Source: Vibrio crassostreae 9ZC13 (GTDB lineage: Bacteria; Pseudomonadota; Gammaproteobacteria; Enterobacterales; Vibrionaceae). From it: a stretch of DNA of 64,000 nucleotides. Position 1 is the stretch's first letter. Each line of letters starts with the position of its first letter. The stretch spans positions 1-64,000 of the forward strand of contig NZ_AJYZ02000037.1 of the NCBI RefSeq assembly GCF_000272045.2. Reading direction: 5' to 3'. Under the pieces are notes generated by a model. It did no database searches. It worked only from the letters and a program-made list of their open reading frames with translations, and was not told the origin of the DNA. Positions 1-64,000 of this stretch are shown here, in pieces. The translations under genes were made by a program, and so were the position numbers.

Positions 1-254
1 AGTTGAGCGGCTAGTGGAGCCGATAGCGTCGCCTCACCCACAATCCCGCTGAGTAGGCCGATTACCGTGATACCGATTTGGATTGTAGAGAGGAAGCGGG
101 TTGGGTTTTCTTTGAGATCAAGAGCAACCTGAGCGGAGCGGTGTTTTTCGGCTAAGCGTTTCAGCCGACTATTTTTTGCTGCTACCAATGCAATCTCAGA
201 CATGGCAAACAGACCATTTAAAACAATTAACCCTACTAAAAGCAGAATTTTCAT
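1..254 (-). CDS. CNNM/CorC (hemolysin-family) membrane protein, N-terminal fragment
   Basis: The first 84 residues of a protein whose remainder lies beyond the left window edge. It opens MKILLLVGLIVLNGLFAMSE, a membrane segment, and continues with ALVAAKNSRLKRLAE and FLSTIQIGITVIGLLSGIVG. This is the signature start of the CNNM (DUF21) transmembrane domain found in CorC/HlyC/TlyC-type proteins, usually followed by CBS and CorC_HlyC domains. Such proteins are inner-membrane and are linked to magnesium or cobalt efflux; the hemolysin name is historical. Start chosen at the ATG ending at 254. Only the N-terminus is visible, so the exact subfamily is open. Confidence 0.85.
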   Translation of the reverse strand, partial: MKILLLVGLIVLNGLFAMSEIALVAAKNSRLKRLAEKHRSAQVALDLKENPTRFLSTIQIGITVIGLLSGIVGEATLSAPLAAQ

Positions 255-324
255 GTGGCTTGGATTTCCTAAATTTACCGGCCAACAATTAGCCGTAATC
301 CGGAGTATAAGCTGAGTGCCATTA

Positions 325-388
325 TTTTGAATATAAAAATTTTTGGATATAGAAAGTTTTGGATATAAAAACCTTGGATATAAAAAAC
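325..388. repeat. four tandem 16-17 bp direct repeats
   Basis: Four consecutive copies of a unit reading roughly TTTTGGATATAAAAA, at 325-340, 341-356, 357-373 and 374-388. They differ by one or two bases. They lie about 70-135 bp upstream of the start of the CNNM-family gene and next to the terminator of the following transporter gene. Function unknown; a regulatory or slippage-generated repeat are both possible. Confidence 0.7.
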
Positions 389-401
389 GGAAAAAATAGC
401 G

Positions 402-430
402 AAAAAAAGCCCGCACATTTCGGTGCGGGC
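402..430 (-). terminator. rho-independent terminator of the AbgT-family gene
   Basis: Perfect 8-bp stem GCCCGCAC (409-416) with GTGCGGGC (423-430) and a 6-nt loop. On the minus strand it is followed by a run of seven T. It sits 39 bp after the stop codon of the transporter gene. Confidence 0.9.
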
Positions 431-468
431 TTAGCAATGAATAAAGCTTAGTTTTGCTTAGTTCAATC

Positions 469-2031
469 TTACATTGTGTAAGTGTAAGGTGCTTGGATAC
501 CTAGTGGGATACCAAGAGCCCAGTAAGCTAGCAAGAAGATAGACCAACCGATTAACATCGCAATCGAGAATGGCATCATTAGAGAAGCTAGAGTACCGAT
601 ACCTGTCGACTTAACATAGCGCTGACAGTAAACAACAACCAGTGGGAAGAACACCATTAGTGGAGAGATGATGTTAGACACTGAGTCACCTACACGGTAA
701 GCCGCTTGAGATAGCTCAGGAGAGATACCCACAACCATTAGCATTGGAACTAGGATAGGACCAATCAGTGCCCACTTAGCTGAAGCAGAACCAACAAGAA
801 GGTTAACTGCAGCCGTTAGTAGAATCATACCAACAACCGTTGCTTCACCTGGAAGGTCCATCGCTTTCAAGCCTTCAGCACCGTAAAGTGCCAGCATAGT
901 ACCGATGTTTGATTGAGCGAATGCAGATAGGAACTGAGCACAGAAGAACGACATTACAATGTATGCGCCCATCGTTGCCATCGTCTCAGACATTGCTTTG
1001 ATAACATCATTACTATTCTTGAATGTACCCGCTACACGGCCGTAGACGATACCCGGAATAATAAACAGGATGAAGATCAGAGGAACGATAGACTTCATTA
1101 CTGGTGCTGAGAACGCCGTTAATTCGCCTTCAGGTGAACGAAGTGCTGAGTTTTCAGGCATTAGAGCCGCGATAAGCAGACCAATACCGGCAACCATTGC
1201 CCAACCAGCGAATTTGAATGCTTTAGATTCAATGGCTGTGAACGTACCTAGATCAGGTGCTTGTTCTGCATCTTCATCTACAGGCGTATTAGCAAGACGA
1301 GGCTCGATAATTTTCTCTGTAACGTACCAACCAATTGCCACAATTAGAATTGAAGACAAACCAGTAAAGAAGATGTTCGCTAGAGGGTTGATCACATATG
1401 CAGGGTCAAGAACGTTTGCCGCTGTTTGAGTGAAACCAGCTAGTAGCGGATCAATACCTGAAGGGATAAAGTTCGCTGAGAAACCACCTGATACACCAGC
1501 AAACGCTGCTGCAATACCCGCTAGAGGGTGACGACCCGCAGCGTGGAAGATGATACCGCCAAGAGGGATTACTAGAACGTAACCTGCATCAGCTGCTGTG
1601 TGAGACACGATAGCAACCAAGATTAGCATCGGCGTTAGTAGCTTAGCTGGCGTGAAGTTAAGCATCTTCTTAAGGCCAGTCGTAATGAAGCCTGAAGAGT
1701 CTGCAACGCCAACACCTAGCATAGCAACAAGTACGATGCCTAGAGGTGCGAAGCCTGTGAACGTGGTAACCATATTCGCTAGGAAGCTAGCAAGCGCTTC
1801 ACCAGTTAGTAGGTTGTTTACTTCAAGAGCAGCACCCGTTTGAGGGTTGATTAAGTCGAATGAAAGATTCGATAAAAGTGCAGATGCTACCCATACAATA
1901 ACTAGAGCCCAGAAGAACAGGATTGCTGGATCTGGAATTTTGTTGCCGGCGCGTTCAATGAAGTTTAGAAAGCGGTCCATACCACTGATCTTCTCAGTCG
2001 ATGGTGCTTTTTTTACGGCTTGGTTACTCAT
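469..2031 (-). CDS. AbgT-family transporter (p-aminobenzoyl-glutamate transporter type)
   Basis: A 520-residue inner-membrane protein with about a dozen hydrophobic segments. After a short cytoplasmic N-terminus it carries the AbgT-family start FLNFIERAGNKIPDPAILFF, then VSHTAADAGYVLVIPLGG and a late VGDSVSNIISPLMVFFPLVV segment. Characterised family members import p-aminobenzoyl-glutamate or export sulfonamides, driven by the proton or sodium gradient. The ATG at 2031 is preferred over an upstream in-frame start at 2085, because GGAG lies six bases before it and the extra 18 residues do not resemble the family. It has its own terminator and is monocistronic. The substrate cannot be told from sequence. 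Confidence 0.93.
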   Translation of the reverse strand: MSNQAVKKAPSTEKISGMDRFLNFIERAGNKIPDPAILFFWALVIVWVASALLSNLSFDLINPQTGAALEVNNLLTGEALASFLANMVTTFTGFAPLGIVLVAMLGVGVADSSGFITTGLKKMLNFTPAKLLTPMLILVAIVSHTAADAGYVLVIPLGGIIFHAAGRHPLAGIAAAFAGVSGGFSANFIPSGIDPLLAGFTQTAANVLDPAYVINPLANIFFTGLSSILIVAIGWYVTEKIIEPRLANTPVDEDAEQAPDLGTFTAIESKAFKFAGWAMVAGIGLLIAALMPENSALRSPEGELTAFSAPVMKSIVPLIFILFIIPGIVYGRVAGTFKNSNDVIKAMSETMATMGAYIVMSFFCAQFLSAFAQSNIGTMLALYGAEGLKAMDLPGEATVVGMILLTAAVNLLVGSASAKWALIGPILVPMLMVVGISPELSQAAYRVGDSVSNIISPLMVFFPLVVVYCQRYVKSTGIGTLASLMMPFSIAMLIGWSIFLLAYWALGIPLGIQAPYTYTM

Positions 2032-2329
2032 TGTAACTCCATATGTGATGTTGTTTTGTTTAGGCCTAATATAAGTTTTGACCACGGCCTATTGGTACAG
2101 CACATATTCTATTAAAGTCGTTGTTAAAAAGCACAAGATTCCACCTAATTTTCCATAAATGGAGACATATTTTGCAAAAATACCATACAACCACAACAAT
2201 ATAAAAACATAAAAAACACCATTCCATATACAGAGTTTTAACTAGCACGTAAACAATGTCCGAGGAGTGAAAATTATCAGTAAAAGGGGTAGCATGAGCC
2301 TTGGCATGCAGTAAACGTTTGCTTGAGGG

Positions 2330-2779
2330 TCAATCAAACTCACTGTATTTGGAGAGCATAGTTTCGAGGTAAATACTTTGTGCGTGGTTCATACGATCTT
2401 GCCATGCAATTGTGACAGTAATGCTTTTTAATGCGCTAGACAGAGCACCGTTTGCATTAGTCACTTCACAAGTCATGGCATAGGCAGACCCCGACAAACC
2501 GGATAAAGGATCTGAACTTGCTGTATTGAGACAATGACTCGCCTGGTTTAGTTCTGAAAAAGGAATTAAACCTACCGCCCCACTCGCATTAGACGCCCGA
2601 GTTCGATAATACTCCATCTGCCTTTCAGCAAAATGCAGCGCCTCTACGCTGTGGAGCGCAAAATCCGATTTTTGTTCAGCGTAGACCTGTAATTTAACCA
2701 GCCCTAGTGAGGCAACGCCAATCAACAGAAAAGAGATAAGAACCTCTATCAAGCTAAAACCTGAGTTCTTAGAAATCAT
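2330..2779 (-). CDS. pilV: type IV pilus minor pilin PilV
   Basis: 149 residues with a class III prepilin leader: a seven-residue basic leader ending in Gly, then FSLIEVLISFLLIG with Glu at mature position 5. PilD would cleave and methylate it. PilV-type proteins belong to the minor pilin complex that primes type IV pilus assembly and sits at the pilus tip. This is the last gene of the fimT-pilW-pilX-pilV operon and overlaps the end of pilX by 11 bp, so translational coupling is likely. The mature part carries Cys residues suited to a disulfide. The 298 bp between it and the next start (2031) hold only the promoter region of that transporter gene as far as I can see. Confidence 0.88.
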   Translation of the reverse strand: MISKNSGFSLIEVLISFLLIGVASLGLVKLQVYAEQKSDFALHSVEALHFAERQMEYYRTRASNASGAVGLIPFSELNQASHCLNTASSDPLSGLSGSAYAMTCEVTNANGALSSALKSITVTIAWQDRMNHAQSIYLETMLSKYSEFD

Positions 2780-4073
2780 TCCATGATCCTCGCTTCCACT
2801 TCGCTTTTAAAGGAGTGCTATGAGGGTTGTATTCACCGGTATAATCCAAATTGATTGAACCCTGAATTGTCGATAACCCACCAACGGAATCAAAGAACAT
2901 CCCTCCTTTAGGGAAAAAAGAAGCAAATCCAATATAAACCGAATTACTCTGTACTAAATCAGTAATAGGAATTGTATCTGGAACTTTAGCCCACAAACCA
3001 CTCAGTAGGTCGGTATCAGTATCGGGAGAGTTAGTGTTATCGAATACGGTCATATCATTTAGATGATAAAAAGCCCCGTCAAATACGCTCGCGTTACCAT
3101 TCGCAACGATGCCGTCCTGAATCACTAAAGAGCGAGGCGTAATAACCCCTGGGATAGGTTCAACTACATTAATCGCAGGTGAATAAACGACGCAATCACC
3201 TATAACCCATACCTTATTCTCCCCACTTGAAAAGGCATCATTAATGGCTTTGCTACACTTATTTCCTTCATATTCACCATCAACCAAGTCAATATGCTTA
3301 GGGGGGACAACTGTCCGATCAATAAGGTCTATAACATGATAATCAAGCTTAATTTGGTCAATGTTCTCTGACGTCTTTGGCACGCCAAAATAATTAGAGA
3401 ACGTATCGATATCCGGATCGAATTTGAAATCTGATTGAAAAGAGTTTGAAGGCAGCGCCCCAACGGAGTCGATGGTTGCATCATTGCTAATATTGGTGGT
3501 TTGTTGGCAAGACTCAAACGTAGAAAAAGGAGGTGACTCTGGAGTAATGGTCTTCAAACGTCCTCCTCCCTTTTGCTTATAGATAACACTATCTAAAAAT
3601 CGAACCGATACACACTCGTTAATACCATCAACAGCAGTAAGAGCAATATCAGGATTAATATCGATATTGTGATCAGAAATAAATTCTAAACTCGAATTGG
3701 TTTGCATTACTCCTAATCCCGAAGCGTCTACAAAACTAATCTCTTTGTTCAGCGATAAAGACTCAGAACTCGACACCAATATATTTGGCGTGAGTGCTTC
3801 TGATCCCAACGTAACGACTTTCGACTGCTGACAATAATCCATTAAATCATTGGGAATAGCTGTCAGATCATTTTCAGCGATGTAAGTGAAGCCACACTCC
3901 AAGCCTCCTTCCGATCGCCAGTGTTCTTGTCTGCCCTGCACTTCATTCTGTGCGACTTTAATTTGATGGAATACACTGCGATACGTGCCTAATGTCACCA
4001 CTAAAGCACCAATTAAAAGCACTGACGTAATCAATAACGTCACCACACCACGCTGCTTTTTAAATATCATCAT
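2769..4073 (-). CDS. pilX: PilX-like type IV pilus assembly protein, unusually long
   Basis: 434 residues. The N-terminus MMIFKKQRGVVTLLITSVLL is a PilX_N-type segment: basic residues, a Gly, then a hydrophobic helix without the usual Glu at +5. Genes between pilW and pilV normally encode PilX, a minor pilin-like protein of roughly 170-200 residues. This one is more than twice that, with a long polar, Asp/Ser-rich C-terminal region that I do not recognise. It overlaps pilW by four bases (ATGA) and pilV by 11 bp. The operon position supports a role in the pilus-priming complex; the extra domain could be an exposed tip or adhesin part, which is inference. Confidence 0.75.
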   Translation of the reverse strand: MMIFKKQRGVVTLLITSVLLIGALVVTLGTYRSVFHQIKVAQNEVQGRQEHWRSEGGLECGFTYIAENDLTAIPNDLMDYCQQSKVVTLGSEALTPNILVSSSESLSLNKEISFVDASGLGVMQTNSSLEFISDHNIDINPDIALTAVDGINECVSVRFLDSVIYKQKGGGRLKTITPESPPFSTFESCQQTTNISNDATIDSVGALPSNSFQSDFKFDPDIDTFSNYFGVPKTSENIDQIKLDYHVIDLIDRTVVPPKHIDLVDGEYEGNKCSKAINDAFSSGENKVWVIGDCVVYSPAINVVEPIPGVITPRSLVIQDGIVANGNASVFDGAFYHLNDMTVFDNTNSPDTDTDLLSGLWAKVPDTIPITDLVQSNSVYIGFASFFPKGGMFFDSVGGLSTIQGSINLDYTGEYNPHSTPLKAKWKRGSWNDF

Positions 4074-4702
4074 TGCCAGTTCCTCTGCTTAACGGAAACC
4101 GAAACAGATTTGGAAACACCTGCGGTTGGGATTGACGCTGTAATACTGATATCAGTGAGCGTGCTCTTGATAGAATTCTGCTCCAATACTTGGGAATTAA
4201 TGCTGAACTCATCAACATCAATGAGGTTGTCATCGAACAGTGAGTAACATCCAGTAACCTCATGAAATGTAGGAATTGCCTCCGATACAGTGGTGCCCTT
4301 CTCACATATTTGCAGTTTGGTTCCATTTTTTCTGTAAACGATATTTCGATGTTCTTTACTTGCGCTTGAGCCCTCTCGGAAGTAAACAAAACCAACCGCA
4401 ATAGCGCCACTCACTTGGATAGTATTACTCGCACCGGATAGCTTTATGGAATCGCCGTTTGAACCATCGTAGCCTGCTCGTTGGATATCCTCTTTCATCA
4501 CCTGCATGGTGCTGGTTAGATTTTGTAGCAGTAATAGCTCGATGCCTTTATCTTTGGCGATTCTCTGCCCCGTAATAAACACACTGCCAATAATAGAAAT
4601 CGCGAACACACCAATCACAGAGGCCACCATCAATTCAATCAGTGATGTTCCTCGTTGCTTGTTAGGCGCTGCCACTATCGGCTTAACACGCATAATAGCC
4701 AT
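4070..4702 (-). CDS. pilW: type IV pilus minor pilin PilW
   Basis: 210 residues. An 18-residue leader ending QRG is followed by TSLIELMVASVIGVFAISII, with Glu at mature position 5: a prepilin peptidase site and membrane helix. PilW-family proteins are large minor pilins needed for pilus assembly. A central C-x-x-G and later Cys suggest a disulfide-stabilised head. The start at 4702 lies inside the 3' end of fimT (20-bp overlap), with GAG eight bases upstream. An ATG three codons further in (4693) is an alternative. Confidence 0.87.
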   Translation of the reverse strand: MAIMRVKPIVAAPNKQRGTSLIELMVASVIGVFAISIIGSVFITGQRIAKDKGIELLLLQNLTSTMQVMKEDIQRAGYDGSNGDSIKLSGASNTIQVSGAIAVGFVYFREGSSASKEHRNIVYRKNGTKLQICEKGTTVSEAIPTFHEVTGCYSLFDDNLIDVDEFSINSQVLEQNSIKSTLTDISITASIPTAGVSKSVSVSVKQRNWQ

Positions 4703-5189
4703 ACTGGGCGCTCGACTCGCCGCATACCTTAATTCGTCCTGGCGGGCTAGATAGCTTGATCAAAAGTCGATCAGTGGAAGTACCATTAGGGAATAGATAA
4801 ATTGTCCCCCTGGAAGGCCTTCCTCTAACACTCTCAAAGCTGATTCTTGCGCCGGTGTAGTTATGGGAAAACGATAAATCTCGAAATGGTTTACCCGACA
4901 ACATCAGTAACGTTTCACCAGAAAGGTCTTCAGTAGGCTTTAACCTTACAGTCCACTCTCCGGTTGATTGCACCTCATTTTTATCCATAGAGAAATGTAC
5001 CCACAGATCTTGATTCCTTTTGACCGATTCAGACTTGGCCTGAATGAGAAAACCATTCAACTCTCCGGCGAGTCGCTGCATCTTGACGGTTTCAGTAACC
5101 GAACTAAAACTCGGGGCAGCCGCAGCTATCAGTATCGACAGCACCGATACCGTTACTAACAGCTCTAATAAAGTAAACCCGCGAGTCAT
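4683..5189 (-). CDS. fimT: FimT/GspH-family minor pilin
   Basis: 168 residues beginning MTRGFTLLELLVTVSVLSIL: a four-residue leader, cleavage after Gly, and Glu at mature position 5. It is followed by a GspH-like beta-rich domain with a late CGESSAQYGYYAC disulfide loop. FimT/FimU proteins are minor pilins; in naturally competent bacteria FimT can bind DNA at the pilus tip. First gene of a four-gene minor pilin operon. The ATG at 5189 (AGGA nine bases upstream) is preferred to the TTG at 5213, because it puts the cleavage site at the usual distance. A role in competence is inference. Confidence 0.87.
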   Translation of the reverse strand: MTRGFTLLELLVTVSVLSILIAAAAPSFSSVTETVKMQRLAGELNGFLIQAKSESVKRNQDLWVHFSMDKNEVQSTGEWTVRLKPTEDLSGETLLMLSGKPFRDLSFSHNYTGARISFESVRGRPSRGTIYLFPNGTSTDRLLIKLSSPPGRIKVCGESSAQYGYYAC

Positions 5190-5291
5190 TTCCCAAATTC
5201 CTATGTAACTCAATGCGCAACTGCATTTAATCTTGCAGCGATGCTACCACCGGAGAAGAATGTACTGGGTTATGAAAGGAAACTACTCGCG

Positions 5292-5723
5292 ATGATTCGA
5301 AAAAATATATGCAACAGCAACAACATAAGCATGAAAGGGATGACATTGATCGAATTATTGATCGCTGTCGCCATCGTGGGGATACTCGGCGCCATTGCGT
5401 ATCCAAGTTATACCAACCATGTTATCAAGGCACATCGAGTTACAGCGATGGCCGACTTAACCAAGATGCAACTGGAGATAGAAACTCTATACACAGGGAA
5501 CTATGCGTCGGCAGCGGAGAATATTATTTCAGGAGGGACATGCTTGTTTTGCGATACCGATACTAGCCGATACACGCTAGCGATCTCTGCGAGTAGCACC
5601 ACCTATTCAATTCAAGCGGAACCGCTTTCGCAGCAAGTAAATGATGAATGTTTTGACTCGAATACCGATAAGTTGGAATTGCACCACTCGGGCATTTCGG
5701 AGCCAGAAACGTGTTGGAAGTAA
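5292..5723 (+). CDS. pilE: PilE-type type IV pilin
   Basis: 143 residues from the ATG at 5292, whose only ribosome-binding candidate is AGGA 11 bases upstream. A leader ending KG precedes MTLIELLIAVAIVGILGAIA, and the head has YPSYTNHVIKAHRVTAMADL, typical of the PilE family of minor or major type IVa pilins. Paired Cys (CLFC, then Cys near the C-terminus) would form the D-region disulfide. Transcribed divergently from the fimT operon, so the two share a roughly 100-bp promoter region. A shorter leader from an internal ATG at 5331 is possible but has no ribosome-binding site. Confidence 0.85.
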   Translation: MIRKNICNSNNISMKGMTLIELLIAVAIVGILGAIAYPSYTNHVIKAHRVTAMADLTKMQLEIETLYTGNYASAAENIISGGTCLFCDTDTSRYTLAISASSTTYSIQAEPLSQQVNDECFDSNTDKLELHHSGISEPETCWK

Positions 5724-5811
5724 CAAGAGCAACCACCAAAGGGCTCTAGAATTTATCTGATAAATCTCGACTCTTTCTTCTCGAGCTTCTTTTTCCCTGA
5801 TCTACAGATAC

Positions 5812-5840
5812 AAAAAAGCCTGCTAAACGAGCAGGCTTTT
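5812..5840. terminator. bidirectional terminator between pilE and dnaJ
   Basis: Stem AAAAGCCTGCT (5814-5824) with AGCAGGCTTTT (5830-5840) and a 5-nt loop, A-rich on one side and T-rich on the other. It can therefore stop both pilE (plus) and dnaJ (minus), which converge here. Confidence 0.88.
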
Positions 5841-5909
5841 CCAACTTTATCAATAACTTAAATCATTAAAAACTCAAGGCATCAATAACCTAAGACATCA
5901 ATAAATTGA

Positions 5910-7058
5910 TTACTTAGTTAGGTCATCGAAGAAGTTTTTAACGCCGCTAAAGAAACCTTCAGACTTTGGCTTATGCTTGCTTGCCGCTTCACCACCACAG
6001 GTTTCTTCGAATTCACGCAGTAATTCTTTCTGGCGAGCGCTTAGCTTAACTGGAGTCTCAACCACTAGCTTAACGATTAGATCACCCACACCGCCACCAC
6101 GAACGCCTTTCACGCCCTTGCCACGCATACGGAACATACGGCCCGTTTGTGTCTCTTCTGGTACCTTAAGGTTTACACGACCATCCAGTGTTGGAACTTC
6201 AACTTCACCGCCTAGAGCAGCCATAGAGAAGCTTACTGGTACTTCGCAGTAAAGGTTGTTGCCGTCACGTTCGAAGATGTTGTGCTCTTTTACGTGTACT
6301 TGTACGTACAGATCGCCAGCTGGAGCGCCGTGCTCTCCCGCTTCGCCTTCGCCTGATAGACGAATACGATCGCCAGTATCAACACCAGCAGGGATCTTAA
6401 CGTTAAGTGTTTTCGTCTTCTGTTTGCGACCTTGACCATGACATGAGTTACATGGGTCTTTGATGATCTTGCCTTTACCGTTACAAGTAGGACAAGTCTG
6501 TTGAACCGCAAAGAAACCTTGGCGCATTTGTACCTGGCCGTGGCCATGACAAGTACCACACGTTTGTGCAGAAGAACCCGCTTTCGCGCCGCTGCCGTCA
6601 CAAGTATCACACTCTACAAGTGTTGGTACTTCGATTTCTTTAGAAACACCACGAACCGCTTCTTCTAGAGAAAGCTCCATGTTGTAACGTAAATCTGAAC
6701 CACGTTGTGCACGCGCTTGGCCACCACCACGACGACCGCCGCCGAAGATATCGCCAAATACATCACCGAAAATATCGCCGAAATCACCTTGACCACCGCC
6801 GCCGAAACCGCCGCCGCCGCCCATACCGCCTTGTTCAAAAGCGGCATGACCGTATTGGTCATAAGCTGCTTTCTTTTGTGGATCGGTCAGGATCTCGTAC
6901 GCTACTTTTACTTCTTTAAACTTCTCTGGCGCAGTATCGTCACCTTGGTTACGATCCGGGTGAAACTTCATCGCTAAGCGTTTGTACGCTTTTTTAATAT
7001 CGCGCTCTGATGCATCGCGGCTTACGCCTAATACTTCGTAAAAATCACGTTTTGACAT
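5910..7058 (-). CDS. dnaJ: chaperone DnaJ (Hsp40)
   Basis: 382 residues, full length. Residues 1-70 form the J domain with the HPD motif (MKFHPDRN) that stimulates DnaK ATPase. A Gly/Phe-rich linker follows to about residue 120, with long Gly runs. Then come the four zinc-finger repeats [24 protein letters not shown] and CNSCHGQG, and a C-terminal substrate-binding and dimerisation region. It delivers unfolded clients to DnaK in the cytosol. It lies 306 bp downstream of dnaK in the same direction and is probably served by the dnaK heat-shock promoter, with stem-loops in the gap modulating read-through. Confidence 0.98.
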
Positions 7059-7364
7059 GTTCTAGGTCACCAAAATAATTGCTACTACCGAATGATCACT
7101 TCAGTAGTCTGTGTATCAATCTAGATAAAAGTTCTGTCGGCTGAAATACCGAATAAAGCTATTATCTAGATAGACAAGTCTAAATACAAATTTACGGGCG
7201 TGAGAGTTACCTCTGACGCCCGTATATTTAGAAATCGAAAAACGACTTTTTCTAAGCTAAAACACGTCAGTTCAAGGAGAAGGCACGGACTTTCTTAACC
7301 AACCAAAAGGTAAGTGTAAGTGAGTACCTTCGACGCAGAAATCACGTGTTATAGCGACGAAAAA
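7059..7364 (-). promoter_or_regulatory. dnaK-dnaJ intergenic region with nested inverted repeats
   Basis: 306 bp without a gene. It holds a strong hairpin at 7194-7223 (ACGGGCGT pairing with ACGCCCGT, extended by AGAG/CTCT across one mismatch) and 10-bp arms ATCTAGATAA / TTATCTAGAT at 7119-7128 and 7162-7171. The hairpin lacks a clear U-run, so partial attenuation or RNA processing between dnaK and dnaJ is more likely than full termination. Confidence 0.6.
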
Positions 7365-9278
7365 TTATTTTTTGTCGTCTTTAACTTCTTCAAACTCCGC
7401 GTCAACAACATCGTCGTCTTGCTTAGATTGTTCACCAGCGTCAGCACCTGCTTGTTCAGCTTGAGCTTTCTGTTGAGCAATTTCCATTAGCTTTTGAGCA
7501 GCTTGCATAAGTTCTTGAACTTTAGCGTCGATAGCTTCTTTGTCGTTACCAGACTTAACTTCTTCTAGTGCCGTGATAGCCGCTTCGATCTTCTCTTTCT
7601 CGTCAGCAGGTAGAGCTTCACCAGCTTCTTCTACTTGCTTCTTAGTGCCGTGGATCATTTGGTCAGCTTGGTTACGTGTAGTAACTAACTCTTCGAACTT
7701 TTTGTCCGCTTCTTTGTTAGCTTCTGCTTCTTGTACCATCGCTTCGATCTCTTCCTCAGACAAACCGCCTGATGCTTGGATAGTGATCTTTTGCTCTTTA
7801 CCTGTTGCTTTATCTTTAGCAGATACGTTCAGGATACCATCAGCATCTAGGTCGAATGTTACTTCGATTTGTGGCATGCCACGTGGTGCTGGTTGGATAC
7901 CTTCTAGGTTGAACTGACCAAGAGACTTGTTGTAAGTCGCTTGTTTACGCTCACCTTGAAGAACGTGAATAGTTACTGCGTTTTGGTTGTCTTCAGCTGT
8001 AGAGAACACTTGATCCGCTTTAGTAGGGATAGTTGTGTTTTTCTCGATAAGCTTAGTCATTACGCCACCCATCGTTTCGATACCGAAAGATAGAGGAGTA
8101 ACGTCTAGTAGTAGAACGTCTTTAACGTCACCAGCTAGTACACCACCTTGAACAGCAGCACCCATTGCAACAGCTTCGTCAGGGTTCACGTCTTTACGTG
8201 GCTCTTTACCGAAGAATTCAGTTACTTTAGCTTGAACCATAGGCATACGAGTCTGACCACCAACTAGGATAACGTCAGTGATTTCGCCTACAGATAGGTC
8301 AGCATCTGCTAGAGCTACTTTTAGTGGCTCAAGAGAACGTTGAACTAGGTCTTCAACTAGAGACTCAAGCTTCGCACGAGTCACTTTGATGTTCATGTGC
8401 TTAGGACCAGTCGCATCAGCAGTAACGTAAGGTAGGTTTACGTCAGTTTGAGTAGTAGAAGAAAGCTCGATTTTCGCTTTTTCTGCTGCTTCTTTAACAC
8501 GCTGCATTGCTAGTGGATCAGCTTTAAGGTCGATACCTTGCTCTTTCTTGAACTCATCTACTAGGTAGTTGATCATGCGGTTATCGAAATCTTCACCACC
8601 AAGGTGAGTGTCACCGTTAGTTGAAAGAACTTCGAAAGTCTTCTCGCCTTCTACTTCATCGATTTCGATGATAGAGATATCGAATGTACCACCACCAAGG
8701 TCGTATACAGCGATAGTGCGATCACCACCTTGCTTGTCTAGGCCGTAAGCTAGAGCAGCAGCAGTTGGTTCGTTGATGATACGTTTAACATCTAGACCAG
8801 CGATACGGCCAGCATCTTTCGTTGCTTGACGTTGAGCATCGTTGAAGTAAGCAGGAACAGTTACTACTGCGCCAGTTACTTCTTCGCCTAGGAAGTCTTC
8901 AGCTGTTTTCTTCATTTTCTTAAGAACTTCAGCAGATACTTGAGGAGCAGCCATTTTTTGGCCTTGCGCTTCAACCCATGCATCACCGTTGTCAGCCTTA
9001 ACAATGTTGAAAGGCATGATTTCGATATCGCGTTGAACTTCTTCATCTTCAAAACGACGACCGATTAGACGCTTGATAGCGAACAGTGTGTTTTGAGGGT
9101 TAGTAACAGCTTGACGTTTTGCAGGTTGACCAACTAGCGTTTCGCCTTCTGTGTATGCGATTACTGATGCTGTTGTGCGTTCGCCTTCAGCATTTTCAAT
9201 TACGCGTGGTTTGTCGCCGTCAAGAACAGCAACACAAGAGTTAGTAGTACCTAAATCAATACCAATGATTTTACCCAT
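7365..9278 (-). CDS. dnaK: chaperone DnaK (Hsp70)
   Basis: 637 residues, the standard bacterial length. The nucleotide-binding domain starts [17 protein letters not shown] and carries the phosphate-binding segment [12 protein letters not shown] and the adenosine motif [11 protein letters not shown]. The substrate-binding domain begins after the [11 protein letters not shown] linker region, and the helical lid ends in an acidic, Gln-rich tail finishing EEVKDDKK. It is the ATP-driven central chaperone and, with DnaJ and GrpE, also controls sigma32 levels. A clear sigma32 promoter lies about 130 bp upstream. Confidence 0.99.
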
Positions 9279-9319
9279 CAGGCCATCTCCGAAATATTTT
9301 CTATTAAGTTTTTGCTATA

Positions 9320-9333
9320 CCCACATATGTGGG
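9320..9333. repeat. 14-bp perfect palindrome in the dnaK leader
   Basis: CCCACATATGTGGG in the 5' untranslated region of dnaK, 42-55 bases before the start codon. It could form a small hairpin in the leader or be a protein site. Nothing else gene-like is visible in 9279-9649 apart from the dnaK promoter and the alginate lyase terminator. Confidence 0.5.
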
Positions 9334-9405
9334 GGTGGTAATCAGGGAATCAACCCTAATACACAAAATTAAAGTGCAAATGTAATTTGCTTTCGTATGC
9401 ACCAT

Positions 9406-9433
9406 AGATAAGGGCTGCAAACTGGTTTTCAAG
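9406..9433 (-). promoter_or_regulatory. sigma32 heat-shock promoter of dnaK
   Basis: On the minus strand CTTGAA (9428-9433, inside CCCTTGAAA) is followed after 13 bases by CCCTTATCT (9406-9414). This fits the sigma32 consensus CTTGAA / CCCCATnT in sequence and spacing. It lies about 130 bp upstream of dnaK with no intervening gene. Confidence 0.88.
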
Positions 9434-9582
9434 GGAAAAAGTAAAAAAAATCTGATTTTTTCCCTATCTTTCTGCTTAAGAAGAAAAAGTAGCTCATCCC
9501 TTACGGTTTAAGGCGCCAAAGTTGACACATTCATGCGTTCACCTTCAGCAATAAAATAGTCGCCCTATTCTATTTCACATAA

Positions 9583-9611
9583 AAAAAGACCTTCACTAGG
9601 AAGGTCTTTTT
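9583..9611 (-). terminator. terminator of the alginate lyase gene
   Basis: Perfect 11-bp stem AAAAAGACCTT (9583-9593) with AAGGTCTTTTT (9601-9611) and a 7-nt loop, 39 bp after the alginate lyase stop codon. Confidence 0.88.
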
Positions 9612-9649
9612 CAAATAACGCTTGTTCAGTTAGTTAAGGATTCGCAATA

Positions 9650-10687
9650 TTATTGATTGAGAATTAACTGGTAGAAGCTCGCTTGTGTGTAGTCACCCGC
9701 TTCCATACCACGCCACTCACATGCCGAACTCGACTTCTTAGTGTTACATTGATTGTATGCACCCGCTTTGAAGTACATCCAATCTTGACCATAGCCAAGA
9801 TCAACGTCGTGTCCTTGATATTTACCTTTCGCCAGATCAACATCATATGTCTTCACAATTGGATCCGACGAGTTTGGATTCTTAGTAAACGTCAAGTGCA
9901 TGATGTTATCTTTAATATTTACATCATATGAAAAAACTTCACCTAACTTAATGCCATCGCTAGGGTCAGAACTGCCCTTTTTCAAATTGTATTGACCAAA
10001 TACATCATGGCGAATGTCTTTACGAAGTTTCTTTCCATTTTCATCTTTCGCGTTTTTCAATTCTTTCGGCGGGTTGAGCTCGTAGTTCCATGTTAATGAA
10101 CCATGCTCATGCTCTGGTAGTTTACGGTAAACAATTTTAAGAGGTTCATTGTCCGAGCCGTGAATTTGCCCGATGACGACTGAAAATGCGCCTGTTTTAT
10201 TGTAGTTACCACTGGTACTCACCTGATCAACAGAAAGTGTTGCCGTCATCTGGCCACCGATAGAGCCAAACTCTTCCGCGTTCTTATGGCTTGAAATCGC
10301 GAAGTTGTTGCTCGGCGCAGAGTAGCTATCCGCTAGCATCGCTCTTAGCTCACTACGCGTGTTTTTACTGTTTGGCGTCGTTGGAGCTGTATTCGGAGCC
10401 ACAAACACCATCGCACCAGACTCGGCATCCGTGTAGAACCATTTAGGGTGAACGTAAGGCGTGTCTACATTCGACAGTTCCTTTTTACCAATCTCCAGCG
10501 TTTTGCCTTTTCTAGACCCTTCAGTCGTCAGCTCCGGTAAGTTAATTTTCCATTTAGATAAATCGAAGTTTTGTGCTGGTGCTTTTGCAGGGTCAAGATT
10601 GAACTGTTGACCAATATCGTGATTAGAAGCAAGAGCGGGAGCAGCTAAAAGGCTGGCAGTCAGTAGGCTAAGGTAAGACAGCTTCAT
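9650..10687 (-). CDS. secreted alginate lyase, polysaccharide lyase family 7
   Basis: 345 residues. A 20-residue signal peptide ends PALA before SNHD. The three PL7 hallmarks are present in order: RSELR at 111-115, QIH at 174-176 and YFKAGAYNQ at 305-313. They line the cleft and supply the catalytic Arg, Gln/His and Tyr for beta-elimination of uronic acid chains. QIH is often associated with poly-guluronate preference, but substrate cannot be assigned firmly. There is a single catalytic domain with no binding module, and a Cys pair near the C-terminus that may form a disulfide. Monocistronic, with its own terminator. It would release alginate oligosaccharides from brown algae, consistent with a marine Vibrio. 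Confidence 0.95.
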   Translation of the reverse strand: MKLSYLSLLTASLLAAPALASNHDIGQQFNLDPAKAPAQNFDLSKWKINLPELTTEGSRKGKTLEIGKKELSNVDTPYVHPKWFYTDAESGAMVFVAPNTAPTTPNSKNTRSELRAMLADSYSAPSNNFAISSHKNAEEFGSIGGQMTATLSVDQVSTSGNYNKTGAFSVVIGQIHGSDNEPLKIVYRKLPEHEHGSLTWNYELNPPKELKNAKDENGKKLRKDIRHDVFGQYNLKKGSSDPSDGIKLGEVFSYDVNIKDNIMHLTFTKNPNSSDPIVKTYDVDLAKGKYQGHDVDLGYGQDWMYFKAGAYNQCNTKKSSSACEWRGMEAGDYTQASFYQLILNQ

Positions 10688-10886
10688 TATTGGGTTTCCT
10701 TTATGTCGTCATAATGTAGGTTGTCAGAACAATAAAATAATATTGTATTATTATATGTGATCTATATTAAAGATTGAAAACTGATGGCCAATTCGGCACG
10801 AGTAAAAAGAAAAAATGAGACTTAACACCAATCAAAGATCTTTTTAGCTAAGTTATCAGATAACCCAAAGCACTTATCATCAGAAA

Positions 10887-10916
10887 CAAAAAACCCCGCT
10901 CTCATTGAGCGGGGCT
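10887..10916 (-). terminator. terminator of the dicarboxylate symporter gene
   Basis: Stem CCCCGCTC (10894-10901) with GAGCGGGG (10907-10914), loop of five, followed on the minus strand by a T-run. It lies just after the symporter stop codon. Confidence 0.9.
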
Positions 10917-10942
10917 TCTAATTATCGAATCTTAATTAAGAA

Positions 10943-12217
10943 TTATGCTTCTGCTTTCTTTAGCTCAGCTTCTTCGTTAGCTTCAACGCCGATTTCGTTT
11001 TCAGATTTCGCTACGATAGTGTTAACCGCAGTATCACCAACAACGTTAGAAGAAGTACAGAACATGTCACAGATACGGTCAACAGCAGCAACAATCGCTA
11101 GACCTTCTGGTGGCAAACCTAGTTGGTGCAATAGAACACCGACCATAACCACACCACCACCAGGAACACCACCAGCACCGATAGAAAGTAGCAAGATAGT
11201 TAGACCTAGAGTAAAGATATCAGCAGTGTTGATTGGCTGACCGAATGCGTTTGCTACGAACATAGTTGCTAGTGCGATGTAGATAGATACACCAGACATG
11301 TTCATTGTTGCACCTAGTGGTACACCGAAACCTGCCACTGACTTAGATACGTTTAGTTTGTCAGTAAGAGTACGCATTGTTACTGGGATTGTTGCGTTCG
11401 AACTTGCTGTAGATAGTGAGAATAGAACTTGCTCACGAGTTGCACGTAGGAACTGCTTTGGAGAAATACCAGTGAATGAACCAACCATCATTGGATAGAA
11501 GAAGAAAATCCAGAACACAAGCATTGCAACCACAAGCGCCACATAGCCAGCAACTGACATTAGCGTGTCTGCATCCAGTGTTGCGCCCAGTTGAATCATC
11601 AGAGCAAATACACCGTAAGGCGCCAAGCTCATTACTAGGCCGATAAGCTTCATCATGATTTCGTTAGCCATCTTGAATGTCTTGATAGCTGGGCCACCAC
11701 GAGAATCAAGCGCTTGAATAGCAAGACCTGTCAAAATTGCCATGAAGATGATTTGCAGCATGTCGCCGCTTGCGAACGCTTCTACAGGGTTGCTAGGAAC
11801 GATGTTAACAACAAGAGAGAAGATATCTGGTGTTTCAGTTGTTGTAAGCGCAATTGTCTCAGAAACCGTACCCGCAAGGTTCGCACCTGCACCTGGTTGG
11901 AAAATAAGACCAATCGTTAGCGCTGCTGAAATCGCGATGATGGTGTTAATAATGTAAAGACCAAAGGTTTTACCACCAAGACGACCGAATGAACGAATAT
12001 CTTTTAGCTCAACGATACCGCAAACAATAGATACGTATACAAGAGGTACTACAAGCAACTTGATAAGTGATACGAACATACCACCAGCACCTTCAGCTGC
12101 GCCGAGTAGGTACGTATCAAAAATAGCAATGCCGCTGAATAGGTACTGAATAGCAGTACCAATAATAAGGCCGGCAAACAAGCCTACAAAAATCTTACTT
12201 GAGAGCGATTTATCCAT
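10943..12217 (-). CDS. dicarboxylate/amino acid:cation symporter (DAACS family)
   Basis: 424 residues with the fold of GltP/SdcS/DctA carriers: repeated long hydrophobic helices, the serine-rich re-entrant segment STASSNATIPVTMRTL, the MNMSGVSIYIALA helix (equivalent of the NMDGT ion-site motif) and GAGGVPGGGVVM in the second re-entrant loop. It imports acidic amino acids or C4-dicarboxylates with sodium or protons. The ATG at 12217 is preferred over an upstream in-frame start at 12328, because GGAG lies just before it and the protein then begins like its family (MDKSLSSKIFVG). Substrate is not determinable here. Confidence 0.93.
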   Translation of the reverse strand: MDKSLSSKIFVGLFAGLIIGTAIQYLFSGIAIFDTYLLGAAEGAGGMFVSLIKLLVVPLVYVSIVCGIVELKDIRSFGRLGGKTFGLYIINTIIAISAALTIGLIFQPGAGANLAGTVSETIALTTTETPDIFSLVVNIVPSNPVEAFASGDMLQIIFMAILTGLAIQALDSRGGPAIKTFKMANEIMMKLIGLVMSLAPYGVFALMIQLGATLDADTLMSVAGYVALVVAMLVFWIFFFYPMMVGSFTGISPKQFLRATREQVLFSLSTASSNATIPVTMRTLTDKLNVSKSVAGFGVPLGATMNMSGVSIYIALATMFVANAFGQPINTADIFTLGLTILLLSIGAGGVPGGGVVMVGVLLHQLGLPPEGLAIVAAVDRICDMFCTSSNVVGDTAVNTIVAKSENEIGVEANEEAELKKAEA

Positions 12218-12493
12218 CGTTCTTCTCCAGTTTGTTGTGTTTAAAAATTGTACTTTTATAGTTATATATGCGACCCAAATCGCTATATTGCAGTGGATTT
12301 TACATACAAAGGTAACAATTAAAAGCATTTATTTACAAAAACATTACAAGTGTGACATCAAAACATTTCTTCATTAACAACCAGTTTCATAATATAAAAC
12401 TCTAAATTACTGTTCTGGATAAAATAAAAAGAACGACATTCTTAATGCGATTTTGGTGACTATTCACGTGGACTCTCAAGTTACAGGCATAAA

Positions 12494-12519
12494 AAAAGAG
12501 AGGCATATGCCTCTCTTTT
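12494..12519 (-). terminator. terminator of grpE
   Basis: A perfect 26-bp palindrome: stem AAAAGAGAGGCAT with ATGCCTCTCTTTT, flanked by A and T runs, 90 bp beyond the grpE stop. The rest of the 392-bp gap 12218-12609 shows only the AT-rich promoter region of the symporter gene. Confidence 0.85.
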
Positions 12520-12609
12520 CATTTCACGTTAACCAGTGAATTGTTTTGTCGCCGCTATTGTCTTACTTCACAACTGCAATAATCAACTGCTTAGCAAGCG
12601 GCCACTCAA

Positions 12610-13191
12610 TTACTTAGCAACCATTACCATTGCAGGGCGAATAACACGGCCGTTAAGCTCGTAGCCTTTCTGCATAACAAACATCACAGTGTTTGACTCG
12701 TGGTCTGGGCTTTCTTGAATAGACATGGCTTGGTGGAATTCAGGGTTGAATGCTTCACCTTCAGGGTTGATCTCTGTAAGACCAAATTTAGCCACTGTAT
12801 CTACGAACGTTTTGTGAGTTAGCTCAACACCTTCAAGAATCGGCTTAACCGCTTCGTTCTCAGCATCTGCAGCTTGTACTGCACGCTCTAGGTTATCGAT
12901 AACAGGTAGTAGGCCTTCAGCGAATTTGTTTAGCGCGTATTTACGTGCTTTATCCACTTCTTGCTCAGTACGACGACGCATATTCTCAACTTCAGCCTTT
13001 GCGCGAAGAACAGAATCTTGCTGCTCTTTCACTTTAGACTCACTAGAAAGCAGTGCGGCTTCTAGTTGAGCAATTTTTGATTCCTGCTCATCAGCCGCGT
13101 CTTCATTCAGTTCAGCTTCTTCAACTTTCTCAGCTTCAGCAATGATCTGATCTAGTTCTTCTTCGGTTACTTTGTTTTCTTCGTTGCTCAT
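12610..13191 (-). CDS. grpE: nucleotide exchange factor GrpE
   Basis: 193 residues. An acidic, coiled-coil-prone N-terminal half (many Glu between residues 5 and 60) leads to [20 protein letters not shown], the dimerising helix. The C-terminal beta-wing domain has [13 protein letters not shown] and the closing [18 protein letters not shown]. GrpE releases ADP from DnaK and acts as a thermosensor. The ATG at 13191 is preceded by GGAG. A further upstream in-frame start (13275) would run past the likely transcription start and is rejected. Controlled by a sigma32 promoter, separately from dnaKJ. Confidence 0.97.
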
Positions 13192-13284
13192 GATATCTCC
13201 AGAATTCGTTTTCAATGCCAGTGACAGGCGTGTTTGCGCCTCAAATTGATATAAAACACTCGCATAGACGTTCAACTTGCCTTT

Positions 13285-13313
13285 ATTATGGGGATGAAGA
13301 ATTTTGATTCAAG
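13285..13313 (-). promoter_or_regulatory. sigma32 heat-shock promoter of grpE
   Basis: Minus-strand CTTGAA (13308-13313) and CCCCATAAT (13285-13293) with a 14-base spacer, a near-consensus sigma32 promoter. The -35 lies only 22 bp from the divergent nadK start codon, so grpE and nadK promoters overlap. Confidence 0.9.
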
Positions 13314-13334
13314 CCTAATTCGTTTGGAAACGTT

Positions 13335-14219
13335 ATGAAAAAGCCATTTGAAGTCATCGCAATTATTGGTAAACCTCGAGATCAGCAAGCAATTCAGACT
13401 CATAGAGAGCTCTATCAGTGGTTAAGTACTGAGGGTTATCAAGTGTTTGTTGATGATAGGCTCTCCAGCATTTTGGACGATATCCCACAAGAACATTTTT
13501 CTAGCCTGATTGAATTGGGTAAACGTGCCGATCTCGCAATTGTTGTGGGTGGTGATGGAAATATGCTCGGTGCGGCTAGAATTTTGTCACGTTTCGACAT
13601 TTCAGTGATTGGTGTTAACCGAGGCAATCTTGGTTTCCTAACCGATCTCAACCCTGAAAACTTCCAGAGTGCGCTTACTGATGTACTCAAAGGCGAGTTC
13701 ATGGAAGAAGAGCGCTTCTTACTTGAAACGGAAATTCATCGTCACGGCCAGGTAAAAAGCCACAATGCGGCACTTAATGAGGCAGTACTGCACCCCGGAC
13801 AAGTGGCGCACATGATCGAGTTCGAAGTGTATATCGATGATAGCTTCGCCTTCTCACAGCGCTCTGATGGCTTAATCGTCTCAACACCGACAGGTTCTAC
13901 CGCCTACTCGCTTTCCGGCGGCGGCCCTATCCTGTCATCAAGCCTAAATGCTATCTCACTCGTGCCAATGTTCCCGCATACCCTTTCAAGCCGCCCATTA
14001 GTGGTGGATGGCAAGCGTCGTATTAAGCTTATCGTATCGCCTGATAACCGTGGAACTCAGGAGGTGAGCTGCGATGGTCAAATCTCACTGCCTGTTTCTC
14101 CTGGTGATGAGATCCACATTTACCAAAGCCCAAATGTGCTCAAACTGATCCACCCTAAAGACTACAACTACTACCACGTTCTACGTAACAAGCTAGGCTG
14201 GTCGAGTAAGCTGTTCTAA
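13335..14219 (+). CDS. nadK: NAD kinase
   Basis: 294 residues, the usual length for the gammaproteobacterial enzyme. It has the diacylglycerol-kinase-like GGDGNMLGA motif at residues 72-79, the RGNLGFL segment that binds [14 protein letters not shown], and [21 protein letters not shown] near residue 175-195. It phosphorylates NAD to NADP with ATP in the cytosol and is essential in most bacteria. Divergent from grpE and followed by its own terminator before recN. Confidence 0.98.
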
Positions 14220-14238
14220 GTGAAAAGCGAACGATTTT

Positions 14239-14268
14239 AAAAGGCTGACGACATTCGTCAGCCTTTTT
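14239..14268 (+). terminator. terminator of nadK
   Basis: Stem AAAAGGCTGACG (14239-14250) with CGTCAGCCTTTTT (14256-14268), loop ACATT, ending in a T-run 20 bp after the nadK stop. Confidence 0.9.
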
Positions 14269-14429
14269 ATTGCCAGTAAAAGCCCGTCGGCTCTAGCTTC
14301 TCTGCAGTTCCTTATACCTCCACTCCCAAGAGGGAGGAACGACTGAGTTGGGAATCTATAGCGGTTTCAGTGATCTACGAACAACCTCAATTCTGATAAC
14401 GGTCGCAAAAAATTTTCACCTGTCGACTT

Positions 14430-14489
14430 TACTGTATAAAGAAACAGTATATACTGAACTTATATACAGTATTGTTCAGTTATACAGGT
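14430..14489 (+). promoter_or_regulatory. three tandem LexA (SOS) boxes upstream of recN
   Basis: Three 16-bp sites of the form CTGT-N8-ACAG in a row: 14432-14447 (CTGT...ACAG, perfect half sites), 14454-14469 (CTGA...ACAG) and 14472-14487 (TTGT...ACAG). They end 10 bp before the recN start codon. Multiple SOS boxes are known for recN in other gammaproteobacteria. The third is the weakest match. Confidence 0.88.
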
Positions 14490-14497
14490 AAATAAAA

Positions 14498-16162
14498 ATG
14501 CTGGCTCATTTAAGTGTTAATAATTTCGCTATTGTTAAGTCTTTACAGCTAGAACTATCTAAAGGCATGACAACAATCACCGGGGAAACTGGTGCGGGTA
14601 AATCTATCGCTATCGATGCTTTAGGCTTATGTCTTGGGGGAAGATCCGATGCAGGAATGGTTCGACAAGGTGAAGAAAAAACCGAAGTCAGTGCCGCTTT
14701 TTTACTTGAGAACAATCTGCATGCAACCCGCTGGTTAGAAGACAACGAATTGCTTGATGGCAGTGAGTGCATCCTGCGCAGAACCATCTCAAAAGAAGGT
14801 CGTTCTCGTGCATTCATCAACGGTAGCCCTGTCCCTCTTTCGCAATTGAAATCACTTGGACAACTGTTGATCAACATTCATGGTCAACACGCGCACCATC
14901 AATTGATGAAAAGCGACTACCAAATGGCCATGCTTGATCAATACGCAGGTCACTTGAACCTATTGAAATCGACACGTAATGCTTACCAAGCCTGGCGACA
15001 AGCCGATAACCACTTAAAAGAGTTACGTGAAAATAGCCAGCAAAACCAAGCTCAAAAACAACTTCTTGAATACCAAATCAAAGAGTTAAATGAGCTGTCT
15101 ATTGGGGAGGAAGAATATGAAGACCTCGAACAAGAGCATAAGCGCCTCTCCAATAGCGGAGAATTGGCCACAACCTGCCAACAAGCTATCGAGCTTATTT
15201 ATGAAGGCGAAGAAGTTAATGCGCTTGGTATTTTGCAATCGGCCAATAACTCCTTAATTCAGTTAGCAGAGCTAGATGAAAGATTGGCTGAGTTACCGAA
15301 CTTATTGTCTGAAGCCATTATTCAGATCGAAGAGACCAACAACGAGTTAAGAACATACCTAGACAGCATTGATGTCGACCCCGGTCGTATGGCTTACGTT
15401 GAGGAACGCTTTTCAAAAATGATGTCGATGTCTCGTAAGCACCACGTATTACCAGAAGAGCTTTACAAGCACCATCAAGACTTATTACAACAGGTTGAAG
15501 CACTTGATTGCTCGGATGAAAAACTCGAAGAATTAGCAAACGAGGTAGAAAACCAATACCAGTCGTTCGTTGCCAAATCAGAGAAGCTTCATAAATCTCG
15601 AACTCGTTATGCAAAAGAGCTCAACAAACTGATCACGCAAAGCATGCACGAACTGAGCATGGAAAAAGCGCAGTTTGCCATTGAAGTGAACAACACCAAC
15701 ACACACCCTTCTCCATTGGGTATGGATAACGTGACCTTCATTGTTTCGACCAACCCAGGCCAACCGATGCAGCCGATTGCGAAAGTGGCCTCTGGTGGTG
15801 AGTTATCACGAATCTCACTGGCGATTCAGGTGATCACAGCGCAAAAAGTGGATACACCAAGCCTGATTTTCGATGAAGTCGATGTGGGTATCAGTGGACC
15901 AACCGCTGCGGTTGTCGGAAAAATGCTACGTAAGTTGGGCGAATCGACACAAGTTATGTGCGTGACTCACTTACCTCAAGTTGCCGGTTGCGGTCACCAA
16001 CAACTTTTTGTAGCGAAGAACACGAAATCAGGTAAAACCGAGACTCAAATGCACACGCTTGATGAGCAACAACGCGTTTCAGAGCTTGCTCGACTGCTTG
16101 GTGGCAGCCAGATTACCGAATCGACGCTTGCCAATGCAAAAGAGTTATTAATCGCAGCATAG
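14498..16162 (+). CDS. recN: DNA repair protein RecN
   Basis: 554 residues, an SMC-like ATPase. The Walker A GETGAGKS is at residues 29-36. A long central coiled coil runs from about residue 155 to 370, rich in Glu, Leu and Lys. The signature [12 protein letters not shown] and Walker [13 protein letters not shown] lie in the C-terminal head. RecN holds broken DNA ends together and helps RecA-dependent double-strand break repair. Three SOS boxes overlap the promoter, so strong LexA control is expected. It starts ATG with weak ribosome-binding sequence, as the region is occupied by operators. Confidence 0.98.
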
Positions 16163-16204
16163 GTTACATATTCAGCAACTTTCTGATAATTTACCGAAAA
16201 TTCT

Positions 16205-16289
16205 TGGCAATTTTGCAACTTAATTCAAAATTGCCAGTCATAACAAGCTCAAAGCGCAAGGAGCTTTTTACTTCTTGCTGGAGCTTGTT
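16205..16289 (+). terminator. two hairpins after recN, probable terminator
   Basis: First a perfect 11-bp hairpin TGGCAATTTTG / CAAAATTGCCA (16205-16215, 16226-16236). Then AACAAGCTC (16242-16250) pairs with GAGCTTGTT (16281-16289). Neither has a long U-run, so the termination call is tentative. Confidence 0.5.
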
Positions 16290-16329
16290 TATTATCAGGC
16301 AGTATTTTAGCGAAGAAAGATCTTAAACT

Positions 16330-16689
16330 ATGCGAATTAAAAAGTGGTTAGTTGCAGTTCCACTTGCACTAACAATGTTGACCGGTTGCTCTCTATTAGA
16401 GAAGTTGGTTTATCGAATTGACATCAATCAGGGTAACTATGTTGAACAGGAAGCTGTCGATCAGCTCAAGTTTGGCATGACAAAAACACAAGTTCGTTAC
16501 GTTATGGGCTCACCTATGCTTATCGAAAATGGCTACCCAGATACGTGGTACTACATTTACCACCACACAAAAGGCCATGAAGACTCGATTCAAAAAAACC
16601 TAGTCGTGAACTTTGATGCCACTGGCACTCTAGTAACGATCAATGGTGATTTTGAAGCCAGTGATGAGTTCTTCGAAAGCCTTCGCTAG
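16330..16689 (+). CDS. bamE: outer membrane protein assembly factor BamE (SmpA/OmlA)
   Basis: 119 residues. A lipoprotein signal ends in LTGC with the acylated Cys at residue 20. The SmpA/OmlA domain contains [19 protein letters not shown] and the PDTWYYIYH motif characteristic of BamE. It is anchored in the outer membrane facing the periplasm and supports the BamABCD machine that folds beta-barrel proteins. It lies downstream of recN, the usual gammaproteobacterial arrangement. Own terminator follows. Confidence 0.97.
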
Positions 16690-16764
16690 CTTTCTACCAA
16701 CAAAGCTTTCCAGTCAACAAAGCTCTCAGCCGATAAAGCTATCAGTCGACAGAGCCAGAATCGC

Positions 16765-16792
16765 AAAAGCCTGCTCAATGAGCAGGCTTTTT
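16765..16792 (+). terminator. terminator of bamE
   Basis: Perfect stem AAAAGCCTGCT (16765-16775) and AGCAGGCTTTT (16781-16791), loop CAATG, ending in a T-run. Confidence 0.9.
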
Positions 16793-16836
16793 AATATCTG
16801 CTAACAAATTAGGTCCGTTGTCTAATCCGCAGGCAC

Positions 16837-16862
16837 AAAAAAGCTCGCCAATATAGCGAGCT
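16837..16862 (-). terminator. terminator of the ratA-rnfH operon
   Basis: Stem AGCTCGC (16842-16848) with GCGAGCT (16856-16862). On the minus strand it is followed by six T. It is 27 bp after the rnfH stop codon. Confidence 0.85.
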
Positions 16863-16888
16863 CTCTTCTTAGTCAAACTTGTTTAGCA

Positions 16889-17200
16889 TTACGATTTAGC
16901 AGCCGCCGCTTTCGCTTGTTCAGCACGCTTACGGCGAATTTCTTTTGGATCGGCTAACAGTGCTCGATAAATTTCGATACGATCTTTATCTCGAACGGTT
17001 GCATCTAACTTAACGTTGCGGCTGTATACGCCAACTTTATTTTTCGCCAAGTCGATTTCTGGATACAACTCTAAAACACCAGACTGCGCAATAATCTCTT
17101 CAACGGTCGCGTTCTTATTTACCACTAAGGTAAATACACGCTGCTCATGTGGAAGCGCAAACACAACTTCTACGTGGATCATATCTGATTCAATAGTCAT
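16889..17200 (-). CDS. rnfH: RnfH family ubiquitin-like protein
   Basis: 103 residues with a beta-grasp core: [20 protein letters not shown], a helix [20 protein letters not shown], then [27 protein letters not shown] and a basic, Ala-rich tail. RnfH (YfjF) is a small conserved protein encoded next to ratA in many gammaproteobacteria. Its function is unsettled; a chaperone-like or thiamine-sulfur-type role has been suggested from the fold. The gap to ratA is only three bases, so they form one operon. Confidence 0.93.
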
Positions 17201-17203
17201 GGC

Positions 17204-17632
17204 TTAGTAAACCTGTTTCGCTCGTTGAGTAAAAGCACTGACCATATTGCTTGTCAGTTCATTGAAAATCTTGCCAAATGCCATTTCAATCATTCGGCTA
17301 GAGAACTCAAACTCTAGCTTAAGTTCAACCTTACAAGCTTGCTCGTCGAGCGGAGTAAAGTACCAACCACCCTGCAGCTTTTTGAACGGGCCGTCCACCA
17401 GCTCCATTAAAATTTCAGCACCATCCGCCATTCGATTCGACGTAGTGAATGTTTTACTGATACCAGCTTTAGAGACATCAACCGAAGCCACCATCGCGGA
17501 ATCTGAAGATTCGATCACACGAGAACCAGAACATCCTGGCAAAAACTCAGGATAACGAGCAACATCATTGACCAAGCTGAACATCTGGTCGGCACTAAAA
17601 GACACTAATGCTGAACGAGTAACCTTTGGCAT
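17204..17632 (-). CDS. ratA: RatA-type ribosome association protein (SRPBCC/START-like)
   Basis: 142 residues: MPKVTRSALVSFSADQMFSL, the conserved YPEFLPGCSGSRV segment, FKKLQGGWYFTPLDEQACKV, and a C-terminal amphipathic helix ending FTQRAKQVY. This is the polyketide-cyclase/START fold called COQ10/RatA. In E. coli it is reported to block subunit association of 50S ribosomes; the eukaryotic homologue Coq10 binds ubiquinone, so the physiological role is disputed. First gene of the ratA-rnfH operon, divergent from smpB, a widely conserved arrangement. Confidence 0.94.
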   Translation of the reverse strand: MPKVTRSALVSFSADQMFSLVNDVARYPEFLPGCSGSRVIESSDSAMVASVDVSKAGISKTFTTSNRMADGAEILMELVDGPFKKLQGGWYFTPLDEQACKVELKLEFEFSSRMIEMAFGKIFNELTSNMVSAFTQRAKQVY

Positions 17633-17751
17633 ATAGACTCCTGTTAAAGACAGCGTTACATTAACACAAACTGCAATTTTAATTGTATTGGGCCAGAGCG
17701 CAAATAAAAAGGATTCCCCATCTAGGGCGCATTCCGTATAATGAGGCCATT

Positions 17752-18237
17752 ATGGCAAAGAATAAATCAAAATCAAAAGCCGGTAGTAATACCATTGCGC
17801 TTAATAAGAAAGCTCGCCACGAATATTTCATCGATGATGAGATAGAAGCGGGGCTTGAGCTACAAGGCTGGGAAGTAAAATCCCTACGTGAAGGCAAAAC
17901 CAATATCGCAGAAAGCTACGTATACATCCGAGATGGCGAAGCATTCATCAGTGGTATGACGATTACTCCGCTAACTCAAGCGAGTACTCATATCGTGGCG
18001 AACCCAACACGTATCCGTAAACTATTAATGTCGAGAAAAGAACTCGACAACCTTATCGGTCGTATTAACCGTGAAGGCATGACGCTTGTCGCAACCGCAC
18101 TTTACTGGTCTCGCTCTTGGGCGAAGATTAAAGTTGGCGTAGCGAAAGGTAAAAAGCTGCACGATAAACGTACTGATATGAAAGAAAAAGATTGGGCGAG
18201 AGATAAAGCACGAATTATGAAGAGTAATTTGCGTTAA
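17752..18237 (+). CDS. smpB: SsrA-binding protein SmpB
   Basis: 161 residues starting [20 protein letters not shown]. It has the OB-fold core [39 protein letters not shown] and the basic C-terminal tail [20 protein letters not shown] that enters the mRNA channel. SmpB carries tmRNA to stalled ribosomes. ATG at 17752 matches the family start; the in-frame extension back to 17683 does not. It lies 66 bp upstream of ssrA, so both components of trans-translation are adjacent. Confidence 0.98.
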
Positions 18238-18262
18238 TTTTAAGCACTTAAACGCACAGTGC

Positions 18263-18290
18263 TAGACAGGGTAAGCTTTTCTGGTACTAT
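18263..18290 (+). promoter_or_regulatory. sigma70-type promoter of ssrA
   Basis: TAGACA (18263-18268, five of six with TTGACA) and TACTAT (18285-18290, four of six with TATAAT) with a 16-base spacer. They are 14 bp upstream of the mature tmRNA 5' end. Confidence 0.65.
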
Positions 18291-18303
18291 GCAAATAACA
18301 CTT

Positions 18304-18670
18304 GGGGCTGATTTAGGATTCGACAGGAATTTTGAAGTCTGAGGTGCATGCCGTGGGGCGGTTGGCCACGTTAAAAGCCGCAAAAAAATAGTCGCAAACG
18401 ACGAAAACTACGCACTAGCAGCTTAATAACCTGCTCAGAGCTCTCTTACCCTAGCTTCCGCTCGTAAGACGGGGACCAATAAGAGATCAAACCCAAACTA
18501 GCTAGCGTGGCTTCTCCCACCTGAGAGGAAAAGCGCGAATTATAATTCAGGTTAGCCTTTAACTAGCGTGTCGGTTCGCAGGTTGCTGGTGAAATTAAAG
18601 ATCGACTAAGCATGTAGTACCAATGATGAATGATTTTTGGACGCGGGTTCAACTCCCGCCAGCTCCACCA
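18304..18670 (+). ncRNA. ssrA: transfer-messenger RNA (tmRNA)
   Basis: The 5' end GGGGCTGATTTAGGATTCGA and 3' end GGGTTCAACTCCCGCCAGCT followed by CCACCA form the alanine-tRNA-like domain. The tag reading frame starts at the GCA at 18394 and reads ANDENYALAA before tandem TAA codons (18424-18429). It releases stalled ribosomes and marks the nascent peptide for proteolysis. The 3' 20-odd bases are also the attachment site of the island that follows. The tmRNA itself is intact because the island carries its own copy of the 3' end. Confidence 0.98.
18648..18670 (+). other. attL: island attachment site in the ssrA 3' end
   Basis: The terminal part of ssrA, GTTCAACTCCCGCCAGC plus the acceptor end. 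A diverged copy, GTTCAACTTACGCCAGC (15 of 17 identical), is at 37037-37053. The integrase gene begins 166 bp downstream. ssrA 3' ends are classic targets of this integrase type. Confidence 0.75.
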
Positions 18671-18681
18671 ATTCTACATTT

Positions 18682-18707
18682 AAAGACGTTCCAGGACGTC
18701 TTTTTTT
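18682..18707 (+). terminator. ssrA terminator carried by the island
   Basis: Stem AAAGACGT (18682-18689) and ACGTCTTT (18696-18703) followed by a T-run. It lies inside the left end of the island, so it would have replaced the original ssrA terminator after insertion. Confidence 0.8.
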
Positions 18708-18780
18708 GTATCTGTAACAATGAAAAATCAACGACTTACATACCCACAAGGTTTCAAGAGATTCCACTGAATCTTTGACA

Positions 18781-18835
18781 TTTAGGAACCAATGTAGGAA
18801 CCTTTGTTTTATGTTCCTAACTTTTGGTTCCTAAA
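18781..18835. repeat. integrase arm-type repeats, left end
   Basis: A site at 18781-18802 starts TTTAGGAACCAA and repeats TAGGAAC. An inverted copy occupies 18813-18835. A direct copy, 20 of 22 identical, lies at 36961-36982 near the other end of the island. Placement next to the integrase start suggests arm-type binding sites that may also regulate int. Confidence 0.7.
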
Positions 18836-18836
18836 G

Positions 18837-20075
18837 ATGCCTAGACCAACGATACCTCTTAGTGCGACGGAAGTAAAAAACGCAAAACCCAAAGAGAAAG
18901 AATACAATCTCTTTGATGGCCAAGGGCTGAAACTAAGAATTCTACCCAGTGGTTCTAAGCAATGGCAGCTTAATTACTATCGACCTATAAGTAAAAAACG
19001 TGCAAACCTCAATCTAGGGCGATATCCAGAGGTATCACTTGCTCAAGCAAGAAAGAGTGTCTTAGAAGCAAAAGCGCTGATCGCACAAGATATAGACCCT
19101 CAAGAAGACCAAAAGAAAAGACAGCGAGAGTATAAAGAAGTTCATGAGCATACCTTTGTAAAAATATCAAAGGAATGGTTTGAAATTAAGAAAGATTCGG
19201 TCACTCCAGACTACGCGACCGACATCTGGCGTTCTCTAGAACTCCATGTACTCCCCCACCTAGCCGGTACTCCAATTAAAGATATTACTGCACCATTAAT
19301 CATTGAGCTTTTAAAACCAATAGAAGCCAAAGGTAGTTTAGAGACTGTCAAACGCCTTTCTCAACGCCTCAATGAAGTCATGAATTTCGCTACCAACTGT
19401 GGACTAATTCAAGCAAACCCGCTAACTGGTATCAAAGCAGCGTTCAAAAAACCAAAAAAAGAAAATATGGCAGCGCTGAAACCAGCAGAGTTACCAGAGT
19501 TGATCAAAGCCATTGCCAATGCACAAATAAAACTCACGACTCGCTGCTTATTAGAGTGGCAACTTCACACAATGACTCGCCCCTCTGAAGCGTCTGGATC
19601 TAGATGGGACGAAATTGATTTGGGAGAGGGAGTTTGGACCATTCCTGCAGAGAGAATGAAAAAAAGAAGAGAGCACCGCATCCCACTTACTGAACAAATG
19701 CTAGAGCTGCTAGAAGTGATGAAGCCGATTAGCGGACACAGAGAGTTTATTTTTCCTTCTGACCGAGATCCCAAGAAGCCATGCAATAGCCAAACGGCAA
19801 ATATGGCTCTAAAACGTATGGGGTTTGCGGGAAGATTGGTTAGCCACGGTTTACGCTCGCTAGCGAGCACCACACTCAATGAACAAGGCTTTGACCGTGA
19901 CTTAATCGAAGCATCATTGGCCCACGTTGATGACAACCAAGTACGTAGTGCTTACAACCGTACTGACTACCTTGAACGCCGCCGACCAATGATGAACTGG
20001 TGGAGCGGACATATAGAAGAGGCCGCCAAAGGCAGCCTCTCTGTAACTGGAACTAAGCAATTAAAAGTTATCTAG
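18837..20075 (+). CDS. int: P4-type tyrosine integrase (DUF4102 family)
   Basis: 412 residues. The N-terminal DUF4102 arm-binding domain has KPKEKEYNLFDGQGLKLRIL and the NLGRYPEVSLAQAR motif. A SAM-like core-binding domain follows at about 95-195, then the catalytic domain with Arg in MTRPSEA (about residue 247), HGLRS, the LAHVDD histidine and the nucleophile in SAYNRTDY. All catalytic residues are present, so the enzyme should be active. It catalyses site-specific integration and excision at ssrA. ATG at 18837 is chosen over an upstream TTG (18804), which lies in the arm repeats. Convergent with the defence operon. Confidence 0.95.
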   Translation: MPRPTIPLSATEVKNAKPKEKEYNLFDGQGLKLRILPSGSKQWQLNYYRPISKKRANLNLGRYPEVSLAQARKSVLEAKALIAQDIDPQEDQKKRQREYKEVHEHTFVKISKEWFEIKKDSVTPDYATDIWRSLELHVLPHLAGTPIKDITAPLIIELLKPIEAKGSLETVKRLSQRLNEVMNFATNCGLIQANPLTGIKAAFKKPKKENMAALKPAELPELIKAIANAQIKLTTRCLLEWQLHTMTRPSEASGSRWDEIDLGEGVWTIPAERMKKRREHRIPLTEQMLELLEVMKPISGHREFIFPSDRDPKKPCNSQTANMALKRMGFAGRLVSHGLRSLASTTLNEQGFDRDLIEASLAHVDDNQVRSAYNRTDYLERRRPMMNWWSGHIEEAAKGSLSVTGTKQLKVI

Positions 20076-20139
20076 TACGACTTACCTACGCCGAGTAATT
20101 AGCCGTACTATACTGGATGGTCGAGGGGGAGTGGGTATG

Positions 20140-22887
20140 CTATTTATTATCACTCCACCCTGATGCCATTAACTCACTAAAGTCTCTTCTTGATAAAACG
20201 CTAGAGCAATCTCGCCAATCCTTATCCGAAGGCTCCATGGTACTTGTATAGCGAAGATCAAAACCATTGGCTTTTTTTTGCGCATCAATGTACTCATCCA
20301 TTTTTTCGCCCATCGTTTCAATGTCTTCTATCCATTCATCTTTAATAGTATCTGGCAATGCACCAAACAAGTTGTAACGATCCTGCATACGCTCAGAGAG
20401 CTTGTCATAAACCTTTTCATCAACAGTCTGTTCATTGACCAAATTAAGCATGTCCACTTGCTCTCGAACTTGTCCAAAGCGTTTGATCCGACCTATTCTT
20501 TGTTCCAACTTGGTTGGATTCCATGGGAGATCAACATTTATGAGTGTACCTAATGTTTGTAGATTCAAGCCTTCACAGGCCGCATCTGTAGCAACCATTA
20601 TTTCTAATTGATGCTCTGAGACCATTTTCTTTAAGGTCTCACGCTCAATATTAACGCTATCACCTTTTTGGTATAGACGACTTCTCCCTGCTCCAGCATA
20701 TAAACCTACAGCTTGATTTTGGTACCGCTCGGCTAAAGAGTCCGCAACCCATTTTGCAGTGTCGTAGTACTGGCTGAAAATAATAACCCCATGCTTGAGC
20801 CAGCCTTCCTGCTCCAAGTAATGTAATACAGCACGTAGTTTTGGGTCTTCTTCAACACTTTCCAAACTAGCAATCATTTGTTCAAGAACCGCTATCTCTT
20901 CTGGGCTTTCCGCTTTTAGTTCAAACAACTGCTCATCACTTTCTTCTTGAACGGTTCGTCCCTCAAGCAGCATTTTGGCTGTATTTAACCCGGCAACAAT
21001 ACTTGAACAAATACGCTGCTCCATGAGGTTTTTCATGAAGCCACCACCTTTACCGCTTTGCGAAAGCGCTTTGCCAAAATGTCGAGCTTCTGTGTAAGCC
21101 TGGCGAAACTCTTCACTAGTAATTAGCGCCTTACCCGTAAATAAACTGCCAAACTTATGCTCTTCTTTAGCTAGCTGTCTATCGGGGTGAACATGAACAC
21201 CAATACGAGGAAGTAGATTTGCGTCCTCTAATGTCACACGTTTACGTAAAACGATATGACGAACAAATGGATTCTCTCGCTGGAAAAAACTAGCTCCAGC
21301 AATATCACGATCTAGCTCGTCTTCTAGGTAGTCCCTGGAGTCCTCAGATAGATCTGTTAATGGGTTTCTAATATCTGACTTTCGATTATTTAGTAGATCA
21401 AGATCTTCGCGAATAGAGCGAATCAGTTTCCGCGAATGCTTCTCGTTGCTAGAATCAACCATAGGGAGCGGTGAACGTAACAGCTCCCATGCAAAACTAG
21501 GTGAGCTTACATGCTGCTCACCTGACAAAATAGGTAGTACCTCTTTGGGGCGATGCCACTTGGCTAAATCATTCCCTAGCACAAAATTGCCGTCACCTTG
21601 ATGCAATATGCCCATAAGGTCCCAAAGGTCTTCTGAACGAGTTTGAATGGGGGTCGCAGTACCCAAGAGTACATGATCGGAACGCGCAGCAACATCACAC
21701 ATAAAAGCAAGTAAGTTATTGGGGGTACCCGCTTCCTTTCCGAACCCTTGTCTACTTCGGGCTTTATGAGCCTCATCAAGAATCGTAAGACCAAACCTTA
21801 AACCCAAGAGATGTTCTTTCTCTAAAGACTCTTGCATCATCAACCCAGTAGAGACAATGCCAATACGCAGAGGGCACTTGGCGATAAACTCCCGACCAGA
21901 AGGCGATATCACTCGCTCATCCGAATCTATCCAAGCTTTTTTTTGTGTATGCCATCTAGCACAAGGAATACCTAGCTTGTCTATCATCTCTGTTTGCCAC
22001 TGCTCACAGAGTGTGGCTGGTGCAAAAATAATTACGGGTTTACGCTTTTTGTTTTCTTTATCACTAAGAAGACAAAGACTCAATGCGGCTGTCGCCATTG
22101 ATAAAGTTTTACCTAACCCAACCTCATCAGCAATAAGCAAGCGTACAATGCCATGATTACGATAATGACGAATACACTCGGTAACAAAACCCTGTTGCCA
22201 GGGCCTTAGTGAAAAACCCTGCCGATAGAGCGGTGATTCAATCAATGCTGCAGGTGCTACATCATCTTCATCATCAATCTCATCAAATACGATTTCACGC
22301 CGATATCCACGGCGCTTAACCTCGCGTATTACAGCATCTGGTAGCTGACGAGCGGCGTTCCATAAGTATTCAAACTCTTCTTCTATCCATGCTACCCCCT
22401 CAGGAGAATCATCCTCCCAAAGGATCTCATAGTGCCTTTGCCAGCCACTACTTGTTTCATTCATTGAACCCATGAAGCCCAGTTTTCGACCATCCGCACA
22501 CTCTATGACTCCGGCTTTACCATGTAAAAAGCCACAAACACTGTCAGGTGCAACACGAATGACTTGCCCGTGCTTAGCTAGAAAGCTATCAAGCCTTCGA
22601 TAACGGTCACGATTAAGCAGAGCTTCTGTCTCTATATCTTGCTCATTCCAACGACCAATCATCTTAGATTCTCTAAGCTGAGCCACTTTCAAATCATCAG
22701 GGTGAATATCGACATTACAGACGATTTTTACGTCAGGGATAGCCTCAATGAGCTCATGAGCAACTTCAAACAAAGAACTGGTAAAGTAACCCGCTATACG
22801 TTTATAGCTGCGGGCCCCTTTTAAGTGCTCAAGTAAAAAGCTGCTATCAAGCCGATGAGTACGTGAAGAAAACCGCCTGATCGCCAT
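20140..22887 (-). CDS. PLD-domain SNF2/DEAH helicase of an anti-phage operon
   Basis: 915 residues. An N-terminal phospholipase D-like domain has HGK at 122-124 and the partner GSMNETSSGW from 140. An SNF2-type helicase core follows: Walker A DEVGLGKT at 254-261, DEAH at 371-374, GTATPIQTRSEDLWDL, IIFSQYYDTAKW and the motif V-VI stretch GLNLQTLGTLINVDLPWNP then QRIGRIKRFGQ. The single HxK motif could support a nuclease dimer. It is the last gene of the operon with DUF499, DUF3780 and DUF1156 proteins; this set is listed among predicted defence systems. It starts after GGGGGA. By analogy with DISARM-like systems it may be the DNA-translocating or cutting arm; that is inference. Confidence 0.9.
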   Translation of the reverse strand: MAIRRFSSRTHRLDSSFLLEHLKGARSYKRIAGYFTSSLFEVAHELIEAIPDVKIVCNVDIHPDDLKVAQLRESKMIGRWNEQDIETEALLNRDRYRRLDSFLAKHGQVIRVAPDSVCGFLHGKAGVIECADGRKLGFMGSMNETSSGWQRHYEILWEDDSPEGVAWIEEEFEYLWNAARQLPDAVIREVKRRGYRREIVFDEIDDEDDVAPAALIESPLYRQGFSLRPWQQGFVTECIRHYRNHGIVRLLIADEVGLGKTLSMATAALSLCLLSDKENKKRKPVIIFAPATLCEQWQTEMIDKLGIPCARWHTQKKAWIDSDERVISPSGREFIAKCPLRIGIVSTGLMMQESLEKEHLLGLRFGLTILDEAHKARSRQGFGKEAGTPNNLLAFMCDVAARSDHVLLGTATPIQTRSEDLWDLMGILHQGDGNFVLGNDLAKWHRPKEVLPILSGEQHVSSPSFAWELLRSPLPMVDSSNEKHSRKLIRSIREDLDLLNNRKSDIRNPLTDLSEDSRDYLEDELDRDIAGASFFQRENPFVRHIVLRKRVTLEDANLLPRIGVHVHPDRQLAKEEHKFGSLFTGKALITSEEFRQAYTEARHFGKALSQSGKGGGFMKNLMEQRICSSIVAGLNTAKMLLEGRTVQEESDEQLFELKAESPEEIAVLEQMIASLESVEEDPKLRAVLHYLEQEGWLKHGVIIFSQYYDTAKWVADSLAERYQNQAVGLYAGAGRSRLYQKGDSVNIERETLKKMVSEHQLEIMVATDAACEGLNLQTLGTLINVDLPWNPTKLEQRIGRIKRFGQVREQVDMLNLVNEQTVDEKVYDKLSERMQDRYNLFGALPDTIKDEWIEDIETMGEKMDEYIDAQKKANGFDLRYTSTMEPSDKDWRDCSSVLSRRDFSELMASGWSDNK

Positions 22888-22930
22888 ATATTATTTCCCC
22901 CAAATCCATAAGTAGCTCATCATTGATTGC

Positions 22931-25900
22931 TTAATTTCCCAAAGCACGCATATTGCGTAGACGGGCACCTAGCACTTCCGCAACATCTCGTGTCGCTTGC
23001 TCCGGTGCTTTGTTTTCAACGAACTTAAGCACATCAATCAAAACTGGTCGAACTTCCATAAAGTCAGGAAGTTCTTCCTGGAGGTGACTAATCACAATTT
23101 GAGGGTCAGCTTCGGCCAGTAGTTGTTGTAAACCGATAATTAACTGACCCAACCAAGTTGACCCTATCTCGTTACTTTCTGTTAACTCACGAGAAACAAA
23201 TTCAGGAATTCGTTTCAATTGAGCTTTGTTGGCAGCCATACTTCCCATTACACGAGTGTAATCTTCAACGCGGAATGCTTTAGCAAAGTTTTGATAGTTA
23301 TCGAGTTTACCTGCCCCAGTCGTTTCAATATCCATCATTCTTAAATAAAAACGTTGAATACCGCTTAGTTTCTGCCATGTATCGGCACTTAATCCTTCGG
23401 GTACTAAAAGACTATTTGCAGCCTCTGCCGCTTGTTGGACGATTTCATCAACGACTGTTACTTCACCTTTCGTGCGTGGGCGCAGTGCAAATGCTGTTAC
23501 GTCTTCACCACCAATATGAGTATATGACGTCAGAACTTTAAGAGCCGCGGCATAACCTGCCATCTGTAAGTCAGAATCATTAAAGACTGGCTCACCCATC
23601 TTATCTTTCACTTCATCATTTAGATGCATCATGGTTTCGATCTGATTTTTCACTTCAGCTCGAACCGCAGGTAATAAGCGCTGTTTGAAACCGGAATTTT
23701 CACCTGCTGGACGTTTACGTAGCATCAAAATCACAGTCCCTTGAACATAGCCGCCTTTTTTCAATTCCGTACTTGTTTCGGTTGCGATATACCAAGCGCC
23801 TACTACTTGCAGCCCAGCGGCCCAGAATATGCCAACCATATCAGACCAAACTCCGGTATCTTGGTGCGTAAACATCACACATTGCATACCATTATCTGGC
23901 ATATGATCTGCCATGGCTTTGTACGCATTAACCATACCTTTACGGAAGTCATCACCTGCTCCCTTAATAGCAAGGGCTCGTCTAGAATCCCAGGTCCACT
24001 CATCGAATGGGGCTGGTGGGTTTTTGCGTAGCCATGCAATAAAATACTCTGTTATTTCATGATAATGTACAGCATCAGCATATGGTGGATCTGTCACATA
24101 AATATCATTAACAACGTCTACTTTATCCGCTTCATGGTTTTTTAATTGAATATCAATATCAGAAATCGGACTGTTAGCAAAACCGAAAGAGCGACCTGCT
24201 TCATGACTAGTAAAACAACGAGTTCCGTAGTTATAGAAAGTATTTAGTGCTTGGTTATAGAAAACATTGTTCGTTTTTTCCCAGTGAATCATCCAGTTTG
24301 CAATTCTAGAGTTCCAATCCAATGACTTAGCGTTAAATATGTAGTCTTCTGGCGTATTGTTCTTAAAGTAAAGAGCGTACATCAACAAATGTCGAGCATT
24401 GAATAAATGATGCCAGTGTGTCCAACCTCTCTCTCGAATTGGTTGATCTGTATTGTAACCAGACTCAATAGCCATATCAGGAACGAGCCCCTCTTGCTGC
24501 CATTTGACTATATTGTCAGAAACGATCTGATTAACTTTTTGTTCTCGTTGGATATCCTCTTGTGATACACCTGTAAAGAATGTTTCTTGTCTCGATTGAT
24601 CTAAAGTGTCTTTCGTTATCCAGTGAATTGCATATAAACGTTCTTGAAAAATATCATCTTCGCGAGGAGCAAAATCTTCTTTTTCCCACTTTCTTAATCG
24701 ATTCTTGTTAGTTCCATCAGAGTCTTTATAGTCGCCTCGCAAAGTTTTTACTGGTGTACGGTAAGTTTTACCATCAAGTTCATAAACTAAGGCGCCCTCT
24801 CTTACAGTACCTTTATTTGCTTGCTTCATCTCAGAAGCTGATACATTGCTGACAACTTCTATATCGAAACGCTTAGACTCATGGTTAGGGATCAACCTAG
24901 CTATGACATTTTTTTGTTTAGAGATCACCCAGGTAGGAGACATGGGCACAAGCCAGCCTGTCTCAGGACATTTTGTTTCTAAGCAGTAAAGGTAGGCTTT
25001 TGCTCGGTTGCCATGATCATCATGCTCTATCCCTAAAGCCGTAATTTCATCATCTACTGCCTTCGCAACTTCTTTCTGTTTGCTCTCAATTTCAGCCTTT
25101 CTTTCCGGAGACGCTCCAATAATGTTTAGCGCTCCCCAAGTTAGCATTAGAGCTATTGGGTTAAGGTCTGAAGCATACACATCGCAACCCAGGCGAGCCG
25201 CTTCAAATGGTATCGAGCCACCACCGCTAAAAGTGTCAGCTACTCTTGGCTTACGCCCGTACTTTAATATACCTAGTTGTTCAACAAGTTCCTGATGAGA
25301 ATTAGCCTCTATGCCTAAATCTTTATAATGGCTATTTACTTTTGTCCATACGTGTTGTGTTAACCAATCTTGGTCAACTTCTTCAGGACGTTTACATAGC
25401 AGTGATTTCTCTTCGTAGCCTTCAATAGTATCGAGATATAGAGCTAATAAACTGATTTTATCTTTCTCTTCGATATCGCGTCGCCATCGCAGTTTTAAGC
25501 CCAGCTCATCTGGAGATTGAGGAAAACTCAAAGCATCAACCTCTTTAAAGCGCACATTATCTACTTTTACATTGTGAGAAAAATAATCCCACGGATTATG
25601 AAGGCTTACTTTCTCTGCTATGTCTTTAGGCTTAATGGCGTTTTGAACTAAAGCTCTTTTGGCGAGGCTTTGATTATCGAATGCCATCAGCATTTCGAAG
25701 ATTTCTAAGTCTTTCTCAGTATCATTTGTTTGTGGCAACAAGCTACCAAGTACCACTGAACGCACCAGAATCAGAGGTTTACGACCTTTCCAGTATGAAC
25801 CTAAACCTGTTAGTGTCTGTCCAAGGTTTGCTTTTCTTTCTTTTTGAGCTTCAAAGGAAACTTTTTGTGCGGGAAAGACTGCTTCGATAAGAGCAGGGGC

Positions 25901-25933
25901 GTCTTTTAATGTAAAAGGCGTTAGTTGTGCCAT
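22931..25933 (-). CDS. DUF1156 adenine-specific DNA methylase of an anti-phage operon
   Basis: 1000 residues. The N-terminal DUF1156 region contains SFEAQKERKANLGQTLTGLG. SAM-binding motif I DTFSGGGSIPFEAARLG is at about 233-249, and the catalytic motif DPPYADAVHYHEITEYF begins at about residue 612. A long insertion separates the two, as is typical for this family. Predicted to methylate adenine (N6) in host DNA so that the operon can tell self from phage. The gap to the PLD-helicase is 43 bp. GGAG precedes the start. The target sequence is unknown. Confidence 0.92.
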   Translation of the reverse strand: MAQLTPFTLKDAPALIEAVFPAQKVSFEAQKERKANLGQTLTGLGSYWKGRKPLILVRSVVLGSLLPQTNDTEKDLEIFEMLMAFDNQSLAKRALVQNAIKPKDIAEKVSLHNPWDYFSHNVKVDNVRFKEVDALSFPQSPDELGLKLRWRRDIEEKDKISLLALYLDTIEGYEEKSLLCKRPEEVDQDWLTQHVWTKVNSHYKDLGIEANSHQELVEQLGILKYGRKPRVADTFSGGGSIPFEAARLGCDVYASDLNPIALMLTWGALNIIGASPERKAEIESKQKEVAKAVDDEITALGIEHDDHGNRAKAYLYCLETKCPETGWLVPMSPTWVISKQKNVIARLIPNHESKRFDIEVVSNVSASEMKQANKGTVREGALVYELDGKTYRTPVKTLRGDYKDSDGTNKNRLRKWEKEDFAPREDDIFQERLYAIHWITKDTLDQSRQETFFTGVSQEDIQREQKVNQIVSDNIVKWQQEGLVPDMAIESGYNTDQPIRERGWTHWHHLFNARHLLMYALYFKNNTPEDYIFNAKSLDWNSRIANWMIHWEKTNNVFYNQALNTFYNYGTRCFTSHEAGRSFGFANSPISDIDIQLKNHEADKVDVVNDIYVTDPPYADAVHYHEITEYFIAWLRKNPPAPFDEWTWDSRRALAIKGAGDDFRKGMVNAYKAMADHMPDNGMQCVMFTHQDTGVWSDMVGIFWAAGLQVVGAWYIATETSTELKKGGYVQGTVILMLRKRPAGENSGFKQRLLPAVRAEVKNQIETMMHLNDEVKDKMGEPVFNDSDLQMAGYAAALKVLTSYTHIGGEDVTAFALRPRTKGEVTVVDEIVQQAAEAANSLLVPEGLSADTWQKLSGIQRFYLRMMDIETTGAGKLDNYQNFAKAFRVEDYTRVMGSMAANKAQLKRIPEFVSRELTESNEIGSTWLGQLIIGLQQLLAEADPQIVISHLQEELPDFMEVRPVLIDVLKFVENKAPEQATRDVAEVLGARLRNMRALGN

Positions 25934-26016
25934 TTAGTATTATCTCCAAAAAGAGCGATATGTTAGGAAATCGCTCTATATTTATTTCCGGTGTATTTAG
26001 GGACGGAGCTTTCTCG

Positions 26017-27114
26017 TCACCCTGTTGCGGAATTAGTTAGTTTTTTACCGTAACCCAACTCTTTAAGGCTGCGGCCTTTTAAATCCCGCCAAGCATCCAT
26101 ACCACTACGAGGATTACCTGCAATCACACAAGCCGCCAAGCTTGGACTTTTAAACGTGTATTCTCGTGTAAAAGAATAAACCTCTCCGTCCTCCACAAGA
26201 ACACCTTCATCTAGAAGCTTCTGGCGTAATTCTCGAATAGCAGGTCGTAACGATTTCGCCACAGCTACGTTTGCCGTCGAGCCTTTTCCAACAACAAATT
26301 CTGGCTTACTCATGTCACCAACTGGGTGGCCACCAGCTTTAGCCTTCTTAGCTTCAAATAGGAATAGCACATCCTCCGCCAATGAACTCTCCTCTTTAGG
26401 CTCACTAACGGACAATGGAGTTTCCTCATTTTGGATTATTGGATTTGAGTTGCCAGCTGGCAACTCAGCTAAACTTTCAGCAGCCTTCTGTGAATTTTCA
26501 TTAGATGATTGTAGGTTGCCTTCAATATCAGCTTGAACCAATGAGTAACTTGGTGACACTTCACGAACTTGTCTGCCTTTTTCCAGCGACTCTGTTTGTA
26601 CAATGTCACCAAGAGCGTGGCGCAGCGCAACACGCCAACCTACATCACGGTCATCCTTGTGGCCTGTGCTCATTGCTGTCATACCAAATAACCACCAGCG
26701 CTCTTCAGGACGAAGCGCTAACCAGTTGCGAACAGCGACAGAGATATTTTCAACATCCATACCCTCTATAGCCCAGGCAAGTACACAAAGCTCTTTACCT
26801 AGCAAACGGTCGACAACATTCTCACCGACTTTCCAAGAGCTTGGCTTTAGATCATAGCTTTTCAATCGAGCATTAAACGCTCGCTGCACCTCTGCACGTA
26901 TTGCTGTCCAACAAGGACGGTCTAGAACCACACGCTCAATAACCGATAACTCTTCGCTCTGAGCTTGCATGCCCAAATGCTCACTAATTTCAACTTTGCC
27001 ACTATTCGCTTTTGGAATGATAACTTTAAAGTGATGAGGGTCACTGGACGCTGGTACCCCAAAACCAAGCGTCGAATACTTAGGCGCATTTTGTTTTGCT
27101 GTTACCTTTGACAT
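26017..27114 (-). CDS. DUF3780 protein with C-terminal DUF4357-like domain
   Basis: 365 residues. The body matches the DUF3780 family seen beside DUF499 and DUF1156 genes: STLGFGVPASSDPHHFKVII, WAIEGMDVENISVAVRNWLA, RPEERWWLFGMTA and DVGWRVALRHAL. A low-complexity linker (about 200-255) leads to a C-terminal SPSLAACVIAGNPRSGMDAW segment then KGRSLKELG, which resembles DUF4357, a small domain often appended to restriction or nuclease-related proteins. No catalytic motif is evident, so an adaptor or DNA-recognition role is plausible but unproven. GAGGAG lies upstream of the ATG. Confidence 0.85.
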   Translation of the reverse strand: MSKVTAKQNAPKYSTLGFGVPASSDPHHFKVIIPKANSGKVEISEHLGMQAQSEELSVIERVVLDRPCWTAIRAEVQRAFNARLKSYDLKPSSWKVGENVVDRLLGKELCVLAWAIEGMDVENISVAVRNWLALRPEERWWLFGMTAMSTGHKDDRDVGWRVALRHALGDIVQTESLEKGRQVREVSPSYSLVQADIEGNLQSSNENSQKAAESLAELPAGNSNPIIQNEETPLSVSEPKEESSLAEDVLFLFEAKKAKAGGHPVGDMSKPEFVVGKGSTANVAVAKSLRPAIRELRQKLLDEGVLVEDGEVYSFTREYTFKSPSLAACVIAGNPRSGMDAWRDLKGRSLKELGYGKKLTNSATG

Positions 27115-27153
27115 CTATTTCTCCTCATCACTGTTTACTTTATACATACAGGA

Positions 27154-30100
27154 CTATTCTTCCTGCGCTACATCACCAGGGCGAAGCTCAATACCTGCTA
27201 ACTTAGCAAACTCTTTTGCTTCAAAACCATTTTCAAACTCGATGCCATCTCTCACGTTAACTGTGACCGCTGCATCTGCCTCATTGAGTAGCTCTCTTAG
27301 GCTGTTCACTGTTTTTTCGATCATGGCTGCTGTAACTTGGCGCTCACCAAAGCGAATACCAACGGTGTTTTCACCTTCACCAATTTCGATCCTAACTCCT
27401 TTGAATTGAGTTGAAGCCTGGTCTTTAAATCGATTGATAACTGAGAAAACCTTATCGGTAGTATCAAGTGATACACGCTTTGCACTATTGATTCTTGCTG
27501 GTTTAGTGTCGTCAATTTTTACAGTTTTATCGCCAACATGTGGAATAGAAAACTCCGCTGTCTTAGATGCTTCACCTGATTTGGCATAAACTAATAACAG
27601 TGTTGCATCCGAACCAATATCGAATGGCTTGTCATAAGCTGAGCCATCTTTAGGGTTAGAGCCATCCAATGTGTAAAACATGTCAGCATTTGGTGTGCAT
27701 TGCAGAGTGATTTTTCGTTTATCTGCCAACGCCTCTACCTGATGTCTTATCTTAAGGTCTGCAACCCAACGAGTAGCCGCACCTGTTTCATATTTACCAC
27801 TAGGATCTCTCACTAGGAAGTAAAGCGTACTTTCAGTTGTACTAAAGCTTTCACTATCTTCAACTTGTGCATCCGTTTCTAAAACCTCAGGCCTTGTTGA
27901 ATAATGAATTACAGGACTGTCACCAGCATTTCTCGGCGTTAGGCTAAGTACTGACTCTCCAGTATCTGGATGTGTACTTAGTAAAGATACGTTCACGCTG
28001 GTTTTCTCTTTAGGGAATGGTCCTTTTTCAACGTAACCATCTTCACCTTGACGCCAACGACCTTGCTTGAGCGCTTCTGCTTTTAGCGTATCCATACCAC
28101 CGTTACCAGGCATCCAAGGCCAACCTGGATTACACTTGGCTTTGCTTACCACATCTTTCCATGGAGTACGTCTATTTCCTGCGCCTGAAGGCCAAAGCTC
28201 CGCTTCTGCCATTGCAAAATACTGGGCAAAATCGTCTTTTAGATCAGCTGCTAATTTATAGTTGGCACGAGGGTCAGACATTAACTTATCGATTTGCACT
28301 TCAGCAGACTGATCGCCATCGCCAATTTTTAGTCCATTATCGATAGTGACCTTTAACAAGTGCTCAGCACCATCTATAGGGTCTACTCCAGGAAATAAAA
28401 TGGTGTTGTATGACGCAGATAGAGCCTTAGAAAAACGACCCTCTGCTTCTTCTAGTCGATCTCTAGCTTCTTCGAATAAGGTGTCACCAGATTTCAGCTT
28501 TTTGTTAATTAACTCGATTGCATATAGCTCACGTAACCTCTCTTCAACCGCATCCGCCATGATGCTGTCTTGCCCCGTTAGCACTAAAAGGTTGTTTTTC
28601 TCCTGCTGGAATTCAAAGAAGTTCATTAACTCACTTGGTGGCACTTTACCGTCAGGTTTTATAACGATAAGGGTACGAGGACCACTTAGCTTGAGCTCAT
28701 CCATTCGAGGCAAAATTTGAACATCTTGATATGTATTGCGAGTGTTTGGTTGCAAGATCCCTTTCAAACGGTTAATCAACGCTTGGTCAATTTTAGGTTG
28801 TGGGATTTCCTTCGCACTTCGCTCTATCTGTCGAGATAAGTTTTCTGTTTCCTTAATAAAGAAGCGCTCATCTTCACGATGCAGATACCAAGCTTGTTCA
28901 CGTAGCTTTTGGATGGCTTCTAGGAACTCATCTGCTTTTCGGTTTGGGGCCGCTAAAAACTCTATAATTTCGCTTTCAGATAAACCGATACGGCCACCCA
29001 CTGCACGAGAAAGAGACGAAGCTAATAATAAAGTCATTAGCTGAACTGAAGCATCGTTACTTTGCTCTGCATCGATAATCTCTGAAATTGCATCACCTTT
29101 GTCTGCAATATCTCGCGTTATGGCTGGTACAAGCTTTGGAGAGATCCTCTCGATTTCATCTTTAACTTGCTCGTCATTTAAATCTAGGTGCTGAGTACCA
29201 ATAAGGAACACATCATCAGTTTTCCGCTGTTCAACACTTTTCAGAAGTCGAGCAGTAAACTGCATTAAACCACGCGTTTGACGAAAGCCTTCATTTTCTT
29301 TAAACAAAGCAACTAGGTGCTTAAAAGAAGGGTGGAACGGGTAAGTCTCTCGAATCTGGTCAGCAATCTGCTCAATGCTTGAAGCAATGATGTAGCCACC
29401 GTCTTCCGCTTTTTTAATTTGCTGGGCGTACTCTTCCGCAATGTCATTGATTACTTGCTCATCAGGCATTTGATCAACAAGACGCTTTTTCAAAATCTCA
29501 TAGATTTCATTACCCGATAATTGCACTGGGGTAATGGTCATAGATTGGCGACGAGTTTCTTGTTGCAGGTTAGAGATTGAGTCTGCAAGCGCTTTTGTCT
29601 GAGCCTTATAGCTGCCTGAAAGGTTCGCCATAACGATACAGCAATTTGGTAGTTCTAAAGCCGCACTCATTAACGTACTTAGGCTATACACCACCATATC
29701 TGCTAACGTACCTGTACCTAAAACGTGTGTACTTGCAACGTTCAAATAAGGTGGTAGCTCATCAATCATAATCAGAGTTGGTGTGTCTCCGATGATGTCT
29801 TTCCATTTCTGCTGATCGACAGGTTTAGGCCCATTAACCCAGTGCTCTTTAATTTCTTCTTCAGCACCTAGCTGTGTACAGATATCACCCCAGATATAAT
29901 TACTAGGGTTGTTTCGCCCATTGAAAGCAGCAATACGAGCGTTACCGAAATCTAAGCGACTACTGAGGCTTTCAGGTAACACAGCTGGTCTCAGGTGAGC
30001 ATGTTTAGCAAGTAAGCCCAGAGCGATCATCATGTGAGTTTTACCACCACCCATCGCTTGAGTTAGTTCGAAAACGGCTTGATCCGATTTGCCAGACAAA

Positions 30101-30279
30101 CGAAGCATGCCCTCTCGGAATAGCTGTTCCATACCGTGAGTAACGAAGTTGCGTGAAAAGAACTCACTACCATCACCTTCATCAGTAATTAGATCAGCCA
30201 GGTTTTCAATCCCTTGGCTCATCCTGTAATCCTGAATCACAGGGTTGAAACTACATGCCTGTTTAACCGTTTTAATCAT
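27154..30279 (-). CDS. DUF499 P-loop ATPase of an anti-phage operon
   Basis: 1041 residues. Walker A AMGGGKTH at 75-82 and Walker B LIMIDELPP at 169-177 define an AAA-like ATPase of the DUF499 type, similar in outline to BREX BrxC/PglY. The middle is helical and charged. Near residues 865-920 NADMFYTLDGSNPKDGSAYD resembles the beta-sandwich domain found at the end of beta-hexosaminidases (CHB_HEX_C type). The start overlaps the stop of the preceding regulator gene by ATGA, with AGGAG inside that gene, so translation is coupled. First large gene of the operon; a role in coordinating methylase and helicase is inference. Confidence 0.92.
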   Translation of the reverse strand: MIKTVKQACSFNPVIQDYRMSQGIENLADLITDEGDGSEFFSRNFVTHGMEQLFREGMLRLSGKSDQAVFELTQAMGGGKTHMMIALGLLAKHAHLRPAVLPESLSSRLDFGNARIAAFNGRNNPSNYIWGDICTQLGAEEEIKEHWVNGPKPVDQQKWKDIIGDTPTLIMIDELPPYLNVASTHVLGTGTLADMVVYSLSTLMSAALELPNCCIVMANLSGSYKAQTKALADSISNLQQETRRQSMTITPVQLSGNEIYEILKKRLVDQMPDEQVINDIAEEYAQQIKKAEDGGYIIASSIEQIADQIRETYPFHPSFKHLVALFKENEGFRQTRGLMQFTARLLKSVEQRKTDDVFLIGTQHLDLNDEQVKDEIERISPKLVPAITRDIADKGDAISEIIDAEQSNDASVQLMTLLLASSLSRAVGGRIGLSESEIIEFLAAPNRKADEFLEAIQKLREQAWYLHREDERFFIKETENLSRQIERSAKEIPQPKIDQALINRLKGILQPNTRNTYQDVQILPRMDELKLSGPRTLIVIKPDGKVPPSELMNFFEFQQEKNNLLVLTGQDSIMADAVEERLRELYAIELINKKLKSGDTLFEEARDRLEEAEGRFSKALSASYNTILFPGVDPIDGAEHLLKVTIDNGLKIGDGDQSAEVQIDKLMSDPRANYKLAADLKDDFAQYFAMAEAELWPSGAGNRRTPWKDVVSKAKCNPGWPWMPGNGGMDTLKAEALKQGRWRQGEDGYVEKGPFPKEKTSVNVSLLSTHPDTGESVLSLTPRNAGDSPVIHYSTRPEVLETDAQVEDSESFSTTESTLYFLVRDPSGKYETGAATRWVADLKIRHQVEALADKRKITLQCTPNADMFYTLDGSNPKDGSAYDKPFDIGSDATLLLVYAKSGEASKTAEFSIPHVGDKTVKIDDTKPARINSAKRVSLDTTDKVFSVINRFKDQASTQFKGVRIEIGEGENTVGIRFGERQVTAAMIEKTVNSLRELLNEADAAVTVNVRDGIEFENGFEAKEFAKLAGIELRPGDVAQEE

Positions 30280-30473
30280 TTCTTAAGCTCCTGACGCTGA
30301 TCTATTTCTTGGGCGTTATCTATAGCTATACCGTTTTTTTCACAATGCTCGCGAATCATCACTTCAATCATATTGGCGATGGAGCGATGTTCAGCTTGAG
30401 CCGCTGTACGCAACGCTTCCTTTAAATTTGGTTCAACTCGTATGGTCAACGTTGCAGTTTTGGTAGTAGCCAT
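30276..30473 (-). CDS. ribbon-helix-helix regulator heading the anti-phage operon
   Basis: 65 residues: TATLTIRVEPNLKEALRTAA then EHRSIANMIEVMIREHCEKN, a ribbon-helix-helix (Arc/MetJ-like) fold that dimerises on DNA. It is the promoter-proximal gene and is translationally coupled to DUF499. A palindrome overlapping the probable -10 just upstream is a good candidate for its own operator, so it may keep the defence operon low until needed. A toxin partner is not visible; the DUF499 gene follows directly. Confidence 0.85.
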   Translation of the reverse strand: MATTKTATLTIRVEPNLKEALRTAAQAEHRSIANMIEVMIREHCEKNGIAIDNAQEIDQRQELKK

Positions 30474-30529
30474 TTTCGTATCCCTAAGTACCTGCAGATG
30501 TACTGCATTTTACATTCAGTATCAGAATT

Positions 30530-30563
30530 TACCTAGTACATAGGTACATAAATTCGAAGTCAA
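30530..30563 (-). promoter_or_regulatory. promoter and overlapping palindromic operator of the defence operon
   Basis: Minus-strand TTGACT (30558-30563) and TGTACT (30535-30540) with a 17-base spacer. The palindrome TACCTA-5-TAGGTA (30530-30546) covers the -10. A second inverted pair AGTAC / GTACT lies at 30487-30491 and 30500-30504, between promoter and start. Four GTAC cores in all. Likely sites for the RHH protein. Confidence 0.65.
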
Positions 30564-30629
30564 ATTTTTTAAATTACCTTGAGCGAGAACCGTAATTGGC
30601 GCGCATATTAACTAAACGGCTACTGGACT

Positions 30630-30815
30630 TTAGCCACTGGTGCGGGCAGACAGAATCAACTCCATCCACTCTTCCACTTCACTTTCAATCCAAGCTACAG
30701 CCCTATCACCCAAGCTAACTGATTTAGGAAAACTCCCTTCATCCATCTTTCTGTAAATCGCTGAACGGCTAAGTGCGGTCTTTTGCATTACTTCTTTTAG
30801 TTTTAGAAATCTCAT
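30630..30815 (-). CDS. AlpA-family transcriptional regulator
   Basis: 61 residues: MRFLKLKEVMQKTALSRSAI, YRKMDEGSFPKSVSLGDRAV, then AWIESEVEEWM. This is the MerR-like winged helix of AlpA, which in P4-like elements and CP4-57 switches on the integrase or excision functions. ATG at 30815 follows AGGAGG at ideal distance; the longer in-frame form to 30923 is unsupported. It lies downstream of the RNase H-like gene in the same direction and next to the defence operon. Probably controls island excision or gene expression. Confidence 0.92.
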   Translation of the reverse strand: MRFLKLKEVMQKTALSRSAIYRKMDEGSFPKSVSLGDRAVAWIESEVEEWMELILSARTSG

Positions 30816-30964
30816 GGGACGTCCTCCTATGTTATTGGTTCCCATGGGATTACTTGGCATGTAGAAAAATACCGTTTTGTACCTTGTGGTGTTCCATGCC
30901 ACCTTCAAACCCAGTAACAACAAAAAAACACCTGCTGGCTATGCCAGCAAGTGATTCATTCTTA

Positions 30965-31402
30965 TTACAATTGACGATTCGCTGCTGCAAGAGCGTATCT
31001 ATAAGCGGCATCTTTTCCTGCGGAGCAAGCGGCGACTTTCCTCACCTCAACTTGCTTATCTGCACTTCGTTTATCCACTAGCTCCCAAAGAGCTTGATTA
31101 GTTACAGGCTTTTTATTTGCCTTACGCCAATTTCGACGTTTCCAGGCATCTAACCACTCATTAAAGCCTGAAACGCAGTAGTCACTGCTGCTATAAACAA
31201 TGTCACCGTCTCCGGCATGTTCAAGCCCAAACGCAAGTGCTGATAAATCTAGATAATGACGATCTATAATACTGTCAAAGGGCAGCCAGTCTTCATGAGC
31301 CATAGTTCCACTTGCATCGAATATAATCAGCCCAACGCCACCAACGGGACGGCCTCTTCGTTTCTCTACGATTGCTGCTTCTACATAAATTTCTTTATTC
31401 AT
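30965..31402 (-). CDS. RNase H-like protein with degenerate active site
   Basis: 145 residues. The stretch GFNEWLDAWKRRNWRKANKK, then PVTNQALWELVD, closely follows the RNase HI handle region, and GVGLIIFDASG matches an early beta strand. The acidic catalytic set is largely lost: the first Asp is missing from VEAAIVEKR, the ELxA Glu is Asp in YLDLSALA, the TDS triplet is SSS, and the late His and Asp are absent in AACSAGKDAAYRYALAA. So it is probably non-catalytic, perhaps binding RNA:DNA hybrid or acting as an inhibitor. Same strand as alpA, 150 bp upstream of it. GGAGAG precedes the ATG. Confidence 0.75.
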   Translation of the reverse strand: MNKEIYVEAAIVEKRRGRPVGGVGLIIFDASGTMAHEDWLPFDSIIDRHYLDLSALAFGLEHAGDGDIVYSSSDYCVSGFNEWLDAWKRRNWRKANKKPVTNQALWELVDKRSADKQVEVRKVAACSAGKDAAYRYALAAANRQL

Positions 31403-31636
31403 TTTTATACTCTCCAGAGACTAAACAGCCGATACATCCTTTGCACCAGCCAATTATGTTGATTGTTCATTCGTCACTTAATTACGATTACTACATAGCA
31501 ACGGCAAGTAAGTTATTTTTTACCTGTCCCTGAGAGCGATTACTTTCAATCCTCCATACCTAGCAAGCTGATTTAAAGCCCTTTCAGATATATTTCATCA
31601 GTACGCATAACCAAACAGATGATCTGAGGAGCTCTT

Positions 31637-32113
31637 ATGCGTAACTCCAACAACCAACACGATTACCCGTTCAAAACTTCAGAGTTAAATGAACTGCTAG
31701 AACGTGCAGCCGAAGCACTGGCTGCAAAATACAAACGAGAAGGCACTTTTACTAATCCCACTAATGTGAAAGAGTTCTTAAAGCTCAAGTTAGGGGCTCA
31801 CGACCGCGAAGTGTTTGCTGTGATGTTTCTTGATAACCAACATCAGTTAATAGAATTTGAAGAGTTGTTCTTTGGCACTATTGATGCTGCATCTATCTAC
31901 CCGCGCGAGGTGGTCAAGGCAGCGCTAAACTACAACGCCGCCGCGGTAGTTTTTGCTCACAACCACCCGTCAGGTATTGCGGAGCCCTCTCAAGCTGATA
32001 GGCGTATTACACAGAGGCTGGTGGATGCGCTAAAGCTGGTAGATATCAGAGTATTGGACCACATCGTTGTGGGTGAGGATTGTGTGTCATTTGCAGAAAA
32101 GGGGTGGGTATGA
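31637..32113 (+). CDS. RadC-family JAB-domain protein
   Basis: 158 residues lacking the N-terminal helix-hairpin-helix of full RadC. The JAB/MPN metal site is complete: [14 protein letters not shown] with His108, His110 and Asp121, and an upstream Glu. Such short RadC proteins (DUF2466) are common on Vibrio integrative elements and plasmids; a role in DNA repair has been withdrawn and the substrate is unknown. GAGGAG sits six bases before the ATG. Its stop overlaps the next start (ATGA), so this begins an operon with two DUF2787 genes. Confidence 0.92.
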
Positions 32114-32535
32114 ATAGATTCGCCATTTCCGGTGTTAACGAAGAACTCGTTCGTCCCATGCATTGTTTTCTCGATGCGCTAATGTCTGAAAACGTCATCC
32201 CAAGTACAGTCAAGCGGATAGCGTTAAACATACGCTCTAAAGATATGAATAGCCGTTTTCAACCAATCGAAATTCAATTAGAGCGAGCATCAAGCCAAGC
32301 ACCTTGGCAACTCCGCTTTATTGCCACCTTTGATGTGATAGTCACAGGTACACCACAAAAAGAGTTATCCCTGTATTTCAACTTCGCAGGGTGTTGGTTC
32401 TATCACCCAGAGATTAAGCAGTGCCACTTACAACGGCCAGAAGTACAAACCTTGCTTGCTAGCTGGCTCAAAGCAATTACTCACACTCTAACCACTCAAT
32501 CTGCAATCTCAATCAACATCACATCCGTTCGTTAA
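32110..32535 (+). CDS. divergent DUF2787-like protein
   Basis: 141 residues: [20 protein letters not shown], then [20 protein letters not shown], then [15 protein letters not shown]. The order of segments follows the DUF2787 family (a beta-rich domain of unknown function found mainly in Vibrio mobile elements), but conservation is weak. Start at 32110 overlaps the radC stop by four bases, indicating coupling; the longer in-frame form from 32080 would overlap radC further. Function unknown. Confidence 0.65.
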
Positions 32536-32561
32536 TCCTAACTACCTTCAAAGAGGTCTCT

Positions 32562-32990
32562 ATGAATCAAGCTGCCAATCTGGCTATGTTCGCGTGCAAG
32601 CGAGCTAAGCCCTCACATCAACTTATCGAGTTAGTTAAACGCTCTATTGGTGATGTTAATTACCGAGGAAAAATGACCATCCGTTTTCAAGACTCAAGCT
32701 ACCATCCGAAAGGCGGAGGCTTTCACCCGGTCTCTATTACGGTGGAGGTCAAAGATAGCCATATCGCTCTTATGGAAATCACTGACCTTATTTATGAAGA
32801 AACAGGTACACCAGAACTCGTTCCTGACTTGGCTTTTGATTTTGCTAACGACGTCGCTTTCGCTCGTTTCAGCGGATGGCTTGGTATGTACCTGCAAGAG
32901 ACAACCGAGCTATATGGGATGTGGGAGTGCAACTTTCTAGCTTTTGTAGAAATGAACGCCTACGACCAAGTTCAGGTTAAGTACAGTTAA
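32562..32990 (+). CDS. DUF2787 family protein
   Basis: 142 residues with clear DUF2787 features: MTIRFQDSSYHPKGGGFHPV, then SITVEVKDSHIALMEITDLI, ELVPDLAFDFANDVAFARFS and CNFLAFVEMNAYDQVQV. It follows the divergent paralogue by 26 bp. Such proteins are spread on Vibrio islands next to radC-like genes; no function is known. AGAGG precedes the ATG. Confidence 0.85.
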   Translation: MNQAANLAMFACKRAKPSHQLIELVKRSIGDVNYRGKMTIRFQDSSYHPKGGGFHPVSITVEVKDSHIALMEITDLIYEETGTPELVPDLAFDFANDVAFARFSGWLGMYLQETTELYGMWECNFLAFVEMNAYDQVQVKYS

Positions 32991-33085
32991 TCATCACTCG
33001 TAACAACCCTATCCACTGATCGTCCAGCTCCACTTCATATCACAAACAGTCAACACAAACACTAGCACAGAGCTAAAACGAGGCT

Positions 33086-33135
33086 GCTTCCCATATTGTT
33101 AAAACGGGAAGCTTCCATCCCTTATACAGTAAGGG
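33086..33135 (+). repeat. two adjacent hairpins upstream of the small recombinase gene
   Basis: GCTTCCC (33086-33092) pairs with GGGAAGC (33106-33112), and CCCTTA (33119-33124) with TAAGGG (33130-33135) around TACAG. They end 66 bp before the recombinase start. They may be a terminator and leader structure, or recombination sites. Confidence 0.55.
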
Positions 33136-33201
33136 TTCTTTAATATCATCGGCTCTGTGCTTCCCAAAACACCCTTGTACAGACAAAAAAGGAAGCAGAT
33201 T

Positions 33202-33762
33202 ATGGCTGAAGTCCAAGCAGTCAAAGACGATGACACCATACGCCTAGTTGGTCATCTGTTGAGTATTCGCTGTAATCCACAAATGGCCGATGTGTGGCAT
33301 ATCGGATTAAACCTGGCACTACGGATTTCTGATTTATTATCGATCCGCTTTGAAGACATTCATGGCGACCGAGTCATTATTCGTGAGAGTAAAACAAGCA
33401 AGCTCGCCAACATTCAACTCAATACCAAAGCGCAGCAGCACATTGCTAGATTGAGAGAGCAACATCCCGACCACATCTATTTGTTTCAAGCCCACCGATG
33501 CCAACAGTTGAAAAACAAACCACCCCAGCCAATCTCGCGACGCGCCATGTCCATGGCATTTCAACAAGTAGGTCAAGAACTGAATATCGCTTTAGGTACT
33601 CATTCGATGAGAAAGACGCGAGGTTACTTTCTTTACCAATCAACAAAAGATATAGGACGTGTCATGAAAATGCTTCGTCACACATCTGAGGGCGTCACGC
33701 TTCGCTACATCGGTATTACTCAAGATGAGGTTGATAAGGACTTCGTTTCTCTTGAACTTTAA
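33202..33762 (+). CDS. single-domain tyrosine recombinase (FimB size)
   Basis: 186 residues, essentially only a catalytic domain. The full set is present: Arg41 in ALRISDL, Lys in ESKTSK, H134-x-x-R137 in THSMRKT, His160 in MLRH and Tyr169 in LRYIG. It lacks the N-terminal core-binding domain of ordinary integrases, like FimB/FimE invertases and small recombinases on Vibrio plasmids and islands. It may invert or resolve a local segment or assist the main integrase; target unknown. ATG at 33202 with GGAAG upstream is preferred over 33157. Confidence 0.88.
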   Translation: MAEVQAVKDDDTIRLVGHLLSIRCNPQMADVWHIGLNLALRISDLLSIRFEDIHGDRVIIRESKTSKLANIQLNTKAQQHIARLREQHPDHIYLFQAHRCQQLKNKPPQPISRRAMSMAFQQVGQELNIALGTHSMRKTRGYFLYQSTKDIGRVMKMLRHTSEGVTLRYIGITQDEVDKDFVSLEL

Positions 33763-33863
33763 ACCTAATCATTTACTCAGGGGGCGGGACCGCTAATCCC
33801 TTATAAACATTAAGCTCAGAGCCCTTTTGAGTTTCGTTATCATCACATTTGAGAGTAAATAAC

Positions 33864-34364
33864 ATGAATCCATATCACGCAATAGGGAGCTTTGTTGTAG
33901 GCAGCTTATCGAAAAGCTTAATCCAAAATTTATTCTGGAAAACCGACGGTCCAGTTAGAGGGAGCATTGTGTATTGCGATCTCGCGTTTGGATATGCTGA
34001 ACATTCAGGTGTGTACATGGGAAATGGACGTATCATCCATCGTAATAGCAAAGGCCTTATCGAAGCTGCATCTATTCGTCAGTTTCTAGCAGATACCACA
34101 GCCCTTTCGATTTACGTAAGCTGCAATACCCAAGGTAGAGCCGTTGGCAATGAGTCTACTGCTCAAATAGCAGGCGCTATGCTTGGTGTACAAACAGACT
34201 ATTCCCTGCTAAATGAAAACTGCCATCAGTTCTGTAGCCACTGTCTAAGTGGTGACATCTTCTCAAACACATTTACATTAACTCAGCTTAAACGTGACGC
34301 TCATGCGCACATTAAAGCCAGTCATTGGCGCGTGTGGGACTTAAGGCATCGTCACAAAGGATAA
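33864..34364 (+). CDS. LRAT-domain (NlpC/P60-like) protein
   Basis: 166 residues. GSIVYCDLAFGYAEHSGVYM provides His47, and NENCHQFC gives the Asn119-Cys120 nucleophile typical of LRAT/H-rev107-type circularly permuted papain-like enzymes. An early hydrophobic segment (residues 7-24) could contact membrane. Family members are thiol acyltransferases or phospholipases; bacterial members are mostly uncharacterised. Carried between the small recombinase and the Gp2-like gene of the island. GAG precedes the ATG at 33864. The next 250 bp to 34617 show no supportable gene. Confidence 0.8.
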   Translation: MNPYHAIGSFVVGSLSKSLIQNLFWKTDGPVRGSIVYCDLAFGYAEHSGVYMGNGRIIHRNSKGLIEAASIRQFLADTTALSIYVSCNTQGRAVGNESTAQIAGAMLGVQTDYSLLNENCHQFCSHCLSGDIFSNTFTLTQLKRDAHAHIKASHWRVWDLRHRHKG

Positions 34365-34617
34365 GAAAATCATCTTTCTCAACCATCCAGGTCAGGCTCT
34401 TGCACTCCATATCAGATGTTTTGTCGTTGCTCTTCATCGCATCAAGGGCTAGTTCCTCTAGCCTCACTACATATCAACTCAAATCACCTAATATTCACCA
34501 AGCTTTGCTAATCGAGATTTCATCCACTCAGCGATGTCAGATTCCAACCACTCCACACACCACCACAGCGATACCCTCAAGACTACGACGATTGGCACGC
34601 GATAAGAGCTTAAGGTC

Positions 34618-35304
34618 TTAACTCCTCTTGATCCTGCTACATCCAAATGAACGTATCCCTTCTCCAAAGTTTTTTGTTTCTCTTTTAGCTAAATAATATA
34701 TTCGGGAAAGTAGATTGTCATAGTTACTCTTGGTATCAGGCCTATTTTGTACGACTCTGAAATGATTATTCTTAGAGGGAAACTGAACTAAGCCTTTCAT
34801 ATCACAATATGAAATCCCTAAAGTGTCAGACCACGCTTCTTGAACTAGTATCGCTAAGCTTTTTTTTGGCTCAAGACTGGTAGAGTAGTGACCTAGAGTT
34901 CGGAAGTTTTCATAACTCAGTAGAATAAACATATGATAGTGGTCATTATTACTACTATTCCTTTCTCTACACCATATATTGAAAACCTTATTTCCCTTCT
35001 TCATATGATAAACCCTAGCCTTTCTCTTTTTTCTCTCTTCTAAAGTAAGATCAACTTTCCTCTGAAATATCCTTATAAATTTTGATATATATGATACACC
35101 CCTATCCTGCTTAAAATCTTGAGGAAACCGTAAGATAAGACTAAAAGAAAGAACTCTGTTATGTTCACTTGTAACATAATCAAGAAGTTCTTTCGACCTT
35201 ATCAGATAGGGTTCATAGTATTCTCTTTTTTTATTCAACTCTATATCGTAAAAGTACACCCCTTGATAAACCTTCGGTTCCCGTACCCTTTTCTTTCTAT
35301 TCAT
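34618..35304 (-). CDS. inovirus Gp2 / YagK-YfjJ family protein (putative replication factor)
   Basis: 228 residues, basic and AT-rich in coding. HYHMFILLSYENF at 122-134 gives a His-x-His motif like HUH endonucleases, and the C-terminus YLAKRETKNFGEGIRSFGCS is the signature of the YagK/YfjJ C-terminal domain shared with inovirus Gp2-like proteins. These occur in P4-like satellites and filamentous prophages and are thought to start replication. The N-terminal half is less conserved. Minus strand, ending at the LRAT side; a 505-bp AT-rich region with repeats lies just upstream. Confidence 0.85.
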   Translation of the reverse strand: MNRKKRVREPKVYQGVYFYDIELNKKREYYEPYLIRSKELLDYVTSEHNRVLSFSLILRFPQDFKQDRGVSYISKFIRIFQRKVDLTLEERKKRKARVYHMKKGNKVFNIWCRERNSSNNDHYHMFILLSYENFRTLGHYSTSLEPKKSLAILVQEAWSDTLGISYCDMKGLVQFPSKNNHFRVVQNRPDTKSNYDNLLSRIYYLAKRETKNFGEGIRSFGCSRIKRS

Positions 35305-35809
35305 TCTTATACCTATTCGATTAACTATCTCATAGGTTAGTTATCTCAGTAATAATTAATTGGTTATTAATACTAGTTAAGAATGTAAACATATATAAAT
35401 ATATACCGACAGTTTAAGAGCCACGATAAACAGCATCAGGCTAGAGGCTTCAGGGCCTTATCAAGCCATAAACGCTTCTGAAGCTCTGTCCAATTATTTC
35501 CACCTAAAGACCAAGACAGTGTCACTATTAGAGGGGGAAATTAATAACATATAACTATCAATTTCTAGGTTACTTAAAAAACACTTTAAAAGTAAAATTA
35601 AACAGGCTAGGATAATGTCAACTTATCTTAGTTGATTTTTCTTAGCTCAACTCTACAACATAAGTGTTCAAGCTCTACCCAGGTCACAAAACCAACTCAA
35701 AAACCACCCAAAACCAACAAAAAACCAACCCAATAGCGCAAAAAAACTCTCCTAAATATGATATGTTACCTACTATATGACAACAAAAAAACTGCACTGA
35801 GAGTAAGAA
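35305..35809. other. AT-rich 505-bp gap, candidate origin or control region
   Basis: No gene seen. It contains an imperfect inverted repeat GAGGCTTCAG / CTGAAGCTC (35444-35453, 35478-35486), poly-AT stretches near the Gp2-like start, and four iteron-like repeats (35688-35731). It lies between two divergent genes, one of them a putative Rep-like protein, so an origin or a shared promoter are both possible. Confidence 0.5.
35688..35731 (+). repeat. four iteron-like direct repeats
   Basis: AAAACCAAC-type units at 35688-35696, 35699-35709 (ACCACC variant), 35710-35718 and 35719-35731. Their cores are spaced 12, 10 and 11 bases, about one helical turn, so a protein could bind all on one DNA face. 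They lie 80-120 bp before the unknown 358-residue gene. Confidence 0.65.
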
Positions 35810-36886
35810 ATGGTCCACAATCGCTACCGAGAACTAATAAAAAAATCGACATTGGAAGATCTAAAAAAATATATAACCATTATCGAAGCCAGCCCTAAGA
35901 CTAATGGGAAAACGAAAGATTTAAGTGAGCGAGACAAAACTCAACTAGAATTCTTATTAAAGGAATATATTTCTGAAATATTAAATATAGATAGGGAAAC
36001 TTTAGATTCTGGAAATTTAAATAGAGACGAAATAGAAGAACTAGGTAATTTTATTGATGATATTTTTTCACTATCGAAAAGTATAAAGAATGATCTTGAT
36101 GATTATATTGGCTGGTTACATGAACAACCTAGAGCTATTTACTTTTTCCTTGTAATGATTCGTGCAATATGTAAAAACGATTCGAACCATATTTGTTACC
36201 CTGTAATTGACTTTTCTTTTAAAGAAGCTAAAAAGCCTTCAGATACAGATATAAAACAAAGCACAAATAGTTTAAAAATCATAGAAGATATGGGTGATTT
36301 ATTAAGCAAAACCAAACACCTTAATCCTTTAATAAATATATGCCCAAATAAAACCCCCTCAACTTACAATAAAATAGTAAATACTCTAGAGTTCATAGTC
36401 ACATCAATCAGCTCAAGGGAGCGTGATAGAACATATGATCTACTTCAGGATTTAGAAAAACTTTATAATACGGTTTATAAAAAAATAAACACGAATAAAA
36501 ATGTCTTTCAGACAAGCAATAGTAATTTAATCAGCTGGTATTACCGTAGTTTAACCAAAGATTTCCCGGCACTCGGCCTCTCTGTAACAGAGAACACCGA
36601 TAAGCAAAAGCAAACCATTTTGTGTATCTTTGATGTGCTTTGCGCTACCACAGAGCCAAACCAATTTACAAAGCTGGAAGCAAGACTAACTGAGAGATTT
36701 GGCAGAAAGGAAAGAGAGCTCAATCAAAGCAAAGACACTAAAACCAGCAAAGAAGAAAAAACGCTAACATTTAGTGAAGCTGACTGGGCCAAACTTAGCC
36801 AAATTGCAGGTAGTCAGTCTAAAAGCCAGATCAAGGCGAAGCTAAAGGAGTTGATCGATAACGAGCTACTGAGCATTGAGCTTTAA
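35810..36886 (+). CDS. hypothetical protein, 358 aa, no recognised family
   Basis: I do not recognise this protein. It is mostly helical and charged, with a hydrophobic patch WLHEQPRAIYFFLVMIRAIC near residues 104-123, and a C-terminal TFSEADWAKLSQIAGSQSKS segment before a short helical end. No Walker, nuclease or membrane-anchor motif is apparent. The first two thirds of the gene is strikingly AT-rich; from about 36541 the composition moves towards that of the host, suggesting a mosaic. The last gene before the probable right end of the island, a position often used for accessory cargo. Begins ATG after GAGAGTAAGAA. Confidence 0.7.
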   Translation: MVHNRYRELIKKSTLEDLKKYITIIEASPKTNGKTKDLSERDKTQLEFLLKEYISEILNIDRETLDSGNLNRDEIEELGNFIDDIFSLSKSIKNDLDDYIGWLHEQPRAIYFFLVMIRAICKNDSNHICYPVIDFSFKEAKKPSDTDIKQSTNSLKIIEDMGDLLSKTKHLNPLINICPNKTPSTYNKIVNTLEFIVTSISSRERDRTYDLLQDLEKLYNTVYKKINTNKNVFQTSNSNLISWYYRSLTKDFPALGLSVTENTDKQKQTILCIFDVLCATTEPNQFTKLEARLTERFGRKERELNQSKDTKTSKEEKTLTFSEADWAKLSQIAGSQSKSQIKAKLKELIDNELLSIEL

Positions 36887-36960
36887 CCTGCAGATACTCT
36901 CGACGATATACTTTAAGCAATACAGATTAAAATGGCCAAAGCTCTTCTTATCATAACAGA

Positions 36961-36982
36961 TTTAGGAACCAAAGTAGTAACC
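36961..36982 (+). repeat. integrase arm-type repeat, right end
   Basis: Begins TTTAGGAACCAA and matches the left-end site at 18781-18802 in 20 of 22 positions, in the same orientation. It lies 75 bp inside the probable attR. Confidence 0.7.
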
Positions 36983-37036
36983 ATAATAAAAACCAAACCG
37001 ATGATCACCTTAAAAAATCAAAAACTTAAAAAACAA

Positions 37037-37059
37037 GTTCAACTTACGCCAGCCCAAAC
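37037..37059 (+). other. attR: degraded copy of the ssrA 3' end
   Basis: GTTCAACTTACGCCAGC (37037-37053) matches 15 of 17 bases of the ssrA 3' end at 18648. It is immediately followed by a strong terminator, as expected if this is the displaced original 3' end and terminator of ssrA. Beyond the core the match fades. Confidence 0.6.
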
Positions 37060-37065
37060 GTTTGG

Positions 37066-37099
37066 AAAGGGCCAACTCGAAAGAGTTGGCCCTTTTTTT
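37066..37099 (+). terminator. strong terminator after attR
   Basis: Stem AAAGGGCCAACTC (37066-37078) with GAGTTGGCCC (37083-37092), loop GAAA, followed by seven T. Probably the former ssrA terminator, now also stopping transcription leaving the island. Confidence 0.9.
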
Positions 37100-37192
37100 A
37101 TCTTTATTTTACTTGCCATAATATGAAAAATCACATTATTAACAATGAGTTACCATTAGCACATCAATAGTAAAACCAGACACTCAACAAAA

Positions 37193-37224
37193 AGCCACAC
37201 ATCCCAATACTGAAATGTGTGGCT
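37193..37224 (-). terminator. terminator of the retropepsin-like gene
   Basis: Perfect 10-bp stem AGCCACACAT (37193-37202) and ATGTGTGGCT (37215-37224). On the minus strand it is followed by TTTTTG, 42 bp after the stop. Confidence 0.88.
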
Positions 37225-37265
37225 GTTTAGATCTGTTCTGCTACGAACTTAGATAAGTTTAGGGG

Positions 37266-39146
37266 TTACTCCATATCACCTAACAAGTAATCTTCATCGC
37301 TGCTCACTACTGCGCCGTGCTTCAAGAAGTTCTTACCTAGGATCATGCTGTATTCGAAGCGAGAACGGTCTTGAAGGTTTACCCTCACCTCTTTCTCTAG
37401 GTCTCCGAGCTTAACCTTCATTTCTACCACAGGGCGAATGTTCACCTTCTCGCCTTTCTTGGCTTTGATACGCATTACATCAATCACTGGCTTGGTGAAA
37501 TCTTGCTTATCGCCTTGGTTGTTTTGATAGGTAAAGCTCACCATGTCTTGGCCATCTTTCTTAAATCGTTTGATGTTGACTGCGTTCATTGAGCTTACAT
37601 CCGCACCAGTGTCGAGCTTGGCCGGGAACTTCATGCCGTTCACTTCTACTACTTCAATATGCCCAACTTTAAACAGTGGTTCGGCTTTCAGAAGGTAATC
37701 AGAACGCGTATTAACGTAAACGCCCTCTTTTGCCATCTTCTTGCCTAAAATAAAGTACGCTTCTTTCTCATTTGTATTGAGCACGTCGATGGCAAACTCT
37801 TGCGTACGCACTTTTCCAGAGACCGCAAACTCACCACTCACTACCGGACGAGTATCATCCCCGACTCTTAATTTCTTAATCACGGGCTTGGTGACTTTTT
37901 GCTGTTCGCCATTCACGTCAGTTAAGTAGAACTCAACCGACGTCTCTTTGCCCTTACCGATAATCTCAAAGCTATCAACCTTCAACAAAGGCGTATTGAC
38001 GGTGAAAGAAGCCACGGCCTTAAGCGGGAAGTTATCAATCGTAATGTCTTCTTCTGGTGAGATAATTAAAGGCTCACCAGCCTCCGCCACATCGCTAAAG
38101 CTCTCTGAACCTTCAGAAAGAATATTTTCTGCATTGGTATCAATCATGAAGAGCTCACTGGCTGTGCTGGTTCCAAATCTCAACTGCGACTCACTACTCG
38201 AGCGCTCACGTAGGTACACCAGAACGTCTTTAGTTGTGTTTTCATCGAGTTGAACAGGCACATACACCAAAGGTCTCTTCTTACCGCTCACGCTTAACAT
38301 ACGAACCAACGGCAATGTCATCTCTTTTTGCTTACCGTCGTTGTCGAACATATCAAACGTCACTTCACTGTTCTTCTTATCTATATCGATGTCTTTTGCA
38401 TGAAGGATGCTGTAGCGATTTTTTAATGAGAAGGTCGCGTTCATCGCCATTCCAGAGATAGACACCACCTCTTTTCGGCCAACAACGGTCGCGTTCTCTT
38501 GCTCTTGTAAATAGTCATAACCTGCAAACACCAGCGCGTTATCCGCAAGGAAGGTTTTACCAATCAGCACTGGCGCAGAGAAGTGGCTTCTGTCGGTCAG
38601 GTTAACGTCGGTTTTTAGCTCTTGGTCTGCAATGGTGAGCGACATTTTTACGGTAGGGCGATGCAAAGGCGTGCTGCTGGTGCGGCTGCGTATCATGCTG
38701 ACACGCTCTAAAGGCGCTTCGATTAATACCATGTCTCCCGTCCGCGGGTTTTGAACCTTAAAAGACACCACAGCCTCATATTTCGCAAAGGTACTGCCAT
38801 CCCAATCATCGTAATCAACATCGGAATTGTTCAACAGGTCTTCGGTTAACGCCGCCATCAACTCTTGGTCTTTGAGATTTAGGTAATCGGGATTAGAGCT
38901 CTTCACATGAATGTCTTCAGCATGCATAGAAGTGGTTTCTGCACCGGTATCAATTTTACCAATGAAAGGAACGTCTTTTAGCCCTTTAACGCTAGATAGG
39001 TACACGTTCTCAGTGCGACCTAGTACCGACTTACCATCGAGTTCGTAAGTGGGATTTTGAGTGGTATGTGAAGTATCAGTAGCCAAAGTGTATTGTGAAA
39101 AAAGTAGAGTGCTTAAAAGAGTTAGAGCCAAAGGTATCTTTTTCAT
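37266..39146 (-). CDS. periplasmic retropepsin-like (RimK-associated Zn-protease type) protein with four tandem domains
   Basis: 626 residues with a signal peptide (about residues 1-22). The first domain has DTGAETTSMHA from residue 66 and ends VLIGKTFLADNALVFAGYDY. The last has LDTGADVSSMNA (about 512-523) and ends SMILGKNFLKHGAVV. Both fit the retropepsin-like ATP-dependent zinc protease/DUF785 fold. Two further middle repeats keep the frame of strands (VRMLSVSGKKRPLVYVPVQL; IKKLRVGDDTRPVV) but have lost the DTGA, so they are probably structural. ATG at 39146 is chosen because it gives the signal peptide; an in-frame start at 39224 does not. Substrate unknown. Confidence 0.8.
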   Translation of the reverse strand: MKKIPLALTLLSTLLFSQYTLATDTSHTTQNPTYELDGKSVLGRTENVYLSSVKGLKDVPFIGKIDTGAETTSMHAEDIHVKSSNPDYLNLKDQELMAALTEDLLNNSDVDYDDWDGSTFAKYEAVVSFKVQNPRTGDMVLIEAPLERVSMIRSRTSSTPLHRPTVKMSLTIADQELKTDVNLTDRSHFSAPVLIGKTFLADNALVFAGYDYLQEQENATVVGRKEVVSISGMAMNATFSLKNRYSILHAKDIDIDKKNSEVTFDMFDNDGKQKEMTLPLVRMLSVSGKKRPLVYVPVQLDENTTKDVLVYLRERSSSESQLRFGTSTASELFMIDTNAENILSEGSESFSDVAEAGEPLIISPEEDITIDNFPLKAVASFTVNTPLLKVDSFEIIGKGKETSVEFYLTDVNGEQQKVTKPVIKKLRVGDDTRPVVSGEFAVSGKVRTQEFAIDVLNTNEKEAYFILGKKMAKEGVYVNTRSDYLLKAEPLFKVGHIEVVEVNGMKFPAKLDTGADVSSMNAVNIKRFKKDGQDMVSFTYQNNQGDKQDFTKPVIDVMRIKAKKGEKVNIRPVVEMKVKLGDLEKEVRVNLQDRSRFEYSMILGKNFLKHGAVVSSDEDYLLGDME

Positions 39147-39353
39147 TAGTTGGTCCGTTGTGATCAGTTCACTAATAATACTGGCGTTTGCGCGAAGATT
39201 TCCCCCACCAGCAATGGTTCTCACATAACGTTAACGCTATGAGTTTTTAAATGACAAACCGATGACTTTGCGCTGCATTCGCTTATCGATTATTGACTAA
39301 TGGATACCCAATAACCTTTTCAATGCTCGGTGTTCTATTGAAGAAATGAATAC

Positions 39354-39382
39354 AAAAAAGGCCAACGACGAGCGCTGACCTT
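39354..39382 (-). terminator. imperfect terminator of the M15 peptidase gene
   Basis: AAGGCCAACG pairs with CGCTGACCTT with two mismatches and is followed on the minus strand by six T. The remainder of the gap 39147-39451 shows only the upstream region of the retropepsin-like gene. Confidence 0.5.
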
Positions 39383-39451
39383 AGCTATTCAAAACACACC
39401 TGAAGCGAGTTTAACTTGCTAAAACACAAACGGTTCTAGATAAACATAGCA

Positions 39452-40261
39452 CTAAAAAGTCCCGACTGTTTTCTTTGCACAGATAGCTCGAGCTTTTTCT
39501 GCGTCCTCACCTTTATTTTTGAGATAGCACTGTCGATAAGATTTGACGTAGCGCTCAAATAACACCTCGGCTTCAGGTTGTGGTTTAGAGAGCAGTTGGT
39601 TAACGAACTTTCTTGATCCAACCTCAAAATGCTGAGTATCGATTGGGCTATTCCAATCCCCTCCCCAGATCATAAATCCGTGATGGGCAAACAGCTCAAC
39701 CACATCTTCTGCCATGCCGCTGCGTTCTATTTCATCACGCGCACGAAAGCGAGTACGGTTCACATAGCTTGTCGCAGATTGTGAAGGCTTTACCGTGATT
39801 CTTCCGTTGCTATCAAACTCTAAGAAAGGGTTTTGAACTGGGTTGATGTCGATTGCCACACCATAGGCATGTTTCGACCAACCTCCTCCGCCTGTAATAG
39901 GACGAGCGTTAAAGGCGCTGCTGTTGTTCGCATCCATTGAGGCGCTATCATCACCTCTGAATTCACGCATTAGGCGAGCGGAATGAAGAGGAAAATTGCG
40001 CTGTTTGAGCTCTGAAAAGATTTGTTCAACAGCAGGCGCAATAACATCAAGCACGATCATATTGCCCTGTTGCGTTTCCCCTTTGAAACTAATGAAATCG
40101 AAATCCACTTTGGATAGTCGCTCACAACCAACGGGCGCACCACTACTCAAGACATTGTTCTTTTTCATCATGTCGCATTGCCATTGAGATATAGGAGCGA
40201 CTTGGGCATAACTCACTGCACTGAGCACAGTGGCCAGACAGCCGACAATAAAACGTTTCAT
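39452..40261 (-). CDS. M15-family metallopeptidase (D-Ala-D-Ala carboxypeptidase-like)
   Basis: 269 residues, signal peptide to about residue 19 (AVSYA). The Peptidase_M15 zinc site is visible: SAFNAR near 115-120, SKHAYGVAIDINP with His131 and Asp138, and DTQHFE with His211. This is the VanY/endolysin-like LD- or DD-peptidase layout, so it probably trims peptidoglycan peptides in the periplasm. A C-terminal Cys pair could form a disulfide. It lies 80 bp after the DUF429 gene on the same strand. Confidence 0.9.
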   Translation of the reverse strand: MKRFIVGCLATVLSAVSYAQVAPISQWQCDMMKKNNVLSSGAPVGCERLSKVDFDFISFKGETQQGNMIVLDVIAPAVEQIFSELKQRNFPLHSARLMREFRGDDSASMDANNSSAFNARPITGGGGWSKHAYGVAIDINPVQNPFLEFDSNGRITVKPSQSATSYVNRTRFRARDEIERSGMAEDVVELFAHHGFMIWGGDWNSPIDTQHFEVGSRKFVNQLLSKPQPEAEVLFERYVKSYRQCYLKNKGEDAEKARAICAKKTVGTF

Positions 40262-40342
40262 ATCAAAAACTCAAAATAGTAAGAGTGAAAAGTAGCAGAA
40301 GTTGGAAAATAGCATATTAAGCCAAGTTGAGCGCACGCTTTG

Positions 40343-41071
40343 TTAGCGTGTTTTGTTCCAGTAAACAATCTCTCTAACTCGTCCGTTCTGATCCTTGTCA
40401 GCTTCTCCACCAACATCAGAAAGTTCAGGTAAGGTCGATAATTGCGGAGCGTAATAGGCAACTAACATAAGTACGAACGCATCGTAAATATCGTCTATCG
40501 CGGCGTCTTTACGTTTGGTATTTGAAATGGCCAACGACAAGCGGTCACACCATTGAGGGGATAGCTGCTGAATAATAGAAAGCCGTTCCTCTTTGCCTTC
40601 TTGCGTTCGTTTTGAAAACGTCAGCGGTTCGTCTTTCAATGCTGCAAACACCACTTCAGGATGTGATTCCCTGATAGAAAGATTGGGATGAGTTTCAATG
40701 AGCTCATCAAGCTCGCGAATCTTGGGCACAATTCCCCAAGTCTGTTTAGAAAACTTCTTATCAAGCTGCTCCACATTGGCACTGCACGCCGCAATGTAAT
40801 CGGTTTGGTAAACCGCCTCACGACACGGAACCGGAAACACCGAAGAACCACGTTTGCTGGTTAGAAAACGCCTTGCTGCTTTGTCACACAAGCGATCTGG
40901 AGTTTGTGCATCACTAAAACCAATAGGCATATCGATAAGCGCCGTTGAACCGATAAGATCACTCGCTAGCTCATCGAGGGTGTTTACCACTTTAAACGCA
41001 GGTATCTCATTGTCAGAGACAATCCAAGCGATCCAACCCGACTTGCAGCCATCAATTCCGATGTATTTCAT
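40343..41071 (-). CDS. DUF429 domain protein (predicted RNase H fold)
   Basis: 242 residues. MKYIGIDGCKSGWIAWIV with Asp7, ALIDMPIGFSDAQTPDRLCD, SSVFPVPCREAVYQ, SHPEVVFAAL and AAIDDIYDAFVLMLVAYY are DUF429 hallmarks; acidic residues in these stretches resemble the RNase H-like nuclease arrangement. Biological role unknown. Immediately downstream (58 bp) of the methyltransferase-HNH gene, possibly cotranscribed with it. Confidence 0.9.
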   Translation of the reverse strand: MKYIGIDGCKSGWIAWIVSDNEIPAFKVVNTLDELASDLIGSTALIDMPIGFSDAQTPDRLCDKAARRFLTSKRGSSVFPVPCREAVYQTDYIAACSANVEQLDKKFSKQTWGIVPKIRELDELIETHPNLSIRESHPEVVFAALKDEPLTFSKRTQEGKEERLSIIQQLSPQWCDRLSLAISNTKRKDAAIDDIYDAFVLMLVAYYAPQLSTLPELSDVGGEADKDQNGRVREIVYWNKTR

Positions 41072-41129
41072 TATGTTCTCGATGATTAGTTTGTTGAGGG
41101 TTATTTGGGATAACTAGCCCACTTAATGA

Positions 41130-42842
41130 TCAGTGCCACTCACTAATCAGCAGTCTGCTTTTTACACCACGTACCTGCAAGCCCATTGCATCGAACACCT
41201 CTTCAAAGTCTCGACACTGCGCAGGGATGCTAGGTAACGAAAGCGCGGCTTCTGAAAAGAATTGTTGTTCAAAATGAGCCGAATCGTTCCAAGCGAGTTG
41301 CCACCACTCTAGAATCCTCGACTTAGACGAGCGCAGCTTTTCAGCCGTAGGAACTTTATCACTTTTACTTAAGTTCTCTTTGCTTGTAGTAGGAAAGAGG
41401 TTCCACTTATCGTTGTTTGGCCAGTAAGCGAAAGGCAAACAGTGATCAACGTGATACTCATTTTTTAATGATTTTCCACTCCACACGCTGACAATGTCGG
41501 CACGATCAGATCTAAGTTGCTCGACACGTTTACGCACATCGCGAGTATCATGGTTTTGATCGATCCATACCAAGCAGTCGTGATAAGTCTGTAGTGAAAT
41601 GCTTCGCTGTCGGTTCAACTCGAAACGCTGCATCTCCATGACCCATTGATTCACCACCAGCGGTTCAATCCACGAGTGGTAGATTCTAAAGCACTCCCAC
41701 AGGCTTTCATCGAGAGTAAAATAACCAAAACTTTCTAAGAACTCACTATCAATGACCAGTGATTCTCGGCTCTTCCGTCGTTTGTGAGGTGGGTATATAT
41801 CGAATAGTCGGTTGTCTTTCGAGCCTTGATAAATGAAAGTCACAGGTCCTGATTTAATGGTACTGATCGTTTGTGAAAATAGCTTTTGTAGAGCCTTGGC
41901 TTCATCGCCGAGAAACATAGCGCCTATCGCTAGATCATCAGCACTTAAGTGTTTGAGTTTATTCCAACCATCCTCTTTTACAAACCCAAGTCCCTTCGTT
42001 GTGTTGCTATTTTGCTGAATCCCAGCGCCTTCTATGTCGATATCAATCAGTCGCTTAAACTGCCTAACCCAATACAGAGCAACCAAGCCCACTGGTAGAG
42101 AAATTTTCCCATCAGTTCGATCAATCACAGCGCCTGAATGCGCATCAGCAATTCTCAGTAGAGTTCTCAACAAAGCCAACTTGTATGTGGCCGACTTGTT
42201 GTCATTCACAATAATGTGGCGCACCTTGTTCAAGTCACCGGAGCCATCGTCTGGTAGTGTCATCACCACGGTTTGCCACCACACCTCACTGCGGTTCAAT
42301 GTATCTTGGCTATCATCAACATGACGAACCAACAAGGCGCTGTTTTTTGATAAACGCTCGAGCTCTTCAACCGAGACTTCATAGCCTTGTCGACTGTCTT
42401 GAAACTCCCCATGACGCAGAGTGATCACCAACTTGCCATTTGGAGCTAGCAAGTTAGACAACTTTCTAAATGCGCGCTCTCGATGAGACGGAGCGAGATG
42501 CATCCAAACCGCACTGACCAATATCAAGTCAAAACGCATTCCGAGGTTTTCAGTGCGGCTAAGCGAGGGAAGTGAATCATCAATCCAGGTAACACTTGGG
42601 CCTGTATATTTCGAGCCTTGTTCGCGTAATGAAGCACTTGGTTCTATCGCAATAACATCAGATCCTGTCTTGTGCATCCATAGCGCATCACGACCGCATC
42701 CAGCACCGACATCGAGTACTTTATCGCCCACTAAAGGCCAGTAAGCTTGCCAGCTTTTATGCACCGTCTCGAAGGTCACTGAGTTGTACTGCTGGCAAAG
42801 TGTGTGAGCATTTTTATCGTAAAAAGGAATCGATGAGGACAT
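41130..42842 (-). CDS. fusion of SAM-dependent methyltransferase and HNH nuclease
   Basis: 570 residues. The N-terminal third is a class I methyltransferase: VLDVGAGCGRDALWMHKTGS (motif I), IAIEPSASLR, and FDLILVSAVWMHLAPSHRER. Residues of about 210-440 form an unrecognised helical region. The C-terminus has an HNH-type site: NEYHVDHCLPFAYWPNNDKW (from about 460), then NLFPTTSKENLSKSDKVP. Methylation and nuclease modules in one chain resemble solitary modification-dependent or defence enzymes, but whether the substrate is DNA, RNA or a small molecule cannot be said. No clear ribosome-binding site. Adjacent to DUF429. Confidence 0.8.
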   Translation of the reverse strand: MSSSIPFYDKNAHTLCQQYNSVTFETVHKSWQAYWPLVGDKVLDVGAGCGRDALWMHKTGSDVIAIEPSASLREQGSKYTGPSVTWIDDSLPSLSRTENLGMRFDLILVSAVWMHLAPSHRERAFRKLSNLLAPNGKLVITLRHGEFQDSRQGYEVSVEELERLSKNSALLVRHVDDSQDTLNRSEVWWQTVVMTLPDDGSGDLNKVRHIIVNDNKSATYKLALLRTLLRIADAHSGAVIDRTDGKISLPVGLVALYWVRQFKRLIDIDIEGAGIQQNSNTTKGLGFVKEDGWNKLKHLSADDLAIGAMFLGDEAKALQKLFSQTISTIKSGPVTFIYQGSKDNRLFDIYPPHKRRKSRESLVIDSEFLESFGYFTLDESLWECFRIYHSWIEPLVVNQWVMEMQRFELNRQRSISLQTYHDCLVWIDQNHDTRDVRKRVEQLRSDRADIVSVWSGKSLKNEYHVDHCLPFAYWPNNDKWNLFPTTSKENLSKSDKVPTAEKLRSSKSRILEWWQLAWNDSAHFEQQFFSEAALSLPSIPAQCRDFEEVFDAMGLQVRGVKSRLLISEWH

Positions 42843-43101
42843 ATGCGCTATTGGAGTAAGGAGTCTATCTCAATAGTAATGGGGAGCTTAGGCGATTGCT
42901 AGCAGCTCATGCAAGTTCAGCCACACCGAGCAATATTTATCGTTAGTGACTGTTTTATATCAATATCCACCTAATGAGTGCATCAGGCGAATCAGTCTCG
43001 TCAGCAAAACAAAAACAAACAAGGTGCAAGCTGACGTGCGAACAGAGATAATTGTTTGAAGATGATTAACTCGCCTCAAGCACCAAACCGATAGAAAACT
43101 A

Positions 43102-44040
43102 ATGAACACATACTCACACATAGATACCCCATTCAACCTGCGCCACACCTGTTGGTTTTGTGGTGAACCTTCAAGTAACGTTGTTGAATTTCCTAAGACA
43201 GCGCAGGCAGTTGCCAAGATAGGCCATTCACCGATCGCACTGCCGGCTTGTAATGAGTGTGCGAGAATTAACTATTCAAAGAATCTGACCTCAATTTGGT
43301 CTGTGCGCGATCAGATAAAACACACTCTGATAGACAAGTACGCTAAGCACCTTGGCATCGGTGAGAACTGGACGGAGCAAGAGCTTATTGATTCTGATTT
43401 CTCGGGTTCGACGCTCGGTGGGTTTGGGCGCAGCGCTTGGAAGATGTATCAAATCGCCAAACAACGCGTCGATTATAAAGGCTGGCCTTTGTCGGTTGAT
43501 GACATCCCACTTGAGGTATACGACGAAACCAGTGGCTTTGAGTTTGACGGTACTCGTTATGCCTCAATCAATTCATGTATCGACTATTTCACCAAGGCAG
43601 CAGGCGTAGACAAAGAGCTGTTGTCGCAGCTTGTCGACATCGTTTCATCAGACCGATTTAGCTACGCACTGCGAATCACCAAGCTGAACAAGAATGTCTC
43701 TAATACCAAGCGCTCGGAGATCGTCGAAGAGGTACTACAACAAGAGTCTGAACAAGAAGAGATACTGCTTGAGCAAGCTAATTCAATGTTTAACCCAAAC
43801 GTCGAAGAGGTGAATATTTCAGGCTCAATAGCGCCTGTATTTGCCATTCAGTGGGCGCTGGCTAACAAGGTTAAAGATTTAGCCCACCTTTGTGCTCTCG
43901 AAGATGAGTATTTTGACTATTTCGAGCACCTCGGCGGCCCTGCAGCTTTCATGTCCTATAACGGCCTACAACTCTATTTAGAGTCGCGTCAAGATCCTGA
44001 ATGGGTAGAAGAGTTGGATCCAAATAAACAGTATTGGTGA
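43102..44040 (+). CDS. uncharacterised protein with N-terminal zinc-ribbon
   Basis: 312 residues. RHTCWFCGEPS at 14-24 and LPACNECARI near 48-57 form a four-Cys (CxxC...CxxC) zinc site like those at the start of HNH-type proteins, but no HNH histidines follow. The rest is acidic and helical, with a Glu-rich stretch EEVLQQESEQEEILLEQANS near 215-234 and a C-terminal YNGLQLYLESRQDPEWVEEL. I do not recognise the family. Divergent from the methyltransferase-HNH gene with a 259-bp shared upstream region. The start has a weak ribosome-binding site. Confidence 0.75.
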   Translation: MNTYSHIDTPFNLRHTCWFCGEPSSNVVEFPKTAQAVAKIGHSPIALPACNECARINYSKNLTSIWSVRDQIKHTLIDKYAKHLGIGENWTEQELIDSDFSGSTLGGFGRSAWKMYQIAKQRVDYKGWPLSVDDIPLEVYDETSGFEFDGTRYASINSCIDYFTKAAGVDKELLSQLVDIVSSDRFSYALRITKLNKNVSNTKRSEIVEEVLQQESEQEEILLEQANSMFNPNVEEVNISGSIAPVFAIQWALANKVKDLAHLCALEDEYFDYFEHLGGPAAFMSYNGLQLYLESRQDPEWVEELDPNKQYW

Positions 44041-44236
44041 ACATGCCTCGCTACTGGTGAACACGTGTAAGCTCGATAATCGTGTCAAACACCCATTGTT
44101 AGTCCTTGTTTTATATAAAGATCTAAAAACAGAACCCTATAACAGTTAATTGTTGCAATTCGGTTAAATAGAGTGAAAACTTCAAGCATCTAAAACTATT
44201 TAATCACTGCCATCTGCGGTGAGTAAGGAGTGAATT

Positions 44237-45004
44237 GTGCTTGCTGTTCTTCGTATTATTTTGGCTACGGTGTTTATTATTTTCACCACTCTATGTGCTT
44301 TTGTTTACTGCTTGTTTAGCCCCAAGAACCCCAAGCATGTGTACGTTTTCTGTCGTTGGTTCAACCAACTCCAAAAGATCATCGGTGTAAAACTGGTGCA
44401 ACGCGGCCTAGACAATGCCCCGACACCAGAAAACAGCGTCTACATCTCTAACCACCAAAGCATATTGGATTTTGTGACCGATCCAGGAATGCTAAGACCA
44501 CGCACTGTTTCATTGGGCAAACGCGATTTGTTGTACGTGCCTTTCTTTGGCCTGCTGTATTGGATCACCGGTAACATCATGATTAACCGCGAAGATAAGT
44601 CCAAAGCACGCGATACCATCAAGCAAGTGGCGGAAGCGATTCATCAGAGAGATCTGTCTGTTTGGGTTTACCCGGAAGGAACCCGTAGTAAAGGGCGTGG
44701 ACTATTGCCATTCAAAACGGGCGCTTTCCGAATAGCAATCGAAGCTGGTGTGCCTATCACCCCGATGTGTACCAGCACCACGCACAATAAGATCGACTTG
44801 AATCGAGCCAATAATGGCATTGTGATCACCGAGATGCTGGAACCTATCGATGTATCCGGATACAAGCTTAGCGATGCGAGAGAGTTGGCCAATCGCTGTC
44901 ACGCACTCATGGCAGAGAAAATAGCAGAGCTTGATGCCGAAGTGGCTCGTTTAGAGGCGCAGCAAAAAACAGAGTTGGATTCAGATCGTTCTTCTACGAA
45001 CTAA
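44237..45004 (+). CDS. plsC: 1-acyl-sn-glycerol-3-phosphate acyltransferase
   Basis: 255 residues. N-terminal membrane helix (residues 1-27), acyltransferase motif NHQSILD at 72-78, LYVPFFGLLYWITGNIMINR, and YPEGTRS at 145-151 with GAFRIAIEAGVPITPM. This is PlsC, which forms phosphatidic acid from lysophosphatidate at the inner membrane. The start is GTG with AGGAG six bases upstream, a strong context. C-terminal Ala/Glu-rich tail. Same strand as the beta-CASP gene, 147 bp before it. Confidence 0.95.
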   Translation: MLAVLRIILATVFIIFTTLCAFVYCLFSPKNPKHVYVFCRWFNQLQKIIGVKLVQRGLDNAPTPENSVYISNHQSILDFVTDPGMLRPRTVSLGKRDLLYVPFFGLLYWITGNIMINREDKSKARDTIKQVAEAIHQRDLSVWVYPEGTRSKGRGLLPFKTGAFRIAIEAGVPITPMCTSTTHNKIDLNRANNGIVITEMLEPIDVSGYKLSDARELANRCHALMAEKIAELDAEVARLEAQQKTELDSDRSSTN

Positions 45005-45151
45005 CTCGCAACGAAACCACTGAGTCATCGCTCAGTTACTTAAAAAGACACTCAACGATCGCAACTCTCATTGTTCTTGTTTTACTTGCTGGCGCTTATC
45101 CGCAAAATAAAAACAGGCGTTAACGGCTTTATAGAGCAATGGGAGCAAACG

Positions 45152-46522
45152 ATGGAAGTGATTCACCATGGTGGCAAACATACTGTCACAGGATCTTGTC
45201 ACGAGCTAAGAGATTCAGGCCAAGCGGTGCTCATCGATTGTGGCCTTTTTCAAGGTTTAGATCTTCAAGGTAAAAAGCTTCAAGGTGCGGACACTCGCCC
45301 TCTTGATATTGAATTTGAAACATCCCACCTCAACGCTCTGCTGCTGACCCATACTCACATTGATCATATTGGCCGATTACCTTGGTTACTCGCCAGTGGG
45401 TTTAACCAACCGATTTATTGCACGCAAGCCACCGCTGAACTCGCTCCTTTAATGATTGAGGATGGCTTAAAACTGCAAGGGCTCAGCAATAAACAGTCGA
45501 AGCTGATACTCAAAAAGATTCATTCGTTAATTGCTCCCAAGCCTTACGGGGAATGGTTTCCAATCACGTCTAAACAGCAAAACAACGGAAAGGATCATGA
45601 TAGGCCAAATACTCTGTATGCTCGCTTTCAACCTGCGGGGCACATCTTAGGTTCTGCCTATATCGAGATTAAGTTACCCAACCAAGAGGTGGTAGTCTTC
45701 TCTGGCGATTTAGGCCCAAGTAACACACCACTACTGCCCGATCCTAAGCCACCACGACAAGCCGACTATCTGTTTATCGAATCCACTTATGGCACCAGTA
45801 CACATGATGATATCGCTACGCGAGCTGAGCGTCTCAAAGCAATCATTGATCGTTCACTGCTCGACGGTGGCGTTATTCTAATTCCGGCATTTAGTATCGG
45901 CAGAACGCAGGAATTGCTTTTTGATATCGAACACCTGATCTTTGAGCATCAACTCAGTAGCGATATTCCTATTATTCTCGATTCTCCGATGGCTCAAAAA
46001 GTGACGCGTTCATACCGACGTTTTAAAGAGTTGTGGGGACAAGAAGCAAAGCAGCGTCTTGAACTGAAACGCCACCCACTCGCTTTTGAGCAGTGCATTA
46101 CCGTTGATGGACATAGAATGCACAAGAAAATCGTGAATCGCCTCAAGTCGACAGGTGAACCTGCGATTGTGGTCGCAGCTTCTGGGATGTGTCAGGGTGG
46201 CAGGATAATGAACTACTTATCCGCCTTGCTTCCCGATAAACGAACCGATGTAATTTTAGCTGGCTATCAAGCGCACGGAACGCTCGGACGAGAGCTGCAA
46301 CAAGGGGAAATGCAGGTTTATATTGATAACAAAGACGTTGAGGTTAATGCTCAAATTCATGGCATGTCTGGCTATTCTGCCCATGCTGATAAAGGGGACC
46401 TCTACCAATTTATAGAAGGCATCGCGACGCCACCGAAAGAGGTGCATTTGATTCATGGCGAACCAAACACTCAGTCTGAATTCGCTCAAGAGCTGCTAAA
46501 ACAAGGATTCAAGGTCGTTTGA
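45152..46522 (+). CDS. MBL-fold beta-CASP RNase-like hydrolase
   Basis: 456 residues, metallo-beta-lactamase plus beta-CASP. Zinc ligands are in HTHIDHIGRLP (67-77), PAGHILGSAY and SGDLGPSNTPLL; beta-CASP motifs include ESTYG, PAFSIGRTQELLF, VVAASGMCQGGRIMNYL, YSAHADKGDL and IHGEPN. Family relatives (CPSF-73, RNase J-like, TTHA0252 type) cut RNA. ATG at 45152 with GGGAG upstream is chosen over 45071. Likely an RNA-processing enzyme in the cytosol. Confidence 0.92.
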   Translation: MEVIHHGGKHTVTGSCHELRDSGQAVLIDCGLFQGLDLQGKKLQGADTRPLDIEFETSHLNALLLTHTHIDHIGRLPWLLASGFNQPIYCTQATAELAPLMIEDGLKLQGLSNKQSKLILKKIHSLIAPKPYGEWFPITSKQQNNGKDHDRPNTLYARFQPAGHILGSAYIEIKLPNQEVVVFSGDLGPSNTPLLPDPKPPRQADYLFIESTYGTSTHDDIATRAERLKAIIDRSLLDGGVILIPAFSIGRTQELLFDIEHLIFEHQLSSDIPIILDSPMAQKVTRSYRRFKELWGQEAKQRLELKRHPLAFEQCITVDGHRMHKKIVNRLKSTGEPAIVVAASGMCQGGRIMNYLSALLPDKRTDVILAGYQAHGTLGRELQQGEMQVYIDNKDVEVNAQIHGMSGYSAHADKGDLYQFIEGIATPPKEVHLIHGEPNTQSEFAQELLKQGFKVV

Positions 46523-46980
46523 AACAAGTGTCTAATTAGGCACTTTTCCTACCGTAAAGATAAAAACTATCATTTTATCCCCTCAAAAAATGATAGCGCT
46601 CTAAAACTGCCTACCTATTCTGAGCAAGTGATATATTCTAACTTTTCCGTAACAAACTCACTATAGCAGCCGTTCATGCTAAATGGTCGATTCGTCTATT
46701 TTAACACCACCCTGTCTTAGTTACCGACCGCGGAACTTACTTGTTTGTATTAATCACTATTTATTCACTTTGAAAAATACAAAACAAAGCAACTAGTTGC
46801 ACTTGCGTTTAAATGAAACGATTTCCTAAATAGCACTAAGCGTTAACAATTAGCCCCTGTAACATGCTTTATGTCACAGTAATCCCAATGCGTAGTTAAA
46901 TAATTTAACACTCAGGTTACAAGTGAAGTATTGTGTTGTTCGAAAAACAATCATAAGTAAAACTAACAGGGAAAATACTC
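46523..46980 (+). promoter_or_regulatory. 458-bp upstream region of the AGCS symporter gene
   Basis: No gene. AAGTGTCTAATTAGGCACTT (46526-46545) is a probable terminator stem for the preceding gene. CTATCATTTT / AAAATGATAG (46567-46576, 46587-46596) forms a 10-bp hairpin without a U-run. The long leader could hold regulatory elements; a glycine-riboswitch-like core was looked for and not found. Confidence 0.55.
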
Positions 46981-48528
46981 ATGCAGTCATTCGTTGATTT
47001 TTTGAATGGAATTATCTGGAGTCCAGTGCTTATCTACCTATGTTTAGGTGCAGGTTTGTTCTACTCCGTCATGACTCGATTTGTTCAAATCCGTCACTTC
47101 TTTGAAATGTGGCGCTTGCTACTATCGGGTAAAAGCTCATCAAAAGGCATCTCGTCTTTCCAAGCTCTAGCCGTTTCGCTATCTGGCCGTGTCGGTACAG
47201 GTAACATTGCTGGTGTTGCTGCCGCTATCGGTTTCGGCGGCCCAGGTGCCGTATTCTGGATGTGGGTTGTAGCCTTCTTTGGCGCCGCGACTGCTTATGC
47301 AGAATCTACGCTAGCGCAAATCTACAAAGAAGAAGACGAAGGCCAGTTCCGTGGTGGTCCGGCTTACTACATTGAAAAAGCAATGGGTCAGAAGTGGTAC
47401 GCATGGATCTTCGCAATCGCGACTATTTTTGCATGTGGTATTTTGCTTCCAGGTGTTCAGTCAAACAGTATTGGTAATGCTGTAGAAGCTGCATTTGGCT
47501 CAGGTGACATGATTGAAACAGCTATCGGTACATTCAGTTTCGCTAAAATTTTCACTGGTACTGTAGTTGCTATTATCCTAGCGTTCATCATCTTTGGTGG
47601 TGTTAAACGTATTGCGAACTTCACACAAATCGTTGTTCCATTCATGGCACTGGCTTACATCATCATCGCGTTCGTTATCATTCTGCTAAACATCGGCCAA
47701 GTGCCAACGGTTTTCGCAATGATTGTTGGCGATGCATTCACACCTATGGCAGGCTTCGGTGCTGCAATTGGTTGGGGTGTTAAGCGTGGTGTTTACTCAA
47801 ACGAAGCGGGTCAAGGTACAGGTCCTCACGCGGCTGCGGCTGCAAGTGTTGATCACCCAGCTCAGCAAGGTTTGGTACAAGCTTTCTCTATCTACATCGA
47901 TACTCTTCTAGTATGTTCTGCTACAGCGTTCATGATCATCATCACTGGTGCTTACAACGTTCACGGCGGCGCTGAGGGTGTGTTCCTTGTTCAGAACCTA
48001 GCAGCAAACATCGGTGCGAATGGTCCTGTATTTACACAGCTTGCTATTGAAAGTGCACTACCAGGCATTGGTAAGCCATTCATCGCATTTGCTCTGTTCT
48101 TCTTCGCATTTACAACGATTCTTGCTTACTACTACATCGCAGAAACGAATATTGCTTACCTACGTCGTACCATCAAGATCCCTGGCATGATGTTCGTACT
48201 TAAGCTTGTTCTTATCACTGCCGTTTTCTATGGCACAGTTAAAACAGCGAACCTTGCATGGGCAATGGGTGATGTTGGTGTTGGCTTGATGGCATGGTTA
48301 AACATCGTTGGTATTCTGATCATCTTCTTCATGTCTAAGCCTGCGCTTAAAGCTCTAGCTGACTACGAAGAACAGCAGAAACAAGGCGTCACTGAGTACA
48401 CGTTCAACCCTGTAAAACTAGGCATTAAAGGTGCTACCTACTGGGAAGAGAAGTACAAGCGTAAAACAGGCAAGTCTCCAGAAGCTGAAACTGCAGACAC
48501 TAAACCTGTAGAGCAACCTTCAGCTTAA
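46981..48528 (+). CDS. alanine/glycine:cation symporter (AGCS family)
   Basis: 515 residues with about ten membrane helices. AGCS motifs are present: SLSGRVGTGNIAGVAAAIGF, GPGAVFWMWVVAFFGAATAY, RGGPAYYIEKAMG, GWGVKRGVYSNEAGQGTGPH and a late PFIAFALFFFAFTTILAYYY. It imports alanine, glycine or serine with sodium. The C-terminus is hydrophilic. It has a long 5' leader, AGGG before the ATG and a strong bidirectional terminator after the stop. Confidence 0.94.
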   Translation: MQSFVDFLNGIIWSPVLIYLCLGAGLFYSVMTRFVQIRHFFEMWRLLLSGKSSSKGISSFQALAVSLSGRVGTGNIAGVAAAIGFGGPGAVFWMWVVAFFGAATAYAESTLAQIYKEEDEGQFRGGPAYYIEKAMGQKWYAWIFAIATIFACGILLPGVQSNSIGNAVEAAFGSGDMIETAIGTFSFAKIFTGTVVAIILAFIIFGGVKRIANFTQIVVPFMALAYIIIAFVIILLNIGQVPTVFAMIVGDAFTPMAGFGAAIGWGVKRGVYSNEAGQGTGPHAAAAASVDHPAQQGLVQAFSIYIDTLLVCSATAFMIIITGAYNVHGGAEGVFLVQNLAANIGANGPVFTQLAIESALPGIGKPFIAFALFFFAFTTILAYYYIAETNIAYLRRTIKIPGMMFVLKLVLITAVFYGTVKTANLAWAMGDVGVGLMAWLNIVGILIIFFMSKPALKALADYEEQQKQGVTEYTFNPVKLGIKGATYWEEKYKRKTGKSPEAETADTKPVEQPSA

Positions 48529-48582
48529 GCTTTCCTTAGCAAATAGATCGCTTTAACAAATAGTGCTATTAATAACGCATAA

Positions 48583-48615
48583 AAAAGGGGTTAGCCATTT
48601 CGGCTAACCCCTTTT
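48583..48615. terminator. bidirectional terminator between AGCS and acetate transporter genes
   Basis: Perfect stem GGGGTTAGCC (48587-48596) with GGCTAACCCC (48602-48611), flanked by an A-run and a T-run; the two genes converge here. Confidence 0.9.
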
Positions 48616-48673
48616 GTTTTATTCATAACCAATAAATGGCTTATAACAAACTAACTGTTCCCGAGTTAGAGTA

Positions 48674-49267
48674 TTAAGCAGCGATTTCTTGTGTTGCCAT
48701 TTGAGGTGCTTTCTTCTCACCGATAGGCAGTACTGTGCGGCCGTATTCGTTGTTGATTACTTGTGCCATTGCAAAGTAAATAGCTGAAGCGCCACAGAAG
48801 ATACCTTCAAAACCAGCGATAGTGCCGATTAGTTGACTGCCAGTGAAATCACGAGCTGCAAGTAGGAAGAACAAGATAGTTAGTGAACCGAATACTACTT
48901 GCTTCGCCACTGGGTAGCATAGAGAGCCGATGAACATGAAGCCTGTGAAGATGCCCCATAGTAGTAGGTACCAACCCATGAATGCTGCAGGGCTTGCAGG
49001 TAGGCCCATGTAAGGCATCACGATTAAACCAACCAAAGACAACCAGAATAGGCCGTAAGAAGTAAACGCAGTTGTACCGAACGTGTCACCACGTTTGAAA
49101 CACATTGTGCCCACGATAACTTGGCTCAAACCACCGTAAAAAATACCCATAGCAAGAATCATTGAATCGATTGGAAAGAAACCTGCGTTGTGGATATTAA
49201 GAAGAATAGTGGTCATACCGAAACCCATTAAGCCTAGTGGCGCTGGGTTAGCTAGTTTGGTCGACAT
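48674..49267 (-). CDS. satP: acetate uptake transporter (GPR1/FUN34/SatP family)
   Basis: 197 residues with six membrane helices. The family signature [14 protein letters not shown] begins at residue 7, followed by IHNAGFFP and [22 protein letters not shown]. It takes up acetate or succinate with protons. A His/Cys-poor cytoplasmic tail ends [14 protein letters not shown] is upstream of the ATG, a modest ribosome-binding site. Monocistronic, terminated by the shared hairpin. Confidence 0.94.
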
Positions 49268-49458
49268 TACGAATTTACCTTATTAAAGTGGTTGATTAAA
49301 AAAAAGCGATAAAAATTATCAGAAAATTTTAATCTATAAACCGTACAACGAGGTAATCCAGTTATCGAAAACTAAGATTGTACAAATGATCTTATGGAAA
49401 ATAGGTTTCATAATGAACCTATTCAATTCACCGAAACTATCAATAAACAGATTCCCTA

Positions 49459-49570
49459 TCACGTTCGTTCCTCACTGTAAGGAATGACGAGTGAGGTAAG
49501 TGTTGAGGCAATGAGACAAAGCCTGGTGCTACGTCACTCTAGAATCGAGGGACGGGATATCTGGAATCTA
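49459..49570. repeat. intergenic compound repeat, copy A
   Basis: Starts with a small hairpin region TTCGTTCCTCACTGTAAGGA and ends AGAATCGAGGGACGGGATAT then CTGGAATCT. A second copy with the same two ends is at 49611-49824. The terminal parts are conserved, the middle is not. Confidence 0.65.
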
Positions 49571-49610
49571 CTCTTCGATATGAGCACTTGCGGCACACAA
49601 GAGCCCTCTG

Positions 49611-49824
49611 TCACGTTCGTTACTTACTGTGGGGAATGACGAGGTTTTTTTAGGTACGATAAAAGAGATGGGGATGCGAAAAGAGTCTTTAGATTTGAGT
49701 AAGCGCCCCCTTAATAGCAAACGTAGGCAACAGGTGGCGAGCTTTTCGTTACTCGTTTACTCGCATCCCGTATCTACTCATTGGATCGTCATTCCAGAAT
49801 CGAGGGACGAGATATCTGGAATCT
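49611..49824. repeat. intergenic compound repeat, copy B
   Basis: Begins TCACGTTCGTTACTTACTGT and ends AGAATCGAGGGACGAGATAT then CTGGAATCT, matching copy A at both ends with about 100 bp of unrelated sequence inside. ATTCCAGA and TCTGGAAT at the right end (49791-49798, 49815-49822) are inverted. No gene is seen in 49268-49846. Confidence 0.65.
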
Positions 49825-49846
49825 CGCCCTCTTCTGTAATCTTAAA

Positions 49847-51397
49847 TTACGCTTGTTGTGTTTTAGATTTAGACACTTGAGGTTGAACTTCTGAAGAAGT
49901 GTTTTTACTCGCATCGCACTTGGCTAACAGAGTCACAAGGATAAGCTGAGCAATCAGAGCTCCTAGCACAACCCATGTACTTCCCGTAAAGCCTGCGACT
50001 ACAAAACTAATCAGAGCAATAGAGCCGTTCATCAATGCGTAAGGAAGCTGCGTCTTAAAGTGTTCAAACTGATCACACCCAGCCCCGGTTGAAGAAAGAA
50101 TCGTGGTTTCAGAAATCGGTGAGCAATGGTCACCAAACAAGCCACCAGACAACACAGCGCCAATTGCGACGAGAAGCGGAGCATCTATCGCAATCGCGGT
50201 TGGAATAACCAATGGCATCATTATCGCGAAGGTTCCCCACGACGATCCCGTTGCGAATGAAATGATAGCCGATAATAAAAACGCGACCGCAGGTACTAAC
50301 CAATATGGAAAGCCGCTCTGTGCTTGCTCAGCAATATAAGCTGCCGCACCCAACTCTTTACCAACGGTGCTTAATGCCCAAGCCAATACCAAGATGATCG
50401 CGACTGGCATCATGTTTCCCATGCCTTTTAAGTACACAGAAACACCATCAGACAACTTTCTTACACCGTAGTAAGCCATTAACGAAATTAATGTAATCGC
50501 CGCAAAGAAATAAGCCGATGATAACGCCGCTCTAAATGATGAACCTGCGACCTTTTGGAACGGGAAGCCTTGTGGAACCAACATGGCACACAACACCACC
50601 AGCATCACTAACAATGGTGCCCAGACAAAAGATGCCTTTGCATTTTTATGCGAGAACGGATTTAGTGATTCGTTATTCACGCCAGAGTTAATTCCCGCCT
50701 GGCAATCACGCTCGGCTTTTGCCATTGGCCCAAAGTCTAAACCTTTAACGGACACAAGCGGAACGATGAAAATCGCAAGAAATGCGTAGAACTGAAAAGG
50801 AATCGCACCGATGAAGGCATCCCAATCGGACATGTTGACATTCAACGCCGTGAACTCTTTCTGAATAAGGCTCATGATGTAAACACCCCATCCAATGAAA
50901 GGGATAAGAATAGCGACGGGTGATGATGTAGAGTCAATGATGAATGCTAGCTTCTGTCTAGAAAGTTTCAGTTTATCGAAAAGGGGACGAAAAACAGGGC
51001 CAACAATTAAAGGGGTGCCTAAGTCTGAGAAAAATATAACGATTCCACCCAACCATGCTGACAATTGAGCTTGGCATTTATTGCTTACCCACTGAGTCAC
51101 TCGCTTTGCAAACGCGACGCCACCACCGGACTTTTCCATCAATGCGACAAAGCCACCGATGAATACCAACAGCATGATCACACCAGCGTTATAGCTGTCG
51201 GTAAGTTGAGGAACTAGGTAACCTTTCACCATGGTACCAAACGTATCAAGCGGGTTAAGTTCGCTAAACATGCCAGTCAGCATTGCAACACCACTCAGCA
51301 CACCAGCAAAAAGGCCTATCACCACATTCCTTGTCGCCAATGACAACACCAAAGTAATCACAATGGGGATGAGTGACGTGATATCTGTCTGTTCCAT
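49847..51397 (-). CDS. NhaC-type Na+/H+ antiporter family protein
   Basis: 516 residues, about a dozen membrane helices. MLLVFIGGFVALMEKSGGG, FFSDLGTPLIVGPVFRPLFD, IDSTSSPVAILIPFIGWGVY, SFATGSSWGTFAIMMPLVIP and GGLFGDHCSPISETTILSST are typical of the NhaC (IT superfamily) group, which exchange sodium for protons or carry organic acids such as malate with lactate. The substrate cannot be fixed. Monocistronic; its 3' end overlaps the intergenic repeat region. Confidence 0.9.
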   Translation of the reverse strand: MEQTDITSLIPIVITLVLSLATRNVVIGLFAGVLSGVAMLTGMFSELNPLDTFGTMVKGYLVPQLTDSYNAGVIMLLVFIGGFVALMEKSGGGVAFAKRVTQWVSNKCQAQLSAWLGGIVIFFSDLGTPLIVGPVFRPLFDKLKLSRQKLAFIIDSTSSPVAILIPFIGWGVYIMSLIQKEFTALNVNMSDWDAFIGAIPFQFYAFLAIFIVPLVSVKGLDFGPMAKAERDCQAGINSGVNNESLNPFSHKNAKASFVWAPLLVMLVVLCAMLVPQGFPFQKVAGSSFRAALSSAYFFAAITLISLMAYYGVRKLSDGVSVYLKGMGNMMPVAIILVLAWALSTVGKELGAAAYIAEQAQSGFPYWLVPAVAFLLSAIISFATGSSWGTFAIMMPLVIPTAIAIDAPLLVAIGAVLSGGLFGDHCSPISETTILSSTGAGCDQFEHFKTQLPYALMNGSIALISFVVAGFTGSTWVVLGALIAQLILVTLLAKCDASKNTSSEVQPQVSKSKTQQA

Positions 51398-51572
51398 AGG
51401 TACACCTTAACCCTAAAATAAGAGAATAAATATAAATTAATTTTGAATATAAATTCACAAACATCATTTGTACAGAACTTTATCCTCTAACTGGATAATT
51501 AGTCTTTAAATGCGCTTCAACATAGCCAAATAGACCAATCACCCTGCTTAAATAGCCAAGTTCGAAACGGAA

Positions 51573-51602
51573 AAAAGCCGAAAGTAGAAACTTTCGGCTT
51601 TT
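51573..51602 (-). terminator. terminator of the chitinase gene
   Basis: Stem GCCGAAAG (51577-51584) with CTTTCGGC (51591-51598), flanked by A and T runs, 70 bp after the chitinase stop. Confidence 0.85.
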
Positions 51603-51671
51603 GATTATTTATATCGCTATGGTCGTACTACTGAGCTCGTAACTTAGGCCACCTCTTCAGTATTCAGACTA

Positions 51672-53384
51672 TCAATTACAGCTGATTTCATCCCAGAACC
51701 AATTCGATTGAACTGGGCTTTCCCAAACACCTGGGCCGTTTTTAGCCACGAAGCACTTACCGTTATGCGTCACTTTATCGCCATTACTCACTTGGCTAAC
51801 ACCGGCTTGCCACGTAATAAATTCAGATGGATCGACAAACACTGGCGGTTCTGTCACAGGTGGTTCAACGGGTGCTGGGTCTACTGGTTCTGGATCGACA
51901 GGGGCAGGATCAACAGGCGTTGGATCTGTCACAACTGGTGGTGTTGGCTCGCCCGCTACTAGTTTCCAAGGGCCACCATTGGCAGGGTCATCCCCTTGTG
52001 TCCACCATTTCGCTTCATAGGTTGCACCGTTGTGAGTCACTTGGTCACCCGCGTTGTAAACCTTGGTCGCACTCCAACCATTACCACCCGGATCAGTACC
52101 AGGATCTACCGGATCCAGCTTATCGACTACTTTCACTTCAGGCCAACTCGCATGAGAACCATAAAAGTTGGTCACACACTTCTCGTAATCGCCAGCCACC
52201 AGTGCGGAATAAGCAGTTTGAAAGCCCACTAGCTCACACTCAAATGAATACCCTTCTGGGCGGTCTGCGTAGTATTTCCAGTTACCATCCCAGTTGGTGT
52301 ACAACACATCCGTTGCTCCGTTGAGATTCAAGCTTCCGTAAGGCGTTTGCTGCCAACATGTATTGGCTTCATCGGCTTCTACAGGAATTTGATAGTGCGC
52401 GGCTAACCCTTCCCAGTAACGAATACGGTTAACGGGTTGGCCTTTGTCTTTGTTCTGCTCGCCACATTCAATACCACCATTGATCACGTTGATTGTGGTA
52501 CCAAAGCCATAGCCAATACCCGCATCCAATTCACGTTGAGATGGTGTCCATGTTCGGTCAATTACATGCAGCATTGCCGGTTTAGGCGCTTGTGGTGTTA
52601 AAAAGAACCAGATAGCAGACGCTAAGTTCAACCAAGAATCCGCCACTAAGCCCGGATTGTTGAGAAGCACCGTCGCATCGCCATCGAACATCACTTCAGA
52701 GAACGCGCCGTAATTAAAATGGTAAGAAAGCTGTTTAGCACCACGTCCGAAGTAACCCTGCCCCGCAGCACATGGCCAACGGGCATTCTGCCAATCATTC
52801 TGACCACAACCTGTGGTGTAACCTTCTTGGCCTTCAGACCAACCCATTTCGCGAACATGCACCAGCGCTTGCTGCCACTCTTCTAGAGCTAATGGATTAT
52901 CAGAGGTGTTGCCTATCGCGATGTGCCCACCCGTCTCTTGTGAAAAGTGAGCAAAGGCCGTGATGATGGATTTCTTACAGATGGCATCGGAGTCACGGCC
53001 ATCGGTGTACTCTCCACAGAACGCTGGGAATTTACCGATCGCACGTAAGAAGCGAGTGTAGGTGTATTCTGGCGCTGCCATCTGAGTGAGGAAGTCCCAT
53101 TCAGATTGAGGGAACACGCGCTCTACACGCTTTATGTTTTCAGGATTCGAGGGGGAACCGGGTTCAATCGCTTCAACGATTGTATTCGGGCGAGTTTGAA
53201 GGGCCTGTGACCAGATCGCATACATAGGATCGGATGTTTTCGCTTGTTCAGCAGCTTGTAGAGCCGACTTTTCAACAAGGTAACCATTCGGGTTTTGCGG
53301 ATCAGGTTGAATTTTCAAAGACGCATGACTTTGCGCTGCTAATGTGCAGCCCAGTACTGTCGCCAAATATTTGATTTTTAACAT
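51672..53384 (-). CDS. secreted GH19 chitinase with two C-terminal chitin-binding modules
   Basis: 570 residues. A signal peptide ends QSHA near residue 21. The GH19 lysozyme-like domain has the catalytic Glu150 in FAHFSQETGGH and the substrate loop GRGAKQLSYHFNYG at 213-226. Two CBM5/12-type modules follow: WSATKVYNAGDQVTHNGATY (about 430) and WQAGVSQVSNGDKVTHNGKC (about 535), with a Pro/Asp-Val repeat linker between them. The binding modules anchor the enzyme to chitin. It would hydrolyse crustacean or fungal chitin outside the cell. Upstream (53385-53708) only the promoter region and the guaA terminator are seen. Confidence 0.95.
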   Translation of the reverse strand: MLKIKYLATVLGCTLAAQSHASLKIQPDPQNPNGYLVEKSALQAAEQAKTSDPMYAIWSQALQTRPNTIVEAIEPGSPSNPENIKRVERVFPQSEWDFLTQMAAPEYTYTRFLRAIGKFPAFCGEYTDGRDSDAICKKSIITAFAHFSQETGGHIAIGNTSDNPLALEEWQQALVHVREMGWSEGQEGYTTGCGQNDWQNARWPCAAGQGYFGRGAKQLSYHFNYGAFSEVMFDGDATVLLNNPGLVADSWLNLASAIWFFLTPQAPKPAMLHVIDRTWTPSQRELDAGIGYGFGTTINVINGGIECGEQNKDKGQPVNRIRYWEGLAAHYQIPVEADEANTCWQQTPYGSLNLNGATDVLYTNWDGNWKYYADRPEGYSFECELVGFQTAYSALVAGDYEKCVTNFYGSHASWPEVKVVDKLDPVDPGTDPGGNGWSATKVYNAGDQVTHNGATYEAKWWTQGDDPANGGPWKLVAGEPTPPVVTDPTPVDPAPVDPEPVDPAPVEPPVTEPPVFVDPSEFITWQAGVSQVSNGDKVTHNGKCFVAKNGPGVWESPVQSNWFWDEISCN

Positions 53385-53643
53385 GATGGATTCTCTTATC
53401 TGTCCTTAATAAGTCCATCAAAGAGTATGCTTCACATGTGGAATGGCCTAGCTGTAGCTGTGTGAATTTATAAAAAGTGCGAGTGATCTTTTTGATACAT
53501 GGCTCAGCACAACAAAGCGTCTCATGGTTTCTTGAGCTGATATCTAGTTTCCAACTCATTTGGTTTCTAGTTATTGTTCATTTGATTTCGAGGTATTGCT
53601 CATAAGCCTTTAATGTAATGAATCAATATAATCAATCGAAAAG

Positions 53644-53672
53644 AAAAAAGCCCCGAACTGAGTTCGAGGCTT
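53644..53672 (-). terminator. terminator of guaA
   Basis: Stem AAGCCCCGAACT (53649-53660 region) with AGTTCGAGGCTT (53661-53672) with one mismatch, followed on the minus strand by a T-run, about 35 bp after the guaA stop. Confidence 0.8.
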
Positions 53673-53708
53673 AAGATCTTAATCAAAGCTGGTTAAATCT
53701 CTAAGAGA

Positions 53709-55262
53709 TTATTCCCACTCGATAGTTGCTGGTGGCTTACCAGAAATATCGTAAACAACACGTGAAATGCCGTTAACTTCGTTGATAATACGGTTAGAAA
53801 CCTTACCTAGGAAGTCGTATGGTAGGTGTGCCCAGTGAGCAGTCATGAAGTCGATAGTTTCTACGGCACGTAGAGATACAACCCAATCGTACTTACGGCC
53901 ATCGCCCATTACGCCAACTGAACGTACTGGTAGGAATACCGTGAATGCTTGAGATACTTTGTGGTAAAGGTCAGCAGCGTGAAGCTCTTCAATGAAAATA
54001 GCATCTGCGCGACGCAGTAGATCACAGTACTCTTTCTTGATTTCGCCAAGAACACGAACACCTAGACCAGGACCCGGGAATGGGTGGCGGTAAAGCATGT
54101 TGTATGGAAGACCAAGCTCAAGGCCGATCTTACGTACTTCATCTTTAAACAGCTCACGTAGAGGTTCAACAAGACCCATTTCCATATCATCAGGAAGGCC
54201 ACCAACGTTGTGGTGAGATTTGATTACGTGTGCTTTACCTGTCTTAGATGCTGCAGACTCGATTACGTCTGGGTAGATAGTACCCTGAGCAAGCCATTTA
54301 GCATTAGATAGTTTCTTAGACTCTTCATCGAAGATATCTACGAATACGTGACCGATGATTTTACGCTTAGCTTCTGGTTCAGCTTCGCCTTCCAGAGCTT
54401 TAAGGAAACGATCTTCTGCATCGACTTTGATGATGTTTAGGCCGAACTGGTCACCAAACATATCCATAACTTGCTCAGCTTCGTTTAGACGAAGAAGGCC
54501 GTTATCAACAAATACACATGTTAGTTTGTCGCCGATAGCGCGGTGAGCAAGCATCGCAACTACAGATGAATCAACACCACCAGAAAGACCAAGGATAACT
54601 TCGTCGTCACCTACTTGTTCTTTAATACGTGCAACTGCATCTTCAATGATAGACGCTGAAGTCCACAGACCTTCACAACCACATACGTTAAGAACGAAGT
54701 TCTCAAGCATTTTCAGGCCGTTTTTAGTGTGTGTTACTTCTGGGTGGAATTGAACACCGAAGTACTTCTTCTCTTCGTTTGCCATTGCAGCGTATGGGCA
54801 AGTGTCTGTTTCAGCGATCTTTGTGAAATCAGCTGGAATCTCAACTACTTTGTCGCCGTGGCTCATCCAAACATCTTGAGTAGACTCAAGGTCAGCGAAA
54901 AGTGCAGATTCACCAGTTACTTGTACAGCAGCGTAGCCGAACTCGCGTTCAGTAGACGTTGCTACTTTACCGCCAAGTTGCTCAGCCATAGTTTGCATGC
55001 CGTAGCAGATACCGAATACAGGAACACCTGAATCAAATACGTACTGAGGTGCACGTGGAGAGTTCTCTTCCGTTACACTTTCAGGGCCACCAGATAGGAT
55101 GATACCGTCTGGATTGAATTCACGAATATCCGCTTCTTCTACGTCCCAGCTCCAAAGTTCACAGTAAACACCGATCTCACGAATACGACGAGCTACTAGC
55201 TGTGTGTATTGAGAACCGAAGTCCAGAATTAGAATACGTTGGTCATGAATATTTTTAGTCAT
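53709..55262 (-). CDS. guaA: GMP synthase (glutamine-hydrolysing)
   Basis: 517 residues. The N-terminal glutamine amidotransferase domain has the triad Cys86 (GICYGMQ) with His173 and Glu175 (FHPE). The ATP-pyrophosphatase P-loop [12 protein letters not shown] is at about 225-235. The C-terminal dimerisation domain ends [10 protein letters not shown]. It turns XMP into GMP in the cytosol. It lies downstream of guaB, 365 bp away on the same strand; the unusually long gap contains a repeat element. Confidence 0.98.
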
Positions 55263-55415
55263 TGTAAGCAGTCTTATTGGCTATGTGATAAAACGGAGGT
55301 GAGTTTACTCACCTCTGATTAACTCTTCAAGAAATAAAGCAAACGTTTTCGTTAGATATCTTTAACCACGTGTTTTGAGACAATCGGACTTTTAACAAAA
55401 CAGGCGGTAGATATA

Positions 55416-55577
55416 ATACCAATCACAGTAAGTAAGTGTTCAGGAATAGCGTAGGAAAAAAGCCTGAGAACGAGGCAGGGTTTTCTGATAAGTAGTTATT
55501 CTACAATCAAAAATTCTAACGAAGTTATCGAGGTTTTTAACAAGCTAGGATGACCAGTTATTTACTACGATTGGTAT
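55416..55577. repeat. MITE-like element between guaB and guaA
   Basis: About 162 bp with 9-bp terminal inverted repeats ATACCAATC (55416-55424) and GATTGGTAT (55569-55577). The interior begins ACAGTAAGTAAGTGTTCAGG, a pattern I associate with dispersed Vibrio intergenic repeats. It carries no gene and accounts for much of the 365-bp gap in a normally tight operon. Confidence 0.6.
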
Positions 55578-55627
55578 ATTAATGTGCCGACTAAATCAGC
55601 ACATTATTCAAACGTTTGGACGTATTA

Positions 55628-57091
55628 TTAACCTAAACGGTAGTTAGGTGCTTCTTTCGTGATTTGAACATCGTGTACGTGAGATTCTTTCATGCCCGCA
55701 CCAGAGATACGAACAAACTCAGCTTTAGTACGCATATCTTCAACAGTTGCAGAACCCGTTAGGCCCATGCTTGAGCGTAGACCGCCCATCTGTTGGTGAA
55801 CGATCTCTTTTAGACGACCTTTGTATGCGATACGACCTTCAATACCTTCTGGAACAAGCTTGTCTGCAGCGTTGTCAGATTGGAAGTAACGGTCAGAAGA
55901 ACCTTGAGACATAGCGCCAAGAGAACCCATACCACGGTAAGACTTGTAAGAACGACCGTTGTAAAGAATAACTTCACCCGGTGCTTCTTCAGTACCCGCG
56001 AACATTGAACCAACCATCACACAAGATGCGCCAGCAACGATAGCTTTACAGATATCGCCAGAGAAGCGGATACCGCCATCTGCGATTACTGGAATACCGT
56101 ATTCGTTAGCTACTTCAGCTGCGTCTGCGATTGCTGTTACTTGAGGAACACCAACACCAGTAACGATACGAGTCGTACAGATTGAACCCGGGCCGATACC
56201 TACTTTAACCGCACTAACACCCGCTTCGATAAGAGCACGAGCGCCAGCGCCAGTTGCTACGTTACCACCGATGATTTGTAGATCAGGGTATGCAGCGCGA
56301 GTTTCGCGGATACGGTTAAGTACGCCTTCAGAGTGACCGTGTGAAGAGTCGATAAGTAGAACGTCTACGCCAGCTTCAACTAGAGCAGCAACACGCTCTT
56401 CGTTACCAGCACCAGCACCAACAGCTGCACCTACACGTAGGCTGCCGCGCTCATCTTTACATGCGTTTGGTTTACGTTCTGCTTTGTGGAAATCTTTTGC
56501 AGTGATCATTCCAGTCAGTTGGAAGTCATCATTTACAACAAGAACTTTTTCAACACGCGCTTCGTGCATTTTCTCTTGAACTTCTTCACGAGTTGCACCT
56601 TCTTTAACAGAAGCAAGGCGAGCTTTAGGCGTCATTACTACATCAACTTTCTTAGAAAGGTCAGTAACAAAGCGAACGTCACGGCCAGTAATGATACCAA
56701 CCAATTCGTTTGTTTCAGTAACAACAGGGAAACCGGCGAAGCCGTGTTTTTGAGTAAGGGCTACAACATCAGCGATTGTCGCGTCAGGGCTTACAGTTAC
56801 TGGGTGAGAAACCACACCAGCTTCGTAAATTTTAACCTGGCGAACCATTTCAGCTTGCTGCTCGATTGACATATTCTTATGAATAAAGCCAATACCACCT
56901 TCTTGCGCAAGGGCAATTGCTAGGCGTGCTTCCGTAACAGTATCCATCGATGCAGAGATCATTGGGATGTTTAAAGAAATGTTTTTCGTTAACTGAGTGC
57001 GAAGATCAGCTGTGTTCGGAAGAACGGTTGAGTGTGCTGGGACGAGTAAAACGTCATCAAAAGTTAAAGCTTCTTTTGCGATTCGTAGCAT
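55628..57091 (-). CDS. guaB: IMP dehydrogenase
   Basis: 487 residues starting [20 protein letters not shown]. Two CBS domains occupy about residues 90-205; the catalytic loop GPGSICTTR with the active Cys lies near 305, and the flap [10 protein letters not shown] near 410. It oxidises IMP to XMP with NAD, the committed step to GMP. ATG at 57091 is chosen; the in-frame TTG at 57097 adds two residues not seen in relatives. Divergent from xseA. Upstream of guaA and very likely cotranscribed. Confidence 0.98.
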
Positions 57092-57335
57092 TTGCAATAT
57101 CTCACAACAAAGGTGTTAAAAGGAGTAAACCCAACTTTATCGTTTCGCATAATAAAGTGATTTGGATTTGATATTGCAGACGGATTATACGCACGGCGAA
57201 ATCGCTTGGCTACACATTTTTGTATTTTTAATTTGCATTTACCCCCTTGCTATGTATTATATTGCCGCTATCTTCCATACTCACGCCCTGTGAGATTCCA
57301 AGAAAGACCTTCCTTCAAGGAAAGATAGTGCTTCT

Positions 57336-58682
57336 ATGACTAATCCAAACATCTTTACTGTTTCTCGCCTCAACTCAGAGGTTCGTCTCCTATTAGAAAA
57401 CGAAATGGGAATAGTCTGGCTCGTTGGTGAAATCTCAAACTTCTCTGCACCTGTCTCTGGTCACTGGTACCTCACGCTAAAAGACTCTCGCGCTCAAGTT
57501 AAATGCGCCATGTTTCGTGGCAATAACCGCCGTGTGACCTTTAAGCCTCAGAACGGCAATCAAGTTTTAGTCAAAGCTCGCCTATCTCTTTACGAGCCAC
57601 GCGGTGACTACCAACTGATCATCGAAAGCATGCAGCCAGAGGGTGACGGTAAACTTCAGCAAGAATTTGAAAAGCTGAAGATGAACCTTGCCGCAGAAGG
57701 ACTGTTTGCTCAATCAAGTAAGCAAGCTCTTCCTGAACACCCAAAACGTGTTGGCGTTATCACATCTAAAACCGGTGCAGCGCTGTTTGATATTCTTGAT
57801 GTACTAAAAAGGCGCGATCCTTCGCTACCGGTTGTGGTTTACCCGACCATGGTTCAAGGCGAAGAGGCGGCGATTCAGATTGCCCAAGCGATTGGACGCG
57901 CTAACGAACGCAATGAATGTGATGTGTTAATCGTCGGCCGTGGTGGCGGCTCACTGGAAGACCTATGGTGCTTCAATAACGAGATCGTAGCTCGCACAAT
58001 CGCAGCAAGCCAAATCCCGATTATCAGCGCCGTTGGCCACGAAGTGGATGTCACTATCGCTGATTTCGTTGCCGATATGCGTGCCCCAACGCCATCAGCT
58101 GCCGCAGAATTGGTTAGCCGTGATAACAGTCATAAAGAACAAGCTTTCGCGTCTAAACGTGCTCGCTTAGTCAGTGCGATTCGTCATGTGTTAATCAAAC
58201 AGGCGCAATCAACTCAAACGTTGAAATACCGCTTAGAGAAGCAACACCCTAGCTACCAACTTCAAAAGCAGAGTCAGCAGCTTGATGACCTAGATATGCG
58301 TTTGCGTCGTGGTATGACTCAATACCTAAAACAGCATGCACAGCGTGTTGAACGTAAACAGCACCAGCTTCAATTGAACTCGCCAGTCAAACGCCTTGGC
58401 GAACAGAAACTGCATCTGCAACGTTCAGAGCAAAAGCTATTGGATGCAATGGACAAGACATTACTAACCACTCGCCACCAGCTCGCTATGGCTGCAGAGA
58501 AGTTAGAGACCGTTAGTCCACTGGCAACCCTAAAGCGTGGCTACAGCATTACTCATTCAGAATCGAGCAAGACGGTATCATCGATTAACGATGTCGAAGT
58601 CGGTGAAGTGATCACCACTCAAGTTGAAGACGGTGTGATTGAATCGCAAGTGACAACAAGAGTCGCTAAGAGTGAGCTTTAG
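57336..58682 (+). CDS. xseA: exodeoxyribonuclease VII large subunit
   Basis: 448 residues. The N-terminal OB-fold ISNFSAPVSGHWYLTLKDSR binds single-stranded DNA. The catalytic region has GVITSKTGAALFDILDVLKR, GRGGGSLEDLWCFNNE and ISAVGHEVDVTIADFVADMR, then APTPSAAAEL. The C-terminal half is a long coiled coil, and the end has TLKRGYSITHS. With XseB it degrades single-stranded DNA from both ends in repair. The divergent guaB-xseA pair is common in gammaproteobacteria. Confidence 0.97.
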   Translation: MTNPNIFTVSRLNSEVRLLLENEMGIVWLVGEISNFSAPVSGHWYLTLKDSRAQVKCAMFRGNNRRVTFKPQNGNQVLVKARLSLYEPRGDYQLIIESMQPEGDGKLQQEFEKLKMNLAAEGLFAQSSKQALPEHPKRVGVITSKTGAALFDILDVLKRRDPSLPVVVYPTMVQGEEAAIQIAQAIGRANERNECDVLIVGRGGGSLEDLWCFNNEIVARTIAASQIPIISAVGHEVDVTIADFVADMRAPTPSAAAELVSRDNSHKEQAFASKRARLVSAIRHVLIKQAQSTQTLKYRLEKQHPSYQLQKQSQQLDDLDMRLRRGMTQYLKQHAQRVERKQHQLQLNSPVKRLGEQKLHLQRSEQKLLDAMDKTLLTTRHQLAMAAEKLETVSPLATLKRGYSITHSESSKTVSSINDVEVGEVITTQVEDGVIESQVTTRVAKSEL

Positions 58683-58715
58683 GTTCGACTAGAACGTTGA
58701 AAATCATTTAAAACC

Positions 58716-58747
58716 AGAAAGCCCTATCGATAATCGACAGGGCTTTT
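58716..58747. terminator. terminator between xseA and ureG
   Basis: Stem AAAGCCCT (58718-58725) with AGGGCTTT (58739-58746) and a T-run; 34 bp after the xseA stop and 46 bp before the ureG stop on the other strand, so it can serve both. Confidence 0.8.
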
Positions 58748-58793
58748 GTATATCTACTGGCTGTAAAAGAAAACAACCTGATTCAAACCTTAC

Positions 58794-59435
58794 TCACGAC
58801 TCCGTCGTAGAAGGCTCCTTCATGGTCAGCATCCCTTCCGTCACAATAAAGTTGATGATGAAATCTAAACCTTGGCTCTCTTTTAGGTTGGTGAACACGT
58901 ATGGCTTAGTTGGTCGCATGCGTTGAGTGTCTTGCTCCATCACCTCAAGTGACGCACCAACATACGGTGCTAAATCGATCTTGTTGATGACTAACAGATC
59001 GGATCGTGTAATACCCGGGCCACCTTTACGTGGGATCTTCTCCCCCTCCGCTACATCAATCACGTAGATAGTAAGGTCGGCTAATTCAGGGCTGAACGTC
59101 GCACTCAAGTTATCACCGCCACTTTCGACGAATACCACATCGAGGTTCTTATGCAGCTTGGCAAGCTCTTCTACCGCAGCTAAGTTCATCGACGCATCTT
59201 CACGGATCGCCGTGTGCGGACAGCCACCCGTTTCAACACCAATAATACGATCTGGTTCTAGAGCCTCTGCTCGCGTAAGTATCTTGGCATCTTCTTGAGT
59301 GTAGATGTCGTTGGTTACCACTGCGATATTGAGCTTGTCGCGAATCGCTTTACAAAGCACTTCTAATAGCGCTGTTTTACCAGACCCTACCGGGCCGCCA
59401 ATACCAATTCGAAGTGGTTGCTTATAACTTTCCAT
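58794..59435 (-). CDS. ureG: urease accessory GTPase UreG
   Basis: 213 residues. P-loop [17 protein letters not shown] from residue 11, [24 protein letters not shown] (Cys-Pro-His nickel site), [15 protein letters not shown] and [13 protein letters not shown] for guanine binding. It hydrolyses GTP to drive nickel transfer from UreE into urease with UreF and UreD. Last gene of the operon, 46 bp after ureF. Confidence 0.98.
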
Positions 59436-59481
59436 TGTCTACTTCCTTATATTCTTTTTGCTACATCGTTCGCGCTAACCG

Positions 59482-60162
59482 CTACGAACGAAATAGTCGT
59501 GTGTATTGTGTTTCGTGCAATGAACTCGCTAATGCCATCGAAGGCGAAAAGCTGCCTATCATCCAATCTTCTATCGTGCGGGCCTTTTCGATCACCTCAG
59601 GAAAGGTGTTGGTGATATTAATCAATGCCAACTGACCATCGGTTTGACCTAAAGGCACTAACTTGACCCCTGCGGTAACGATGTTTTCAAGCCAACTCCA
59701 TAAATAACCCTGCTTGAGGCTCTCTAAATCAATACCCCAATGCTGAGCCGCCATACACATGCCCAACAATTGGTTTGGATGACTATCAACAGAATCCACC
59801 AGCGAAATATCGATATCCAAGCGCTTCAACAAGGTGTTCAATGCATGCCCACGCTGCTTTTCTTCCGCTCGCAATTCACTGGTTTCACGGCTTGAGTATA
59901 AGTAGTTACACCAATGCTCAATCTCATCGATTTCACCCTTTTCTAGCGCGTGATAAAGACGCTCTAAGATAGGTAATTCCAAAGTTGCGACACTGGAACT
60001 GACGATGGTATTAAGCCACTGTTCCATGCTGTTGCGATCGGTCACCCACCCCGCTTCAACCGCTAACTCTAAGCCTTGCGAATAAGTGAACCCACCAATC
60101 GGCAACGATGGACTGATCAATTGAAACAGACGATAGACGGCTACATTTTCTGCTGTGGTCAT
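59482..60162 (-). CDS. ureF: urease accessory protein UreF
   Basis: 226 residues, all helical: LFQLISPSLPIGGFTYSQGL near residues 12-31, then GWVTDRNSMEQWL, and GHALNTLLKRL. UreF forms the scaffold with UreD that receives UreG on apo-urease and controls fidelity of nickel insertion. Between hupE and ureG, 42-46 bp gaps. The length is normal for the family. Confidence 0.96.
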   Translation of the reverse strand: MTTAENVAVYRLFQLISPSLPIGGFTYSQGLELAVEAGWVTDRNSMEQWLNTIVSSSVATLELPILERLYHALEKGEIDEIEHWCNYLYSSRETSELRAEEKQRGHALNTLLKRLDIDISLVDSVDSHPNQLLGMCMAAQHWGIDLESLKQGYLWSWLENIVTAGVKLVPLGQTDGQLALINITNTFPEVIEKARTIEDWMIGSFSPSMALASSLHETQYTRLFRS

Positions 60163-60204
60163 AATCGTGCCCTCAGTCTTCCAGAATCAAATAAGTTCGA
60201 GAGC

Positions 60205-60801
60205 CTACGCGCCTAACAGCAATAGTGCGCTTGCTGAAGCCACGCCGACTGACAACCATTTAGAGTAAACCGCGCGACCAACAAAAGTACCGATAACCAT
60301 CAGAGCCAAAGCACTGATACTCATGCCTGTTGCGAACTGAGTCAGGTTGCTCGCGGCTTCAACGCCGTGTGCGTAACCATGGAAAAACAACATACCAATC
60401 GAAGCCGCTAATACACTGTTCACTCGCTTAGTCGATGGTGAGAACACGTGCCATAAACATAAGCTGACAACGAATAGAGAAGCGATGATTGCAGGTTCAA
60501 CAATCACAGAGAAGCCTAGGGCTTGGCCTGCGATAAGCCCTACCACCAAAGACACCAATCCGCCGCCAATCAGAGCGGCTTTTGTCTTGGTGGAGAATAA
60601 AAGTGCGCCAATTAACAGACCAAAAGCGATCAACATGATCAGGTGATCCATACCTGTCACAGGGTGAGTTAAGCCAGACATAAATGAGTGAGACTCATGA
60701 ACTGAGTGCGCTCCATGTCCTGGGTGAGCGAAAGCCAATGTTGATGTTGTTAGAGAAGCTATTGTGAAAGTACATAAGCCAGCAGCTGTTTTAAAGTTCA
60801 T
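60205..60801 (-). CDS. hupE: HupE/UreJ-family membrane protein (nickel-related)
   Basis: 198 residues. Signal-like start to about residue 25 then AHPGHGAHSVHESHSFMSGL, THPVTGMDHLIMLIAFGLLI, the HupE/UreJ histidine motif, followed by about five membrane helices with HGYAHGVEA. These proteins are associated with hydrogenases and ureases and can transport nickel. Location inside the urease operon between ureE and ureF supports a nickel supply role. Confidence 0.94.
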   Translation of the reverse strand: MNFKTAAGLCTFTIASLTTSTLAFAHPGHGAHSVHESHSFMSGLTHPVTGMDHLIMLIAFGLLIGALLFSTKTKAALIGGGLVSLVVGLIAGQALGFSVIVEPAIIASLFVVSLCLWHVFSPSTKRVNSVLAASIGMLFFHGYAHGVEAASNLTQFATGMSISALALMVIGTFVGRAVYSKWLSVGVASASALLLLGA

Positions 60802-60874
60802 CGCGAGTTCCTTGCGTTTATAATTATTAATATCGTGGTTGTATCTATAAATGGGTGGGTCTCAAATGACTCGA

Positions 60875-61327
60875 TTAATGATGGTGATGATGTCCACCAG
60901 AGCGACCGCCATAAGCACCGCCTTCTGGTTCAAACGGTTGTTTCTCAGTGGTCACTTTCGCGCCTAAGCCTTCAACCATTTCATCTAAAACATGGTCGTG
61001 TTGATAACGAACCCAACCCGCTTCCACTTGCAGCGGAACATGACGGTTACCAAGGTGATACGCCACTCGCGTTAACAGGAGCAAGTCTTCACAGTAAACA
61101 GTCGAAACGGTTTCTGGTGCCGCTTTCACTTCTACGACTAAACCGCATTTACTTGAGAGTTGTTCGCCACCACGCAAGATATGACCTCGTGGTAGAAACA
61201 GTCCGGCATTGCGCCCGTCATCGAGCATCACCTTAAGACGGCTCTTAATGCGGCTATCGATCGGCAGGCTTAAGTAGCCGTCCGGTGCATTTTGTATTTG
61301 AGTATTCAGTTGAGTCAGTTCAATCAT
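60875..61327 (-). CDS. ureE: urease accessory metallochaperone UreE
   Basis: 150 residues. N-terminal peptide-binding domain MIELTQLNTQIQNAPDGYLS, then the metal-binding domain with GNRHVPLQVEAGWVRYQHDH, in which His residues bind nickel, and a C-terminal tail ending in five His. The His tail adds nickel-storage capacity. It hands nickel to the UreG-UreF-UreD complex. 73 bp before hupE. Confidence 0.96.
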   Translation of the reverse strand: MIELTQLNTQIQNAPDGYLSLPIDSRIKSRLKVMLDDGRNAGLFLPRGHILRGGEQLSSKCGLVVEVKAAPETVSTVYCEDLLLLTRVAYHLGNRHVPLQVEAGWVRYQHDHVLDEMVEGLGAKVTTEKQPFEPEGGAYGGRSGGHHHHH

Positions 61328-61374
61328 GCTATTACCTCAATCTCCTTGTGAGATTTATAACGTTTAAATTAGGA

Positions 61375-61450
61375 GCCTTCAGCCTAAAAGCCCTTAGCTA
61401 AGAGCTAGAACAAGAGCCTTCAGCTCAGCGCTAAAATAAAAGCCTTCAGC
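61375..61450. repeat. short direct repeats in the ureC-ureE gap
   Basis: GCCTTCAGC occurs at 61375-61383, 61416-61424 and 61442-61450, each followed by a related CT/AAA-rich segment. It is an imperfect tandem repeat in the 130-bp gap, the widest in the operon. Possibly an mRNA processing region. Confidence 0.5.
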
Positions 61451-61457
61451 CGAGCTC

Positions 61458-63161
61458 TTAAAATAGAAAATACCGTTGTGCCATTGGTAGTTCTTCAGCA
61501 GGCTCACAAGTTAGCAATTCACCATCGGCGCGTACTTGATACGTCTGAGAGTCGACCTCAATTTTTGGCATCCAATCGTTGAGCTTCATGTCGGCTTTGC
61601 TGATATTTCGGCAGTTGCTCACAACACCAATCAAGCTCTGCAAACCCAATTGCTTATCAATGTTCTGCGCCTTGGCTTCCTTAGAAACAAACAACATTGA
61701 TGTGTTTTGACATGCCTTGCCGTAGCTACCAAACATTGAACGGTAATGGACTGGCTGAGGTGTTGGGATTGAAGCATTTGGGTCACCCATCGGCGCCATG
61801 GCGATCATGCCGCCTTTCAAAATCACACTAGGTTTCACACCAAAGAAAGCGGGCTTCCACAACACTAAGTCTGCTAATTTCCCTGCTTCGATAGAACCGA
61901 TTTCATGAGACATACCATGAGTGATCGCTGGGTTGATGGTGTACTTAGCGACATAGCGTCTTAATCGGAAGTTATCGCTGTAGTCTGAATCTTCTTTTAG
62001 GCTGCCGCGCTGAACTTTCATCTTGTGCGCAGTTTGCCAAGTTCGAGTGATCACCTCGCCTACACGTCCCATTGCTTGTGAGTCCGAAGCGATCATCGAA
62101 AAGGCACCTAAGTCATGAAGAATGTCTTCTGCGGCAATGGTTTCACGGCGGATACGTGACTCTGCAAACGCGACATCTTCTGCAATTGATGGTGAAAGGT
62201 GATGACACACCATCAACATGTCTAAGTGCTCATCGACGGTATTGATGGTGTAAGGGCGTGTTGGATTGGTTGAGGAAGGCAAAACGTTCGGCTCACCTGC
62301 AGCACGAATAATATCGGGAGCATGACCACCGCCCGCACCTTCGGTGTGATAGGTATGAATCACGCGGTCGCCGATTGCGCCAAGTGTCGATTCAACAAAA
62401 CCAGATTCATTCAGAGTGTCGGTATGAATCGCAACTTGTACGTCCATCTCATCGGCAACACTTAAGCAAGTATCAATTGACGCGGGTGTTGTTCCCCAGT
62501 CTTCGTGCAACTTCAAGCCAACAGCACCCGCTGCTACTTGCTCACGCAGTGCTTCAGGCTGGCTCGCATTGCCCTTTCCTAACAAACCAAAGTTCATTGG
62601 GAATTGATCGAGTGATTCCAACATACGATGCATGTTCCACGGACCCGGTGTACATGTGGTTGCGTTAGTCCCTGTGTTTGGCCCCGTGCCACCGCCTATC
62701 ATGGTCGTCACACCCGACGCCAAAGCTTCTTCAATCTGTTGCGGACAGATAAAGTGGATGTGAGAGTCGATGCCACCCGCAGTGAGAATCGAACCTTCGC
62801 CGGCCAAAATTTCCGTACCCGGACCAATCACAATATCAACGCCCGGCTGAACATCTGGGTTGCCCGCTTTACCCAATGCCTGAACTCGACCATCTTTGAT
62901 GGCGACATCGGCTTTTACGATGCCCCAGTAGTCCAACACAATCGCGTTGGTGATCACCAAGTCTGGCGTTTCGGCACTTGGACGTTGGCTTTGTCCTTGC
63001 CCATCGCGAATCACTTTACCTCCGCCGAACTTCACTTCGTCGCCGTATACGGTGTAATCTTTTTCAACTTCTAGCCATAAATCAGTGTCAGCAAGACGCA
63101 CTCGGTCACCGACTGTTGGCCCAAACATTTCGGCATAAGCCTGTCTGGATATCGTCGCCAT
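61458..63161 (-). CDS. ureC: urease subunit alpha
   Basis: 567 residues, the standard length. [20 protein letters not shown] carries the Lys that becomes carbamylated and bridges the two nickel ions. [42 protein letters not shown] and VCHHLSPSI give the nickel-binding and catalytic His; the flap has the VCHH Cys. It hydrolyses urea to ammonia and carbamate. ATG at 63161 follows AGGA; the TTG at 63167 is not used. ureB is 39 bp upstream. Confidence 0.98.
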
Positions 63162-63200
63162 GTTCAATCCTTTGTTATTTTCATTATTCCGTGGGAGCGC

Positions 63201-63536
63201 TTAGAGCTTGCCCATCACCTTTCCTTGGAAGCCATAGATCTCTAAGTTACCGGCGTAACGCACTAACTCGACGCTGCGCGACTGACCCGGCTCAAAGCGG
63301 GTTGCAGTACCCGCAGGAATATTGAGTCGAAAGCCTTTAGTGACTTCTCGGTTAAAGATCAGCGAAGGGTTTGCTTCATAGAAGTGGTAATGAGAGCCAA
63401 TTTGGACAGGACGATCGCCAATGTTTTGCACCTTAACGGACGTTGTGTCTCGGCCTTCATTGAGAGTGATGTCACCCGGTGCGGTTTCTACTTTTCCGGG
63501 AACGAATCCTGAGTATTGTTTTGTGGAACCAGCCAT
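63201..63536 (-). CDS. ureB: urease subunit beta
   Basis: 111 residues: [60 protein letters not shown]. All typical for UreB, which packs on UreC in the (abc)3 enzyme. 11 bp after ureA, 39 bp before ureC. Confidence 0.97.
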
Positions 63537-63547
63537 ATTACTTCTCC

Positions 63548-63850
63548 CTACACGATAGGTTCATGAACGGTCACCAGCTTGGTGCCATCAGGAAAAGTGG
63601 CTTCGACTTGTACATCAGGGATCATGGAAGGGATCCCCTCCATAACGTCATCGACAGTAAGAAGTGTGCGTCCAAAATCCATTAATTCTGAAACGGTTTT
63701 ACCCTCGCGGGCACCTTCGAGAATGGCACTGCTGATCAGTGCGATAGATTCTGGGTAGTTGAGCTTTAAGCCTTTTTGTTTGCGCTGCTGTGCCAGCATT
63801 CCTGCGCAGAAGATAAGTAGCTTATCTTTTTCTCTTGGTGTTAATTCCAT
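63548..63850 (-). CDS. ureA: urease subunit gamma
   Basis: 100 residues, full length: [68 protein letters not shown]. The smallest urease subunit. First gene of the operon inside the window; ureD, which usually precedes or is close by, is not seen and would have to lie beyond 64000 or elsewhere. Confidence 0.97.
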
Positions 63851-63938
63851 TTAGCCGCCCGCTGTTAGTGTTGTTTTCTTATTGCTCAAAAACGCATGAG
63901 CAGTAAGTGGGATTCAATCACAGCAAGCTTGAAAAAAT

Positions 63939-63968
63939 GTACCTAGGGTCGGAAGTCACCCTAGGTAC
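63939..63968. terminator. strong hairpin upstream of ureA
   Basis: Perfect 11-bp stem GTACCTAGGGT (63939-63949) and ACCCTAGGTAC (63958-63968), with T-runs on both strands. It sits 88 bp before ureA, so it may end a gene to the right or act as an attenuator for the urease operon. Confidence 0.65.
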
Positions 63969-64000
63969 AAAAAGGGCTAATCGCTAAGTCGCCCAAATCC

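Follow-up and report, generated by a model that had tools for sequence, protein, structure and literature searches.

What is the role of a polypeptide in which a methyltransferase (MTase) and an HNH nuclease are joined in one chain, and do its neighbours belong to the same system? This question is raised by a locus of Vibrio crassostreae 9ZC13, contained in a stretch of 64,000 nucleotides that was analysed as a whole and is referred to here as the window. The original prediction described a class I MTase domain and an HNH site separated by an unrecognised middle region, and proposed that the chain forms a compact defence or modification system with an adjacent DUF429 protein. The features concerned are the following:

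41130..42842, minus strand: MTase-HNH fusion gene, 570 amino acids, ATG start, the single-chain form of the cassette discussed below
42252..42842, minus strand: class I MTase domain, residues 1-197, identified by Pfam, alignments and fold, with the SAM-loop LDVGAGxGRD and the motif SAVWMH
41571..42239, minus strand: middle domain, residues about 202-424, with a fold weakly like the sulfur-binding DNA readers of Hga and ScoMcrA (Z 6.2 and 5.8)
41145..41555, minus strand: HNH nuclease domain, residues about 430-566, identified by Pfam (HNH_4), alignment and fold, Cas9-HNH-like
40343..41071, minus strand: DUF429 gene, identified by Pfam, a neighbour judged to be outside the system

The presence of both domains in one chain was confirmed. 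In the window protein, Methyltransf_25 was matched by residues 42-136 (E 3e-11, 44.3 bits against a cut-off of 27) and HNH_4 by residues 460-498, the latter match being marginal with 22.8 bits against a cut-off of 22. An alignment of 41 fusion proteins from several genera, 36-91% identical to the window protein, revealed that D44, G46, A47, G48, G50, R51, D52, E67, P68 and A111-H115 are invariant in the MTase, and D466, H467, W480, N481, N490 and K493 in the HNH domain. Since the SAM-binding and the HNH residues are both invariant across 41 fusions from different genera, both domains must be under strong selection. HNH conservation had been named beforehand as one point on which the prediction could fail; the catalytic-type residues were found in 41 of 41 fusions.

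The search for the same fusion in other genomes, which had also been proposed, identified the full-length form in Vibrio, Photobacterium, Shewanella, Idiomarina, Marinobacter, Massilia, Azospirillum, a cyanobacterium, Desulfuromonas and others, with plasmid-borne copies in Roseomonas and Azospirillum. The nearest named relative over the MTase part is that of V. splendidus MOR1, with 97% identity. In public annotation, the fusion gene is designated just 'class I SAM-dependent methyltransferase' or 'methyltransferase domain-containing protein'.

The DUF429 gene (Pfam match with E 2.1e-49) is located 58 bp downstream of the fusion gene on the same strand, an arrangement that would suit a two-gene defence or modification system. 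However, DUF429 was found in only 9 of 102 fused loci, all of one syntenic Vibrio group and two of them (L051 and L071) on the same contig; apart from the window, the two genes are neighbours in close relatives which share the flanking genes. Further, in genome G027 DUF429 and both flanks are present, while the fusion is reduced to 3' scraps corresponding to residues 520-543 and 540-570. DUF429 is thus a positional neighbour and not a partner, and it was rejected as such on synteny; a system composed of the fusion and DUF429 is highly improbable.

The window copy of the fusion gene lies outside a defence island, which occupies positions 20140-30279. There, PLD_Helicase, DUF1156 MTase, DUF3780 and DUF499 proteins each gave a near full-length PADLOC match, and the set is preceded by an SmpB-like gene (17683-18237) and an integrase-like gene (18804-20075), both assigned by eye. 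This island is a known kind of defence locus with its own DNA MTase and PLD-helicase. Between the island and the fusion gene, a 652-residue protein (37266-39224) contains four matches to Zn_protease PF05618, a family which we take to be retropepsin-like. On the other side of the fusion gene, a 312-residue protein (43102-44040) has two CxxC pairs near its N-terminus and is conserved at the syntenic Vibrio locus; no Pfam family was matched above cut-off.

If DUF429 is not the partner, the question arises what the MTase is regularly associated with. Partners were tallied for 148 MTase open reading frames with at least 185 bits against the MTase profile in the fetched loci, an effector being counted when it was fused to the MTase or encoded within 100 bp on the same strand. 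On this basis, 139 of the 148 are coupled to an effector, which is a nuclease in 129 cases and a membrane protein in 10. Fusion to an HNH_4 half accounts for 102 (including four short, broken or cut rows, L086, L100, L150 and L240), and at five of these loci a helicase gene, encoding a PLD-helicase in four, is additionally present directly upstream. The other partners are a separate HNH_4 protein (4), an HNH_2 protein (17), another HNH protein (1), a phosphorothioate-type HNH protein (1), a PLD-helicase (2), a nuclease-helicase (2) and a membrane protein (10). The PLD-helicases are type IV-like, with E values down to 5.8e-114, and match PADLOC mREase_IV; in the nuclease-helicases, the N-terminal nuclease domain was judged by eye and Pfam detects the helicase part alone. 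The order of MTase and effector genes varies among loci. Nine MTases are without an effector as defined here. For L137, the HNH_2 gene is too distant, at about 140 bp upstream; L118 and L050 are incomplete, a PLD-helicase gene is convergent to L041 and to L243, and no recognised partner was seen for L224, L227, L106 and L241.

The 148 loci are partly redundant (L051 and L071, for example, represent one contig); after removal of near-copies at 85% identity within each partner class, 100 of 107 are coupled, L137 being included by hand. The tally leaves aside rows L001-L030, L179-L223, L262-L271 and L299-L302, which are mostly repeats of the same places, not all of them compared, as well as the plasmid and phage-record loci L151-L158 and the separately examined L272-L298 and L303-L307. 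Among relatives of 100-170 bits, none of 14 has an effector, three of these being incomplete (cut or broken) viral sequences. Matches of less than about 170 bits were not counted as members of the family, since those fetched occur in metabolic or unrelated contexts; some, such as L237 and L238, were placed in metabolic operons as judged from their neighbours. The score border is not clean, since MTases of about 80 bits (the first MTase of L041, L297 and L298) precede PLD-helicases, and a 132-bit MTase gene (L293) follows, with an overlap, a gene whose product has two hydrophobic segments (2TM). Taken together, the constant element is a class I MTase with its conserved residues kept, and the variable one is an effector, either fused to it or encoded by a closely spaced gene; the several kinds of effector are unrelated to each other and are mostly nucleases carrying or resembling modification-reading domains.

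Upstream of the MTase of L289, at 40 bp, lies a gene whose product matches DUF4357 and, below threshold, GIY-YIG. Similar-looking genes were noticed at two other loci, in L290 at 39 bp before the MTase and in L306 at 123 bp before a lone HNH_2 gene. A gene of this type is possibly a third component.

The effectors have been exchanged repeatedly. A maximum likelihood tree of 124 MTases was calculated by a quick method with SH-aLRT support alone, and L137 was labelled HNH_2 by hand. On this tree, 14 partner changes were counted when partnerless rows were left out, and 21 with 'none' as a state, compared to 48 for shuffled labels. The supported branches alone force at least five label changes for HNH_2. 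For example, G041 and G014 have MTases with 92% identity over 203 residues, but no significant similarity was found between the nucleases encoded downstream; other near sisters with different partners are L077/L074 and L137/L113.

The viral copies have membrane-protein partners. Among 20 stretches of viral contigs, 14 contain an intact MTase with upstream sequence, the other six being cut or broken; all 14 are preceded by a gene for a hydrophobic protein of 190-220 residues, at a distance between a 4 bp overlap and a 15 bp gap. The same MTase/membrane-protein pair is present near the integrase of E. coli phage phi458, and a pair of the phi458 type, at 99% identity or more, was found on the chromosome of 29 of 5426 complete E. 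coli genomes. A Sphingopyxis plasmid contains a homologous pair, and the annotation of the adjoining genes (cysteine desulfurase, DUF4007, PAPS reductase family) is, in our reading, Dnd-like. By hydropathy, the membrane partners have two to three hydrophobic segments. Since the membrane-partnered MTases form a separate, well supported branch of the tree, their role may be different from that of the rest. On 11 of the 20 viral contigs (L165 and 10 others), the MTase gene also faces, in convergent orientation and 11 bp apart, a gene that has 414-438 codons and is presumably IbrA-like by its look (PAPS reductase family). With the PAPS reductase family gene of the Sphingopyxis plasmid, this may hint at a relation to sulfur modification of DNA.

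An MTase linked to a nuclease suggests restriction-modification, in which a non-canonical DNA MTase would mark host DNA while the sulfur-binding-like middle domain and the HNH domain cut unmarked DNA. The linkage itself and the diversity of the nucleases are in favour of this, since type II systems are also built from diverse nuclease folds around one MTase family. The properties of the MTase argue against it. DNA MTases carry a catalytic (D/N/S)PP(Y/F/W) or Pro-Cys motif. No such motif is present in the 41 fusions, where the position reads SAVWMH and A111-H115 is invariant in 41 of 41; in a separate alignment S110-H115 is invariant in 19 of 19 MTases. Canonical DNA methylation was rejected on this ground. 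The MTase has only about 200 residues, with no separate recognition domain seen, and is mildly acidic, with a median pI of 6.16 (range 5.3-9.2) in the 41 fusions against a more basic 8.27 for the nuclease half, that of the window protein itself being 6.97.

The fold points in the same direction. The AlphaFold model of the whole 570-residue chain has a mean pLDDT of 92.1 and a pTM of 0.77, and the structure search with it identified RPA2492 (Z 22.5) and UbiG (Z 21.6), followed lower in the list by phosphoethanolamine MTases (Z 19.4-20.1) and METTL6 (Z 19.4). The sequence profile search agrees with this, listing ubiquinone/menaquinone-type MTase, TehB and phosphoethanolamine MTase. The predicted fold of the MTase is therefore nearest to small-molecule and RNA-type class I enzymes, with UbiG-, TehB- and METTL6-like enzymes as its neighbours, so that action on a small molecule, which had been named as a finding that would speak against the original prediction, is possible. 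Y8, Y19 and H115 are invariant, and the phosphoethanolamine MTase mutants Y19F and H132A appear in the titles of matched structure entries; this prompted the idea that a candidate Tyr-His catalytic pair might exist here by analogy to these enzymes.

For the C-terminal half, the fold search with the whole chain was filled by MTases, and this half was therefore folded alone (mean pLDDT 91.4, pTM 0.89, AlphaFold). Foldseek returned no match to this model at E <= 0.001. With VIA-align, residues 1-223 of the half, corresponding to the middle domain, matched the sulfur-binding domains of Hga (8h0l; Z 6.2, 129 aligned residues, rmsd 5.0) and of ScoMcrA (5zmo; Z 5.8, 138 aligned residues, rmsd 5.8), both weak matches below the tool's safe level of Z 8 and the only rows outside the HNH range. 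The HNH part matched Cas9 HNH domains with Z values up to 7.4. The weak sulfur-binding values gain some weight from two partners elsewhere in the family: the nuclease of L115 scores 284.9 bits against a cut-off of 180 for NCBIfam NF045808, 'phosphorothioated DNA-binding restriction endonuclease', and the same model is matched over its N-terminal part by the HNH_2 partner in Vibrio, with E 5.9e-17 and below the cut-off. On the predicted structure, the middle domain is probably a DNA-reading domain. For the region originally described as unrecognised, a confident model with weak matches to sulfur-binding folds is now available. Host phosphorothioation as the mark was set aside, since DndC (TIGR03183) was not matched in the window's genome at E <= 0.001, in a search that was confined to DndC among the sulfur-inserting enzymes, had no positive control and gave results below cut-off for 14 control genomes as well.

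Whether the nuclease depends on the MTase was addressed by a census of 196 Vibrio genomes. MTase profile matches were obtained for 91 at E <= 1e-20, of which 80 are above 190 bits, so that the distribution is patchy. The HNH_4 half is present in 50 of the 196 genomes; in 46 it forms one open frame with the MTase (563-617 codons), in two it is split with the MTase adjacent (G037, G852), G860 contains fragments only, and G008 encodes a distant solo nuclease. With the exception of this distant protein, no intact lone HNH_4 nuclease of the window's type was seen in the 196 genomes. The 46 one-frame fusions, the two split forms and the absence of a lone nuclease are in favour of restriction-modification. 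A different result was obtained for HNH_2. Among 32 unfused Vibrio MTases above 250 bits, all of them inspected for their neighbours, HNH_2 is encoded directly downstream of 28 and another HNH protein of three, G759 being the sole one without a nuclease. Conversely, 28 of 33 Vibrio HNH_2 nucleases of at least 350 residues adjoin an MTase and five do not; two rows marked as paired, L142 (similarity only) and L147 (HNH_2 about 360 bp downstream of a fused gene), are not MTase pairs. Four of the genomes with a lone HNH_2 (G033, G929, G847 and G921) gave no match to the MTase family at E <= 1e-20; G847 has retained a 52-residue MTase remnant 3 bp upstream of the HNH_2 gene, and in the fifth genome, G891, a fused form is located about 7 kb from the lone HNH_2. 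The HNH residues and an SPHK or RPHK motif are kept in all five lone nucleases. Since intact HNH_2 genes persist without an adjacent MTase, the nuclease of this branch should not need a protective MTase, a conclusion that is limited to HNH_2. The asymmetry by which the nuclease would never occur without its MTase, and which would favour restriction-modification, thus holds for HNH_4 and is broken by HNH_2. Together with the five intact HNH_2 nucleases, the membrane partners, which cut no DNA, speak against a host mark. From sequence and predicted fold, classical restriction-modification is not supported, and the non-canonical form outlined above is unlikely.

The same census bears on a toxin-antitoxin-like arrangement, in which a toxic effector would be restrained by the MTase, through methylation or binding, for as long as SAM and the MTase are not disturbed by infection. 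Tight coupling to unrelated effectors, small membrane proteins included, is in line with such a role; fusion would hold both parts in balance, and the HNH_4 type of the window was never seen intact without an MTase. Against this, intact HNH_2 genes persist where the MTase is absent or decayed, which is no proof, the MTase retains its conserved residues, and the gene order is variable. We consider this arrangement quite unlikely.

Two further Vibrio loci were noticed during the census. At L307 (G891:C3), the fused MTase-HNH_4 and the lone HNH_2 are separated by two large genes (659 and 1162 codons) and one resembling a regulator, so that the locus is possibly a composite defence island. The genome of the window itself contains at L050, positions 8372-8806 (G000:C19), a second MTase of the family with 47% identity. 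It ends prematurely near residue 142 and is followed by genes that look, by eye, transposase-like; this is a lost second cassette.

The surroundings of the family were also inspected for a relation to defence. At L115, genes encoding OmpA, EH-signature and SNF2 domains are located immediately upstream of the MTase and nuclease genes, and we take these domains to be the make-up of a Zorya-like locus. The nearest non-partner neighbours of 38 loci (of 79), 150 proteins in total, matched 324 PADLOC families at 1e-8, compared to 6 families for 90 neighbours of 10 low-scoring loci; these figures refer to strongly overlapping profile families and not to proteins, and the two sets are from different taxa. 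The most frequent flank families are AbiEi, AbiEii and DNA MTase, with three proteins each. The fusion is found at different genomic sites, with broken remnants and scars. A housekeeping or DNA-metabolism enzyme, acting in repair or metabolite methylation and present beside mobile genes by chance, would agree with the small-molecule type of the MTase fold and with the distant relatives L237 and L238, placed in metabolic operons by their neighbours. However, the occurrence in 80 of 196 Vibrio genomes, the changing sites with remnants and scars, the PADLOC-richer flanks and the partner swapping make this explanation very unlikely. Of the supposed defence or modification system, the general idea gained ground from the nuclease partners, the Zorya-like neighbour, the phage copies and the PADLOC-richer flanks, but DUF429 is lost as a component.

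The explanation that we tentatively prefer, with a confidence somewhat below even, is a modular cassette directed against invaders. Recognition and cutting of DNA would be the task of the nuclease. The middle domain would dock on DNA, and the HNH domain would cut the docked DNA, so that invading DNA is restricted. The MTase would be a licensing or sensing enzyme and not a protector of host DNA; this is the least certain step and was reached by exclusion. Its substrate may be something that appears on infection, either a nucleotide-like ligand or a modified base of the phage DNA, and the methylation would arm or aim the partner effector. A point against the cassette is that the HNH_4 type was never intact without the MTase in the 196 Vibrio genomes, which fits a protective or restraining MTase too. 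The location of the window copy outside the defence island, the weakness of the sulfur-binding match, the blurred score border of the family and its four MTases without a recognised partner also count against it. A related reading, possible if somewhat unlikely, would amount to a new layout of immunity in bacteria: sensing or making a signal would fall to the constant small-molecule/RNA-type SAM-dependent MTase, and the response would be executed by interchangeable effectors. Methylation would then not be a mark of self but a signal or licence for immunity. The effectors would then be the HNH_4, HNH_2 and other HNH proteins, PLD-helicase, nuclease-helicase and 2TM proteins, among which fusion in cis is commonest.

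Several known systems share parts of this cassette. Type IV restriction enzymes of the ScoMcrA/Hga kind, with a sulfur-binding domain and HNH, are resembled by the weak sulfur-binding-like fold and the HNH with conserved residues in the window gene, and sister cassettes use either an NF045808 member above cut-off (L115) or PLD-helicases matching PADLOC mREase_IV. SauUSI is a PLD-helicase kind of type IV enzyme. However, the HNH here is the Cas9-like HNH_4 and not HNH_2, the recognition of modified DNA is putative, and we know of no type IV enzyme with a companion MTase. Type II/IIG restriction-modification systems likewise combine an MTase with diverse kinds of nuclease in one chain or gene pair, but the MTase of the present family is not of the DNA-MTase type and, in the HNH_2 branch, the nuclease is tolerated without it. 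In CBASS and Pycsar, one constant enzyme is combined with swappable effectors, which are nucleases or membrane proteins. Here, in contrast, a SAM-dependent MTase takes the constant position and is in most cases part of the same chain as the effector, and a second messenger is hypothetical.

The PADLOC profile mad2 of the MADS system matches residues 39-198 of the window protein with E 2.3e-14, but the match is partial and covers profile positions 292-447 of 492, the MTase core only, and MADS was set aside as the home system for this reason. PD-lambda-5 of E. coli is a prophage-derived methyltransferase defence gene that, in the accessible parts of PMC9519451, is called a compacted prophage version of an RM+Abi system, the host used being an mrr-region deletion. 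This description and the mrr-region-deleted host suggest DNA methylation by PD-lambda-5 (PMC9519451, as far as accessible). PD-lambda-5 was set apart from the window MTase, and dismissed as the home system, by this description only. DNA methylases, as well as HNH enzymes, of Dnd and BREX loci are treated in the accessible parts of PMC9519451, PMC10853773 and PMC12839542, but not this MTase. The literature searched, in which few subscription papers were included, contained no report of the MTase-effector pairing or of the activity of any member.

HNH restriction enzymes and the fusion of an MTase to a nuclease are known kinds. An MTase that is not of the DNA type as the constant part with exchangeable effectors is new, as far as the literature searched shows. 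The family raises the question of what the substrate of the MTase is, and why the same enzyme is paired with DNA cutters and with membrane proteins. The natural swaps, in which 92% identical MTases are followed by unrelated nucleases, and the natural losses of the MTase provide ready comparisons. If the defence reading is true, a widespread gene would be an immune module. The variety of its partners points to a modular and so far little-studied form of defence against foreign DNA, phages included.
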